From the NCBI GenBank assembly GCA_011032825.1, contig JAADJZ010000025.1, positions 587,249 to 651,248 of the forward strand: a DNA stretch of 64,000 nt. Reading direction: 5' to 3'. The notes below the pieces were generated by a model, which was not told where the DNA came from, did not search any database, and saw only the letters and a list, made by a program, of their open reading frames with translations. A program made the translations under genes and the position numbers. The stretch comes from Massariosphaeria phaeospora (taxonomy: Eukaryota; Ascomycota; Dothideomycetes; Pleosporales). This document shows, one piece after another, positions 1 through 64,000 of this stretch (position 1 is its first letter; every line of letters starts with the position of its first letter).

Positions 1-2234
1 TACAGGCCGCGCACGTCGTCGAGGCCGGCCATGACGAGTTCCGAGCCGCGGTTCTTGCCCTTTGTGCCGTTGAGCTCGACGATGGCTTCGGCGACCCAGA
101 GGGCGAGTTTGGTGAGGGCGCCGGGGTGCGTGAAGAGTTGGACGTCGGGGCCTTCTTTGACGACGGCCATGCGGAAGGCGCGGAGGTGGCGGATTTGCTT
201 CTTTTCGATGAGCGTGGTGCCGGTGCGGAGGATGGCTTTGTGTAGATATTGCGCTGTGGGGATGTGGTCGACGACGAGGTCGATCGAGTTGAGAGCGTCG
301 TAGGCGGTCCAGAAACGGGCCGTGATGTGTTCTTGGGCATCGATGGCTGTGGGGCCGGGTTGCGATTCGGAGGACGCGTTGGCGTTGTTGTTGGCGGTCA
401 TCTCGGCATGGTCTTGGGCGCTGATGAAGTTTGAGGTGTCGAAGGAGGATTGGTTGAGTGATTTTGCGTCGCCGACTTCGAGGATAGCACCAAGGATGAC
501 GCCGACGTCGATGGCGGAGAGGCACGCTTTCCAGCCCCAGCAGCGGACGAAGCCCCAGCCGTCTTTCATATCGCCGTTTCGAGGTGGTGGTGGTACGAGT
601 CCGTCGAGGCCGTACACAGGCGCGAATCTTAGCAGTCGTTCCCGGAGACCGCGTTTTAACTCCATATCCATATGAGTGTACTTTTGCTTGCATTGTGAGA
701 GACTGACGCCCATTTTGGCGAGCAGTTTGTCCAGTCGCCGTCGTCCTGCGTCGCTCCAGATGTGTAATCGGGCGGAGAGATAGGGGGAATGGAGCATGCT
801 ATCGTACAAACTCCAGTGTCGTAACATGAGGAAGCGGGGTTCGGGGGAGAGGCGTATTGCTTTGTCGGTTGCTGACCGAGCACTGGTGGGAATGGCACCG
901 CTCGCATCCCCTATGGTTGTTTCGCGGGCAAGATCCTTAAGATCGGCGGGGTTCAACCGACGAACTTCATCTCGAAGAACGGCTCGTATGCGCTCTCCTC
1001 GGTCTCCATTCCAGCCTGCAGAGCCTCCGGCTGCCGAGAGGGGATTCAGGCCCACACCGCTTCCTGTTCGTCCATAAAGCTCGAGACTGCTTACGCCGAC
1101 TATGGCGTTCCAAAGCAGATCGTTATCTTCTCGGCCAAGCTCTGAAGCCAACGAGTAGACGAGCGAAGAGACCGGTTCCGAATATGACGCCCCAAGCTGG
1201 TAGTATTTGTCGAGCACTCCTGTGGATTTGTCCCGCATGGCTATGAGCTGTTTGCGTAGAGTTTTGACGGACTTCTCCTTGGGTATAGCAATCGCGGGTG
1301 ACGTCGACCGGCTACGAGAGTCTGATCGTGAGAAGTCGGACGATCCTCCGAGTCTGTTAGCTATGCTGACTAACCCTCGACGTTCTGGTCTTCGTTCTGG
1401 TGATGATGGTATTGAACCACCCTAAGCGAACAGTCAGTCTAGGCGTGTGAAGTAAGGACAATGGACTCATACGGAATTACTTCTGCGTCTTTGTCTGGGA
1501 CGCTCATCGTCAGACATTTCCTCGTCAGAGTCGTCCTGGTCACTCATTGATTTCCTCTTCTTTGGGGCCTGCCCTGATTGAGGCGTGTCTTCCTCATCTG
1601 GGTCGTCAGAGTCATCGTCTTCCGACTCCACACCTTCGCCGACTTCGGGCATTTCTTCCAGAGCACAGTAGGCTTCTCGTTCAGCTGATAGCTCTTCCTC
1701 AATATCCCCATCGTCGAACACTATAATGCCTCCTCTTCCCGATTGATAAGACTGTAATATCCGGCCCTTGTCCACACCAGCCTGTCTCCGCACAAGCTCG
1801 CCCGTTGCTGGATCAGCGCTGAGAGGCGCGCCGAACACGTTTGACAGATTCCAAGGCCGTCGTGCATCCATGACCCAGACCTCGACGTCTCCAGTACCGC
1901 CCTGCCCATTTTCATCGACATCGAGTCCTAAAACCTCTTCTAGATCCACCATGCCACCCACACCCAGACACACCACGACACCTCCGCTTCCGCCGTCTGT
2001 AGTTCGCATAGGACGTATTAAATCTTGCGCCGCCCTCGACAGATCGCCATATCCGGCAATGGGCTGGATCTTATGAGGTATGTAGTCGCGTTTGAGCAGC
2101 GCGGTCAGGATCCGGCAAGCACACAGCGCGTCGGGCTCGAGCGCAACGAGGAGTAGAACTGGCGGAGCGGCGGCATGGTTTCGCTTGAGAAGGCTCTGGT
2201 AGAGGTGTGCAATCAGGCCTCGTGGGAGATACAT
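1..2234 (-). CDS. CDC45: CDC45 replication initiation factor (3' part cut by window edge)
   Basis: Cdc45 is the core subunit of the CMG replicative helicase (Cdc45-MCM-GINS) and acts in the nucleus at origins and forks. The N-terminus MYLPRGLIAHLYQSLL followed by ALEPDALCACRILTALLK is the conserved Cdc45 start. A long acidic, Asp/Glu-rich stretch and a basic PKKRKS motif occupy about residues 195-255, as in other fungal Cdc45 proteins. One intron is clear: exon 1 is 2234-1473 and the 51-bp GT-AG intron is 1472-1422, and the frame then continues on the - strand to the left edge. Exon 2 carries LEYG-like LELYGRTGSG, EPRFLMLRHWSLYDSM, KYTHMDMELK and GWGFVRCWGWKACLSA, all typical of the family. 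No stop or frameshift is seen. The C-terminus lies outside the window. The start is set by the conserved N-terminus. Confidence 0.96.
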
Positions 2235-2339
2235 GGTCGTGCCGTCCTCGTATGTCTTCGTGTGAGAGACCCGAGGGAACGCGTGCGGGTAGGGCGCGTC
2301 GGGGTTGTTGTGGAGCGGCTTTACTGAGGGACAAGGGTC

Positions 2340-5225
2340 ATGGCGCTGTGGACATTGGACTGTAAAATAATATTAAGCTCTGCTAAAATATGGAGCAAAG
2401 AGAAGGGCAATTGGTATGCGTTGTTGCAGGAGCTTGCACAGAGTCGTGACGAGAAGCGGACGCGTAGAGTGCGCTAAGGCCGCGACGAGACTAGTGCCGG
2501 TTTCCCTGTTCCTCCTATCCGATCTCTGATCTCTACTATCCTCTAACTCCATGACTTTGGCCAAACACGAGCTTGTTCTTACAGTATAAAAGAATGAATT
2601 TACACCACGGCATCCACCAGACAATATTTTGCACTCGTGTCGAATACCTCTGTAAACAGCTCCCCGAAAAGCCTTCGTGTCTAAGACTACAGCAGCCCCT
2701 GCCGCTTCCCTGTACCATCGTATCAGACGATAAGTGTGGAGGAGGCAGACAACTGCTGTGCGTGTCTTTCAGAGGTCTAGGGATGTCTTATGGCTGCCAC
2801 TCTCGGTTCAGGTCTGCTTTGGTGATTGAACGCTAGTCAAGAGTGCACTGATGATGGTGAGCTCCATAGTGGACAAAGTCATGCGTCTTAGGCGGCCCTG
2901 CAGCGGAATTATAGTAGAAAATTAGAGTGATGTTAGTGGTAGAGGAGAGAATCAATGCACAGAATGACACAATCAACGGATAAGTTCAAAATTCAAATAG
3001 TGAGACTATGAATGTTTGCTATGCCTACATCTTCAACCTTCCATAGGCAGGTATGTAAGTTTCGTGATTGTCAACCAATGTTCCCGAAGCCGTTCTCATA
3101 GAAGAGATTATATCATTGCGAATCGATGCTGAAAGTGTCGCCGTTTGTACCTGCGATGAGCGCATGGTGGCGGGGAGTCTCGCCTCAAAACGCTTTGAGG
3201 GTCTGAACCACTGGTATTTCTGGCTCGTAAGACACATTGACATACGCACTATCTTAAGTGCGAAGGAACTATTCCGACATGTTATTATATCATAGCCTGC
3301 CCATGGTGGGTAAAATCATAAGCGCTGGTGCAGTGGTGGTGGTGGGTGCATCGATGGTTAAGCGAGGCTCGATTCGGTTTCGTCCCATGTGGGCCGGCCA
3401 AGTAGACATCTTACTGGCTCTCCCGTCCTTATTCAGCAGGTGAGGGGCGAAGCAGAACTCCGATGCGACTTCATGGGTCTTCCTCTCCTTCCCCTCCCCC
3501 TCTCTGAATGCGCGCACGACGTTAGAACGATGGCTTTCGACATGCCACAGATGCAAGACGCTTCTAGAGCCGTCCTAACGATTCGTTGAACCAAATTCTG
3601 ATCCAGCAGCGACGCAGGGACGGGGTCGACACGTTTTGCTCTCGCAACAAACCACTCTGCAGCTTTGATGAACGACTGATTTCTCATGGATCTAGGTTGG
3701 GTGTTGAACTTCGGATGATGAAGGTAAGTCACAGTGATGCCCCTCACCGCTTCCAGCAGCCTTGGAGTCAACGCTCACCGCTAATCTGTCTCAGCGCCAG
3801 CCCCAGGACGCAGACCGAGCCCCTTCACGATTACCTTCACGAGTCGTTCTTTGCGGGCTTTCGAACCCAAGATCCAACCCCCTGATATAACCGGTCTCTA
3901 CCAGACACTACCATACGGACATCCCTAGCTGTCTGGCCGCTTCAATTCGTTTGTTCAGCACGTCGATATTGCACTAGTCGTTTCGTTGGTCTGTTCTCTA
4001 ACACCGGGCTGCCTGTGCCCCCAATAGGCGGTAGTTCAATAGGTGACACATAGTCCTTTGTTCGAGCCAACGGGTGGCCCCAAACCCAACACTCTGGCCT
4101 TCCGCCCTCAATATTCCGTTGCTCTTTCTCCATCGCTCACATCGCATACATCTACCACATTCCTTTTGCCTTCACCATAGAGCGACAAATGTTGCCTTGG
4201 GCTTTGAGTCGACTAATCATACCATCTCTTCATTCCGTACTCACAATACAGATCTCGATAACGCTCCGGATACTTGCGATACCCCACATCTCACTCACAC
4301 AGATTACTGCGCTATCCGCTCTACTCACGATCACCTCAACTCGACCCGCTCCCAAGACGATATCCAACTGGCGGATGCGCGTGGCTAGCTTGGAACCAAC
4401 CATGGAAGGAGGCTGCGGATAAAGCAATACGAGTTGTCGCCTGAAAGAGATATCTGAGGACGCAACGCATAAGAGCATGGCTGGTCGTTGTGGTGCGTTG
4501 TGGTGTCTGGGTACGCCGGTGCCTTAGGCGACATTGTCACGAGATTCGCCACCTTCGATGGTCACCCACCGCTTTCCAGAACCCCGCTAGCGCGCTCAAA
4601 CGCGCCCACGCAGCCCCACCCCAGCACCGCAATCTCGCTGCAAACTCCGCAGCGAGTTATCTGTGCACTCCCTGCTCGCATTAATCAAATGCCTATATAT
4701 ATTTAGTCAACGGGGAATCTTTCAATAATTCTGGAAGACCAGCGTGTAGACGTTCTAGCGTCGAGCTTCTAAAGCTTGGCTGCCTATAGTCCGTTGTTGA
4801 TACTGCATATGGTTACCAGTGGTAGCAGCCATACGGTGGGCTGTGTAAAACCATTTTGCCAAATTTTTTTTGCTCGAGTTCCGCCTGCATCAAAATAATT
4901 ACTGTAGTTATATTTCTTACGTAAGCGACATGCCAAGGCTATTACGTAATCAAACCCCTCCCTAAATCATCCCCCAGCACTCGCGCGGGTGTCTACCTTC
5001 TAGTAGGTGACCATGTCACAGTTGGTATAGCCTACTTGCTTTAAAGAGTAGACTGGACAAGCCTTTTTCTTTTCTAATTATCGTATATGCATGCCCCTAC
5101 GTACGTAGTTACTAGAGAGGAGATATCGGACCCTATGTATAAACTGAGCTATCTACCCTAGTAAGAAATATACTGCATCTACGTCGTCTTATCAACGTAT
5201 GTAATAACGAGCTTGTAGTTCATAT
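2340..5225. other. Intergenic region without a supported gene
   Basis: No reading frame here has recognisable protein features; the open frames are short (up to about 112 codons) and lack a family signature. A tRNA B-box-like string near 3860 has no matching T-arm stem. The last ~500 bases are AT-rich and look like ordinary spacer. Confidence 0.5.
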
Positions 5226-6318
5226 TCAACCTAACCGCACATCGATTGTCTCCGTCGCAAACCTGTCCCACTCGTCCGCGAAGACCCTCCCTAGCGCCTT
5301 GCGATACGCAATGCCGTCCTCCCACTCAATCCAGAGCACATTATAACAGCTATACTTGAGCCCCTTACAGATCTTCGAAAACACATAACAAGCGTTCTCA
5401 CAGTCTCTATGCGGATACGCCGACTCGGGCATATCGAAGGTAGTTTCCTCATTCCAGGGCACTTCCATACGGCTGATAGCGATTAGTTCGCGGGGCTCGC
5501 TGAGGGGCCGCGGGCTCAGAGGCCGCAGCCTCCAATCTTGCAGCGAGGGCACGTATTCGAAGAACGGCTGCGGAGTAATAGTATGGAGGTCCAGCATGCC
5601 GATCACAGCGCCGTTGGTGTCTTGGATATATGGGAGTTCGCGTGGACGAGTGGGACCCAGGCGGGTTTCAGACCACTGGATTCTCGCGGGCATGTGGCAA
5701 GTGTGGAAAGAAAGGATGGGGGACCAGCTGGTGTGGTCGGACGATGTCTGTGGCTGCCGTGCAGTCTGTGTCGGCTGCCAGAGGAACGGTACGGAATGCC
5801 GGAACTTGGAGCTGTAAGGAAGAAGATAGTCGTCGGCGTCGGTGTCGTGGTTACGTGTTCGGGATGGTGGTAGTAGTGGTTGTTTACTCTGGCCCGATCA
5901 TTTGTCGATACATTAGTCTTATAACATGTGATAACTGGGTGATTTCCCGACTGCTCTTTGAGTAATCGTCTTTGTCGACAATGTATTCGTGCAGCAGCCA
6001 GAGCCTTGTGTCGACTTCTGTGTCCCAGCCCAGCCAACTCCAACTCGGGAACTGCTTCATGACATTTCCAGCGGCGTTGGTTCTTTGCTTAGCGGAGCTG
6101 ATGGTCTTCCATAGTAGTGCTCCGTTGAGGAACACTTCTGGGAGGCTGTAGAGCATCCTGTTAGCTATAGCACGCCCCATGGCTGTAATGATGGCAGAGA
6201 AGGCTTTGAGCGCGTCTTCAGGAAAGGACAGCTGTCGGTTGTTGTATTTCTCCACTATTTGGCAGTATGCATCTAGATTGTGCCAGCGGGTGATTAAATG
6301 CGAGTCTTTCAGTTGCAT
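5226..6318 (-). pseudogene. HET-domain protein, C-terminal relic
   Basis: Two - strand pieces resemble the region that follows the HET (heterokaryon incompatibility) domain in fungal proteins. The upstream piece (6318-5884) reads YCQIVEKYNNRQLSFPEDAL, then NGALLW and FPSWSWLGWDTEVD. The downstream piece (5693-5226) ends with WIEWEDGIAYRKALGRV followed by a stop, as HET proteins commonly do. The pieces lie in different frames and are separated by about 190 bp without a convincing intron. The N-terminal HET box is not found upstream, where the frame runs into low-complexity sequence. HET proteins normally mediate non-self recognition between hyphae. This copy is probably a non-functional 5'-truncated remnant, although an unrecognised intron between the pieces cannot be excluded. 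Confidence 0.7.
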
Positions 6319-7189
6319 CGGAATTGTCGGATATCGAGGTGTGGTGCCGTTCTCCTGGTGCGACTTTTTCCGACAGGACCAGAATTAGACTAAAATCACT
6401 GTTTGATGGTCAATCATCAGCAGCCTAAGCAAGTACCGGCCGCGATCTTCACTGTTCTATAAGTTCGAGTTCAATTCGACCTGCCACCTGAAGTTATGCG
6501 AGCCCTTCCTCGACACAGAGCAGCCAAAGTCTTACCACACCCGTGGCTGGACGTGCTAAGAATGGGAGCTCTCTCACATGTCAATGCGACGTTCATCCGC
6601 ATCAATTCCAGATCCTTCGTCATGGCTGCCGCTGTGTGTACGAATCATGTCGAGACAAAATGTGCCCATGCTCACCCGCCAGCAATCCAGCTTTGCTACA
6701 TGTTGTACGCCAACTGGTACGGATGTATGCTCTAACGAAGGCCTTGGAGTGGGCGAAGGCCATAAGGGCAATGGCAATAAGGGCGTAGGCGACAATGGCC
6801 TGAGCCGAAGATGAGGATGTGGGCGACTATAGCCTAAGCTGACGATGAGAACTGAGCCATATTGTACGCTAACTGGTACGGATGTATACTTCAACAACGC
6901 TTCGCACCGCAACGAGACGTTGACAAGTGAACATGAGCTCTCTTCAAAGGTGATTACCAAGCTCTGCAGCGGCTGCTGTGGCGGTGTTCAGGCGTAGTGT
7001 CGTGAGAATATCATGAATCAAATCTCCTCTGTTCAACTGGATATTAGATATTTAGAGATAAGAGAGAAACCCTAGAAAGCCACAGGCCTGAGGTTGACGA
7101 AGGCACAAAGCGGGGCTATGCATGCAGCGCGCACGTGCTCCTCCGGCCCGCCTCGGCCTCGCACTCGGGCTCATAAGACCGTCTACAAC
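6319..7189. other. Intergenic, no gene seen
   Basis: Several overlapping open frames of 60-130 codons exist on both strands, but none has a recognisable domain or codon pattern. The area around 6760-6850 is locally repetitive (GGC/AAT-rich short repeats), which explains the low-complexity frames. Confidence 0.4.
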
Positions 7190-7515
7190 ATCATGCAGCG
7201 TAGCGTTCCCCCACGACATCAAATGCAGCGTCTTCTCGCGCCAAATCATCACCGGCATGATGCCTGACTATTCAAGGACCAAGGACCTGTACGCCAACAA
7301 GTTCCATTTCTGCGCCGTTGCGCTCAGCGCGCTAGTCGTATTTCCGTGCGTGTATATCCCGGGCTTCAACGACAAAGTGTTCCAAATGAAGCTGATTACG
7401 TGGGAGTGGGCGCTCGCGGTTGGCGCGGTGTTTATCTTTGTGGCGGGTATGGAGGCGTGGAAGAGAAAGTTTGCGCGAGCAGCTCGGAGCCTCTTGGAAC
7501 TTTCGTTGATCGATA
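7190..7515 (+). pseudogene. ENA-type P-type ATPase, C-terminal fragment
   Basis: The + strand reads PHDIKCSVFSRQII and then ANKFHFCAVAL, FPCVYIPGFNDKVF and WEWALAVGAVFIFVAGMEAW. These match the last membrane segments of type IID (ENA) cation-exporting P-type ATPases, which pump Na+ or K+ out across the plasma membrane. Roughly 100 residues that normally separate the first motif from the others are missing, so the fragment has an internal deletion. No catalytic DKTGT or ATP-binding region lies upstream. The coding similarity ends where the pogo element is inserted at the TA at 7514-7515, and it does not resume after the element's right end. It is a dead gene tail, used here as a transposon target. 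Confidence 0.65.
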
Positions 7516-7554
7516 CCGTGTTGGCGCGCGTAGCGCCTCCATTCGCGTAACGCC
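7516..7554 (+). repeat. pogo element left terminal inverted repeat
   Basis: This 39-bp repeat is exactly complementary to 9615-9653 and is preceded by the TA target site at 7514-7515. It is the likely binding site for the helix-turn-helix region of the transposase. Confidence 0.95.
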
Positions 7555-7613
7555 TCACCAACATCAAAACAACAATCCTTCACCATACTTCGACACGCGA
7601 TAACTCCATCAAT

Positions 7614-9500
7614 ATGGAACCGATTCAAGCTGCGATCGAAAACATCGAATCGCGCGAAGAAGGCGCATCTTTTTCATATAGAAAAGTCGCCGATCAGTTC
7701 GACCTAGAACATTCTACACTGCGGCGGAGGCACCAGGGGTTGCAGGCTACGCGTGCAACCAAGGCACTGAATCAACGAAAACTCAACCCACGACAAGAGA
7801 AGGAGCTTGTACGATACATTGAAGGCTTAACAGAGCAAGGGCTACCTCCTACGCGCGAAATGATACAGAATTTCGCGTCTTCTGTGGCGGAATCAGCAGT
7901 CTCGAAGGCCTGGGTTTCGCGATTTCTAACGCGAAACAAAACCAATCTTACATCCAAATGGACAACTGGAATAGATCGCAATCGTCACAAAGCTGACACT
8001 AAGGATAAATACCGCCTGTACTTTGATCTACTTCATAGCAAGATGCGAGAGTACGACGTTGACGCGGAGGACGTGTACAATATGGACGAAAAAGGCTTCC
8101 TCATCGGCATTACAGCGCGCTCAAAACGAGTATTTTCCAAGGCAGTGTGGGAGCGTAAGGAACGTACAGCTGCACTCCAGAATAGCTCCCGTGAATGGAT
8201 TACGGTTATAGCTTGTGTTTGTGCTGATGGGAAAGCGCTGCCTCCGGCTGTTATCTACGAAGGAAAACAGAGGCTTCAAAGCTCATGGTTAGAGGACGTG
8301 GAAGCAGGAAAACACCAGGTTTTCTTTGCCAATTCACCCTCCGGATGGTCAAACAATGACCTCGGGCTAGCATGGCTTGAGCAGGTGTTTGACCGAAGCA
8401 CGAAGAAGAAAGCGCGGCGGAGGTGGCGCCTCCTTATCCTTGATGGCCACGCATCTCATCTTACCATGGATTTTATTAATTATTGCAACGCTAATAAGAT
8501 TCTTCTCGCTGTCTTTCCCTCTTATTCAACTCACAGCCTTCAGCCACTTGATGTGGTGTTGTTCTTGCCGCTCTCGACTTCCTATTTGAAGGAACTTACA
8601 CTGCACCTTCACCGCTTCCAAGGCCTTATTGGAGTTAAGAAAGGCGACTTCTTTCCAATATTCTAGGCTGCCTGGATGTCCACCTTTAAGGAGGAAACTG
8701 TGCGCAAGTCTTTTGAAGCTACAGGCATCATTCTCGCCAATGCAGACGCTATCCTAAAACGCTTCAAAAGCACAACTTCGGAGCAAGATAAGAGCCCAAC
8801 CCTAGAGCTAGAGGGTGATAGGAGTACTTGGAAACAGCTTCGTCAATTGTTTAATGTTGCTGTAAAGGATACAGCCGCAACAGAAGCGCAGCGGTTGAGT
8901 TCATCACTTCATTCGCTGCAGGTGCAGAACGAGCTACTACACCACGAAAATAAGGGCTTACGCGACGCTCTTACAGTCAAAAAGAAACACAAGAAGAAAA
9001 GTAAGGTCTTAGACTTGCAGCAGCGTCAAGAATATCATGGTAGTGCGGTGTTCTGGAGTCCTAGGAAAGTGAGAGAAGCACGCGCGCGCGAAGTCGTGAA
9101 ACAGAGAGATGCAGAGTTAGAAAAATTACAGAAAACAGAGGCAAGACAGCTAAAAGAGGCTACAACCTTATATAAAAAGCAGCAGCAAGAAGAAGCAAAG
9201 GCGGAGCGACAAAGGGTTAAGGAGACAAGAGAGAAAGAGAGGGCTACAAGGGCTGCAGAACTTCAAGCGTCCCGAGCAAGCAAACAACAAGAAAAAGACG
9301 CCGCAAACGCTAGAAAATCTCTACAATTGGTCCAAAGAGGCAAGAGGCCAGCTTCAAAACAAAAAATCCTAAAAAATCGAAGCAAGGCGCGTGTTGTAGA
9401 GGCTGCAAGTGGTGAGGAGGCCGCATTGGCCGCACCAGAGCCATCCCCTAAGGTGACTACGCGCGGCCGCAGCGTCTGCCTCCCATCAAAATTCAAGTAG
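7614..9500 (+). pseudogene. pogo-type transposase with one premature stop
   Basis: The frame runs 629 codons from 7614 to 9500 with one TAG at 8664-8666. That stop sits where relatives have Trp (FFPIF, stop, AAWMSTF), so TGG to TAG is the likely change. Domains in order: a Psq-type HTH at about residues 15-45 (FSYRKVADQFDLEHSTLRRR), a CENP-B/Tc5 HTH at about 55-125, and a DDE_1 catalytic core at about 150-330. The catalytic acids visible are D158 (NMDEKGF), D277 (LILDGH) and D313 (LQPLDV), the DDxD spacing of pogo elements. The C-terminal part is a Lys/Glu/Gln-rich predicted coiled coil. The enzyme would cut and paste its own element. It is truncated after the catalytic core unless the stop is read through. 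Confidence 0.9.
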
Positions 9501-9614
9501 CCCAAGTTAATTGCATGTATTAATAGTCTATTCCACTATAATCTATCGTGATAATAGCTACTGTAGGTGGCTGTACAGCCTCATCTTTGCAAAGGCCGCG
9601 ATGCTGCTTAGTGG

Positions 9615-9653
9615 GGCGTTACGCGAATGGAGGCGCTACGCGCGCCAACACGG
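9615..9653 (-). repeat. pogo element right terminal inverted repeat
   Basis: This is the exact inverted copy of 7516-7554, followed by the duplicated TA at 9654-9655. Confidence 0.95.
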
Positions 9654-9655
9654 TA

Positions 9656-10521
9656 TGACTCTTAATGTGTAAGCCCACAAAATGGCCACCCATTCAGCTT
9701 CCGCTGAATACAAATGAGGCTCCCCTTGAGCATCCGCGCGAACTTTTATACCTTAATGTGCAAGCGCGCATTCGGATTGTTCGCTGAGGATAAGCGAGAG
9801 CCGAATCCAGGAGGCGAGGGGAAAAGGGGCTTGCTGGACTTGAAGCAGGGGTTTCTCACCTTTGCGAGGATGTTGAGTCGGACGACGAGTTTGGGAATGG
9901 CAACTATGAGGGATTCTGGAATCTCGGAGAGGGATGAGGCGTGAGAGGTGGTGTTCTCTCACGGAAATGGACTCTCAGGAACCAAAGAGATGAATCTGCG
10001 CATCTCTAAAAGAATTTATCTAACGTAGTATTTCTATATACAGTGTTTACTTAATTCTATAAGACATAAGATTAAATCTAAGTAGTAGATAGGGCTTTAG
10101 TTACAGAGTTACAACGTAGCGTGTTTAGCCTTAGTTCTAGAGATCTCTTTTCTACCAAGAGGGTGTTGTGGTGGGCAAGTTTGGTGGGTGATAGTCGATT
10201 GGTTGGGAGGTGTAGAAAGCGATATGTGACTCACCAAGGCCAACCACTGTTCAGGCGCCAATGACAAAATATTTAGGATCGCAGTATAAGAGTCATGGTG
10301 CTTATTCGGAACCTCTTGACTCAGAAGAAGATCATTGAACAAGTATGACTGTGCGCCCATCTTAGGATATATAACGCAGCTCGTATCCGCTTCTTCCCTT
10401 CTTCGGACCGCGAACGCATCGAAGCAACCCGGCAGCATAAGATCCACGAATACTTCCGGAAAGCAACACACATCCAACACCCAGAATATCTACGTACCAA
10501 TAAGTACGCCCAAATCCTGCA
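9656..10521. other. Intergenic, upstream of the P1-like gene
   Basis: No supported gene. The segment holds one copy of a short dispersed motif (GCATCCGCGCGAACTTTT near 9729) that recurs in variant form near 13,650 and 24,376. The final ~400 bases are the promoter side of the ribosomal P1-like gene. Confidence 0.4.
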
Positions 10522-10920
10522 ATGTCCCCCGCTGGCACCACCTCCACCGCCGCAACCAGCACCAGCGGTCCCACTAACGCCGAAACGGCCGTCTCCTTCG
10601 CCGCGCTCATCCTCGCCGACGAATCCCTCGCGATCACGCCCGAGAAGCTCCAAACCCTGCTCAAGGCCGCAGGCATCCACGACATTGAACCCATCTGGAC
10701 CACTCTCTTCGCCAACGCACTCAAGGGCAAGGACGTCAAGGGTATCCTTACCACAACGGCCACGACCTCGGCGCCTGAGGTCGGCGGGCCGGGGAAGGTT
10801 GGGAAGAAGACGCATGGGGAGCCTGATGATGAGAAGACGGGGGATGACGATGGAGAGAATGGCGATTCTGAGGACGAGGATGGGGATGGTGAGGGGGGGT
10901 TTGGCGGGTTGTTTGATTGA
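10522..10920 (+). CDS. RPP1: Divergent 60S acidic ribosomal protein P1
   Basis: The 132-residue product has the P1 N-terminal dimerisation domain: [20 protein letters not shown], then [11 protein letters not shown], then [21 protein letters not shown]1/P2 proteins form the ribosomal stalk that recruits translation GTPases. The tail is acidic and ends GGFGGLFD, close to the canonical DMGFGLFD stalk tail that binds elongation factors. Two things are odd. The usual Ala/Gly-rich hinge is replaced by a Thr/Gly/Lys-rich segment ([20 protein letters not shown]), and the gene is one exon whereas fungal P1 genes usually contain introns. It may be a paralogue or a retrocopy rather than the main RPP1 gene. 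The Thr/Ser-rich N-terminal extension (about 18 residues) is also unusual. Confidence 0.85.
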
Positions 10921-11641
10921 AGCGGTGGGGCGATGGAGATGGAGATGGAGGGTAGATACGGTGATGCAGGAAGTGGGCGGTTTGGGAGTTTTGCGACCTT
11001 GCTGTAGACAACGGATAATGCAAGGTTTTTCTTCCAATGTCGTGTGTTCTCAGTGCAATGTGTATGGAGCTTGATACGGCTCACTTGTCCCGACAGCTGG
11101 CTGTTGGCAATGAGCTCGTCAAGTTGGGTGCGAAGCCTACCTATTGATCCACTGGACACGGTATACAGAGCGCAACTTGAAGATGGCTGGTCGCTAAGGG
11201 AAAGCCTGAAGAGAGTTGTGGGTCCGGAAACTTGGAGTACAACAATCAGACGGCACACAACAATAGAAAAAAAGCTTTGACTTACTTGCCTGGAATAGTT
11301 CCAACCTGTAGAATGCGCGGTAGAACTGCATGAATAGTCCGAGATGTCTAGGGCGTAGGTGGGTAGGAGTTAATCGGTCAAAGATATCCTTGCAAGGAAG
11401 ACTGTTGAACGGGCTATAGCGTCCATCTGACAAGATAATTTGCTTAAAGAGGTAGGAGAGAAGCAGAAAGAAAAAACAATGTACGAAGGAAGACATGCAG
11501 AGAGAAAACAGAATACGCAGAAAATCACATCTATCTCACCAAGCACGCTTACCTTCCACCCGACACCTTGAAATACTAGCCTCGCTAAACATCTCTTTCC
11601 TCCAAACCCCCATCCGTCAACACAACCAACCCACTCATAGA
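10921..11641. other. Intergenic between convergent genes
   Basis: This is the 3' side of both the P1-like gene and the TAP-like peptidase gene. Open frames on either strand show no family signature and I see no structural RNA. Confidence 0.4.
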
Positions 11642-13385
11642 CTATTGTTTCGAAATTGTCATGAACGGCACCACATCCGGCTGGCACGTAGTATCCTTCG
11701 GCGGCAGCGATGCATCCGCCATGTACGCCAACGTGTAATCGTCAATACATCTCGACCCGCTCGCCCCATGACCCGTAGCATCCTGCGCCAGAACCACGGA
11801 GCCCGGGAACCGCGCCGAGCTCTTGTGAGCGCTTACCAATGGTGTGATGGGGTCGCGGAGGTTATTGACAAACAGGATCGGCGTTAACGTCTGCGTGCCG
11901 GCGGCGGGGAAACCTGGCAAGTTCAGTTAGCAATCGATCGTTTTTGGATCGGGGAGCCTGGCTGCGAAATGTGTGAAGGGGTTGGGTCACGGCTTACCTG
12001 GGAACTGCTGCGATTGCGGTGGTGTAATGTTTACTCCAGCGCAGTTCATGAGGTTCGCTAGCGCAACAGTCGGGCCACCATAATGACTCTCTTTGATGTA
12101 AGCTTCTCTCGTGCCTAGAAAATCCTGGAACGTCTTGATCGGGTAGTTGGTGTGGGCATCGATGCAAACGATGAGTTTGAATACGTCCTTCGGGGGTTGT
12201 ATTGGTGGGTACTCACGCACAACACGAGCAAATGCAGCGCCGTCACCATTCTCGATTGCAGCAAACCCCCTGGCTAATTTAGGAAACATGGTCAAGGGCT
12301 CGTACGTTGCGCGGAAAGCCCACTGCATGACTGCAGTCTCCGTAATGATCTCGGGCTGCTTTAGAAGTGGGTCAGACGGTTCTGCAACGATAAGTGGGGA
12401 CTCGCGCAGACTTCGTAAGGCAGCGAGGTATCGAGTTTCCATTTCTTCAGGGGTTGTCGAGTTTCCGTAGAAAGCACACTGCTCGGGCCCACCTTTGTGG
12501 CAATACTCGAAGAAACTGCGGAAGGCGGCATCGGTGTCGGAAATTGAAGATTGATATGCCCCAGTATAGTATTCCGCACTGTCCATGTTGGAGGCAAGAA
12601 TCATGCGGCCGACACGGTCGGGGAACAGAGCAGCGAACGTTTGGCCAAGGGTAGTTCCATAGCTGACGCCGTAGTAATTTAGAAGAGCTTTGCCTTCTAA
12701 TCCCTTCTGCGCATGGTTGAGATCGATGAAGTGGGCCATGTCTTGGGTAACGGCCACGGTACCGGCGTACTTTGCCTCGGTCTCCGCGTTGGCCTTGGTG
12801 CAGAATTCGTCATATGCCTTCGAGGCCATGTAGGATTCAGATAGCGGGGCGGTCATGGCCATTTCCGTGTAATTGGGCCTGTGTCTTGCCAGCTCACCTG
12901 GGAAACAGCTGAGTGCGGGACCGCTGCGGTTGACGCCACGTGGGTCGAAGCTGATCAAATTGTAATCGGAGCCAAGGACCTCGAGGATATACTCTGCTTG
13001 CAATTCATTGTTGACATAGCCAATGCCACCAATGCCGGGGCCTCCAGGATTGAAGAGAATGTCTTGAGTAGACTCGTTGTACGAAGTCCACTTGGTGAAA
13101 GCAATGTTCGTCGTACCAGCGTTAGGGTTAGCGTAATCAAGAGGAACTTGCAGCAGAGCGCAGGTGGCCTGACGCTCGTCGAAGCACGGAAGCCATTTCA
13201 GCTCTGGTGAAGCTTCCATCTTGAAATTGTTAGCAACTGAGCCGTTTCGTAACTCTATAACAAGCATCACTTACATCAAAATGGTCATATACCATTCCGC
13301 TCGTTCCATACCCCCTCACCACAGGACGTGCCGCCACAACGGCCATCAACCCCCCCACGACAGCGAAGCAAGTAAACCAGACCAT
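11642..13385 (-). CDS. Secreted TAP-like serine peptidase (alpha/beta hydrolase)
   Basis: Three exons are supported: 13385-13275, 13219-11998 and 11913-11642, with GT-AG introns of 55 and 84 bp and phases that join cleanly to give 534 residues. Exon 1 encodes MVWFTCFAVVGGLMAVVAAR, a signal peptide or N-terminal anchor. The fold is an alpha/beta hydrolase of the tripeptidyl-aminopeptidase (S33, TAP) type: oxyanion motif NPGGPG at about residue 94, nucleophile elbow GVSYGTTLG with Ser at about 223, Asp in NLRDPITP and His in TGHGASG in the C-terminal TAP-like domain. Family members remove short peptides from the N-termini of extracellular proteins. The start is chosen because only this exon supplies a secretion signal. 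A frame opening further down at 13270 reads through the first intron and was not used. Confidence 0.9.
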
Positions 13386-14836
13386 ATCGGAGGGTTAGGA
13401 GGAAGGTTAGGAGGAAGGTTGGGCGGAAGTAGGGCTAGTTAGGAGGACGGCAGGAGGTTGTCTGCAGCTCTGGATGCACCACCCTGATAGCGTTTAGCAA
13501 ATAATGTAAGCTTTCTTGGTTTGTGTGTGTGTGTGTGTGTGTGTGTAAAGAGATGAAGAGATAAGGAGGACGAAAGAAGCGAAGGTTTTATAGGAGTCAA
13601 CTCGATGAACCGTGGTCCTGAGAGGCTCTACAAAACGAAGCACCTCAGCATTCGCGCAAACTTTAATACATGCCAGACTGCAAAAGTTCTCTCATGGTGA
13701 TTGTCGGGGGAATCACGTTGCGTCTTGTCCATGGACGTCAAGTCACATTTTTTTGGGTCCCTAATCATAGCAAGATACTCATTGGATCCCTTGTGTTTGG
13801 TATCGTCTTAGATGAACAGGGTGCTGCGTAAGGCTTCTCGTCCGTTGGGCCAACGCATGGGCGATATGATACATCTTCCCGCGGTTCTAGACCATGGAAT
13901 CATAATTCTTCGACCTCTTGTATCTTATGGAAGCGTCGTGGTTCGGATTGTTCTGCCCATCTATAGGAAAATTTCTTCGCACAAGGCCACTCCATAGTTT
14001 ATGGAGCATCGTTTTGGGGTTTTGAGCAATCTCCGCACCGCGGTTGCGCTGCATGTGCTGTATGGAAGTAGAAAATCATCGTTGCGAATCATACCTGTTA
14101 CGCTTGATATTGTTGGGTAGTCAGCATAGGTAGCAAAGGACTGGAAAACTCTAATCGACCAATTCATTGTTCGCCGTGTCGCCGTCTTCGTGATAATTGA
14201 TATTGTAAGGGACAAACTCCTCTTCAGTCTTGATGTTCTCGGCACCGCAAACGACGCCACCAAATTCCAAGACTGGACCGTTCTCCTACCTAGTAGCCGG
14301 AATACAGGGGCAAACCGACTGGCATACCAAAGAATAGGTTGCAACCTGCCGTCTCGTTAGGGTGGACATGCCGGGGATGGTTCGTATAAGGTTAAGTTCG
14401 GATAGTCGTCCCTGTGAATGCTTGCTGCTGTCGCTGTTCGAGATACTGGAGTTCCATGGCCTATCCCACGGAGACTACTCAATCACAGTTGCTGATGGAT
14501 GGGTCCGGGGCCAGACGATGGTCTTACAGTCCGCTGAACGTGGTTTCTTCTTCTGACTCTTTCCAGACGCAACTGCGCTCAAGGGCATGTTCGTGAACAG
14601 TGTGGTAGCCAAAGTTCGTGTCGCGGTACGTTGGCGTGGTGTTGGTGTTGGTGAAGTCGTGATTCGGTTCTCGAAACGAGGAAGGCCAGGCGCTGACGTC
14701 ACGGCGCTACGTGCCCTCACCCTCACTAGCCCTCATCGTCCTCAACGGTGGACGCTCAAAACTCCACCATCCGCGCCACACCACTGCTACAGACAACCCA
14801 TCCGAACCCTCTCCAGACACATAACACCGCCGCAAA
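13386..14836. other. Intergenic region with a microsatellite and a decayed coding trace
   Basis: It contains a TG run (13522-13546), the dispersed motif GCATTCGCGCAAACTTT at about 13,650, and on the - strand at ~14,280-14,150 a protein-like stretch (GGVVCGAENIKTEEEF, then VPYNINYHEDGDTANNELVD) that ends in a stop. Upstream in neighbouring frames other protein-like bits (HPNETAGCNLFFGMPV) are cut by stops. I do not recognise the family; it looks like a small degraded gene. Confidence 0.4.
13522..13546. repeat. (TG)n microsatellite
   Basis: About 12 uninterrupted TG units lie roughly 140 bp upstream of the TAP-like peptidase start codon. Confidence 0.95.
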
Positions 14837-15568
14837 ATGGCCCCAGCCAAGAAAGCCGCCTCGCAGCCCACCCCGCAGCCCGACGAGCCACCCCCCGCAC
14901 CGTCCCTCCCCGACGAAGAGCGCCTCAAGCAAGCCGCAGCCTCAGCCCAAGCCGCCCTCGACGCGAACAGCAAAGCGCAGTCGCTCAAAGACGCCGCGGC
15001 CTCGATGACGGACCCCAAGAAGCGCGACAAGCTGCTGCGCGACGCGTACACCAAGGAGATCGAGGCGCACGGCAGCAGCAAGAAGGCGCGCATGCTGCAG
15101 AGCGGCGCCTTCCAGGGCGGCGCGGGCGGCGCGGGCATAGGCGGCGCTGTGGGGCTGGGCGTCGGCACCGTCGTGGGGACTGTGGTCGGCGGGCTGACGG
15201 CTATTCCGACGACGGCGTTGGGCGGGCTGGTCGGGAGCGGCGTGGGCGCCTTTCACGGCCCGTTCATCAAGCTGCCGCCGCTGCCGGGGATGGGCAAGGG
15301 CAAGGAGGGGGATAAGAAGGCGGGGGAAGGCGGGAAAGGCGACAAGGGAAAGAAGGGGGACGACAAGGACGGGAAGAGTGGGAAGGAAGGTGGTGGCGAG
15401 GATCCAGAGGACGACGAGAACGCGGTGCCCGACCCCGCAGCGTTACGGAAAGCCGCCGATGCCGTTGCAGAGGAGCGAACAAAGCAGCAAAAGCGGGGCG
15501 GGCCGGAGAGGAAAAAACCCAGAAAGCTTGAAGTGCGCTCAGGCAAGCAGTCAGGCGAGGCAAAATGA
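14837..15568 (+). CDS. Hypothetical glycine-zipper protein
   Basis: This 243-residue single-exon frame starts MAPAKKAASQPTPQPDEPPP. A charged helical segment at about residues 30-95 (DEERLKQAAASAQAALD, then KKRDKLLRDAYTKEIEAHGS) is followed at about 95-140 by a Gly/Ala/Val-rich hydrophobic stretch with regular small-residue spacing (GGAVGLGVGTVVGTVVGGLT). That stretch is a glycine-zipper pattern able to insert in or associate with membranes. The C-terminal 100 residues are Lys/Gly/Asp/Glu-rich and disordered-looking. No enzymatic motif is visible. The codon pattern is GC-rich and coherent through the frame, which supports a real gene. A 242-codon frame overlapping it in another phase was judged a shadow. 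Confidence 0.7.
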   Translation: MAPAKKAASQPTPQPDEPPPAPSLPDEERLKQAAASAQAALDANSKAQSLKDAAASMTDPKKRDKLLRDAYTKEIEAHGSSKKARMLQSGAFQGGAGGAGIGGAVGLGVGTVVGTVVGGLTAIPTTALGGLVGSGVGAFHGPFIKLPPLPGMGKGKEGDKKAGEGGKGDKGKKGDDKDGKSGKEGGGEDPEDDENAVPDPAALRKAADAVAEERTKQQKRGGPERKKPRKLEVRSGKQSGEAK

Positions 15569-15930
15569 AGCATACCCGTATCACCATTTCCCTTTGCATA
15601 CCTTGAGCATATACCCAAGCGAGCAGGACGACGTCTGTATTAATTAGAAGACCTTGGAATATAAAGCTTCCGTCCCGGATACCACTTGAAATCACGCAGA
15701 AAGTTGACAGGTCCCGCGGTCGTACTATCAAGAGGCCGGACGGGCAGCATTTACGCATGAGAGCGGAATCGCGCAGGAACAAAGCGGTTCGGGTTGGCTC
15801 AGTACGACCATGTTCAAACGAAAACGCTGAGCCTTCACTACATACCATCACAGATACACTCGACAGACACCAAAGTACCCTCAACCTCGAGTGAACCCTG
15901 AAGCCCTACCCCACCCCCTACCCCCCCTCC
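15569..15930. other. Short spacer between convergent genes
   Basis: This 3'-to-3' spacer lies between the glycine-zipper gene and the tyrosinase gene. Nothing coding is seen. Confidence 0.5.
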
Positions 15931-17546
15931 CTACACATAAATATAACAAAACGCCCCCGCATTCCCGCCCACACTATCATTCAAATCCCACGTCTGCGCC
16001 CTGTCCGCCGTCCAATTCAGATCGACAAAGTCGTCAACCGGCGGAGTATCCGGCAGCACGTTCATCCGCGTATCTGGGTCCTGCATCTGCCAGATCCACC
16101 AGATGCGGTCGACCATGCCGTGGTGGAACCAGAAGACCGGGTCGCCAGGGGACGAGAAGAAGTCCTGTGATCATCGTCCACGTCAGCTTTCAGACTCCCA
16201 TTGTTCAAACAGAAGAGAAACGATATGCCAGGAGAGGGATGGACGAGGTCAGCTGCAGGTTGCACTTACGCCGCCCGGATCCCCGCCGATGGTATAGTGG
16301 CCCGCCATGTGCACGCCCCAGTCGTTCTTCTCCGGCATGCCGAGCATGTTCTTCTGGAACTGGTCGACGGAACTCGCCTCAGTGATGAGCGCGTACGTGT
16401 AGTTTGCTGTCGTCATGGCGGCGGCGTACTTGTTGACGTCGCGGCGCAGACAGCGCGGGTTGGCGCCGAAGCCGTCGGCGCGCGGGTTCTTGGGCACGTC
16501 GGGCAGCACGGTGCCGAGGGGGCCGAGCGAGATGGTCATGCTGCGTGCGGTGGACCGTGTTAGCGATGTGCGGGAAGGGGGAACGAAACGAGGGTGTGGT
16601 TTGGAGTAGGGTGGAATGGGAGAGGTAGGTACTTCTTGAACGGGCCGTCAGTCACGCAGCCTCCGCCCACGTCGGCGGGTATCTTGTCGTAGGGCGCTTT
16701 GAAGCCCGTTGTTGGGACGCCCGCGTAGTTGGACTTCGCGCCGTTGCCGCCCATGCTGGACATGTTGCCGTTGAAGAGGGCCGAGTTTGCCGGGTCCGAG
16801 GCGGTGCGGCCCCAGTTCCAGTACTGCACGCTTCATGTGAGCTCACTCCTGTGCAACAAGGAAAGAGTGAGGGAGTGAGTGCCGGTGGACGACGTACCGG
16901 TTGCCAGCCGGTGTAGCCACACTCCTCGCGGAGCGCTTTCTCGAAGGCCCAGATGTACAGACGATGTGCTGGGAAGAGATGCGGCTGAGAGAGTGCGTTA
17001 GTGGTGTTGGTAACCGTACCCAGTTCGCACGACCGACTCACCGTCGAATGCAAATGCATCGCCTGCGTCTCATGCGTCAAGACGAAGTCGTCGTACCGGT
17101 TCATCACGCCGGGGTACTTGGCCTGGTCGGCTTTCGGCGGCTTGGACTGGAGACACAGCACCGCGGCGATGTACTCCTCCCTGTGAGCAACCGTCATGTC
17201 GTGCCTGAATATTGCGTCAGTATCGGGATATGCAATTTGCTTCCAGGAACTCGCACCATTCTTGTCGCCTGGCAGCATTCTCGAGCGTGCAGCCGTGCGT
17301 GCCGTTCTTCTTCGCGAGATAGGCTTCATATTTTGGCAGCAGATCCTCTTCCAGCTTGTCCACCTCGTCTAGCGGATACGGGAACCCGTCGCTTCTCCTG
17401 GAGTAGATGGGTTAGTTAGTTGATGCCGCAGGGCGGTTTTGCACTTTTTGAGCGTACCGGTTGAGAGAGAACGGCGTCTTCACTGGCCCCGCACGCACTG
17501 TTGCAAACGCTAGGAACAAAACGGTTGCCCACGATGTTAATACCAT
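15931..17546 (-). CDS. Secreted tyrosinase (type 3 copper oxidase)
   Basis: Seven exons join in phase to give 391 residues: 17546-17458, 17397-17257, 17204-17042, 16984-16898, 16823-16633, 16540-16270 and 16164-15931, with GT-AG introns of 52-105 bp. The N-terminus MVLTSWATVLFLAFATVRAG is a signal peptide. Copper-A ligands come from THETQAMHLHSTPHLFPAHR and copper-B ligands from WGVHMAGHYTIGG and FWFHHGMVDRIWWIWQ. The protein is short and ends soon after the central domain, so the C-terminal shielding domain of larger fungal tyrosinases is absent. The enzyme would hydroxylate monophenols and oxidise diphenols to quinones outside the cell or in the secretory path. Its neighbour on the same strand is an FAD oxidase, which suggests a small oxidative gene pair. 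All splice sites are read by eye. Confidence 0.9.
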
Positions 17547-18323
17547 GATTCAAGGACCGCTGGACGAGCTAGGCGTTGAACAAGAATTATCAGAAGTATA
17601 TGGTGTCCAGGCTCGAAAGCGTCGTATATACCCTTCTTCTGTCGCACAAGACCATCTGAGATCCAACTCGATATACTCAAAGAACACCATACTTCCGAAC
17701 TGCCGTATTTCCACGATGCTCTGGTCGGGCAACGTTGACGATCTGCACTATCGCTTAGGCAAGCAGGGAAGCATCCGACACAGCGATGTGCCGAAACAGC
17801 CAATAGAGGAACAGCGGCAGTCAAACCTCGTATCACTCCCATATTGCACGTGCTGGGGAACCGCCACATCGCATTGTGGGAAATCTACTGAACTGTCGTA
17901 AAGCACTGGATTGCACACCGGACCAATCGAGGCGAGGGATCTGTCCGGCATCTGCTAGCAACCGCGTCGGGTAATTTCACAAACTCATCTAACTCTTATC
18001 GAGTTATCATCTCACTGAGATCACCATGCCGCACCGTTATGGTCAAGCGTCGAGCGTTTTGCGGGGAAATCTGGTCCAGTATGTGATCTGCATTTCTCAC
18101 GGGCTTACAATCGTATCCACAAAAGTGTTGTTCCTGTAAAGCGCTGCCCAGGTGGTTTAGATTCTTGGCGCAGAGTTGAGAGGGAAAACAAACAAACAAA
18201 CAAACAAACAAACAGGAAGAACAAGGAACGGACTGTTTGACGAATATATTATTTAGTATGCGTGTACGTGTCATAAGCTCTTCAATCTATCTCCTCCAGG
18301 AACATCGAGCTTGCCGACGAAGC
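17547..18323. other. Intergenic with an AAAC microsatellite
   Basis: This is spacer between the 3' end of the FAD oxidase gene and the start of the tyrosinase gene, so it should hold the tyrosinase promoter. An (AAAC)n run is present at 18186-18213. No gene is seen. Confidence 0.5.
18186..18213. repeat. (AAAC)n microsatellite
   Basis: Seven AAAC units in tandem lie about 110 bp beyond the stop codon of the FAD oxidase gene. Confidence 0.9.
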
Positions 18324-20035
18324 TTATGGCGCGCTGCTGACTGGTGCACCGCCCAGCTTGAAGTATCCTGGCTGCAGTTTCTGGAAAACACCAATGGGGT
18401 CATAGTGATGCGCAATTTGCTCCAGCGTATCTTGATTCGCTTCGCCGTAGCTTGGAACCACAGATTGATACTGACTGGCGTAGTTCATGTAGATGTAGTC
18501 AACAGCTAGTCCTCGCTTCTCCGCCTCGGCAACGGTGCGATCAAGGATTTTCGAGTTTGTCTCTAGAATTCTTGTGTCATCATCGATGAGGGACCACATC
18601 ATGTTCAAATTAAGCAGGATGAGGGGCCCATCTTTGGCATCGAGTCCGAGCGGGTTTCCGCCGTTCTGGGCCATCTTTTCGAGTTGGGGTGTAGTGATAA
18701 CCTGAAGCGTCACCGCGGGTACAAGACTTGGCGCGTCCGCAATGGCAGCAATCTCCTCAAAGAAGACGTCTTTGGTGAAAGCGGCGAAGGCCTCATCGAG
18801 CTTGAAAGTTGCGGTCCAGTAAGTTTCACGGAGGCCATTAGGATTGCTGGCGTCGAACTGCATAGTCAGATTCGAGAGACTCCGTATCTGGGTGGTGTCC
18901 TTCATCGCCGGGATTGCCATGTACTCGGCGAATATAGAGGTATTGGCGACTGGTTTGGCATACTGCAAATCGGCGCTCGCAAATTTAGTATTCTGAGCAT
19001 AAGCGAACGACAGGATCTGGGCGGCGTCTTTGTCTTGAGCTGAGTTCATCCCAAGGTTGTAAAAAGCTTTGATAGCAGCAGGAAACGCAGCCTCGTTGAG
19101 CAGACGTCCACCTCCCCACATCTTGCCTTGTGGGATGGTCTGCAGGTCAAATCTGGTGACGATGCCAAAATTGTTGCCACCACCGCGCAGAGCCCAGTAG
19201 AGATCAGAGGACGAAGAGAGGCTGGCAGTGACGACAATCCCGGAGGCAGTAACTACTTCATAGGAAGCGACGTTATCACAGGCCCATCCGTATTGATTCG
19301 AAAAGAACGAGATACCGCCTCCAAGGGTCAGGCCACCGACACCGATGGCTGCCACCTGTACTTATGTTAGGTTGGAAGTTCTTAGAGGTATGGTACAGGG
19401 AAACCTACACGACCGCCGACGACAGCGAGGTCTTGGCTTTCCAAACGAGTGTAGACATCTTGCCAACGATTGCCAGGACCAATGGACGCGATCTTATTGT
19501 CGGACGAGAGCGTAATTTCATTCATCCTTTCGAGGGCTACTGTGATGCCGCCCTCGATGCTCGATGCTCCGGCGAACGCTGCGTGCCCACCACTCTTCAC
19601 GGCAAACGGACATTGGGTGAGACGTGATAGCAGAACGACTACCGACACCTGCTCACGCTTCGAGGGCTTGAATATGCAATAAGGATCAACCGAGGCTTGC
19701 TGCAACGACCAATAGGTATTGGTGAAGCTATCATAAGACGGCCGCCTCGGTGTATCGACGCTGTCACTGCCAAAGGTGTATTCGAGGGCATTGCACTAGT
19801 GGAACATGTGTCAAAAGCTGCAACGAGGACCAGACAGCGTGGGAGAACATACTGCAATCCGGCATGCGTCTCGTGATGACCCCTCAACTGGTCCTGATAA
19901 CTTGGAGATAAAGTCGACATTGACACCGAGGTCAACGAGGGCGTTTGTGACGTTGAAGTCGACCGGCTCGAAGGCACTCTCCGCCAATGTACCAGCTACG
20001 AGGACGGCGAAGCGCATGGCCCGAGATATGCGCAT
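18324..20035 (-). CDS. Secreted FAD-linked oxidase, berberine-bridge type
   Basis: Three exons (20035-19853, 19795-19409, 19355-18324) with introns of 57 and 53 bp give 533 residues. The N-terminus MRISRAMRFAVLVAGTLA is signal-like; a second possible start lies six codons downstream at 20017. The FAD_binding_4 domain shows QCPFAVKSGGHAAFAG, whose His is the usual covalent flavin attachment residue, then LAVVGGRVAAIGVGGLTLGG and LYWALRGGGNNFGIVT. The BBE substrate-binding C-terminus includes YMNYASQYQ and AHHYDPIGVFQKLQPGYFKL. I see no second Cys for bicovalent attachment at the usual position. Such enzymes oxidise alcohols, sugars or secondary-metabolite intermediates. The substrate cannot be told from sequence. 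Confidence 0.9.
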
Positions 20036-21228
20036 ATTCCTATTCCGCAGAGGTCGCACGGTAAAGACAGACTAGGTAAGCAAAGTGCTGTAGTATTCCG
20101 ATTCGACTTGGCAGTAGACAGGCGGAAGGAAGGTTTTGGAGAGCAAAGACAAGGCACAACGGAAGATACCGAGCGGGTGGAGAAACTGCACGAACTTCGA
20201 TCCAACAAGGTGGGCAGCGGTCCCTCTTGAACACCGGTTGGTGTCGTATCTGCACACCATGGCCCCGCATTGAGAACGGCAAGTCGCCCTGGAGCCGGGT
20301 AGGCTAGTGTTGTTCCAACGAGGACTCATTTGCTTCACCCGTGCGACGGTGGCAGCGACAGTCATAGCTGGGTATCATGTCCGGGAGCGCGAGTGGTCGG
20401 AGCATGGCCCAACCCGATCCGCACATTGTGGCTTCCAGATGGCCAAGCTGGGAGAGGCGAAGAGTGACGAGAGATGGTTGGTGGTGAGTAAGGAGGAAGG
20501 GTGGAAGGTGCAGGGGCAGCGCTAGTGCTAGCGCGTGGCGATTCGTCATCCGGTCCCGCTACGCCTCGACCACTGCCTCTCCACCACCACCTAAACCCAT
20601 ACTATTGCCCCGCCTCACAGCGTCTCCTTCCTCTTTAAAGTCTTGATCGGGGTTGAGATTACACGATGCGCTTAGACGGCTTTTGTGTTTACCCTAAGGG
20701 CTCGGTTTAGATTTCTTGACTCTCTGTGCGGCAATTAGGAGACAGGGTGCCCGTCACCAACGCGATGGAGTTCCAGAGAGTTGGGGCACCACTCTGTTCT
20801 AGGAGAACGATACCAACTGCATAGATACGGGCCGCAAGTTGCACCATGCAGTGTTACACCGTTCTGCAAAGATGGAGTAGCACGAGTAGGCACGTTGTGT
20901 CCCATTCAGGCCCCTCTGCAGATCCTAGCTCTCCGTACGGATCATTCCGTCTGGTCTAGTACGGCAAGTTCGATTCAACGTTGGATGTTCTCAATGGTAC
21001 ATCTGCGGAACAATCATCGTGTTGGTCACATCACAAGTATGAACCCTCTCCAGTTGGGGCTGCAGTGGGCGCGATGAACTGCGCCGAAACATATATCACT
21101 CAGGGCGCCTCCTTCATAGTGAAAACCAGTGCGCCGATATCCTACCACGAAGACCCTGCCTAGGTCATTGCGCGACACACTGGGAGCTTGCGCCCTTTAC
21201 CGTCATTACCATCAGCTTCATAGCTGTC
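20036..21228. other. Intergenic between divergent genes
   Basis: This is the shared upstream region of the FAD oxidase (- strand) and the 7TM protein (+ strand). Open frames here are short and unrecognised. Confidence 0.45.
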
Positions 21229-22503
21229 ATGTCTTCGACCGAGAACTATGTCACGCAAGCCAGCCTGCTGGACACGACCTACGCTATGATCGCCCTGACT
21301 TCGACATTCATGGTAGCACGTATCAGCATTCAGGTGCTGCATCCGAAGAAGCTGGCCGCCGAGGACTACCTCATCTACCTCGCCTACATCTTGTACATCA
21401 TCATGGCGGTTCTGTACATCCTCGTTACGCCTACTATATACAAGACCTCGGCAGTGACGGCCGGCCGGATTCCCCCGTACGCCACCATCATGGCGGATTA
21501 CCTCTTCATCATCAAGATCTTCTTTGTAAATACCGAAGTATTCTGGCTCGTGCTCTGGTCGGTCAAGTTCTCGCTTCTTGCTTTCTACAGGAGGTTGCTC
21601 GCTGGACTTCATACGGTCTACATTAAGCTTTGGTGGGGCGTGCTCGTGTTTTGCATCGTGGTGAGCACTATCAGAATCCTCTGATCTCCCTGTAATTCAA
21701 ATAGCACTAACATCAACGCAGACTCTCATCGGCTGCATCGTGTCCAACTTCACGTCGTGTAGCAGCATGCACGCATGGTTTACACCTGGAGCATGTGCCA
21801 CCCCACGAGATGTGCAGGCACAGATTGCGAGTTTATACTACTCGTACGCGGTAGACGTTTTATCGGATTTGATGAGTATGGAACCGTAACCCCATGGTCA
21901 CCGAATCGTCACTGACTGACATTTACAGTCATGGGTCTTCCCATCCAACTGATATGGAAACTCCAGATGCCTTGGTCGCAAAAGATCAGCGTCATCGCTC
22001 TATTTTGCACCGGGTTTGTCTGTATAACGTTCGCCACTCTTCGTGTAGTGGAAGTCGGCATGAAATCGGGAAGCAGCAGCACGCCGAGCAGTTCGTGGCT
22101 CGCTCTATGGGCGGTGATCGAATGTTCTATTGGTAGGTTCTTCATGAATCCGAAGTCCGCAAGAAAACCTTCAAAGCTCATGTTCCCAGCTATCATAATC
22201 GGCTGCTGTCCTGCCTTCGCTGCCTTGTATCGTCAAGCGCGCAACACCCAGAAAGCGTCCTACGACCCCCGCGGATACTCGAAACAGCCCTCAGACTCCC
22301 ATCGTTCCGGCACACCCGTTGGCCCCAGTGAAATCCGGCTGAAAATCGTAGACGGCTCGACAACCCGAAGCAAAAGCGCCATGGATGCGTCGTACTGGGA
22401 GTATGAAGGTAGTCAAGAAGAGCTTGCTCCGGGCGGCATCGCCATCGCCATGACGACCGCAGCCAGGCAGGACGACGAATTATCGCGCATCACTAGTGTC
22501 TGA
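21229..22503 (+). CDS. PTH11-like 7TM fungal integral membrane protein
   Basis: Four exons (21229-21660, 21722-21875, 21929-22132, 22190-22503) join in phase through GT-AG introns of 53-61 bp to give 367 residues. Hydrophobic spans include LTSTFMVARISIQVL, LIYLAYILYIIMAVLYIL, ADYLFIIKIFFVN, LWWGVLVFCIVTLIGCIV, SYAVDVLSDLMIMGLPIQL, ALFCTGFVCITFATLRVV and AIIIGCCPAFAALY. This is the rhodopsin-like seven-span layout of the fungal family that includes Pth11-related receptors. KFSLLAFYRRLL and a Cys-containing extracellular loop (FTSCSSMHAWF, then TPGACATP) match the family. The cytoplasmic tail of about 100 residues is Ser/Arg-rich. No CFEM domain is present. The role is probably surface sensing, with the ligand unknown. 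Confidence 0.85.
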
Positions 22504-24400
22504 GCAAGTGAATTCCCAGACGTTGGCGGAATGGAGATGGCTACGTTATTTCCCCGATTGGGCCTGTATGTACAGTTCGACACGCATGTCTGGATCCGCT
22601 AATATGGACTAGACAGTAAATTCCAAGCCCGATAGTCCAAACTCATACTACCTACAGGGCTGGTACTGCAGCAAATTATCGATACGCGGTAACGATCAAC
22701 TGGCATCAGCACCGCATAAATGGTCTTAGCGCGTCGCGCGATGAATGCCCAGAATGGACTAACGGCACTACCCGCACCAAGACCCAACACCAACACCAAC
22801 AACTACTTAACTACTGCTTAAGGTTAGCACCACACCAACGAACCCAACACGGATACCCGAGCTGCGGTACCATTATTGCTCTCGCATTTTCTATCGCACG
22901 CTGCACAACATCCGCACGTGGAGGTTTTCGACGACACCTACGCAACGTTACATGTTGTCTGCCGATACGGAATGGGCGCGCAGACGTGCCTCTAGAGGAA
23001 CTCCCTCCACACTCACCCGTCAAGTCGCATCTGTCCTTACATCTGCAGTTCTACACCGGTAGATCAGCGCCTGAGAAAACCCGCAATGAATTAGATACTA
23101 GCCGTCGCATACGTACGCACCTCGACCCATCGAGCCGCTATCTCCCTCCAGCTTTGCATCGTACGTTTCCAAGAAGACCAATGGCTCGTATAGCATTAGC
23201 ACGCCGTTAATGTAATTTAAGAGATGAGAGCCGCATCCATTCTACCGCAGCCATTTTGCCCTTAAGTGTTAACGGCTTGAGGGCAGCCTGCAATGCCTCT
23301 GCAATATTTGTTTGGTTGCGAACGGTATCGACGACTCTGCTGTACTAGATAGATCAAGCGCTAATGCAGCGAAAGATAGGGAAAGCGAGCTATATCTATA
23401 CCAAACCCACACAGCATGTGCCTCCTTCGTTTCGCCGCGTACTTACAGACAGCTGAGCATCGTAGCTTGGAAGCTTCACGCACAGCAGTATAAAGTAATC
23501 TATACTTCCTACCTACATGGATTGAAGTACAGGCTTTGGAGGCTCGCGCGAACATAATCAAAGCCTCCCTTTCTCACTTGCGCCCTACTACCTTAGCCCC
23601 GCTCCTCAATAACAAACAGTGCATTAGCAGCGGCGCGAACAGTAAATCATACCCTTCTACCTTGAGCCCTATCCCTGCTGCCTTCATTCACGCACAGAAC
23701 AGAATCGTTCTGCTCCCGAAGAAGTAAGGGAGGCCAAACCGGACCAGCGCAGAATCATCTCCATCTCGTTACGAGTAACAAGCACCGATCTGTCTGGAGC
23801 CTAGTAGTACTATCTATCATGTACCATGGTCCCGCAACCGTGCTGAAAGAGAGCATACATAAGTAGATAATTTATATTTCTTAAGAATGGCAGAGAACAA
23901 AGCCTATCAACCTTTTACTAAATGCTTGGAGAAGAGTCGTCGGTGTGTTGTGATCGCGAAGTCCTGTCTGTCCGTCTCCCCAGTCTAGGCCGTCGGATCT
24001 GGATAGACGGCAGTAGTGTTGTGCGAATAGTAGTCCGTCCGGGGTCTTCAAAGAGATGAGACCCTCTCGATCCGAAACCATGAGAAGGAAAGGAAAGTAT
24101 ATGTGAGGCAGCACAACTGACTGACTGTGCCCAACGACGTTCATTGAGGGTGGAATACGCCGAGTCGCATTCATTTTCACGTTCACATAGCGATGCCTGG
24201 TGGTATTATAAGTTCGTCATTTGTTCAACCATCTATCCTACTACCGTCTATGCCACGCTCGACACACGACAGCCCCGCTGTGAGCAAAAACCAGCCACTC
24301 GTAAATGTACACGAAGTAAGGCAACCGTCCTACCTGACTCTGCACTACCCCCCGCGACCTCACGTCCACCCTTAGAGCATTCGCGCAAACTTTTACATCC
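22504..24400. other. Intergenic, 1.9 kb, no gene seen
   Basis: No frame has family features. The segment lies between the 3' ends of the 7TM gene and the ERG26-like gene. A copy of the dispersed motif AGCATTCGCGCAAACTTTTA lies at about 24,374, only ~25 bp beyond the stop codon of the ERG26-like gene. Confidence 0.45.
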
Positions 24401-25531
24401 TCACACCAACTTCCGAAACGCCTCACTCCGCTCCTTCTCCTCCCGACTAATATTCAAATACCACTTTGCCGTCCTCTCAATCCCGTCCTCCATACTAACC
24501 CGCGGCTTATACCCCAAGCGCGTCTTCGCCTTGGAGATGTCAAAGTACCGATGGATGGTCATGTACTTGATCTTCATGCGCGTAAACCGCGGCTGCTTGG
24601 TGCCGAGCGTGAAGCACCAGTAGAGACACTCGGTGATGGCGACGAGCACCCACATGACGCCCGCTGGGATCACGTAGACATCTTCTTTCTTGATGGGGTA
24701 GCCGGCGGCGGCGCCGACAGCGCGGGTGAAGTCCCAAAAGGGCCAGGGCTCGTCGTTGGTTATGACGAAAGCTTCGCCGTCGACTTTGCGGTCGGCGGGC
24801 TGGGGTCCTCGGGCTGCGTGGCTGCGGAGTAGGGCGCGGGCCGCGAGGAGTTGCGCGTCTGCGTTGTTGCCCACATACGTCCAGTCGAAGAGTTTGGTAT
24901 TGTCGCCGATCTGGATCTTGTTCTTGCCTTCTTTTGCGGCGCCGATGGTGTTGCCCGTAGTCGTGCGGTCGCCTTCGCCGAACATACCCGCTGGCCGGAT
25001 AGCACAGGTTCGGAGGCCGCTGCCTCCGCTGTCGTTCGCTTTCAAAATCATCTCCTCAGCCAGGGCCTTGGTGTGCGAATAGTATTCCGTCTGTTGGGGA
25101 AGGAAGAGAAGGGGCAGGTCTTCGGTGACGCCCGCTAGATCGCCTCGATTGTCGTGAATGACGGAGGAGCTTGATGTGTACACAAGTGCTTTGACAAACC
25201 CCACTTCTTGTATACACTTCAGAAGCGTACGCGTGCCTTCGACATTGACTTCGTTAAACAGCTTGCGGGTGCCGCCGAGTGCCTGGGGTGAGATAGCGTG
25301 GAAGATAACCCGAGGTTTTGCTTCTTCGAGGACCTTCATGATGTCTTCCCGGGATGTGATGTTTCCTACGATGTATCGTGCACCCTTTCGTTGGTAAGAG
25401 TCGACGTTGAGGTCCAGGGCCGTGATTTGGGAGACGTCGTCCGCATCGAGAAGCTTCTGGATGATGTGATGGCCGAGAAAGCCGCAACCGCCCAGAACCA
25501 GCACCGAGCCGAGCGCATCGACCGATGCCAT
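24401..25531 (-). CDS. ERG26: ERG26-like sterol-4-alpha-carboxylate 3-dehydrogenase
   Basis: This single-exon, 376-residue member of the 3-beta-HSD/short-chain dehydrogenase family starts MASVDALGSVLVLGGCGFLG. It shows the NAD(P)-binding GGCGFLG turn at about residues 14-20, the YTSSSSVIHD strand and the catalytic YSHTK (Tyr-x-x-x-Lys). ERG26 oxidises and decarboxylates C4-methyl sterol carboxylates in the endoplasmic reticulum during ergosterol synthesis. A hydrophobic segment (VIPAGVMWVLVAITECLYW) near residue 290 fits ER membrane attachment. The frame extends 10 codons upstream to 25561, but the ATG at 25531 fits family N-termini better. A related 3-beta-HSD with another sterol or steroid substrate is also possible, so the symbol is a family-level call. 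Confidence 0.85.
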   Translation of the reverse strand: MASVDALGSVLVLGGCGFLGHHIIQKLLDADDVSQITALDLNVDSYQRKGARYIVGNITSREDIMKVLEEAKPRVIFHAISPQALGGTRKLFNEVNVEGTRTLLKCIQEVGFVKALVYTSSSSVIHDNRGDLAGVTEDLPLLFLPQQTEYYSHTKALAEEMILKANDSGGSGLRTCAIRPAGMFGEGDRTTTGNTIGAAKEGKNKIQIGDNTKLFDWTYVGNNADAQLLAARALLRSHAARGPQPADRKVDGEAFVITNDEPWPFWDFTRAVGAAAGYPIKKEDVYVIPAGVMWVLVAITECLYWCFTLGTKQPRFTRMKIKYMTIHRYFDISKAKTRLGYKPRVSMEDGIERTAKWYLNISREEKERSEAFRKLV

Positions 25532-26306
25532 GACAGAAGCTTGAAAACAAGAGGGTAACAATGAGAGAGTTAAGGTGTTTCGGAGGTCAAGATTAGAGGG
25601 CGGCGCCAGAGCTCTTATGTACCACTAGCCGGGCGTAATAAATTACAAATGTCACAGAAACGGGTGACTTATACGAGGGTTGCTGTGCCATTATTTCGCC
25701 CGGGCAGTGGCACTGTACTTTTATTTCTCGGGTCCGAGGTACTTCGTGCAAATTCGTGCGATAGAAATGCACTGTGCTGCTCCTTGGTACCAGCCTGTTC
25801 GTCAGCTCGTCTAAAGTTCGCTAATCTTTCCCGGATACGGCATTTCCTCAGCCGAATGGAAGAAGGGTCTTGCGGAGTAGGCGATTCTTGTACGGAGTGG
25901 AGTATCCTCAGGTTGGACACCCAACGCCGAGGTAGGTACATCCAGATCTTTGACGCCGGATCGAACACCATGCCAAAACGGCATCGGTCCCTGTCAAAAA
26001 TGCCACCTTGTCTGCCAATATACTTCATCGGTGGGAGCACGAGTAGAGAGAGTGAAGCAAAATAGCCTTGGTGTGGATACCAGTAAAAACATCGATTGAG
26101 TGTTTGTTTGATTGTGTAGTCAAGGCTAGGCGTGAGGGTGAACGGCTTCCACCGCAATATGTAGTCGCTCGCTATCTGATTAGCGCAGTCAGCTTCGAGA
26201 AGCATTTGTAAGAAACTTGTAGTTACCTGCAAATCCTGGCTATCGCATCGATCCTCGGCCTGCTTGACCCCCTCCGGCGACATGTTTGAGCAGCGCGGCG
26301 CCTATT
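25532..26306. other. Intergenic upstream of the ERG26-like gene
   Basis: A 204-codon frame covers 26283-25669 on the - strand, just after the dynactin subunit stop. Its product has no domain, its composition is unremarkable and it fills the space expected for a 3' UTR and promoter, so I do not call it a gene. Confidence 0.4.
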
Positions 26307-27041
26307 TCACATCCATTTCACCACCTGATTCGGTACCAGCTTCTTGAACATCTCTATCTGCCTCGCATGCTGGAACGCCTTCATCTCCTGCAGCTCTGGC
26401 CGCGCCTGCAGCGTCTTATCCAGGCGCCTTTCCACCCCGCTGTACACGACCGTATAATCCGGAACATTCGTATTCGGCGCCAGAACCGTAGCCGCGGAAA
26501 CTGTGCAGAACTATAAATTCCGCAGTTAGCAGGAGTAGATCAGCTCGAAAAGCGACATCCATACCTTGCCAACCACGCACCCCCGCCCCAGCACCGCCCC
26601 TACCTCGATCACGGTCCCCTCGCCCACCTCCGCAGCCTCCACTACGGCATTTGTCTCTATGACGACGTTATTTCCCAGCAGCGTGCCCTCGCTCCTCCCC
26701 GACGAAGCATCCCGCGCGCTCGCGACACTGCTGCGCCGACTATCCCCACCCACCTCCCCGCTATCCCCAATGCCGAGCCCCACCTTCGCCCGCTCGTACA
26801 CGACAACGCCCTCGCTGAGCACCACGGGCGCAAATGCGCTGCTGATCTTGCAGTGCGGATGTAGCACCGAGTTCGCGCCGACGGTGATGGCGTGCGTGCC
26901 CGTGAGCTGCGCGTGCTGGGCGATGAGGACACTGACGTCGAGGACAATCGAGGACGGTTTGGGAAGCACCGAAGAGCGCTTTTGAAGGGTCGAGGTGCGG
27001 CGGTCAGGCCCCGGGCGCGAGGGGGTCGGTTGAGATGACAT
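26307..27041 (-). CDS. DCTN6: Dynactin subunit 6 (p27)
   Basis: Two exons, 27041-26565 and 26510-26307, joined through a 54-bp GT-AG intron, give 226 residues. The protein is a left-handed beta-helix of hexapeptide repeats (DVSVLIAQHAQLTGTHAITV, then NNVVIETNAVVEAAEVGEGT, then IEVGAVLGRGCVVGK), as in the pointed-end dynactin subunit p27. An inserted Ser/Arg/Gly-rich loop (residues ~85-115) is typical of fungal members. The C-terminal helix reads QARPELQEMKAFQHARQIEM. The protein sits in the dynactin complex that couples dynein to cargo on microtubules. The start is the ATG giving MSSQPTPSRPG; the frame continues 66 codons further upstream without conserved sequence. Confidence 0.9.
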
Positions 27042-27283
27042 TGGAGGGTTTGATGGTGGGCGGTGTGGGTTCAGGCGGACTAGAGGAGTTGGTTGGGGGA
27101 TGGTTCCGCGGCGTCGGGACTGTGAGGCGTTCCGAAGTCGTTCCGAAACACGTGATCTGATATGATCCATGAATACCCAGGTACATCGGCAAGTACAGTA
27201 TGCACATAAGAAGATCGGGCGAGCAGGAAAATTTTCCATTCAACTAGCTTTGCCACCTATGTAGCCAGATGCTCAATTCCTGG

Positions 27284-28016
27284 CTACCGCATCTTCGTCC
27301 GCTTGGATGCCTCTTTCTCGCTTACAAATTGCCGAACTAACCTTTCATTCGCGCCATTTCCTTCTATCACCACCCGCACCAGCTCGTACTCCTGAAAAAC
27401 AAACTCATCGGCATCCGCCCCAGGCGCTCTTGAATCGGGTATCTCCAGCGGGTGATCGTCTCTCAGGTCGCTGAACTTGCTCGCAATGCTCATTCCGACT
27501 CGCCGAACGGCATCTCTAGGGAGATAGCCCCAGTTATCGTCAATGTCTGAGACCCTATAGCTCTGCATAGTCTCACCATCTCTTGGATTAAAGTTGAAAA
27601 GAAGCCACATGTCGCCAGATTGTCCGTCCGAATTGATGACGACAACAACCACGTAGCCAGTATCATACCTTGGGGTTATCAAACTACTAAACTCCAGCTG
27701 GGGAAGTATTGTCGAACTGCTCTAATCGCCTTCGCTTTTCCCCTGGTTTCGGCGGTACGATATGTCGGTTTATATCTAGAAACCTTGCCAAGGTCTTCGT
27801 GCGGGGATCGTCCTCGTCCAACTCTTTCGTTTCCGCAAGCGCAAAAGGATCTGGCATAGGCCTATATGTATTGGTTTTGTGCGTGCCGAGACCGATATGG
27901 GGAAAAGTAGTTGCAATCAACAACGTGGTGAGGCATGTAACATCATCATCGTCACGGAAGCAGCAACTAAAGATCAGGTCAACGTAACGCGTAGCAGGAG
28001 AGGGGCCGGGCATCAT
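27284..28016 (-). pseudogene. Hypothetical protein gene, frame-shifted or with an unrecognised intron
   Basis: Two adjoining - strand frames read as protein-like sequence. The upstream frame (28016-27687) contains RPMPDPFALAETKELDEDDP and PPKPGEKRRRLEQFDNTS. The downstream frame (27682-27284) contains YDTGYVVVVVINSDGQSGDM, WLLFNFNPRDGETMQSYRV and FVFQEYELVRVVIEGNG. They are in different phases and meet at about 27,690 without an intron of normal length, so either a short indel broke the gene or a splice site was missed. I do not recognise the family. It lies between dynactin subunit 6 and the hAT element. Confidence 0.4.
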
Positions 28017-28603
28017 CCAATGCGGTCTTGCTGATGTCTATATGATCTTCTTCAACTCCCAGTCGCTGTATGCACGGTAACTCTCCTGGTTAGGAAGTTG
28101 CGTGTTAATCCATCCGCCGGGCATGGTCTTTTTCGTTATTCTCAGTTGCTCGAACTCTTGTTCAGAAGATGGCGGCTTGATGATATCTGGCAGGACATAG
28201 GGTTAGAGAGTATGCGCAAAGACACGGGACGTGTAACGAACCCGGTGAGTATTTGGGTTGTGCCAATGTTTTTCTCCCCTCGGCGACCTCCTTGCCAGCG
28301 TTCGGCATGGATGGAGAAGGAATCCTCCATTCGCCCATGGGCAACCTCCGGAGATTTCCATGGGCGCCAAGTCGGATATCCCGCCCATAGTAACTTGTAT
28401 AGGCTAGATATCTGCATGGTCTAAAAGGTTAATCCTACGAGGTCTATCAATGGCCTCCGGGGCGAGATTTTGCCACCCGGTGTTAGTGTACGATCGTTGA
28501 CCTAGCGCTTGATTGTTGCTAGCTATCTACACTATATATTGATTGCCTGATCAAATGAGATTGCCTGTTGCCTATAAAAATGAGTGTAGCTATCGTCGTC
28601 GCC
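28017..28603. other. Spacer next to the hAT element
   Basis: No gene is supported. The right part (from ~28,440) may contain the 3' terminal region of the hAT element, but I could not establish a terminal inverted repeat or an 8-bp target duplication. Confidence 0.35.
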
Positions 28604-31600
28604 TCAATCCTCTTGAAACAGTACTCCGCCAGCAATTGACTCATCGCATGTAGAGAGATCACGTACAGGGGGGTAATCCTCGTCAATAGCAAGGTAGGTG
28701 CCCCGTAGCGCCTCGTAGTGGTTGGAGACATCTACGAGCCTTGATTTGCCCCAGTTTTGTAGGCAAAGTGAAGCCTCTAGTGTAGCCTCGAGCATCCGAT
28801 TTCGATGCGCTATAACACGGAGGCCAGCTTGGCTGAAGATTCTCTCTGGCTCAGAGCTCATGGCAGGTATAGAGAGTATATCAACCGCCATACGTAAGAG
28901 GCGTGGGTATTTGGCCTTGATAGATGCTCGCCTCCAGAAGAGCGCTGGCACAAGGCGATTAGTCTCTCGAGCCTCATTGAGGTAGGCATCTAGCTCATCC
29001 CGGAATGCCTGGGGCAATGGGAGGCGCATGTCCTCCTCAAGCTCCTTATCAATCTTGCGGTACTTCTGTTTACGCTGGCTTTGGCTGTTGCCAGAGGTAT
29101 CTGCCAGTGGAGCGCGGGATTCCTGGGACGACGATGTATCCTCTGGCAAGGTAATAGGGATACTCTCGTACTTCTGTTTGTACAGAGCGCGCACCTAGGC
29201 GACGCCTATGTTCGCCCAGTAGGTGCCCTACTCCTTTTCCAATAGGGGTTTTTTACCCCTTGGGTCTAACAGGACTGCGGCGGCGTATACCGGCGATCTA
29301 TCAAGCAAAGCATAGTAATCCTTTGCCTTCTGCCACGCCTGTTCGATTGCCACCTACATATACCGATGGGAATCGTGCGGAGACTCTTGATACTTGATCT
29401 TCAGGTCCTCAAGCCTACGCAAGAGGATTTTAAGGCATCTAGCAACGTGCGCTACACCCATATCAACGTTCTCATCTAGCCTAGCTTCAAGCATCTTGGT
29501 AGCGTCTTTGAAAGGTTCCAGAATCTCAATCAACTCATTGATTACATCCCAATCGTACGTAGCTATGCGATTTTGCAGTACAATACGGGCAAGAGACTGG
29601 CTAGGCATCTCATTAAGCGGTTTTTCAAGCCGTCTAGTCACGAGAGCCTGGTGCCTTGAGGTCTCGTTATCCAGAAACGTTTCAATGGCGTCCTGTAGCT
29701 TTGCGGCGCGCGCAGCCATATCGTAGGTTGAGTTCCATCTAAAGCAGTCGTTAGTTAAGTAGCGTCCCGATTAGGCCAATTGTATAGCCAAATCTAACAA
29801 CACTCTACTACACTTTTGTTTTCGCCTACAACGTCGCATCTCAATGCAATTTTAGGGATCGCTGCAACAAGGTCATACCCTCAGGCGTTTTTTAGGAATA
29901 AGAAAAATATTGCGTGGCAATAAAGTAAAGTGATCTGGCGCAGCGCGGAGTTTTGATGGGGTCGCGAAAAATACGCTAAAATAATTAAGCGAGCCTGCCG
30001 CCACCCCCTCTCAGCCATGTTTTCGCCGCGGGAGTGCCCCTGAACTCTCGCTACAAGATAGCCAGCGCCAACCCCCCTATCGCGACAACAACACCACCAC
30101 GCGTCGTCGCATTACAAATAAGAGGTGAATTACAATATAAATTTGCATGCGACAAACGTCCCGTTCTTAGAAATAGAAAAAAGCGACGTAGGGTGGAGCG
30201 ATTTCGCTCTAAAGTTGGTTGTGTACGAAATGGAACATTTGCGCGACAGTAAGGTGAAAAACAACGTACCGGGTATCATTACACATGATGAGCTTGAGAA
30301 TAGGCGCAGCCTCTTTTGCCCGTGGATTTCTCGCCTTCTAGAGATGCTCCTGTACGTCCTCAAAGCGTCGAGTTCTGCCTACGGAAGCTCTAATCCATCG
30401 TACAATCATATAGAGCATCCCAATAGGCCCCTTTTGTCTCCAAATCTTGTGCTCATCCTCCAAACTAGTGCGAGTTAGGAGCTCCCGTTCAAACATCTCA
30501 TAATCCTGCCCCCATAGGACCTGCTTAGCGATTAGGTTGATAATGTAGCCAGCGCAGCGAAGTCTCCTCCACGCTAGGTCAAAGTTCAGCTCCTTTGCAA
30601 GGTCATCAACTGCAGTGTCGTTAGAAGACGCGTTGTCTAGTACAAAGTAGCCAATCCTACTCTCAATATCATAGGTCTTGATGACTGCAAGAACGTCCGC
30701 GCAGAGATTGGCGCCACTGTGTGAATCCGGGAGCTCTGTGAGTGCCAAAAGCGCTGTACGCGTTTTACCGTAGCGATCCACCCAATAGGCAACTACACTA
30801 TTCATTGCCTTGTTACGGCGGGACGTCTATACGTCAAAAGATAGATAGACCTTGCCGTAGGACTCCTTCAGGAGCTTCTTAATCTCGTCTCGATGGAGCC
30901 TAAACTCCTTCATCATCCATCGAACTACTGTAGTCTCATCCGGTACAGCTTGCTCATCTGTGAACGGAATAATGCGCGATAGAATACGCCAGAAATGTAG
31001 ACTGTTGACCTTATAGAAGGGGATATTGTCAAGCACGATCCATTTGAAGATGTCCTTCTTGAGGGCAATAGGATCAAAGGTCTCAAGAATCTGATTGTAC
31101 GCCTCCTTTTGCTTAGGATCGGATGTATCCAAAAGATCAAGAGCGCCGGCGCCGCCAGCAAGGTCGTTCAGAAAAGATGTACTCTCATCTTGATAGGTCC
31201 TAAAATGAACCTAGCGGAAGTAATCCAGTACACCCCTACTGCCTTTTGTGATGTTCATAAGGCAAAGCGACGTAGGTTGTTTGCCGTAACACGTCCTGCA
31301 GAGGAAGCTCCTCTTTTCTGAATTGATCTCGTTTTGGGAAACATCCAGGCGGGCAAGCGGTACGCCGTATTTCCACTACCAAGCACGTGTTTTGGCAACC
31401 TTTGTAGGGCGTACAAAGTTCTGCAGGTATAGATCATCCCATTTGACCCACGAGTAGTCAAAGGATAGCTGCTAGGTAGGGCCTGGATCGGCCACTGCCT
31501 CTATACTCTCTTCATTTGTACGTTGAAGCTCTGTAGGCACCTCTAAATCGGCAGTGGCAACCTCTGTAAGAGATGCGGCATCAGCCTCATCATCTTGCCA

Positions 31601-31711
31601 GATGTTGAAGCTTGAATTGAGTGGCGTTTGAGAGCTCTGTGATGTATTCGGACCATCCGAAGTAGGCGTAGCAACCTCATTTTGAGTCGATCGAGTGATT
31701 CTGGAGGACAT
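28604..31711 (-). pseudogene. hAT-family transposase, decayed and interrupted
   Basis: Read from 31711 down, the pieces follow the order of a fungal hAT transposase. There is a Ser/Thr/Glu-rich N-terminus, a BED-finger-like segment (FLCRTCYGKQPTSLCLMNIT), and the region VRWMMKEFRLHRDEIKKLL with GKVYLSFDV. The RNase-H-like core follows (NSVVAYWVDRYGKTRTALLA, then GYFVLDNASSNDTAVDDLAK), then FRWNSTYDMAARAAKLQDAI. The C-terminal hAT dimerisation domain comes last (RLLRMAVDILSIPAMSSEPE, then RIFSQAGLRVIAHRNRMLEA). Several in-frame TAG codons sit where Trp is expected, for example after SFDV at about 30,827. About 520 bp of unrelated sequence splits the core between NDTR and RWNSTYD. The element cannot encode an active enzyme. 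Confidence 0.85.
29765..30290. other. Unidentified insertion inside the hAT transposase
   Basis: The hAT reading stops after KLIMCNDTR at ~30,290 and resumes with RWNSTYDM at ~29,740. The intervening half kilobase has a different composition and no transposase similarity. I found no clear inverted repeats, so the type of insert and its exact ends are unknown. Confidence 0.4.
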
Positions 31712-31929
31712 CTTGACGATAGAGAGTCAAAACAACACGTATTAGATAGGGCAGAGTTGATTTATAAGGCAGAAAAACGCTCCTAAGGTGTATGAGATGG
31801 ATGAGATAGATGCGGGCAATAAGGGGGGGGAATGACGTTCAAGCGCTATACGCCAAGGTCTCCACATCCCCGCGTCAAACTAGCGCTAGACAATCAATTA
31901 AACCTAAGGTAGCTAATTGTATTACAAAT

Positions 31930-32160
31930 CTATGAGCTTAGCCACCTTGGAGAAAATCCAGAGTCTAGGGGCGGAGGTGGGCGGAATAGGCTGGATGGAA
32001 TCTCCATCCATGCAGAACGCTGCTCCTTGCTCAGCCAGGTAAAATAAGCTTTGAGTTCCTCTTGGCTTGAGAGCTGCGATTTGACATAATCGACGTAACC
32101 AAGCCCTTTGATTGCCTCCGCTCTGATTCGTTCAAGATTTCCTTCTGAAAGTTGCGACAT
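31930..32160 (-). CDS. Small hypothetical protein
   Basis: This 76-residue frame (MSQLSEGNLERIRAEAIKGL, later YFTWLSKEQRSAWMEIPSSL) has protein-like composition and amphipathic helices. It has no recognised domain. It lies just upstream of the hAT element on the same strand and could be an unrelated small gene, a gene end, or chance. Confidence 0.3.
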   Translation of the reverse strand: MSQLSEGNLERIRAEAIKGLGYVDYVKSQLSSQEELKAYFTWLSKEQRSAWMEIPSSLFRPPPPLDSGFSPRWLSS

Positions 32161-33124
32161 TGCGAAGTGTGTCCAAATTGCGCAAGCACGCAACGTCAGA
32201 CAGTGGACACAAGGAACTGGAAAGCGTTGTAAATCTTGCGGTATTCGGCGAGGCCAGGTTAAATGATACACAGTGGATGCGTCGCGTGATCCCAAAATTC
32301 GTTCTGGTCTGCGGCGCTTCGTGGGCGGTAGTGGAATTCAGAGCAAGAACGGCCGATGCTTTATACCTTTCTCTGTGGGCCCAAGAAGAAATTTTTCCTG
32401 CGCCGCCCATGATCGGCCGTTGAGAGTCATCGATACCAGCTTATAATGTCTTTGCACTGATACGTCGAGTGATACAGGGGTTTGACATCCGACTTATCTG
32501 CTACCAAAGTTGAGGCACGCTTTCAGCGCACAGAACAAGCCGCGAGAGAGGGGAATTTACGAACGAAGAAATGATGTGCTATATCGAAATTCGGGATTTT
32601 CTTGTAAAACTACTTTGGCAACGTTAAACGCTGAGCTGACAGCCATGTAATGCATCACGTGACTGATATTTCTTATCGAAATCCAGTGATGTGTGCCATT
32701 AGCTGAGGTTCTTTCGAAGGAGGCATGGCTGCGAAGTCGATTCGAAACTATTTCAAAGACGAACACATATGTAGAGATACTTGTGCGAATCAGGTTACCT
32801 AGGTATCGTGGCGAACCCGTGGTCCCGCCATATGGACGTAAGCGGGGAGCCAGCCTTCACGGTTCACCTGCACCCGTCGTGCTGTCATTTTCACTACCAC
32901 CAATTACTATACTATCCCACTTCGCTCATGCAAGGTACCCCACACTATCCGTAGATCTACGTTCCGCAAAGTCTATCGCGATCACACCGCGAGGCGAGAC
33001 GACTCCGCAAGCGCCGCTGTGCCCCGGTCCGTCCACCTCGACCTTTCTTCCATCAATCCCGCCCGAATTATCGCATCAGAACCACGATCAACTCACATCC
33101 TCTCGTCCCTTTCCTGTCGTTCCA
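32161..33124. other. Intergenic, no gene seen
   Basis: Only short or low-scoring frames occur. A frame running in from 32,693 becomes protein-like only near 33,125. Confidence 0.35.
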
Positions 33125-33436
33125 ATGGCCGCAGATCACGCGTCATGTCGGGTAGCCATCTACGTCAAAGTCACCGACATCGACGGCGAGGCGCTTTGTA
33201 GACACATCACCCTGGGACGAGCCTTTTGCTCCAGCGTGCTGTCGCGAGACTTCCGCAGTAAGATTCATTCCGATGGATACGATGCTTGCCACATCCCTGC
33301 CAACTTCGACTCCAGGCAAGCCCTCAGCGTCTATTTTCTCTTCGACTTGGGTGTCAAAGGACCATTGCCTGCAGGCGACGCGTTGCAGATCCCTCGTTTT
33401 GTCTATCTCGCCAGTCGAGCACAGGGGACTTGGTAA
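33125..33436 (+). CDS. Hypothetical 103-residue protein
   Basis: The frame encodes MAADHASCRVAIYVKVTDID, followed by RHITLGRAFCSSVLSRDFRS and ALSVYFLFDLGVKGPL. It shows alternating hydrophobic strands and charged turns like a small folded domain, but I recognise no family. The same frame extends upstream to 32,693 with less protein-like sequence; the internal ATG at 33,125 is a guess for the start. It may be a remnant. Confidence 0.35.
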   Translation: MAADHASCRVAIYVKVTDIDGEALCRHITLGRAFCSSVLSRDFRSKIHSDGYDACHIPANFDSRQALSVYFLFDLGVKGPLPAGDALQIPRFVYLASRAQGTW

Positions 33437-34512
33437 GGCAGAATAATTCATATACATGCACATGCATATGCGCAATTGGATAATGTATTTATTGATGATT
33501 AGGAACTTCATTCCCCGCCCCAGGGCGATCGAAAAAGTCAAGGAGCGGATGCAGAATTATCCATGGGGAGGTTCGATCGAGCAGGAGATATTTGCAGAAT
33601 TGTGCACTTGATTGCCGGAGGCGTCTCTGGGGGCGTCTCTCTTCTGCACTCCGGGCAGTATTTGTCAGGTTCGTCTTCCTGCAGAACATGAGCATCGTTC
33701 CTTTGATTCTGCGGGCAACTTTGTTCCCTTGCAATTTGCTGGCTGACATTGCGTAATGTGTTTGATTCGAGTAGGTTCACCGCTAACGCTGGCATGCCAG
33801 GCGGAACAAGCGAACATGGCTATGACGTTTTGACACATCTAAGGCCCAATTATTACCATTCCCTGTCGATTTGGCTTTGCGCATAACATACCTTGGTGTT
33901 CCGGTGATCGATTATCCGGTTTCGGATACGGTCCTGGCTAGACGTGGGAAGATATAGAAAGGAATTTTAACGGAGTCGACGGAAAAGAGATGTAAAAGCA
34001 ATGCGGGCAAGAAACCGAGGAGAGAAAGGTTTGAGGTACAGCTAATGTATGTACCGAGGCCTGGGTTGAAGTACTGAAAAGATGCATGTGGCCAAGGTGG
34101 CACAGCAATACACTGCCTGCTACCAGACATGGAATTTATGGGAAAGGTAGCGCGCGCTACAAACACGAACTCACTATCAGATCATGCGACCGAGACCCCC
34201 AAATACTGACGGATAAGAATCACTGGTTGTCCCGGAAAGAAGTGATAACTTGAGACCAGCGAGCGCTTCTGGACCCCATGCGTCTGACGGCAACGCGCCT
34301 CCCTCGCCGTATGCATCCGATCTTCCCAACCAAAGAATATCGTGAAGTCCTTCCTAATCTGAAACCAGACCTCTGCTTGGGCTCAAAACGCACACTTGGT
34401 TCGCCATTTTACCAGAGCCATCTGACCAAACCCCGGGAACGAACCCGACCAGCTCCTCACGTGGTGTAGCGAGCGCGGCTCTAATCGTGGAAGATTGACG
34501 AAACTAAAACCA
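33437..34512. other. Intergenic, no gene seen
   Basis: On the - strand an 85-codon frame at 33795-33538 contains a CPECRRE string but lacks any further support. Nothing else is recognisable. Confidence 0.35.
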
Positions 34513-35393
34513 TTACAAAACATCGTACTGTGCCCAATGTTCAGAACCACCCAGAAAGTCGCCTGAAAACCACTCGCCATGAGTGGTACTATCCATGAAG
34601 ACATCATCATTCCAAATCTCCCTCTGCGTCTGAATGCTGTACTTGTCCCAGCCTCTCTTGGCATCGTAGCTCGGAGGCTCATTGCCACGCAATATTTTCA
34701 GTCGTTCCCGCGTTGCTTCGCGAATCATTGCGACCCAGAATGATCCCCCAATTCCAGGACGACATTCGACCAACTGATCGTGATACTTTCTCCACAAGAT
34801 TGGCAGATGAAGGATTCTCATATCAAACGAGGCCGCCTCGTCCGCCCTATCCGCTCCATGCGCTCGATCTAGTATGAGGTTATCAAAATCAAGGTCTGAG
34901 TCCTGTGTGATACACCTATCGAAGCCCGGAAGCCACTCGCGGGCCGTGTCGCTTTTGCGCAGTGCCCCGGCCATCAGTTGCACTTCATGGATATAAGTTC
35001 GCCCTGGGAAACACTACAAATATCAGTTTACAGTTACAAAAATGGGATGATACGTACGGTGACTAATGCGATGTCGCAATGCTCGAATAATATTTTAGCC
35101 GGGCTACGCGCGTCGAAGAAGACTTTGGTTATCTTCCCGCTCTCCAGGAAAGTCTTCAGCGCAATAGCACTGTTGTGTTCCTGGCTCAAAGCGACGCTGA
35201 GGTGCGGCAAGCTGACGATATTGACTGTTGAGGTTGGAGCGACGTAGATGACCAGGCTACGAGAGCTAACGGAGAGGTATAGGGATGCGGGATTGTTCGG
35301 AGCATCAACGAGGCTTTGCAAAAATGCTGGGTGGTCGTCCGGAATCCAGATACGCTGCACTGAAATAGTGGCCGAAGTGGTTGGAGCCATCAC
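34513..35393 (-). CDS. EXD1-like 3'-5' exonuclease-fold protein, probably catalytically degenerate
   Basis: Exon 1 (35393-35054) and exon 2 (35003-34513) join through a 50-bp intron (GTATCA donor) to give 276 residues. The pattern SLVDAPNNPASLYLSVSSRS, LVIYVAPTSTVNIVSL, SGKITKVFFDARSPAKILFE and then VQLMAGALRKSD is that of fungal RNase D/EXD1-like proteins. In active members the first strand carries Asp-x-Glu (DVEG-like). Here the corresponding strand reads YLSVSSRS, so the first metal ligands are missing, while the second-motif Asp (FFDARS) is present. The product may therefore bind nucleic acid without cutting it, or be a decaying paralogue. The frame is otherwise intact. Confidence 0.7.
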
Positions 35394-35662
35394 AGGTGAG
35401 GTTGCTTAGTGAAATCGGAGGTAAAGTTGACGAGAGTCGCTGTTGAGGTGCAATTGCGTTATCTCGGGGTCCTGCAATCGGTTCTTTTGTGCGTGTTACG
35501 TTACACGTGGACTTCAGCGATAGAGGTTGGTGCGGCCACCCTAAACCTCGTCGTTTTGTTTGCTATCACTGTTTGCTCTCACTTCTACTAGGCCGGAACA
35601 TTCATTATCCGCAAACGTACATTGATTTCATCGCGTCACATATTCTTCCGCAACCTCTGAAA

Positions 35663-37459
35663 ATGACGCCCGAAATGTCCGAGATTTCAGCCACTCCAGG
35701 ACTTTGCGCAAATACGTGCCAAAAAGACCATGCTCCGCTTACATGTGGCGGCTGCTACATGGTTCAGGTCTGTTTATTGCGGTATTTGACGAACCTCTGG
35801 ACGTACTAATACAAACCATAGTACTGTTCAAAAGAATGCCAGGTGGCGGACTGGCCCCGTCATAAGGATACATGCAAGTCCGCATTCATGAAAGGTATCT
35901 GGCAACCTGAGTGGTATCGCACCAGCGGCAAGCCAGACTTCATCGGAAATGGGCCCCCGATCACAACGTTCGGCACGAAGAAGTATCTATGGGGTAATAT
36001 GCCCGCTATCGATATCCTACAACTGAATGAAAATGAGACGGATGCGGCGGTTCACAACTTCAACCTTCTTTTGCCGCGTCGGGCGATCTTCGAAATGCCG
36101 TGAAGACAGTTGTTGGGCTACCCGACGGATACAAGGGCGAATGTGTTGTGGTTCTAAACGACAGAGAGTTCGTCGTCGCGGCTCGCAATGCTATCATGCT
36201 GCTCATCATGTTGCATTTCGAGCCGGATACTGCGGTGTAAATGGTCATCCATTTATGGTACTCGGCGTTACTGCCCCCCGCTATGATGCGGGCTATTCAG
36301 ACCCATATCCTTCCAATGATTGAAGATGTCTGCGAAAAGATCAAAGCCAAGTCCAAATTCCAATGGTGTACCGCAGGCTAAGACGTTTGAAACCAATGAC
36401 CGGAAGCTACGCATAGTGCTGAAGAAGGACGACTGGATTCGCCTTGCCTTGTTCTGCCAGGTTCCGAAAGGACTGACTGCGGAAACAGCTCAACAGATTC
36501 GTCACCGTGTCACGTTAGCTCCGGAGAGGGTTGACTATCGTGATAGAGCTATGTTGCAATTGCCCAACGGTGTCTGTCAAGGCGAGATGCACTTTCGTCA
36601 TACTGGTGTTCTCTTGCCTTACAGTTGCTCCATCAATGACTTCACCATCCCCAACCCGTAAGTATTACTCAACTCTGCGTGATAATCCGCGATTGACATT
36701 AGAACAAGAACGCTTCTTCAGTCGAACGAATGGCCCATGAAAGATTCCGCTAGTCCTCGCGATGGATGGCTTATCAATGATTACATGAAATTCGCTCTAC
36801 CTGCCAAAGCAGACGCGTTCGGAGCCATCTTCTTCTACGTCCGTGGACTTCTTCTCAAGTTCTGCGGTCAGTTACTTAGCTCCAACGTCTCGTTTCGAAT
36901 CTTCAACATGGATGCGCGTGATCTGGGAGGCTTCGTTGACGGCATGAAGTTCGACCGTGTCGAGGTGAGTGCTACAACATCTATCGTAGCCACCCATTCA
37001 TTAACAGTTGCCAGATCTCCAATATCTGCGACACCAGTTTCCTCGGGCCGCACGTTTGCCTACAGGTCTTTTCGCCGCTCCTGAAGCCAAAGTCGCAGAA
37101 CCCAAACGCCACGCTGCTCATGCTGTTCCTCAACGCCGCCGTGGAAGCCGATCGCTTCCTAAATCCACACGGAGACTTTCAGGAGGTGGAAATAGCAATA
37201 AAGCGAGTCAACAAGTACTTACCGTTGGACGTGTCGCAGTTGCCATTGTATGAAGCGGGACAAAGAACTGGTGCAGCTCATCCCGACTTTATTCTGCGCA
37301 GTGGCTGTCACGACTCACGACATGTTCAAGCCTTGGGACAAGTACTTTGATGTGTTCCTGAAGCAGCAGAGCATCAGCCAAGTCGCTCGGTTGTGCGGAG
37401 TCGGTATCAAAAAGAAGCATACCCTTATTCAGCCTTGGCCGTACAAGGTTGGGCCCTAA
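35663..37459 (+). pseudogene. MYND zinc-finger / DUF4470-type protein, frame-shifted
   Basis: Exon 1 (35663-35767) and the exon from 35822 encode a complete MYND finger: CANTCQKDHAPLTCGGC, then YCSKECQVADWPRHKDTC. A DUF4470-like start follows (TTFGTKKYLWGNMPAIDILQ). The reading is then broken: a 1-nt loss near 36,070, an in-frame TAA at 36,238-36,240, a 1-nt gain near 36,380 and another shift near 37,245. Between the breaks the protein sense is clear (VKTVVGLPDGYKGECVVVLN; RKLRIVLKKDDWIRLALF; NATLLMLFLNAAVEADRFLN; DMFKPWDKYFDVFLKQQ). Introns at 36,658-36,702 and 36,965-37,014 are still well formed. It is the last recognisable normal-composition gene before the AT-rich block and is best viewed as a young pseudogene. 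Confidence 0.75.
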
Positions 37460-37643
37460 GATATATGCTTACATCCATTAAAGGCTCAGTGGAGGTGGCA
37501 GCCAATTAGCAGCGTCGCAGCCTACCTCTCCCTGCCTAGCGCTTCGCCTCATCAAAATCCTCGCGCGTCTAGCTTCCTGCGTTCCTTTCTACCTTCACCT
37601 AGACTTTAAGAGAGCAAATATAAATAATAACAAACGCGCTGCT

Positions 37644-40085
37644 TTGCAGCAGCGCGTAACGCAAGCGCGTTGTTTGCTAGTGCGCTACGTTGCAAAGTTT
37701 TCCGCTTGTGCGCTCTCTCTTTGCCGTACACCTGCTACAGCTACTACCACCGCGGCAATAGACCTGTTCGTATTCTATGCTCTCTCAGGCGTACTGTTGT
37801 GCAAACCATGCGGCTACGCTGTTCCGCCTACTACGCTTGCTACACACATACGCCTTCACTACTTTAGCGATGCTCGCGATGCTGCTACAAGCTCTCTAGC
37901 TTCCTCTAAATTAAAGAACCTAGCTAAGCTGCTCGCAAATTATCTCTGCAAGCGATTCTAGCTCCTTAATCTAGCGACAACAAAGATCCCAACGCTGCTT
38001 TTAACAGATCCGCCAATTTTAGAGCTTCAACTTTATCGCGGCTACTAGTGTACTCGATGCGAGTTTATATAGTTACAAACTAAGACAGCTTTTGCACAAA
38101 TAGGCACGCACTTTAACTAGCATCGACTACTTCTACAAAAAAAAAGTAAACGACAACAAAAAATAGCAGATATACTAGAAAAAAACAAAAGGCCTGTATT
38201 CTAAGAGATCTACTGTTAGCGCTTCTTTGTTTCTAGTGCGCAAAGCTCTTTTTTTACAGTCAACGTTCTAGATTAAGTGCAAAAGCTAGTAAAGAGTAGA
38301 CTAAAAGAGCACGCCGACGTTTTTTAAGCTTTAATCGACGAGCAGCTTACAGCAGGAAACGAAAAGTAGAACGCTTAAGCGCAAATCTACAACAGCTAAG
38401 TTTCGAAAACTAAAGTATCGCTATAGCTTGAGATAACGCGGTAGCTGCGCTACTTTTACGGCTTAAATATAGCTAACGTTGCACCGCTAGCGTACGCAGC
38501 GAACCTAATTACTAAGCCTGCTTTTGTTCTCTTTAGAAAGAGCTTTAACTAACTTATCGAGCGCGCGCATCAATCTATCTGCGAGAACAAAATTAGCGTT
38601 TTTAACTAAGCGCAGATTAACAGCTTTATTGCTAGCCGTTTAGGCAAGCACGATTGTATGCTTATAGTTAAGCTAGCAAAAAGCACGTTTCGCGCCTACA
38701 AAAGTATTTAAAAGCGCTTTTTTTGCTTTGTGTATTAAACAAGCTAGCTAACGCAAAGCGTTTTTTTGCTACACAAGCTTACAAACGCCTAGCTGTTTTA
38801 TCTTAATTAGGCTTTTCGCCTTGCAAAAGAGCTTTCGTTTGTTTAGCGTTTTTAAAAAAGTAACGCGCTGCTTGCAGAAAGAGAAGTTGTGCGCAACTTT
38901 AACAAAGCCTATTTACTTCTTTGCATCGCTCTACTTAACTACACAATTCAAAGCAACTATTTTAAAAGCGTAGTACTAAGCTTTTTTACTATTTTTGGCA
39001 TTAACGAAAGCTCTAGCAGCGTTTTCCGTAGCTCGCTAAGCTACTCGCTTAACTTTTTAAAGTTTATTAAAATAGCATAAATGCTTGTTGTACAGCGATT
39101 AGTAGTAGCTGCAAAAAAAAGCAAAGTAGAGCACTCGTTAGACATGCTAGACGAGATAAAAAAGCAATTTATAGTGCGCAGATTTTGCATTGCTTTTAAC
39201 TAGGCATGCTGCTTGCGGTTGTACGCAAAGAAAGTAGTAAGCAACACAACGTTTCTTAGCTACATTACCTAGTTAGAGAATAAAAGCTTAGTTACGTACA
39301 AAAACACAAGCTTTAGCATAAAAGCGCTACGTAAATTTATTGCTGTCTAGGTTAACAAAACCTAGAAAAAGCTAAAGAACCTACTTTTTTTTTATTCTAA
39401 CGAAGCTCGCGACGATGTAGTACCGCAAGTTTTCTTGTATCGCTTTCAAAACAACTACAGCAACGAGAAGAAAAGCTAGAACTTCTTTTAAAACTAGCGC
39501 AATGCGAACTAGCTTTAGCAAAGTAGCAAGAAATAGCTGCTTAATAGAGTACTTAAGAACAATTAGCTAAAAAACGAGATGCTTACTATAAGCCTAGAAT
39601 TACAGCTTTACTAGAAGAAAAAAGCAGTGCAAGCGTACTTTAACAAGATAAACGCGTTTTTTAAGCAGCTGCTTTTTTTTATCTACATAACAAGTAGCTA
39701 GCTACTGCGCAAAACGAAGCTAATTAAACTGTAGCATAGCAATAGTGCTTATAAACAGCACTACAGTGTTTTTGTTAAAAAAAGCTTAATTAGTATAGTT
39801 ACTTTGTACTACAAAAGCTACAACATGTTACAAACAAAGATAATACTAGGTATCGTAGACTAAACAACAACGCAAAGAAGTTGTTAAAGCTTGCAAGTTT
39901 GCAAAACGAAAGTACAACAACGCGCGAAGTAGAATTAAGTTAGCAAAAGTTACGTAATGCGCTACGAGTGCTACGAAGCTTTAGCACGTAGTACACTAAG
40001 TAGTAGTTGCTACAAGCGCTACGAGTACTATAGCATAGCAAAACGTAGTAAGCAAAGCAGAACGCTTTTAGCAAAGAATTATAAA
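37644..40085 (+). pseudogene. DUF3505-type telomere-associated protein gene, hypermutated
   Basis: Reading through stops on the + strand gives a coherent protein. The start region has a C2H2-like segment (LFVFYALSGVLLCKPCGYAV, then TTLATHIRLHYFSDARD, later QCTRCEFI in stop-free register) like the DUF3505 region of fungal telomeric helicase genes. The middle has AYLLLCIALLNYTIQSNYFK and a segment parallel to the FIVRSSYG region of the helicase gene at 43.4 kb. The end (39.4-40.08 kb) is Lys/Gln/Glu-rich and coiled-coil-like. The first 318 bases are still open. No helicase motifs follow. It is either a helicase-less family member or a truncated copy of the telomere-linked helicase gene downstream. 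Confidence 0.6.
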
Positions 40086-40389
40086 ACTATATAGATTAGC
40101 AGAATTTCTTTTATAGTTTAGATTCTTTGTAGTTAACTCTTTTAAGTACATTTTATACATAGATTAGATTTATAAGCAACAAATTGTTACTTTGTTATTC
40201 TATTTAAAATAGAATTAAGATTGTTTTCTTGTTGTTATTAAGCTTTTCGAATATAGAACAATCTCTTAGGCGGAATCTCTAAGTCTAATAACTTGTACCT
40301 TTAGTAAAGAAACACTTCTAATAACACGTTAACTACTTTAGGTTCAAAACTAAAACAATATAACAACTTTAGCAAGCTTAAGTAGTAGC

Positions 40390-41480
40390 AGCGCCGAAGC
40401 ACTAGCACGCACCGCAGCAACGGTACTAGCAAAGCAAGCTAACTAGATAAAACAAATAAGCAAGCAGATTAGCGAACTGTTAGAAATAGTAGCAATTTTA
40501 AAGAGTTAAGAAACTAGTAGTGCCGCGAAAGCACTGTCTCTAGAGAAATATAGCGGAAAAAAAAAACACTACAATTATTTTTTACGAACATCGACTTTTA
40601 CTGCTGTTACTATGCAACAAGCTTTTTTACAAAATAAAACAAAATCTTTGCAACTAGAATGCACATGAAAAACAACGCAGCAAAGTAGTTTTAACTACAC
40701 GCAAACAACTACGTTAAAAGCAATAGCAAGTAAAAAATAAAGCAAGACACGCAACGCATTTTTAAAAACTAGAAATTGTTTAAAAAAAACCTTATACGAT
40801 CTACGAGAAAGTAAACGAAACCTAACAAGCAATAAACAAACTTAGACTACTACAACAAAAAAAATCTGCAAGTAAATATACAATTAAGTTTAAAAAAATT
40901 TAGGCTAAGGTAAACAACGTAGGAGAACAAAGCTTATGCAAGTTTTACTACGCAAAACTAAAAAAACATATAAAAAATAAAATTAGTTAAAACAAAAAAC
41001 TTAAAGAACTTAAAGAGTTAATTAAAACTACAGTACAAATTAACAACTAACTATAGCAACAATAGCAAGAACGCAAGTTTACTATCAAACTATACATACG
41101 CCTAGTAGCAACGATTAAAAAAACTTATTACTACGACTTAATAAACATCGACAGCGTTAAACGAGTTTAAAACAACAAACTACTACAAAAGTAGTTTAAC
41201 AAAAAAAACGCTACTTTGACAAAGTAAAACTCTAAAAACGAGCTGTTTAAAAAAAAACGCTAGAAGCGTTACAACAATAAAGTATATTTCTAATGCAGTA
41301 AAAACAAATACTTTTGCAAAGACTACTTAGAAACACTACAGAAAGTAGCAAGCGCGCAAGCTGCTACTATTGCTATAGTTTAACTACAACAAGTAGCTAC
41401 ACTATATCTAAGAATCTACGAAGAACTAAATAGCAAGTAGGTTAAAGTTAAAAACTTATTCTAGAGCGCAACTTCGACTT
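40390..41480 (+). pseudogene. Ty3/gypsy-like Gag, hypermutated
   Basis: The + strand in one frame reads ALSLEKYSGKKKHYNYFL near 40,530, then IYEKVNE (40,797) with INKLRLLQQKKSASKYTIKF, then LKELKELIKTTVQINN and YYYDLINIDSVKRV, and a Cys/Asn/Lys-rich zinc-knuckle-like remnant at about 41,260-41,330. This is the order seen in Gag proteins of dothideomycete Ty3/gypsy elements. No protease, reverse transcriptase or integrase is recognisable afterwards and LTRs were not identified. It may be a fragment of a retrotransposon inserted between the two DUF3505-type genes. Confidence 0.55.
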
Positions 41481-41949
41481 AGCTTTAAGTTAAAGCTAGC
41501 TAGGAACTAGATCTACGCGTATCTGCGTGTATACTTTATTACACTTTCTCTAAGTTAATTAAACTTTAAAGTATTAGTCAAAGTACGTTTTTACGCTTGT
41601 ATTAAGCTGTAATTTAAACTTGTTACTTATAGCAATGCCTTGCACTGTTGCTAAAATTTGCATTAAAATTGTATACGTAGTTGTAGTGCTTAAAGTTAGA
41701 GTTACAAAGCTTAGTAGAGCAACGCAGTAAAAAAAAACGCAAGTATAACGTTACGCAACTGTAACACAAATAACAAACGCAGCAAAGAAAACTTATGCAA
41801 GCAGCGCGTTTGTATAGCAAAGGCATAGTAGATAGATTTGTAGCTAGTAGATAATATAAGCAGCATTTACACAACGCGCAACTTGCAACGCGCAACTTGC
41901 ACTTATTGCAAAATCTATTAACTTATATCTATCAAGGCTTATCTACGCT

Positions 41950-44900
41950 ATAGCAAAGACAAATATTAAGTTCTAGCATTTTAAGCATCTAGCAAAGTAC
42001 TGCATAGCTATATGCAAAGAATGCAAGCATAGCGTGCTACCTAGCTATATCAAAAGTTACTTGCAACGCGCGCACAAAGTTAAGTAGAAGTAAGCTAAAA
42101 AAATAGCAAAGCGAGTGCGCAGCTAGCTAGGGCTAATAGAGTACGCTAGCGAGATTTAGGTGCTAATCTAGGTTGTCGCGCTAATTAGCTAGTTGCTAGT
42201 ATACTTAAACGAGCTGTTATGCTAGCTAGACGCAGCTAGCTGTAGCAAAGTATTTCAAAGCTAAAACGTTATAAAAAAGTATTAGCAACAGCTACACGAT
42301 TAGTTAGTAAAAAGCAAAAGCAGCTATTTTAGTCTAGCAGCGTAGAAAGAGATTTAGCTGCGCGTTAACAAAAGCTGCAAGCGCGTACACTGCTAGCAGC
42401 TATTAATTCAAAACCTAGAATCGCAGTATTTTAAGGTCTAGCTGCTCGAAGACAATCTAGAAGTAGTACCTATCGACAGCGAAGCAGCATAAACGCGTGT
42501 AAGCGAAGCAATAGCTAAAGCGTAAAAAAAAATTAAAAAGCGAGTAATTAGCACTATCTAGGCGAGCAAGCGCAACGAGGTTAACTCGTAAGTAAATCAA
42601 ACGTAGTAGCTGCTATACCTAGTAGGCATAAAGCAAGCGAATTTGCTAGCGTGTATTAAAAAGCTAGTAGCTAAGCTAAATCAAAGAAGCAACAACGAGG
42701 CTAAGTTAGTAGAAGCAGTAATCTAGAAAGCTATAGATAAGCTTACGCAGTTTAGCTAGGCGTTAGTAATTAAGCGCGTTAGCGTGTTCGTGCAGCTAGA
42801 AGCAATTTGTATTAAAAAGCACTAAACGCAGTACTAGCCGCTGCAGCTATACATAAATAAAAAAGCAATTGTTAAGCACACGCAGCTATAGTAGCAAGTG
42901 TTAATGTTTTTTGCGCGCACACAGAAAAAGCACGCGTAGAAAAGCTTGCAATACTAGTTTAAGCAACGGCAGCGCAAGGCATAAAAAGCGTTAGTCTACG
43001 AAGCAACAAAAACAGCAGCAGCAAAAGCCGCAAAGACAAACAAAAAAAAAAAAAAAAATAGACAATAAAATAGAAACGGATTAAGCAACAAAGGCAGCAC
43101 TTAATTAGAGCACCGCGAGCGCTAGGCTAAAGAGATTAAACAAGCTTTAAAAAGCGTGCTTAGAGTTTTGTATCGCGTTGCTTAACTACCGCATTACTTG
43201 CTAAAAGTACAATAGCTCGTTGGTGTGCGCGCTAGCGGTGCTAGGCGTTAAAAAAAAAAGCTAGAAAAAGCTAAAGCAGTATTCGCTAATATTGTTAGCT
43301 GTTATTAAAACTGCACGGTTTATAGTAGTGTAGCAGAAGCTAAAGCTATTAAGTGCAAACCTAGCAGATTCGCAAAGTAATAGTAACGAGGTAACAAACA
43401 ACTTCGACAATAGCGCGTACGACAGCAAAGCTAGCTTACGCTGCTATTTAAGAAAATGTTTGCAGCTAGTGCAGCACATAATAAACTAGTTTATAGTACG
43501 CAGCAGCTACGGGCTAATGTAGTAAATGCTAGATTTGCAAACGTACGAGCTTAAGATTTATTACAACACTACGTTGCGCAGGTATGTAGAGTAAACTAGC
43601 AATAAGCTGCTGTACAAAAAGCTACACTTTAGCATAGCGCAGTTTTGTAGCATAGTTTACAAGCTAGCAAGCGAGAGCTAGCAGCTGTTAACAAAAAAAC
43701 TGTTGTTTAGCAAAGCTACGCTTGTACCTGCCGTGCTATAGCAAAGCATACGCAATAACCTAACTAACAAGCAGCTAAAATAGAACTTTTTAAAAAACTA
43801 GCGCACGCAAATGCCTGTTAACGGCGAAAAGTAGCTGTTTAACTAAGTAAAGCAAGAAGCTAGCATTCGTAGCTAGTTTATAAAGCCTAAAAGCTAGTTA
43901 AGAGTAAACTAGCAAGTAGTAGAGTAGTACATAGATTAAGTAGTTAAGTTTTGCAAAAAGCTAGCAGTATTAATGCATATTAGCAGTAGCTAGCTAGCGC
44001 AAAAGCTAGAGATATTAAGCGTGCAGCATAGCAACACGGTGCAAAGCAGCTACTACAACGTATTTATCGAAAACAGCATAGTAGTGTTTGTAACGTAGTA
44101 CTACAAAAGCTACAACGTTAGCAGCAACGTTAAAATTATCTACTAGTATTTGCTGCGCAAAGTAAGCGAGCTAGTAGTGTAGTACATGTAGTTAGTGCTG
44201 CTATTCTAGCAGCAACTCAAAGCGTTAGTGTAAAAGAAAAAAGCAGTGTTGTTCTACATGTAGCTAGCTAATTCTAGCAACTGCAAGTAAACGACAAATT
44301 AACTTTGCAAAGCGTTAAAGCGCGAAAGCTAAATTGCTATAAGCTAAAAATAAACGTTTGCCAAGTACTACGAGATAGCGATTAGCATTAGCTAGCGATA
44401 TTTGCGTAGATCTACCGCGTTCTAGGCTAAGAAAAGAAAAAAGAAAAAAAAAACGAAAATACGGCAGAAGCGTTTATTGCTAATAAGTAAGCGAGCTATA
44501 CGTTGCACGTTGCTAGGCTAGTGTACGCGCAAGAAATTATAGAGCAAGCTAGCGCCGTAGCTAACAAGCAGCAGCAATTTCGAGCATCTAGCACTAATTA
44601 GCATCGATTTTTGAGCTTCTAGCTAGACGTTAACTAGAGCGAAAAAAGCAGAAAGCAAAAGCGAGCGCTGTTTGAGAGCAAAGCGAACGAAGCAAGAATC
44701 GATTAATAGCAGCAGCTAAAGAAAATAGATAGTAGCAAGCAGCTTAAGCGGATAATAAGCAACAAGGCCAAGTTCCGTAGCGTACAAAAAAAAGCTATTA
44801 ACGCTATTATAGTAGGCGAGAGCTTTGTCGTAGCTGTAATACTTACTAGCAGAAGCAAAAGCTTGTTGTTTATGTTGCTAGCGTTTGCAAAGCAAAGCAG

Positions 44901-46760
44901 CACTACTGTTGTTGTTGTACTATTAATTGCGTTACGCAGCGATATAAAGTAGCAATGCTAGAAGCTAAAAATATTGTATGTAAAGTAAAAGAGCTGCTAC
45001 TTGCTTAACGCTGCTGCCGTAGTGTTAGTAACGCTTAAGTTAGTAGTAGAAAAAGCGTTTACTACGTTTTTAAACTAGCTTTAAGCAACGCAGTAGCTAG
45101 ATTAGATTGTTATTAACAAGTGCTATATTGTGTTGAATTAGCAGTACACGTTTTGCAAGCAAATGCAGTAGCTAGGCAAGCTAGTAGCTGCAAAAACGCA
45201 AATAGTTATGTTAACAGCAACGTTGCTGCTAAGTAAAAAAAACGAGTTATTCTAGCGAATGCATTTTGAACAAGATTAGGTAAAAATGTTTAGAGTGCTA
45301 ATAGCGCAAACTAACATAGCGTATCGCATAGTTAAGCTAGGCAAGAAAGCGAAAAAGTAGAAAGCAAAAGCTATAGTGTTAAGAGCTGTAAAGCAAAAGC
45401 TGCGCAAGTATAAAACAAGCAAAATTATTGTGTACAGCAACTTAGTGCTTAAAGTTAAAGCGTTAGCAGCTAAGCTTAAATGCTAGGCGTATTACTACTA
45501 CGCAGTTAGCAAAGCAAGCATGTTAAAGAAGTTTATAGCTAGCTAACAGCGCATTATTGTTGCTACTAGCGCATTAAGCACAGGCGTTAACGTGCTTAAC
45601 ATTTAGTGCATTATTTACATTAACTAGCTGTTTAGCGTGTTAGAGTACGCGCAGGAAAGTAGTAAAGCTAAGCGAGATAAACTGCTAAGCAAAGCAATTA
45701 CAATCGTATAAAAAAGCGATTAACAAGTAGCTACTAACGCGCAAAGCGAAGCAAAGCAAGCGTTAGTACAATTGTACATAAAAAAAAGCAGTAGCGTACA
45801 GTGCCAAAAAGTAGTGTTAAACAAATATCTAAACTAGCAAAAAGCAAAGCGAGTAAAATGCAAAGAAAAAAAAAAAAAAAGTGTAACGTTTGTTAAAGAA
45901 AAAAAGCAAAGAAGCAAATAAATAAAAGTAGAAAAGAGAATAGCAAGGATTCTAGCAAGGTTAAAGAGATAAAAGCGAGAGAAAGCGTAGGCAAAAGCGA
46001 GAAAAAGAACGAGAAAAAAAAAAAGCGAAAAACGTTTAAGCAGCAGCAGCGAGAGCAACAAGGCTTACACTAAACGTTAATCTAGCAGCAACAGCACAAG
46101 TTTAAAAACGTTAAGTAGCTGCGTAGGCAGTTAGCGCAGTAAGCGAGCTAGTGCGAAATATGCAAAATAGTAAGTAACAAGTATAGCAACTACAACGTGT
46201 AGCAATGTAAGCAAGCAAAAAGCACACAAGTTAACAAAAGTATTACAGCAATAAAAAAAAAAATTAAGTTTAAAAATTATTTTAAGTGTTTTTAGTGCGA
46301 GGTGCCGCAGAAAATATGCTATTAGTAAAAAAGCAACAGCTGCAAAAAGTACAAGCGCAACAAAAAAAACAATTGCTAGTACAAAAGCGTATTAATAAGT
46401 AGCTTAATAGGCATAGCGTTGAAGTATTGCGAGATTAAGTTGCAGTAGCATGCGCAATTAGAAGCAATAAGCGTTAACAGCGCAAAACTAAAAAAAAGCG
46501 TTGTTAAGTATCTAAAAAAAAAGCGCGCACTTAAGACAGTAGAAAGTAATTAGTTAGTAAAAAAGTTCTGTTAGGTAACGTAGTTGTTAGCTAAGTAAGT
46601 AAAGCAATCTAGCGCACTGCAAGCATAGTAAGCGTAGTAATAAACAAGTAACGCTTGTATTTTACAAAAAGAAAAACGCTTAGCACTAGAAGCTAGAAAG
46701 CTTACTTTAGCGAGTATAAAAAATCTAACAAAAGCAACAACGACGTTAAAAAGCGCAAGC
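41950..46760 (+). pseudogene. Telomere-linked RecQ-type helicase gene, hypermutated
   Basis: Through many stops the + strand shows the fungal telomere-linked helicase layout. First comes a DUF3505-like zinc-finger region at ~41.98-42.45 kb (CIAICKECKHSVLPSYIKSY). Next is the FIVRSSYGLM / YELKIYYNTTLRRYVE region at ~43.5 kb. The helicase core follows. Walker A lies at 44,845-44,862 and now reads TSRSKS; a TGGGKS original needs three G to A changes. SLLFMLLAFA and VVVVLLIALRSDI follow. Motif II at ~45,115-45,126 reads NKCY where DECH is expected. VMLTATLLLS, RIIVATSALSTGV and the motif VI remnant AQESSKAKRD (45,649-45,679) come after. A Cys-bearing C-terminus (CFQCEVPQKIC-like) ends near 46.7 kb. 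Such genes sit at chromosome ends, and this one runs straight into a telomere array. The gene is dead, since ATP-binding and metal-binding residues are changed. Confidence 0.8.
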
Positions 46761-46830
46761 AGTGTTATATTACGTTACAAAACTTTAAACAGTTAGCACT
46801 ACTAAAACATCTTTAAACAAGCTAAAGTAG

Positions 46831-46931
46831 AGTTAGAGTTTTAGAGTTAGAGTTAGAGTTAGAGGTTAGAGTTAGAGTTAGAGTTAGAGTTAGAGTTAGA
46901 GTTAGAGTTAGAGTTAGAGTTAGAGTTAGAG
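46831..46931 (+). repeat. Interstitial telomere array 1 (TTAGAG form)
   Basis: About 17 hexamers, nearly all TTAGAG instead of TTAGGG, with one GG junction at 46,864. They separate the helicase pseudogene from the first retroelement and mark a former chromosome end. Confidence 0.9.
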
Positions 46932-47789
46932 TTGTATGTAAAGTAAAATAATTCGATTGAATTTAGTCTTTCTGCAAAGAAAAGTTGTTGAAATGCTTTA
47001 GTTTGCAAGATACTTTTCGTTTCTTGTTGTATCTACAGAAAGAAACTTATTAGAAATAAAAGAAAAGCTGTTTATATACATTAGAATTAGAGAGAAGTTT
47101 TTTTAAGTTGTTTACTTGCTGCGCTGTTAGAAGCTTAGGCTTTTAGCTGCTGCCTAGCTTTTTGCAAAAGCTAAGTGCGAGTAGAGAAGCTAAAACAATG
47201 CAAAACGTTGTGCTGTAGAACAAGCAGCTCTAAAAGTCTGTTAGTAATTAGTAGGTACTAGAGTTACTTAGAGTTTGAGTTAGAGTTAGCGCTTTAGCGC
47301 TAGGCTCTTACTTAAATCTTCTATTTCTAGAAACCGCAATAGTTAACCTAGATTAAAACAATACTTTTATATTACTAACAGACTTTTCTTACAAGCTAGC
47401 AGCTTTTTTTTGAAACAAGTTGTTTTTACGCGTAGTTGTTTGCTGCGCAAGTGTTTTCTTAGATTTTCAAGCGTCCGCGCCGTTGCTAGCACTTTTATTT
47501 GTTTATCTAAGTACTTTACAAGCGCAGCAGTTGTTTTGCTATTTTCTAGAGTTCTTGAATTGCAAAGGCAACGCTACTTTGCAACGCTTTTCTCTTAGAG
47601 AGAGTATTATACTCGAAAAAGCATGCGAAGCAGTAAAACTAGCAAAGGCAGCAACAGGTTTTATAGGTTTTACATTTTAAACTTAATTTAACCTCTGCGA
47701 CGTACTTCTCCCAAAGGAAGCGCATGTAGAAAAGAAAAAAAGAAACGAAAATGCTATGCGCTAAAGCTGCAACTGCTTGTTACTACAGC

Positions 47790-49735
47790 TTAGAGCGAAG
47801 AGTAAAATAATTTGGTATCTAGAAAAAACACATGTACTAACAACTTCTTAATGTTAGTTTCTTTAATTTCTTTATTAAAGATGCTTTGATTTACTGCTCG
47901 AACTAGATTCTACATGAATCTAGTTTGTTTTTTAGCAACGATACACTGCGGTAGGTACAGCAGGTTTAAAAGTTTAGCTTAAACTTATTCCAATCGCATG
48001 TCGTTTTAGATAGCGGAGAAAAAAACCTAGTCTTATACAAGGTTATATTTAGAAACGGCAATAATTGCATTACGCGCAACTCTAGTTTCTAGCCTAAAAC
48101 TAGAAAAGTACAATTGCTATTAAACCTGTTGTTTCTAAGAGTGTAACACTTGTTTTAGCTAGCCGCGCGCTTAAAGCTTTAACATAAATGCTGCTTTCTA
48201 TGTTAGAAAGTATATTTCTTTGTAGCATATTGCGCGGATCCGGCAAAGCTCGCTTTTAACTAGCTCTTTTTTAACTAAAGAAAAGTAGAAGCTTGCTTAT
48301 AAGAGGTATTAATAGTAGTTTAGCGCTTTGTTGTAGAGCGCGAAACATACTGCTGCTAACTTAGAGTGCGTATAGAAGCGTACGTTGAAAAACGTTTGTT
48401 CGTAAGCAAAGTGCGTTTACAAAATTTGCAAGCCTAAAACGCGAATAGCTTTGAGAGCCTTGTTAGATAGGTTAAGAACAAGAATGTCGTTAATATACTA
48501 ACAGTAAAGTTGAAGCGTATGTTGATAGAAGTATAGCTATTTGTAATAGGCTATAAAGAGATTTGCGAAAACAAAAGCACAATGTAACTTTATTAGAACC
48601 TCGTTAACTTAGCAAACCAATTTAGACTCAATTTGAAATAGCGCTTCGTGCTAGATGTATTTAGAAGCTTTGAGAATTTAGTTTCTAGTTTGCTTATTAT
48701 ACTAGTTTTTGTTTTTAAAAATAAACTAAAGAGCATGCATAAAATTTCTTTAACGAATATTCGTATACATGCTTGCAACGTCGCTAGTGTGTAGTCGCAT
48801 AAAAGTTAAGTTGCTATAGTTAAATTCTGCACCTTCTAAACACAAATTCCGGCTGCTCTCGCATATCTACGAGAAAAAGCGTTGAACTAGTAGTAGCATA
48901 GCGTGTAGTATCCTGCCTAGAGGTCCTAGCACATAAAAATGCATTAGTACAATAAGTCTAATTTTCTATAGGTTTTTGTAGATTTTTAGAATACTATAGA
49001 GAATTAGAATGTTTTTATTCGCATAAGCTAAACGCTAAAAACGTAATACTTGCTTCGTGTCTAGATGCGAGTAGTATAAGCCGTTTAAGCGCACACGAAG
49101 AAAATGTTGCTTAAAGTATTAAACAGCACCTCGATAGAAGTTAACAAACTCTACTTTTCTTTAGTGCTAAATTTAGATTTGTAGTATGTAAAAAAAAGCT
49201 TTTACTTGTGTCTTGTACTATTTACAAGTAACAATTAAAACTCTAAAGTTTTTGTTAGTAATTAGTGCTAGAAGCTAAGCTTTTAATAGCCAATCGCGTA
49301 GATTTTTTGAAAAAACTACGACTTAAAAGAGAGCGTTGTTTCTAGAGTTAGGTTAGAGTATAGGTTGCCCGTAAAGCGCACAGCGCAAGGCTTTTCTCTT
49401 AACTTAAATGCTGTTTGCAAACTAATCGTCGTTAATGCCTGTATTCTAGCTAGTTAATAGATACAAAATAAATTTTTGCTAGCTAAGCAGTACGTTTGTA
49501 CCGTTGCTCTAAAAATGCGTTATAAAACGACACTTCTAACTTAGTTATTTAAACTAGTCTAGCGCTACTTGTTAAGAAAGCAGCTTAAAAAACAAAAACT
49601 TTAGATTTACGCTAAGCGTATACTCAATGTTTATAAAGAGTTTAACACTATTAAGTTTGTGTACACTTAGGCGCTAGTTTATAAGCGTTTCAAACTAGTG
49701 CGCAAGCTAAGTGCGCTAGATGTACATTATTTAAA
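47790..49735 (-). pseudogene. Penelope-like reverse transcriptase remnant, unit 1
   Basis: Homologous to ORF2 of unit 4 and full of stops. At the position of the catalytic YIDD box the - strand now reads YIND, so a catalytic Asp has been changed to Asn by a G to A change. Confidence 0.8.
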
Positions 49736-49801
49736 ATAAAAAGTTTTAAAGTTAAAAGAACTCTAGAGGCAGCGCGCTGTTTGCATGTAGCAATAGTGCG
49801 T

Positions 49802-50735
49802 TTAGCGCTTCTTTTACTACTTTTTAAAAAAAGTGCCGCGTTTTTTGTTGCTTTCTTAGCGGCGCTTCGACACCTTAGCGGTGTTTTTTTTCTGCTAGTG
49901 TTTAGTCTTCGAGGAACTAGCTTTTTTTTAACCTTTTCTCGATTTCAGCTTAGCGCGCTTATTCTGCGTGAATTAGCGTTAGCGTTTGCTAATCTCTTTA
50001 ATAAACTTAGCTAAAGCTTTCTTGTTGCTAAGCAAGGCGCTAGTAGCTTTGACCTAAGCTTTTTTCTGCGTTGCTAATTGTTTTTTCTTAGTTTCAATTT
50101 GTCGGTATGCAGCGTTGGCTTTAATTAAAATAGTAGTTTTAACTAAGAATTTTTTGCACGGTTGATTTATTAGAATCGTAAAAGCCTTAAGGCTAATGTA
50201 ATTGTTATTTAATGCTAACTTTTAGCCGTTACAAAGAGCTTTAGTTTGAGCAACTAAATTGCACAATTGTTTAAAAATTTCAATTTTAGCTTTTTTAATC
50301 TTAATTATGCGTTTTAGTGCTTCTTTCTTTGATACTTTAAAAGCAAAGGAGAAATTCTTAGAGTTAAGTTGCTTGTATTTAGTAGCTAGTTTCGAAACTT
50401 AAATAAAAAGAGCTTAAAAAGATTTTAGTTTAGAAAAGTTAAAGTTTGTTTTTGCTAAAGAACTAGCGATGGACTTTGCAAAAAAATCTTTTTATTCTTT
50501 TAAAACAACAAAAGCGTTAGCTATTTTAAAGTGCGCTTAAACGATTTGTTTAAGTAGCGTTTTCGTTTGTTTTTAAACAAAGGCGAGAACAAGCGTTACA
50601 AGCTAAGCAGTAGATTTAGCGTTAACAATTCGTTTAACAAAGCTAGCAATAAGCTTATTAGCAGTTTTTAAATTAAACTTAGCTGTTTAAGTGTTAATAG
50701 TAGAAAAAGCTTTAACACTTAACATTTTTTTTATT
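49802..50735 (-). pseudogene. Element ORF1 remnant, unit 1
   Basis: Homologous to the basic ORF1 protein gene of unit 4, with the stop codon at the same place (49,802) and many internal stops. Confidence 0.75.
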
Positions 50736-50830
50736 AGCTTATTTTTAGTTAGACGGCTGCGGTAGGACTAAAGTCGTAATGCTTGTAACATAGTAAAGTA
50801 CTAAAAGAATTAAAGTAGATAAAGTTAGAG

Positions 50831-51240
50831 TTGTATGTAAAGTAAAATAATTTAATTAGATTTAGTTTTTCTGCAAAGAAGAGTTGTTGAAATGCTTTAG
50901 TTTGCAAGACACTTTTCGTTTCTTGTTGTATCTACAAAAAGAAACTTATTAGAAATAAAAAAAAAGCTATTTATATACATTAAATTTAGAGAGAAGTTTC
51001 TCTAAGTTGTTTACTTGCTGCGCTGCTAGAAGCTTAGGTTTCTAGCTGCTGCCTAGCTTTTGCAAAAGCTAAGTGCGAGTAGAAAAGCTAAAACAATGCA
51101 AAACGTTGTGCTATAGAACAAGCAGCTCTAAAAGTCTGTTAGTAATAGGCAGGTACTAGAATTACTTAAAGTTTGAGTTAGAGTTAGCGCCTTAGCGCTA
51201 GACTCTTACTTAAATCTTTTATTTCTAGAAACCGCAATAG
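50831..51240 (+). repeat. Right pseudo-LTR of unit 1
   Basis: A 410-bp direct repeat of the unit's left end (46,932-47,341), preceded by a short telomere-like GTTAGAG. It ends exactly where telomere array 2 begins. Confidence 0.85.
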
Positions 51241-51300
51241 TTAGAGTTAGAGTTAGAGTTAGAGTTAGAGTTAGAGTTAGAGTTAGAGTTAGAGTTAGAG
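51241..51300 (+). repeat. Interstitial telomere array 2 (TTAGAG form)
   Basis: Ten exact TTAGAG hexamers between units 1 and 2. Confidence 0.95.
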
Positions 51301-52157
51301 TTGTATGTAAAGTAAAATAATTCAATTGAATTTAGTCTTTCTGCAAAGAAGAGTTGTTGAAATGCTTTAGTTTGCAAGACACTTTTCGTTTCTTGTTGTA
51401 TCTATAGAAAGAAACTTATTAGAAATAAAAGAAAAGCTGTTTATATACATTAGATTTAAAAAGAAGTTTTTTTAAGTTGTTTACTTGCTGCGCTGTTAGA
51501 AACTTAGGTTTCTAGCTGCTACTTAGCCTTTGCAAAAGCTAAGTGCAAGTAGAGAAACTAAAATAATGCAAAACGTTGTGCTGTAAAACAAGCAGCTTTA
51601 AAAGTTTGTTAGTAATAGGCAGGTACTAGAATTACTTAAAGTTTAAGTTAGAGTTAGCGCCTTAGCGCTAAGCTCTTACTCAAATCTTCTGTTTCCAAAA
51701 ACCGCAATAGTTAACCTAGATTAAAACAATACTTTTATATTACTAACAGACTTTTCTTACAAGCTAGCAGCTTTTTTTTGAAACAAGTTGTTTTTACGCG
51801 TAGTTGTTCGCTGCGCAAGTGTTTTTTTAAATTTCTAAGCGTTCGCGCCGTTGCTAGCACTTTTATTTGTTTATTTAAGTACTTTACAAGTGCAGCAGTT
51901 GTTTTGCTGTTTTTTAAAGTTTTTAAATTGCAAAAGCAACGCTACTTTGCAATGCTTTTTCTCTAAAAAGAGTATAATACCTAAAAAAGCATGCAAAGCA
52001 GTAAAACTAGCAAAAGCAGCAACAGGTTTTACGAGTTTTACATTTTAAACTTAACTTAACTTTTGCAACGCACTTCCCCTAGGGGAAGCGCATGCAAAGA
52101 AAAAAAAAAAAACAAAAATGCTATGCGCTAAAGCTGCAACCTAGATAACTAAACAAG

Positions 52158-54100
52158 CTTAAAGCAAAGAGTAGAATAATCTAGTATCTAAAAAAAACAC
52201 ATTTACCAACAGCTTTTTAATGTTAGTTTTTTTGATTTTTTTAAAAAAGATGCTTTGATTTACCGCCTAAACGAGATTTTACATAAATTTTGTTTGTTTT
52301 TTGGCAACAATACACTGCGGTGGGTATAGTAAGTTTAAAAGTTTAGCTTAAACTTATTCTAATCGCATGTCGTTCTAGATAGCGAAGAAAGAAACTTGGT
52401 CTTATACAAAGTTGTATTTAGAAACGGCAATAATTGCATTACAAGCAACTCTAGTTTTTAGCTTAAAACTTAGAAAGTACGATTGCTATTAGACCTGCTG
52501 TTTTTAAAAGTGCAACACTTGTTTTAGCTAGCTGCGCGCTTAAAGCTTCAACATAAATATTGCTTTTTATGTTAAAAAGTATATTTTCTTGTAGCATATT
52601 GCGCGGATCCGGCAGAGCTCGCTTTTAATTAACTTTTTTTTAACTAAAAAAGAGTAGAAGCTTGCTTATAGAAAGTATTAGTAGTAGTTAAGTGCTTTGT
52701 TAAAAAGTGCAAAACACACTGCTGCTAACTTAAAGTGCGTATAAAAGTGTACGTTAAAGAACGTTTATTTGTAAGCAAAGTGCGTTTACAAAATTTGCAA
52801 GCCTAAAACGCAAATAGCTTTAAAAGCCTCGTTAGATAGGTTAAAAACAAGAATATTATTAATATACTAGCAATAAAACTAAGGCGTATGTTGATAAAAG
52901 TATAGCTATTTGTAATAGGCTATAAAGAGATTTGCAAAGACAAAAGCGCAATGTAACTTCATTAAGACCTCGTTTACTTAGCAAACTAATTTAAACTTAA
53001 TCTAAAATAGCGCTTCGTGCTAAATAAAATTGAAAGCTTTAAAAATCTAGTTTCTAGTTTGCTTATTATACTAGTCGCTGTTTTTAAGAATAAACTAAAG
53101 AGCATGCACGAAATTTTTTTAATAGATATTTGTATACATGCTTGCAACGTTGCTAGTGTGCAGTTGCACAAAAGTTGTGTTGCTACTATTAAAAACTACA
53201 ACTTTTAAACACAAATTCTAGCTGCTTTTGCATATCTACGAAAAAAAGCGTTAAACTAGTAGTAGCATAGCGTGCAGTATTTTGCCTAGAAGTTTTAACA
53301 CATAGAAATGCATTAGTACAATAAGCTTAATTTTTTATAAGCTTTTGTAAATCTTGAGAATGCTATAAAAAATTAAGATTGCTTTATTTGCATAAGCTAA
53401 ACGCTAAAAACGTAATACTCGCTTCGTGTTTAAATGCGAGTAGTATAAGCTGTTTTAACGCACGCAAAAAAGTTGTTGCTTAAAATGTTAAACAGCACTT
53501 TAATAAAAATTAACAAACTCTGCTTGTTTTTAGTGCTAAATTTAAATTTGTAGTATGTAAAAAAAAGCATTTACTTATGTCTCGTACTACTTACGAGTAA
53601 CAACTAAAACTTTAAAGTTTTTGTTAGTAATTAGTGCTAAAAGCTAAGCTTCTAATAGCTAATCTCGCAGATTTTTTAAAAAAACTACGACTTAAAAAAA
53701 AGCGTTGTTTTTAGAGTTAGGTTAAAGTATAGGTTGCCTGTAAAGCGCACGGCGCAAGGCTTTTTTTCTAACTTAAATGCTGTTTGCAAATCAATCGTCG
53801 TTAATGCTTGTATTCTAGCTAGTTAATAAATACAAGATAAATTTTTGCTAGCTAAGTAGTACGTCTGTACCGTTGCTTTAAAAATGCGTTATAAAACGAC
53901 ACTTTTAACTTAGTTATTCAAACTAGTCTAGCGCTACTTGTTGAAAAAGCGGCTTAAAAAATAAAAACTTTAGATTTACGCTAAGCGTGTACTTAATGTC
54001 TATAGAAAGTTTAACACTATTAAGCTTGTGTACACCTAGGCGCTAGTCTATTAACGTTTTAAACTAGTGCGCAAGCTAAGTGCGCTAGATATACATTATT
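52158..54100 (-). pseudogene. Penelope-like reverse transcriptase remnant, unit 2
   Basis: Homologous to ORF2 of unit 4. The catalytic box reads YINN, so both Asp codons have become Asn codons. Many stops are present. Confidence 0.8.
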
Positions 54101-54169
54101 TAAAATAAAAAGTTTTAAAGTTAAAAGAACTTTAGAGGCAGCGCGCCGTTTGCATGTAGCAATAGTGCA

Positions 54170-55102
54170 TTTAGCGCTTTTTCTACTGCTTCTTAGAAAA
54201 AGCGCTGCGTTTTTTGTTGCTTTTTTAGCAGCGCTTTAACACTTTAGCAGTGTTTTTCATTTAGTTTTTAGTTTTCAAAGGACTAGCTTTTTTTTGACTT
54301 TTTCTTAATTTCGGCTTAGCGCGCTTATTTTGCGTGAATTAGCGTTGGCGTTTGCTAATCTCTTTAATAAACTTAGCTAAAGCTTTCTTGTCGCTAGGCA
54401 AGGCGCTAGTAGCTTCGACCTAAGCTTTCTTCTGCGTTGCTAATTGTTTTTTTTTAGTTTTAATTTGTTGGTATGCAGCGTTGGCTCTAATTAAAATAGT
54501 AGTTTTAACTAAAAATTCTTTGCACAGTTAGTTTATTAGAATTGTAAAAGCTTTAAGGCTAATGTAATTGTTACTTAATGCTAACTTTTAGCCGTTACAA
54601 AGGGCCTTAGTTTAAGCAACTAAATCGCACAATCGTTTAAGAATTTCGATTTTAGCTTTTTTAATCTTAATTATGCGTTCTAGTGCTTTTTTTTTTAATG
54701 CTTTAAGAGCGAAGGAGAAATTCTTAGAGTTAAGTTGCTTGTGTTTAGTAGCTAGTTTTAAGACTTAAATAAAAAAAGCTTAAAAAGATTTTAGTTTAAG
54801 AAAGTTAAAGTTTGTTTTTGCTAGAGAACTAGCAATAGACTTTGCAAAGAAATTTTCTTATTTTTTTAAAACAACAAAGGCGTTAGCTATTTTAAAGTGC
54901 GCTTAAACAATTTGTTTAAGTAGCGTTTTCGTTTATTTTTAAACAGAAGCGAAAACAAGCGCTACAAGCTAAGTAGTAGATTTAGCGTTAACAATTTGTT
55001 TAACAAAGCTAGCGATAAGCTTATTAGTAGTCTTTAGATTAAACTCAGCCGTCTAAGTGTTAATAGTAGAAAAAGTTTTAACACTTAACATTTCTTTTAT
55101 TA
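54170..55102 (-). pseudogene. Element ORF1 remnant, unit 2
   Basis: Homologous to ORF1 of unit 4, with the end codon conserved at 54,170 and many internal stops. Confidence 0.75.
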
Positions 55103-55196
55103 GCTTATTCTTAGTTAGACAGCTGCGGTAGGACTAAAGTTGTAATACTTGTAACATAGTAAAGTACTAAAGAAATTAAAGTAAATAAAGTTAGAG

Positions 55197-55606
55197 TTGT
55201 ATGTAAAGTAAAATAATTTAATTAAATTTAGTCTTTTTGCAAAGAAGAGTTGTTGAAATGCTTTAGTTTGCAAGACACTTTTCGTTTTTTGTTGTATCTA
55301 CAAAAAAAAACTTATTAAGAATAAAAAAAAAGCTGTTTATATACATTAGATTTAGAGAGAAGTTTTTTTAAGTTGTTTACTTGCTGCGCTGCTAGAAGCT
55401 TAAGTTTCTAGCTGCTGCTTAGCTTTTGCAAAAGCTAAGTGCGAGTAGAGAAGCTAAAACGATGCAAAACGTTGTGCTGTAAAACAAGCAGCTCTAAAAG
55501 TCTGTTAGTAATAAGCAAGTACTAGAATTACTTAGAGTTCGAGTTAGAGTTAGCGCCTTAGCGCTAGGCTTTTACTCAAATCTTTTATTTCTAAAAACCG
55601 CAATAG
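55197..55606 (+). repeat. Right pseudo-LTR of unit 2
   Basis: A 410-bp direct repeat of the left end of the same unit, with the same length and end point as in unit 1. Confidence 0.85.
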
Positions 55607-55660
55607 TTAGAGTTAGAGTTAAAGTTAGAGTTAAAGTTAAAGTTAGAGTTAGAGTTAGAG
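55607..55660 (+). repeat. Interstitial telomere array 3 (TTAGAG and TTAAAG)
   Basis: Nine hexamers, six TTAGAG and three TTAAAG, so some repeats have lost a second G. Confidence 0.95.
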
Positions 55661-56517
55661 TTGTATGTAAAGTAAAATAATTTAATTAGATTTAGTCTTT
55701 CTGCAAAAAAGAGTTGTTGAAATGCTTTAGTTTGCAAGACACTTTTCGTTTCTTGTTGTATCTACAAAAAGAAACTTATTAAAAATAAAAAAAAAGCTGT
55801 TTATATACATTAAATTTGAAGAGAAGTTTTTTTAAGTTGTTTACTTGCTGCGCTGCTAGAAGCTTAAGTTTCTAGCTGCTACTTAGCTTTTGCAAAAGCT
55901 AAGTGCGAGTAAAAAAGCTAAGACAATGCAAAACGTTGTGCTGTAGAACAAGCAGCTTTAAAAGTCTGTTAGTAATAAGCAAGTACTAGAATTACTTAAA
56001 GTTTAAGTTAGAGTTAGCGCCTTAGCGCTAGGCTTTTACTTAAATCTTTTATTTCTAGAAACCGCAATAGTCGACCTAGATCGAAATAATACTTTTATAT
56101 TACTAACAAACTTTTTTTATAAGCTAGCAGCTTTTTTTTAAAACAAGTTGTTTTTACGCGTAGTTGTTTGCTGCGCAAGTGTTTTTTTAGATTTCCAAGC
56201 GTCCGCGCCGTTGCTAGCACTTTTATTTGTTTATCTAAGTACTTTACAAGTGCAGCAGTTGTTTTGCTGTTTTTTAAAGTTTTTAAATTGCAAAGGCGAT
56301 GCTACTTTGCAACGCTTTCTCTCTAAAGAGAGTATAATACTTAAAAAAGCATGCAAAGCAGTAAAACTAGCAAAAGCAGCAACAAGTTTTACGAGTTTTA
56401 CATTTTAAACTTAACTTAACTTTTGCGACGCACTTTCCCTAAAGGAAGCGCATGCAAAGAAAAAAAAAAAAACAAAAATGCTATGCGCTAAAGCTGCAAC
56501 TTAGATAACTAAACAAG

Positions 56518-58460
56518 CTCAAAGCAAAAAGTAAAATAATCTAGTATCTAAAAAAAACACATTTACCAACAGCTCTTTAATGTTAGTCTTTTTAATTTTT
56601 TTAAAAAGAATGCTTTGATTTACTGCCTAAACGAGATTCTACATAGATCTCGTTTGTTTTTTAGCAACGATACACTGCGGTAGGTACAGTAGGTTTAAAA
56701 GTTTAGCTTAAACTTATTTCAATCGCATGTCGTTTTAGATAGCGAAAAAAGAAACTTGGTTTTATATAAAGTTGTATTTAGAAACGGCAATAATTGCATT
56801 ACAAGCAACTCTAGTTTTTAGCCTAAAACTTAAAAAGTACAATTGCTATTAGACCTGCTGTTTTTAAAAGTGCAACACTTGTTTTAGCTAGCTGCGCGCT
56901 TAAAGCTTTAACATAAATATTGCTTTTTATATTAAAAAGTATATTTTTTTGTAGCATATTGCGCGAATCCGGCAGAGCTCGCTTTTAATCAACTTTTTTT
57001 TAACTAAAAAAAAGTAAAGGCTTGCTTATAGAAAGTATTAGTAGTAGTTAAGCGCTTTGTTAAAAAGTGCAAAACATACTGCTGCTAATTTAGAGTGCGT
57101 ATAAAAGCGTACGTTGAGAAACGTTTGTTTGTAAGCGAAGTGCGTTTACAGAATTTGCAAGCCTAAAACGCGAATAGTTTTAAAAGCCTCGTTAAATAAG
57201 TTAAAAACAAAAATATTATTAATATACTAGTAATAAAACTAAAGCGTATGTTGATAAAAGTATAGCTATTTGTAATAGGCTATAAAGAGATTTGCAAAAA
57301 CAAGAGCGCAATGTAACTCTATTAAGACTTTGTCTACTTAGCAAACTAATTTAGACTTAATCTAAAATAGCGCTCTGTGCCAAATAAAATTAAAAGCTTT
57401 AAAAATCTAGTTTCTAGTTTGCTTATTATACTAGTTGCTGTTTTTAAGAATAAACTAAAAAGCATGTACAAAATTCTTTTAACAGATATTTGTATACATG
57501 CTTGCGACGTTGCTAGTGTGCAGTCGCACAGAAGTTGTGTTGCTACTATTAAAAACTGCAACTTTTAAACACAAATTTTAGCTGCTTTCGCATATCTACG
57601 AGAAAAAGCGTTAGACTAGTAGTAGCATAGCGTGTAGTATTCTGCCTAAAAGTCTTAACACATAGAAATGCATTAGTACAATAAGCTTAATTTTTTATAA
57701 GCTTTTATAAATTTTAAAGATGCTATAGAGAATTAGAATTGCTTTATTTGCATAAGCTAAACGCTAAAAACGTAATACCTGCTTTGTATTTAAATGCGAG
57801 TAGTATAAGCTGTTTTAACGCACGCAAAGAAGTTGTTGCTTAAAGTGTTAAACAGCACTTTAATAGAAGTTAACAAACTCTACTTGTTTTTAGTGCTAAA
57901 TTTAAATTTGTAGTATGTAAAAAAAAGCATTTACTTGTGTCTCGTACTACTTACGAGTAACAACTAAAACTCTAAAATTTTTGTTAGTAATTAGTGCTAA
58001 AAGCTAAGCTCTTAATAGCTAATTTTGCAGATTTTTTAAAGAAACTACGACTTGAAAAAGAGCGTTGTTTTTAAGGTTAAGTTAAAGTATAGGTCGCCTG
58101 TAAAGCGCACAGCGCAAGGCTTTCTTTTTAACTTAAATGCTGTTTGCAAACTAATCGTTGTTAATGCTTGTATTCTAGCTAGTTAATAAATACAAAATAA
58201 ATTCTTGCTAGCTAAGCAGTACGTTTGTACTATTGCTTTAAAAATGCGTTCTAAAACAACACTTCTAACTTAGTTATTTAAACTAGTTTAGCGCTACTTG
58301 TTAAGAAAGCGGCTTAAAGAACAAGAACTTTAGATTTACGCTAAGCGTGTACTTAATGTTTATAAAAAGTTTAACACTATTAAGCTTGTGTACACTTAGG
58401 CGCTAGTTTATCAACGTTTTAAACTAGTGCGCAAGCTAGGTGCGCTAAATGTACATTATT
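56518..58460 (-). pseudogene. Penelope-like reverse transcriptase remnant, unit 3
   Basis: Homologous to ORF2 of unit 4. The catalytic box reads YINN and stops are frequent. Confidence 0.8.
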
Positions 58461-58529
58461 TAAAATAAAAAGTTTTAAAGTTAAAAGAACTCTAGAGGCA
58501 GCGCGCTGTTTGCATGTAGCAATAGTGCA

Positions 58530-59461
58530 TTTAGCGCTTTTTTTACCGCTTCTTAAAAGAAGCGCTGCGTTTTTTGTTGCTTTCTTAGCAGCGCTTTAAC
58601 ACTTTAGCAGTGTTTTTCGTCTAGTTTTTAGTCTTCGAGAAACTAGCTTTTTTTTAACTTTTTCTCGATTTCGGCTTAGCGCGCTTATTCTGCGTGAATT
58701 AGCGTTGGCGTTTGCTAATCTCTTTAATAAACTTAGCTAAAGCTTTCTTGTCGCTAGGCAAGGCGCTAGTAGCTTTAACCTAAGCTTTCTTCTACGTTGC
58801 CAATTGTTTTTTTTTAGTTTTAATTTGTCGGTATGCAGCGTTGGCTCTAATTAAAATAGTAGTTTTAACTAAAAATTCTTTGCACGGTTAGTTTATTAGA
58901 ATTGTAAAAGCTTTGAAGCTAATGTAATCGTTACTCGATGCTAACTTTCAGCCGTTACAAAGGGCTTTAGTTTAAGCAACTAAATCGCACAATCGTTTAA
59001 GAATTTCGATTTTAGCTTTTTTAATTTTAATTATGCGTTCTAGTGCTTCTTTTTTTAATGCCTTAAAAGCGAAGAAGAAATTCTTAAAGTTAAGTTGCTT
59101 GTATTTGGTAGCTAGTTTTGAGACTTAAACAAAAAGAGCTCGAAAGAATTTTAGTTTAAAAAGGTTAAAGTTTGTTTTTGCTAAAAGACTAGCGATAGAC
59201 TTTGCAAAGAAATTTTTTTATTTCTTTAAAACAACAAAGGCGTTAGCTATTTTAAAGTGCGCTTAAACAATTTGTTTAAGTAGCGTTTTTGTTTGTTTTT
59301 AAACAAAGGCGAGAACAAGCGCTACAAGCTAAGCAGTAGATTTAGCGTTAACAATTCGTTTAACAAAGCTAGCAATAAGCTTATTAGCAGTTTTTAGATT
59401 AAACTCGGCCGTCTAAGTGTTAATAGTAGAAAAAGCTTTAACACTTAACATTTCTTCTATT
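58530..59461 (-). pseudogene. Element ORF1 remnant, unit 3
   Basis: Homologous to ORF1 of unit 4 with the same end codon (58,530) and many stops. Confidence 0.75.
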
Positions 59462-59577
59462 AGCTTATCCTTAGTTAGACAGCTGCGGTGGAACTAGAGT
59501 TGTAATGCTTGTAACATAGTAGAGTACTAAAGAAATTAAAGTAGATAAAGTTAGAGTTGTATGTAAAGTAAAATAAT

Positions 59578-59649
59578 TTAGGGTTAGGGTTAGGGTTAGG
59601 GTTAGGGTTAGGGTTAGGGTTAGGGTTAGGGTTAGGGTTAGGGTTAGGG
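59578..59649 (+). repeat. Interstitial telomere array 4 (intact TTAGGG)
   Basis: Twelve unmutated TTAGGG hexamers between units 3 and 4. They mark the sharp border between hypermutated and nearly unmutated DNA. Confidence 0.98.
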
Positions 59650-60060
59650 TTGTATGTAAAGTAAAATGATTCGATTGGATTTGGTCTTTCTGCAAAGAAG
59701 AGTCGTCGAAATGCCTTGGTTCGCAAGACACCTTTCGTTTCTTGTTGTATCTACAGAAAGAAACTCATCAGGAATGAGAGGAGAGCTGTTTATATACATT
59801 GGAATCGGGGGGAAGTTCCTCCGAGTTGTCCACTTGCTGCGCCGCCGGAAGCTTGGGCTTTCGGCTGCTGCCTAGCCTTTGCAGAGGCCAAGTGCGAGTA
59901 GAGGAGCCAAGACGATGCAGGACGTTGTGCTGTAGAACGGGCAGCCCTGAAAGTCTGTTAGTAATTGGTAGGTACTAGGGTCACTTAGGGTTCGGGTTTA
60001 GGGTTAGCGCCTTGGCGCCAGGCCCTTACCCAAATCTTCTGTTTCCAGAAACCGCAACGG
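59650..60060 (+). repeat. Left pseudo-LTR of unit 4
   Basis: This ~410-bp repeat contains the hammerhead-like core (on the - strand), an internal telomere-like seed (TTAGGGTTCGGGTTTAGGG, ~59,986-60,004) and, next to it, the small palindrome GCGCCTTGGCGC. It is repeated at 63,544. Confidence 0.88.
59708..59775 (-). ncRNA. Hammerhead-ribozyme-like motif in left pseudo-LTR
   Basis: On the - strand CUGAUGA (59,771-59,765) is followed by GUUUCUU, a 14-nt loop and AAGAAAC, a perfect 7-bp stem II, then GAAA (59,736-59,733). A 9-bp stem III with wobble pairs can form between 59,733-59,725 and 59,717-59,709, leaving UC at the cleavage position (59,709-59,708). Stem I is weak: only the first two pairs form. 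The core and stem II are convincing; activity is uncertain. Confidence 0.55.
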
Positions 60061-60506
60061 TCGACCCAGATCGAAACAATACTTTCATATTACTAACAGA
60101 CTTTTCCCACAAGCTAGCAGCTTTCTTTTGAAACAAGTTGTTCTCACGCGTAGTTGTCTGCTGCGCGAGTGTTTCCCTAGATTTCCAAGCGTCCGCGCCG
60201 TTGCTAGCACTTTCATTCGTCTATCCAAGTACTTCACAAGTGCAGCAGTCGTTCCGCCGCTTCCTAGGGTCCTTGAATCGCAAAGGCGACGCCACTCCGC
60301 GACGCCCTCCCCCTAGAGAGAGTATAACACCCGAAGAGGCATGCAGAGTAGTGAAACTAGCAAGGGCAGCGACAGGTCTTACAGGTCTTACATCTCAAAC
60401 CTAACTCGTCCTCCGCGACGCACCTCCCCCAGGGGAAGCGCATGCAGAGAAAGAGAAAGGAACGAGAATGCCATGCGCTGAGGCTGCAACTGCTTGTTAC
60501 TACAGC
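60061..60506. other. 3' non-coding part of unit 4
   Basis: This lies between the ORF2 stop and the left pseudo-LTR. Both strands hold open stretches of 60-100 codons (for example + strand 60,138-60,404) that recur in the other units. No family resemblance supports a gene. Confidence 0.4.
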
Positions 60507-62446
60507 TCAGAGCGGAGAGTAGGATAATCCGGTATCCAGGGAAGACACATTTACCGACAGCTCTTTAATGTCGGTCTCTTCGATTTCCTTGTAAAGGATG
60601 CTTCGATTTACCGCCCGAACGAGGTCCCACATGGATCTCGTCCGTTTTTTGGCAACAATACACTGCGGTGGGTACGGTAGGTCTGAGGGTCCAGCTCGAA
60701 CCCATTCCGATCGCATGTCGTTCCAGATGGCGGAGGAAGAGACCTGGTCCCATACAGGGTTGTATTTAGAGACGGCAATGATTGCATCACGCGCAACCCT
60801 AGTTTCCAGCCCGGAACTTGGGAAGTACGATCGCCATTGGACCTGCCGTCCCTAGGAGTGCAACACCTGTTTTGGCTAGCCGCGCGCTCGGAGCCTCGAC
60901 ATAAATGTCGCTTTTCATGTTAGAAAGTATATCTCCTTATAGCATATTGCGCGGATCCGGCAGAGCTCGCCTTTGACCAGCCCTTTCTTAACCGAAGAAG
61001 GGTGGAGGCTTGCCCATGGGAGGTGTTGATGGTGGTTTAGCACTTTGTTGAAAGGTGCGAAACACACCGCCGCCGACTCGGGGTGCGTATAGAAGCGTAC
61101 GTCGAGGAACGAGAGTTCGTAGGCGAAGTGCGTCCACAGGATTTGCAGGCCTGGAACGCGGATGGCTTCGGGAGCCTCGTCGAGTGGGTCAAGGACGAGA
61201 ATATCATCAATATACCGGCGATAAAACCGAGGCGTACGTTGATGAAAGTATAGCCATTCGTGGTGGGCCATGAAGAGATTTGCGAAGACAGGGGCACAAT
61301 GTAACCCCATTAGGACCCCGTCGACTTGGCAAACCAATTTAGGCCCAATCTGAAATAGCGCTCCGTGCCAAATGAAATCGGAAGCTTCGAGAATCCAGTT
61401 TCTAGTCTGCTCATCATACCAGTCCTTGTTTTCAAGAATAAACCGAAGGGCATGCACGAAATCCCTCCAACAGATGTTCGTATACATGCTTGCGACGTCG
61501 CCAGTATGGAGTCGCATGGAAGTTGTGTTGCTACAATTAAAATTTGCGACTTCTGAGCACAGATTCCGGCTGCTCTCGCATATCCACGGGAAAGAGCGTT
61601 AGACCGGTAGTAGCATAGCGTGCAGTATCCTGCCCAGAGGTCCCAGCACATAGGAATGCATTGGTACGATAGGCCTGATCTTCCATGGGTTTTTGTGGAT
61701 CTTTGGGATACCATGGAGGATCGGGATGTCCTTATTCGCATAAGCTGAACGCCAAAAACGTAATACCCGCTTCGTGTCCAGATGCGGGTAATATGAGCCG
61801 TCCCGATGCACACGAAGGAGTTGATGCTCAAGGTGTTGGACAGCACTTTGATGGAAGTCATCGAACTCTGCTTTTCCTCGGTGCTGAATTTGAATTTGTG
61901 GTATGTGGAGGAAAGCTTCCACTTGTGTCTCGTACTACTCACGAGTGACGACCGAAACCCCAAGGTTTTTGTTAGTGATTAGTGCTAGAAGCTGAGCTCC
62001 TGATAGCCAATCGCGCAGATTTTTCGGAGGGACTACGACTCGAAAGAGAGCGTCGTCCCTAGGGTTAGGTCGGGGTATAGGTCGCCCGTGAAGCGCACAG
62101 CGCAAGGCCTTCCTCCTAACCTAAATGCTGTTTGCGAACTAATCGTCGTCAATGCCTGTGTCCCAGCCGGTCAACAGATACGGGATAGATCTGTGCCAGC
62201 CGAGCGGTACGTCTGTACCGTTGCTCCAAAAATGCGTCATAAACGACACTTCCGACTTAGTTGCTCGAACTAGTCCAGCGCTACTTGTTGGTCAAGCGGC
62301 TCGGAGAACAGAAACTTCAGATTCACGCTAAGCGTGTACTCAATGTCCATGGAGAGTCTGACACCATCGAGTTTGTGTACACCTAGGCGCTAGTCCATAA
62401 GCGTCTCGAACCAATGCGCAAGCCAGGTGCGCCAGATGTACATCAT
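60507..62446 (-). pseudogene. Penelope-like reverse transcriptase (ORF2), lightly damaged
   Basis: About 646 codons read from 62,446 to 60,507. N-terminal domain: WRTWLAHWFETLMD and VRLSMDIEYTLSVNLKFLFS. Reverse transcriptase domain: ITNKNLGVSVVTRE, ILHGIPKIHKNPWKIRPIVP, GDVASMYTNI with the first catalytic Asp (motif A), VLMGLHCAPVFANLFMAHHE (motif B), RRYIDDILVLDP (motif C at 61,215-61,204), SFLDVRFYT, LPWASLHPSSVKKGLVKGEL. The thumb-like C-terminus contains KKRTRSMWDLVRAVNRSIL. No GIY-YIG endonuclease is visible. Nine in-frame stops (seven TAG, one TAA at 61,599-61,601, one TGA at 60,915-60,917), mostly at expected Trp codons, and a 1-nt loss near 62,242 break the frame. The catalytic residues are intact. 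It would copy its RNA onto a chromosome end. Confidence 0.88.
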
Positions 62447-62517
62447 TTGGGATGAAAGGTTCTGAAGTTGGAAGAACTCCAGAGGCAGCGCGCCGTTTGC
62501 ATGGGGCAATGGTGCAT

Positions 62518-63447
62518 TTAGCGCTTCTTCTGCTGCTTCTTGGAGGAAGTGCCGCGTTTTTTGTCGCTTCCTTGGCGGCGCTTCGACACCTTGGCGGTGT
62601 TCTTCGTCTGGTTTTTGGTCTTCGAGGGACCAGCCCTTCTTTGACCTTTTCCCGATTTCGGTTTAGCCTGCTTATCCTTCCTAGATTGTTGCTGGCGTTT
62701 GCCGATTTCCTTGATAAACTCGGCCAAAGCTTTCTTGTCGCTAGGCAGGGCGCTAGTAGCTTCGACCTGAGCTTTTTTCTGCGTTGCCGATCGTTTTTTC
62801 TTGGTTTCGATTTGTCGGTAGGCAGCGTTGGCTCTAATTGAAATGGTTGTTTTGACCAATGATTCTTCGCACGGTTGGTTCATCAGGAGCGTAAAAGCCT
62901 CGAGGCTGATGTGGTCGTCATCCGCTGCTGATTTCCAGCCGTCGAGGAGAGCCTTGGTCTGCGCGTCTGGATCGCACAATTGTTCAAGAATTTCGATCTC
63001 GGCTTTCTTGATTTCAATCATGCGTTCCAGCGCTGCTTTCTTTGATGCCTTAAGAGCTGAGGAGAAGTCTTTGGGAGCGAGTTGCCTATGTTCGGTGGCT
63101 AGTCTCGAGACTTGAACAGAGAGAGCTCGGAGGGATTTTAGTTCAGGAAGATTGAAGTTTGTTTTTGCTAAAGGGTTGGCAATGGACTTCGCAAGGGAGT
63201 TTTTCTATTCTTTCAAGACAACAATAGCGTTGGCCATCTTAAGGTGCGCTTGAACAATTTGTTCAAGTAACGTCTTCGTTCGTTCCTGAACAGGGGCGGG
63301 AACAAGCGCCACGAGTTGAGCGGTGGATTTGGCGTTGACAATCCGTTTGACAAAGCTGCCGATAAGCTCATCGGCAGTTTTCAAATTGAACTCGGCCGTC
63401 TGGGTGTTGATGGTGGAAGAGGCTTCAACACTAGACATTTCATCCAT
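62518..63447 (-). pseudogene. Element ORF1: basic coiled-coil protein with one stop
   Basis: One frame runs 63,447-62,518 (309 residues) with a single TAG at 63,205-63,207. It starts MDEMSSVEASSTINTQTAEF. The middle is helical and Lys/Glu/Leu-rich (LERMIEIKKAEIEILEQLCD), suggesting a coiled coil. The last ~90 residues are Lys/Arg/Ser/Gln-rich and end SSKKQQKKR, suitable for nucleic-acid binding. I recognise no known domain and no zinc knuckle. ORF1 precedes ORF2 by 71 bp in a different frame. By position it may act as the RNA-binding partner of the reverse transcriptase, which is inference. Confidence 0.7.
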
Positions 63448-63543
63448 TGGCTCATCCTGAGTCGGACGGCTAGGGTGGGACTAGGATCGTGGTGCTTGTG
63501 ACATGGTAGGGTACCAAAGGAATCGAGGTGGATAGGGTTAGGG

Positions 63544-63893
63544 TTGTATGTAAAGTAAAATGATTCGATTGGATTTGGTCTTTCTGCAAAGAAGAGTCGT
63601 CGAAATGCCTTGGTTCGCAAGACACCTTTCGTTTCTTGTTGTATCTACAGAAAGAAACTCATCAGGAATGAGAGGAGAGCTGTTTATATACATTGGAATC
63701 GGGGGGAAGTTCCTCCGAGTTGTCCACTTGCTGCGCCGCCGGAAGTTTGGGCTTCGGCTGCTGCCTAGCCTTTGCAGGGGCCAAGTGCGAGTGGAGGAGC
63801 CAAGACGATGCAGGACGTTGTGCTGTAGAACGGGCAGCCCTGAAAGTCTGTCAGTAATTGGTGGGTACTAGGGTCACTTAAGGTTCGGGTTTA
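63544..63893 (+). repeat. Right pseudo-LTR of unit 4, truncated into the telomere
   Basis: About 350 bp nearly identical to 59,650-60,000, with only a handful of differences. It stops at its own internal TTTAGGGTTAG seed, after which terminal TTAGGG repeats continue. The last ~60 bp present in the left copy are missing. Confidence 0.9.
63602..63669 (-). ncRNA. Hammerhead-ribozyme-like motif in right pseudo-LTR
   Basis: Identical in its core to the motif at 59,708-59,775: CUGAUGA at 63,665-63,659, the same 7-bp stem II and GAAA. It would lie near the 5' end of the element RNA. Confidence 0.55.
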
Positions 63894-64000
63894 GGGTTAG
63901 GGTTAGGGTTAGGGTTAGGGTTAGGGTTAGGGTTAGGGTTAGGGTTAGGGTTAGGGTTAGGGTTAGGGTTAGGGTTAGGGTTAGGGTTAGGGTTTAGGGT
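63891..64000 (+). repeat. Terminal telomere repeats (TTAGGG)n
   Basis: About 18 TTAGGG hexamers run to the end of the window, with one TTTAGGG variant at the very end. The G-rich strand is the + strand, so this is a right-hand chromosome end. Confidence 0.98.

Follow-up and report, generated by a model that had tools for sequence, protein, structure and literature searches.

A telomere-separated stack of very likely Penelope-like retroelements at a contig end of Massariosphaeria phaeospora

At its right end, a 651,248-bp contig of the ascomycete Massariosphaeria phaeospora carries four retroelement copies arranged head to tail and separated by telomere hexamers, and this stack is real and well supported. 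The copies very likely represent a Penelope-like family encoding a reverse transcriptase (RT) protein without a further domain, stacked next to telomeres at contig ends, most likely through RNA copied directly onto the telomeric 3' overhang (a reading to which we assign a probability of roughly 0.86). The main value of the system is an unusually readable record of chromosome-end growth: its box and its 3' register are constant, one present-day copy keeps an open RT frame, and the layers can be followed from the inside to the outside. The family also bears on the question of how Penelope elements lacking a nuclease locate telomeres and start copying there.

Layout of the terminal stack

The right edge of the window, the 64,000-nt stretch of DNA that was analysed, coincides with the contig end, and positions 46828–64000 hold the four units together with five telomere-hexamer blocks. 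All units lie on the minus strand between the arrays. The innermost telomere-type spacer (46828–46933, plus strand) consists of TTAGAG x17 (17.2 copies) and adjoins a subtelomeric block shared by other contig ends. It is followed by unit 1 (46934–51238, minus strand, 4.3 kb), whose 5' part reaches into a 406-bp direct repeat (pLTR) ending at 51238; a spacer of 10.7 TTAGAG copies (51239–51302, plus strand); unit 2 (51303–55604, minus strand, 4.3 kb); a spacer of 9.7 mutated telomere hexamers (55605–55662, plus strand); and unit 3 (55663–59577, minus strand, 3.9 kb), which is 5'-truncated, its first base corresponding to base 321 of the reference. A spacer of unmutated TTAGGG x12 (59578–59651, plus strand, 12.3 copies) precedes unit 4 (59652–63885, minus strand, 4.2 kb). 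The fifth, capping hexamer array extends over 63878–64000 (20.2 copies), of which 63891–64000 (plus strand) is assigned to the telomere array that terminates the contig. Aligned to unit 4 as the reference, the 3' ends of the units fall at 46934, 51303, 55663 and 59652. The sequence TTAGGGTTAGGG was counted 27 times, where shuffled sequence would give 0.01.

A sequence-only reading of this DNA had described four head-to-tail units of about 4.3 kb joined by telomere hexamers; the number and arrangement stand, as do the arrays, to which the fifth is added, while unit 3 falls short of that length and TTAGAG, not TTAGGG, predominates in the three inner spacers. Units 1–3 have a GC content of 0.31–0.33 versus 0.51 in unit 4, and this low GC together with the mostly-TTAGAG inner spacers indicates RIP-type mutation of units 1–3; unit 4 is free of it, although its frames are broken. 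Full units carry pLTRs of ~350–530 bp at both ends. In unit 4, the 5' pLTR (63546–63885, minus strand) is a direct repeat of the 3' end of the unit, and telomere repeats follow directly after the 3' pLTR (59652–59992, minus strand). On contigs C24 and C2, one pLTR is common to two copies. Neither the pLTRs nor the RIP layering had been described in the earlier reading.

Distribution and layering at chromosome ends

A search of the genome with the full RT gave 58 matches in 16 contigs, all 58 lying no more than 31 kb from a contig end, and copies away from the ends, sought genome-wide as a check on confinement to telomeres, were absent among these RT matches. DNA matches agree (21/21 inside the same 31-kb limit, from the 13 of 17 candidates scored). 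The RNA 3' end points inward in 58/58 RT matches, a single orientation that bears out the proposal that the coding strands face the centromere. Telomere repeats adjoin the 3' end in 27 of 32 tabulated rows and cap the 5' end in 22 of 32. Readable 3' ends meet the telomere repeats at one fixed base, while 5' ends vary and are truncated at differing points. The spacers are 36–127 nt long, and their irregular hexamers are concentrated on the older side (34/108 versus 2/108 on the younger side), the polarity predicted if every copy received its telomerase cap ahead of the next insertion. Two copies have subtelomeric sequence in place of telomere at the 5' end, on C21 (12 kb in) and as the innermost copy on C11 (27 kb in); these are buried or rearranged and count against copying onto the overhang.

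These features are consistent with the following cycle. Starting in a pLTR, a transcript would be read towards the centromere, crossing the body and then the 3' pLTR before it enters telomere-complementary sequence. The CCCUAA beyond the pLTR, supplied either by the genomic spacer or by an internal 11-nt box described below, would base-pair with the TTAGGG overhang and give the RT its starting point. The copies are 5'-truncated at variable points, which probably mark where copying stopped. The one-sided spacer irregularity suggests that telomerase then caps the new end with hexamers. Differing subfamilies follow one another outward, and serial addition, with old copies inside and young ones outside, most likely accounts for this order. 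From the type of mutation, RIP in sexual cycles would destroy the older copies and the buried spacers (CCCTAA to CTCTAA), leaving the terminal array clean. Heavy RIP-type mutation affects the inner units and most copies, and all five clean copies are outermost; there are also outermost yet heavily mutated units, on C11, C12, C13, C24 and C51, which speak against this cycle. The RIP load and spacer polarity make it likely that each chromosome end records additions made by telomerase and by the retroelement in turn.

The stacks might instead have been amplified by recombination between chromosome ends, whether by unequal exchange or by break-induced copying, with retrotransposition merely seeding a few copies. 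Three of 11 neighbour pairs are near-identical by transversions (C18 units 2 and 3, 0.03%; C26 a and b, 0.00%; C11 x and t, 0.04%), and on C18 the 5' end of unit 1 is the same as that of unit 2, so that local duplication is possible for those copies. The subtelomeric block common to contig ends and the similar distal junctions of the C21 copy and the innermost C11 copy also fit such exchange. However, spacer-separated neighbours belong to different subfamilies in 8 of 11 pairs (C26 b and t by about three changes only), 5' ends mostly differ, the clean copies on C8 and C31 are almost identical but have different 5' ends, and the spacer irregularity is one-sided. We therefore regard recombination as an unlikely source of the stacks in general.

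That the element is kept by the host as a telomere-maintenance device rather than being a parasite is more doubtful still. Confinement to the ends would suit such a role, as would the purifying selection between subfamilies (dN/dS 0.21), but an element that propagates itself should show such selection too, and most copies are heavily RIP-mutated. Moreover, 12 contigs end in ordinary TTAGGG arrays, four of them (C3, C5, C21 and C45) with no unit beneath the array; these four also count against the overhang-copying reading. In Drosophila, HeT-A and TART replace telomerase, whereas here these ordinary arrays remain.

Reading frames and class of the reverse transcriptase

Two coding regions are recognised in unit 4, with stops and a frame change. 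The interrupted ORF1 region (62518–63480, minus strand) has a basic C terminus and is homologous to the N-terminal part of P0049, a protein in which this ORF1-like part is fused to an RT. The ORF2 region (60507–62662, minus strand) encodes the RT and is also broken. None of the four window copies has intact frames, and the ORF2 stretches of units 1–3 contain 50–58 stops; ORF2 is open over 718 codons in a copy on contig C32.

The RT motifs named in the sequence-only reading (IPKIHK, GDVASMYTNI and YIDD) are found in unit 4, and the RT domain is telomerase-like, with R2 and L1 ranking below telomerases in the list of structural matches. Among 110 protein matches, the frog proteins P0110 (E 2.8e-6) and P0109, which we take to be Penelope-type, are homologous to ORF2, and their RT motifs align. 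ORF2 ends after the RT, at the point where P0110 continues with a C-terminal region, presumably GIY-YIG. This upholds the proposed lack of a GIY-YIG nuclease, as no additional domain follows the RT in ORF2. Searches of Pfam and NCBIfam detected no nuclease in ORF2 and none in P0110 either, which also had no PDB match; these libraries alone are thus no evidence for the absence of a nuclease from ORF2. The RT is very likely best placed as Penelope-type, as had been proposed, a label based on the telomerase-like fold, the pLTRs and our reading of the frog proteins as Penelope-type. Grouping of the RT with LTR or single-copy rvt genes, which the sequence-only reading named as a refuting outcome, is unlikely.

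Elements with LINE-type RTs, including HeT-A and TART of Drosophila and MoTeR of Magnaporthe, likewise stack at chromosome ends through RNA copied onto the end and are 5'-truncated, and the RT described here could belong to a LINE-type telomere retrotransposon, merely resembling Penelope. We consider this highly improbable: the protein search reaches the frog proteins, and pLTR direct repeats and tandem copies sharing a pLTR are described for Penelope-like elements (PLEs). No match among the 110 bears the name of a LINE or of Penelope, though only four carry a species name.

Related telomeric elements and the internal box

Coprina is an endonuclease-deficient telomeric PLE of basidiomycetes, akin in kind to Athena. 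The only row in our tree named as a basidiomycete, P0113 (Microbotryum), falls outside the clade of the window RT. Protein relatives occur under the ascomycete names Ascochyta, Cordyceps, Aspergillus, Pochonia, Metarhizium and Diaporthe, which suggests that such elements may be more widespread in ascomycetes than annotated. Like Athena of bdelloid rotifers, as described in PMC3846280, the element has no nuclease domain after the RT, lies at chromosome ends and carries telomere repeats on its truncated 5' end.

The suggestion that an ascomycete family had yet to be described does not hold, since a putative Penelope-like family located at the telomeres of Mycosphaerella graminicola (Zymoseptoria tritici) was reported in 2014 (PMC4522978), and the present element is a further case of that kind, not the first. 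In that account, "family 4" is exclusively subtelomeric, at 26 of 41 ends, and RIP-type transition mutations are found in all repeat families there. The two share an ascomycete host, a subtelomeric location, telomere hexamers at the 3' end, a 3' end directed away from the telomere and tandem truncated copies (PMC4522978). The described family 4 elements measure 3.4–3.5 kb and carry one to three 3' hexamers (PMC4522978), versus ~3.9–4.3 kb for the window units and 36–127-nt spacers here. The pLTRs, ORF1, spacer polarity and layering are seen here, the comparison with family 4 being by its description only (PMC4522978). That the tandem units are an assembly artefact of collapsed or misjoined repeats is scarcely credible: although C2, C26, C27, C29, C32 and C50 begin or end inside a unit and clean telomere arrays occur at right contig ends only, most of the units, spacers and 5' ends differ from one another in sequence, which would not follow from misassembling a single repeat, and the organisation described for Mycosphaerella is similar (PMC4522978).

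The telomere-complementary box AACCCTAACCCTATCC is located at the pLTR/body junction (63530–63545, minus strand), where it may have an internal priming or template role. It presents a fixed 11 telomere-complementary nucleotides, in contrast to the variable spacers. Tentatively, the 5'-AACCCUAACCCUAUCC-3' box could serve as the element's own telomerase-RNA-like template, at which the telomerase-related RT would dock the telomere overhang as an internal start; copying would restart in each round at the pLTR/telomere boundary, and telomerase and retroelement would alternate on the same 3' overhang. The box would then be a telomeric counterpart of the internal initiation described for the Poseidon element of Anolis (PAc), a nuclease-bearing PLE in which reverse transcription begins within the RNA, past the pLTR, at an AC-rich stretch to which insertion ends map (PMC11167929). 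The PAc start site lies 111–118 bp into the ORF, whereas the proposed counterpart here precedes ORF1 and is telomere-complementary (PMC11167929). PAc is also described as having a GIY-YIG nuclease and AT-rich DNA targets, in contrast to the nuclease-less ORF2 and telomeric sites of the window element (PMC11167929). Both have pLTRs and tandem copies, and the hammerhead motif near the pLTR/ORF junction of PAc has no more than a candidate equivalent in the window element (PMC11167929).

This candidate hammerhead-like motif (CTGATGAG...CGAAA...TTTC) is present in both the 5' pLTR (63602–63665, minus strand) and the 3' pLTR (59708–59771, minus strand), and its core has a 7-bp stem II, a 9–10-bp stem III and a stem I of only ~2 bp. 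A search over 18 kb returned nothing at E<=1; the Rfam type III hammerhead model scored 13.5 bits (E 7.4) versus a threshold of 48.5, and the lowest-energy fold of the pLTR is a hairpin that competes with the hammerhead-like core. A descriptor of the motif, written after the motif was seen, matched 0 of 1500 shuffles. The pLTR also contains TATATAAA (63683–63690, minus strand), a possible promoter element.

Terminal location of the element copies

C18, the contig whose right end lies in the window, is 651,248 bp long in an assembly of 42.08 Mb and 51 contigs (numbered with the prefix C). Its last 17 kb comprise five telomere-hexamer arrays with four head-to-tail units in between (units 1–4, window 46828-64000; unit 4 outermost), which are copies of a very likely Penelope-type (PLE) retroelement. 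A genome search with the full reverse transcriptase frame (ORF2), with all 54 first-look candidates scored, gave 58 matches on 16 contigs (C2, C8, C11, C12, C13, C18, C21, C24, C26, C27, C29, C31, C32, C46, C50 and C51). All 58 are located no more than 31 kb from a contig end, on the minus strand at right ends and on the plus strand at left ends (C2, C29, C46 and C50, of which C46 is only 10.8 kb long), and one of them (C2:12081-13853) belongs to a second, divergent family. A DNA search of the genome (13 of 17 candidates scored) gave 21 matches on 13 contigs, every one at a contig end.

At least eight clean hexamers terminate 12 contigs among the best 100 of 101 matches to the telomere pattern. 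Among the matches listed, a unit lies directly beneath the terminal array in eight of these, and C3, C5, C21 and C45 have none in that position; C21 carries an element copy 12 kb inward from its array end. The contig edge falls in or near an element on C26, C27 and C32 (right) and on C2, C29, C46 and C50 (left), so the true chromosome end is not visible there. Clean TTAGGG arrays are found at right contig ends only (reverse count 0 among the matches listed for the whole assembly), apparently an assembly peculiarity.

An AT-rich subtelomeric block (window 41446-46830) is common to the ends of C3, C5, C8, C12, C13, C21, C26, C27 and C45, with variable cut-off points ahead of the telomere or element. 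Further inward, a 350-aa frame (window 7614-8666, plus strand) resembles Pogo-type transposases of the DDE class. For a host sterol gene, the top-ranking named matches belong to ascomycetes, with Lophiotrema nucula first at 75%.

Element boundaries and the telomere-complementary box

Junctions were surveyed in 32 element rows. The 3' end passes into telomere hexamers at the same base in 27 (...TTTACATAC|AA, with C or its mutated form); in two the pLTR, the direct repeat at element ends, is common with the next body, in one (C46c) the end is broken by an insertion, and in two the examined sequence stops before the junction. The 5' ends are spread across the entire element and adjoin telomere repeats in 22 of the 32 rows, a few with some bases of other sequence between. 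Seven are lost at a contig edge, one continues through a shared pLTR, and two adjoin subtelomere (C21:573240-574393 and C11:767005-770067), which we propose are buried or rearranged ends. Units 1 and 2, despite their different subfamilies, have a common start point (TATTGCGG; window 51238 and 55604), possibly a recurrent stop of copying.

A motif search located 44 pLTR ends, 29 followed by a spacer (the telomere-hexamer block between units) of 36–127 nt, 13 by the box and two by unrelated sequence. The box, a telomere-complementary stretch at the pLTR/body junction, is exactly 11 nt long in 12 of the 13, with one base missing in the other. It may act in internal priming or as a template, a role proposed by analogy with a lizard PLE in which internal initiation past the pLTR was shown (PMC11167929).

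Spacer polarity and mutation layers

Irregular hexamers are concentrated on one side of the 27 spacers that contain at least eight hexamers: 34 of 108 are not 6 nt on the older side, in contact with the older unit or subtelomere, versus 2 of 108 beside the younger unit. In the simplest reading of this one-sided irregularity, telomerase would cap each new end and the next copy would then prime on the regular overhang. The spacer hexamers counted were CTCTAA (237), CCCTAA (62), CTTTAA (11), CCTTAA (3) and one other, the main change being CCCTAA to CTCTAA.

Mutations within the units are of the C>T and G>A types, with CA the commonest context in most units and CT usually the lowest; in C13 and C21, CC equals or exceeds CA. 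From this pattern we infer that they are RIP mutations. GC content is 0.51 in unit 4 versus 0.31–0.33 in units 1–3, and the TA/AT ratio of units 1–3, near 2.1, compares with 0.83 for unit 4 and 0.78 where the window is genic. The least mutated unit is the outermost in all seven ranked stacks. Five copies are clean (C8, C26t, C31t, C32 and unit 4 of C18; lower-case letters denote copies stacked on a contig), and no unit present at the same end lies outside any of them. The outermost units of C11, C12, C13, C24 and C51 are heavily mutated, so outermost position does not imply a clean copy.

Distances between neighbours were measured for 11 spacer-separated pairs by transversions only, a class that RIP does not make. 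These were 0.93% (1/2), 0.03% (2/3) and 1.41% (3/4) on C18, 1.54% (x/b) and 0.41% (b/t) on C31, 0.00% (a/b) and 0.18% (b/t) on C26, 0.59% on C51 (a/t), 0.64% on C2 (2/3), 0.04% on C11 (x/t) and 2.80% on C46 (b/c). Neighbours are distinct in eight of the 11 pairs, C26 b/t by about three changes only.

Coding frames, second family and relatives

ORF2 is open in the C32 copy, for which dN/dS against C18 unit 4 is 0.21 (657 codons, nine more skipped for stops); the values for C8 and C31t are 0.21 and 0.23. Within the C8/C31t/C32 group, where the differences are transitions only, values of 0.59 and 1.84 are based on few, RIP-like changes. Downstream of ORF2 and ahead of the 3' pLTR, both C32 (unit bases 3488-3853) and C8 (3496-3861) keep an open frame of 122 aa.

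The second family, likewise of Penelope type, is represented by one long 5'-truncated copy of 2.75 kb (C2:12115-14869) with mutated telomere spacers on either side. Elsewhere there is only an 82-bp piece (C31:310583-310664), its exact 3' end, flanked by telomere arrays between C31 x and b. The long copy has a GC content of 0.49 and is not AT-rich, as expected for a family of one long copy and an 82-bp piece where the mutating process needs a long repeat.

PMC3846280 characterizes nuclease-less PLEs by their position at chromosome ends and by truncated 5' ends bearing telomere repeats, and gives them as the only PLEs of fungal genomes. Other papers report the same kind of telomeric element, called 'putative', in an ascomycete (PMC4522978), only one Penelope hit from a repeat pipeline in that species (PMC7181583), Penelope elements listed in Macrophomina (PMC6829926) and others near telomeres in Agaricus (PMC7473861). 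In the literature listings and passages covered, we found no description of spacer polarity or RIP layering in such stacks, nor of an element with a fixed internal box complementary to telomere repeats. Most RT protein relatives among the matches listed sit on single contigs of ~3–4 kb, about one element unit, as if those assemblies were broken at the pLTR/telomere repeats.
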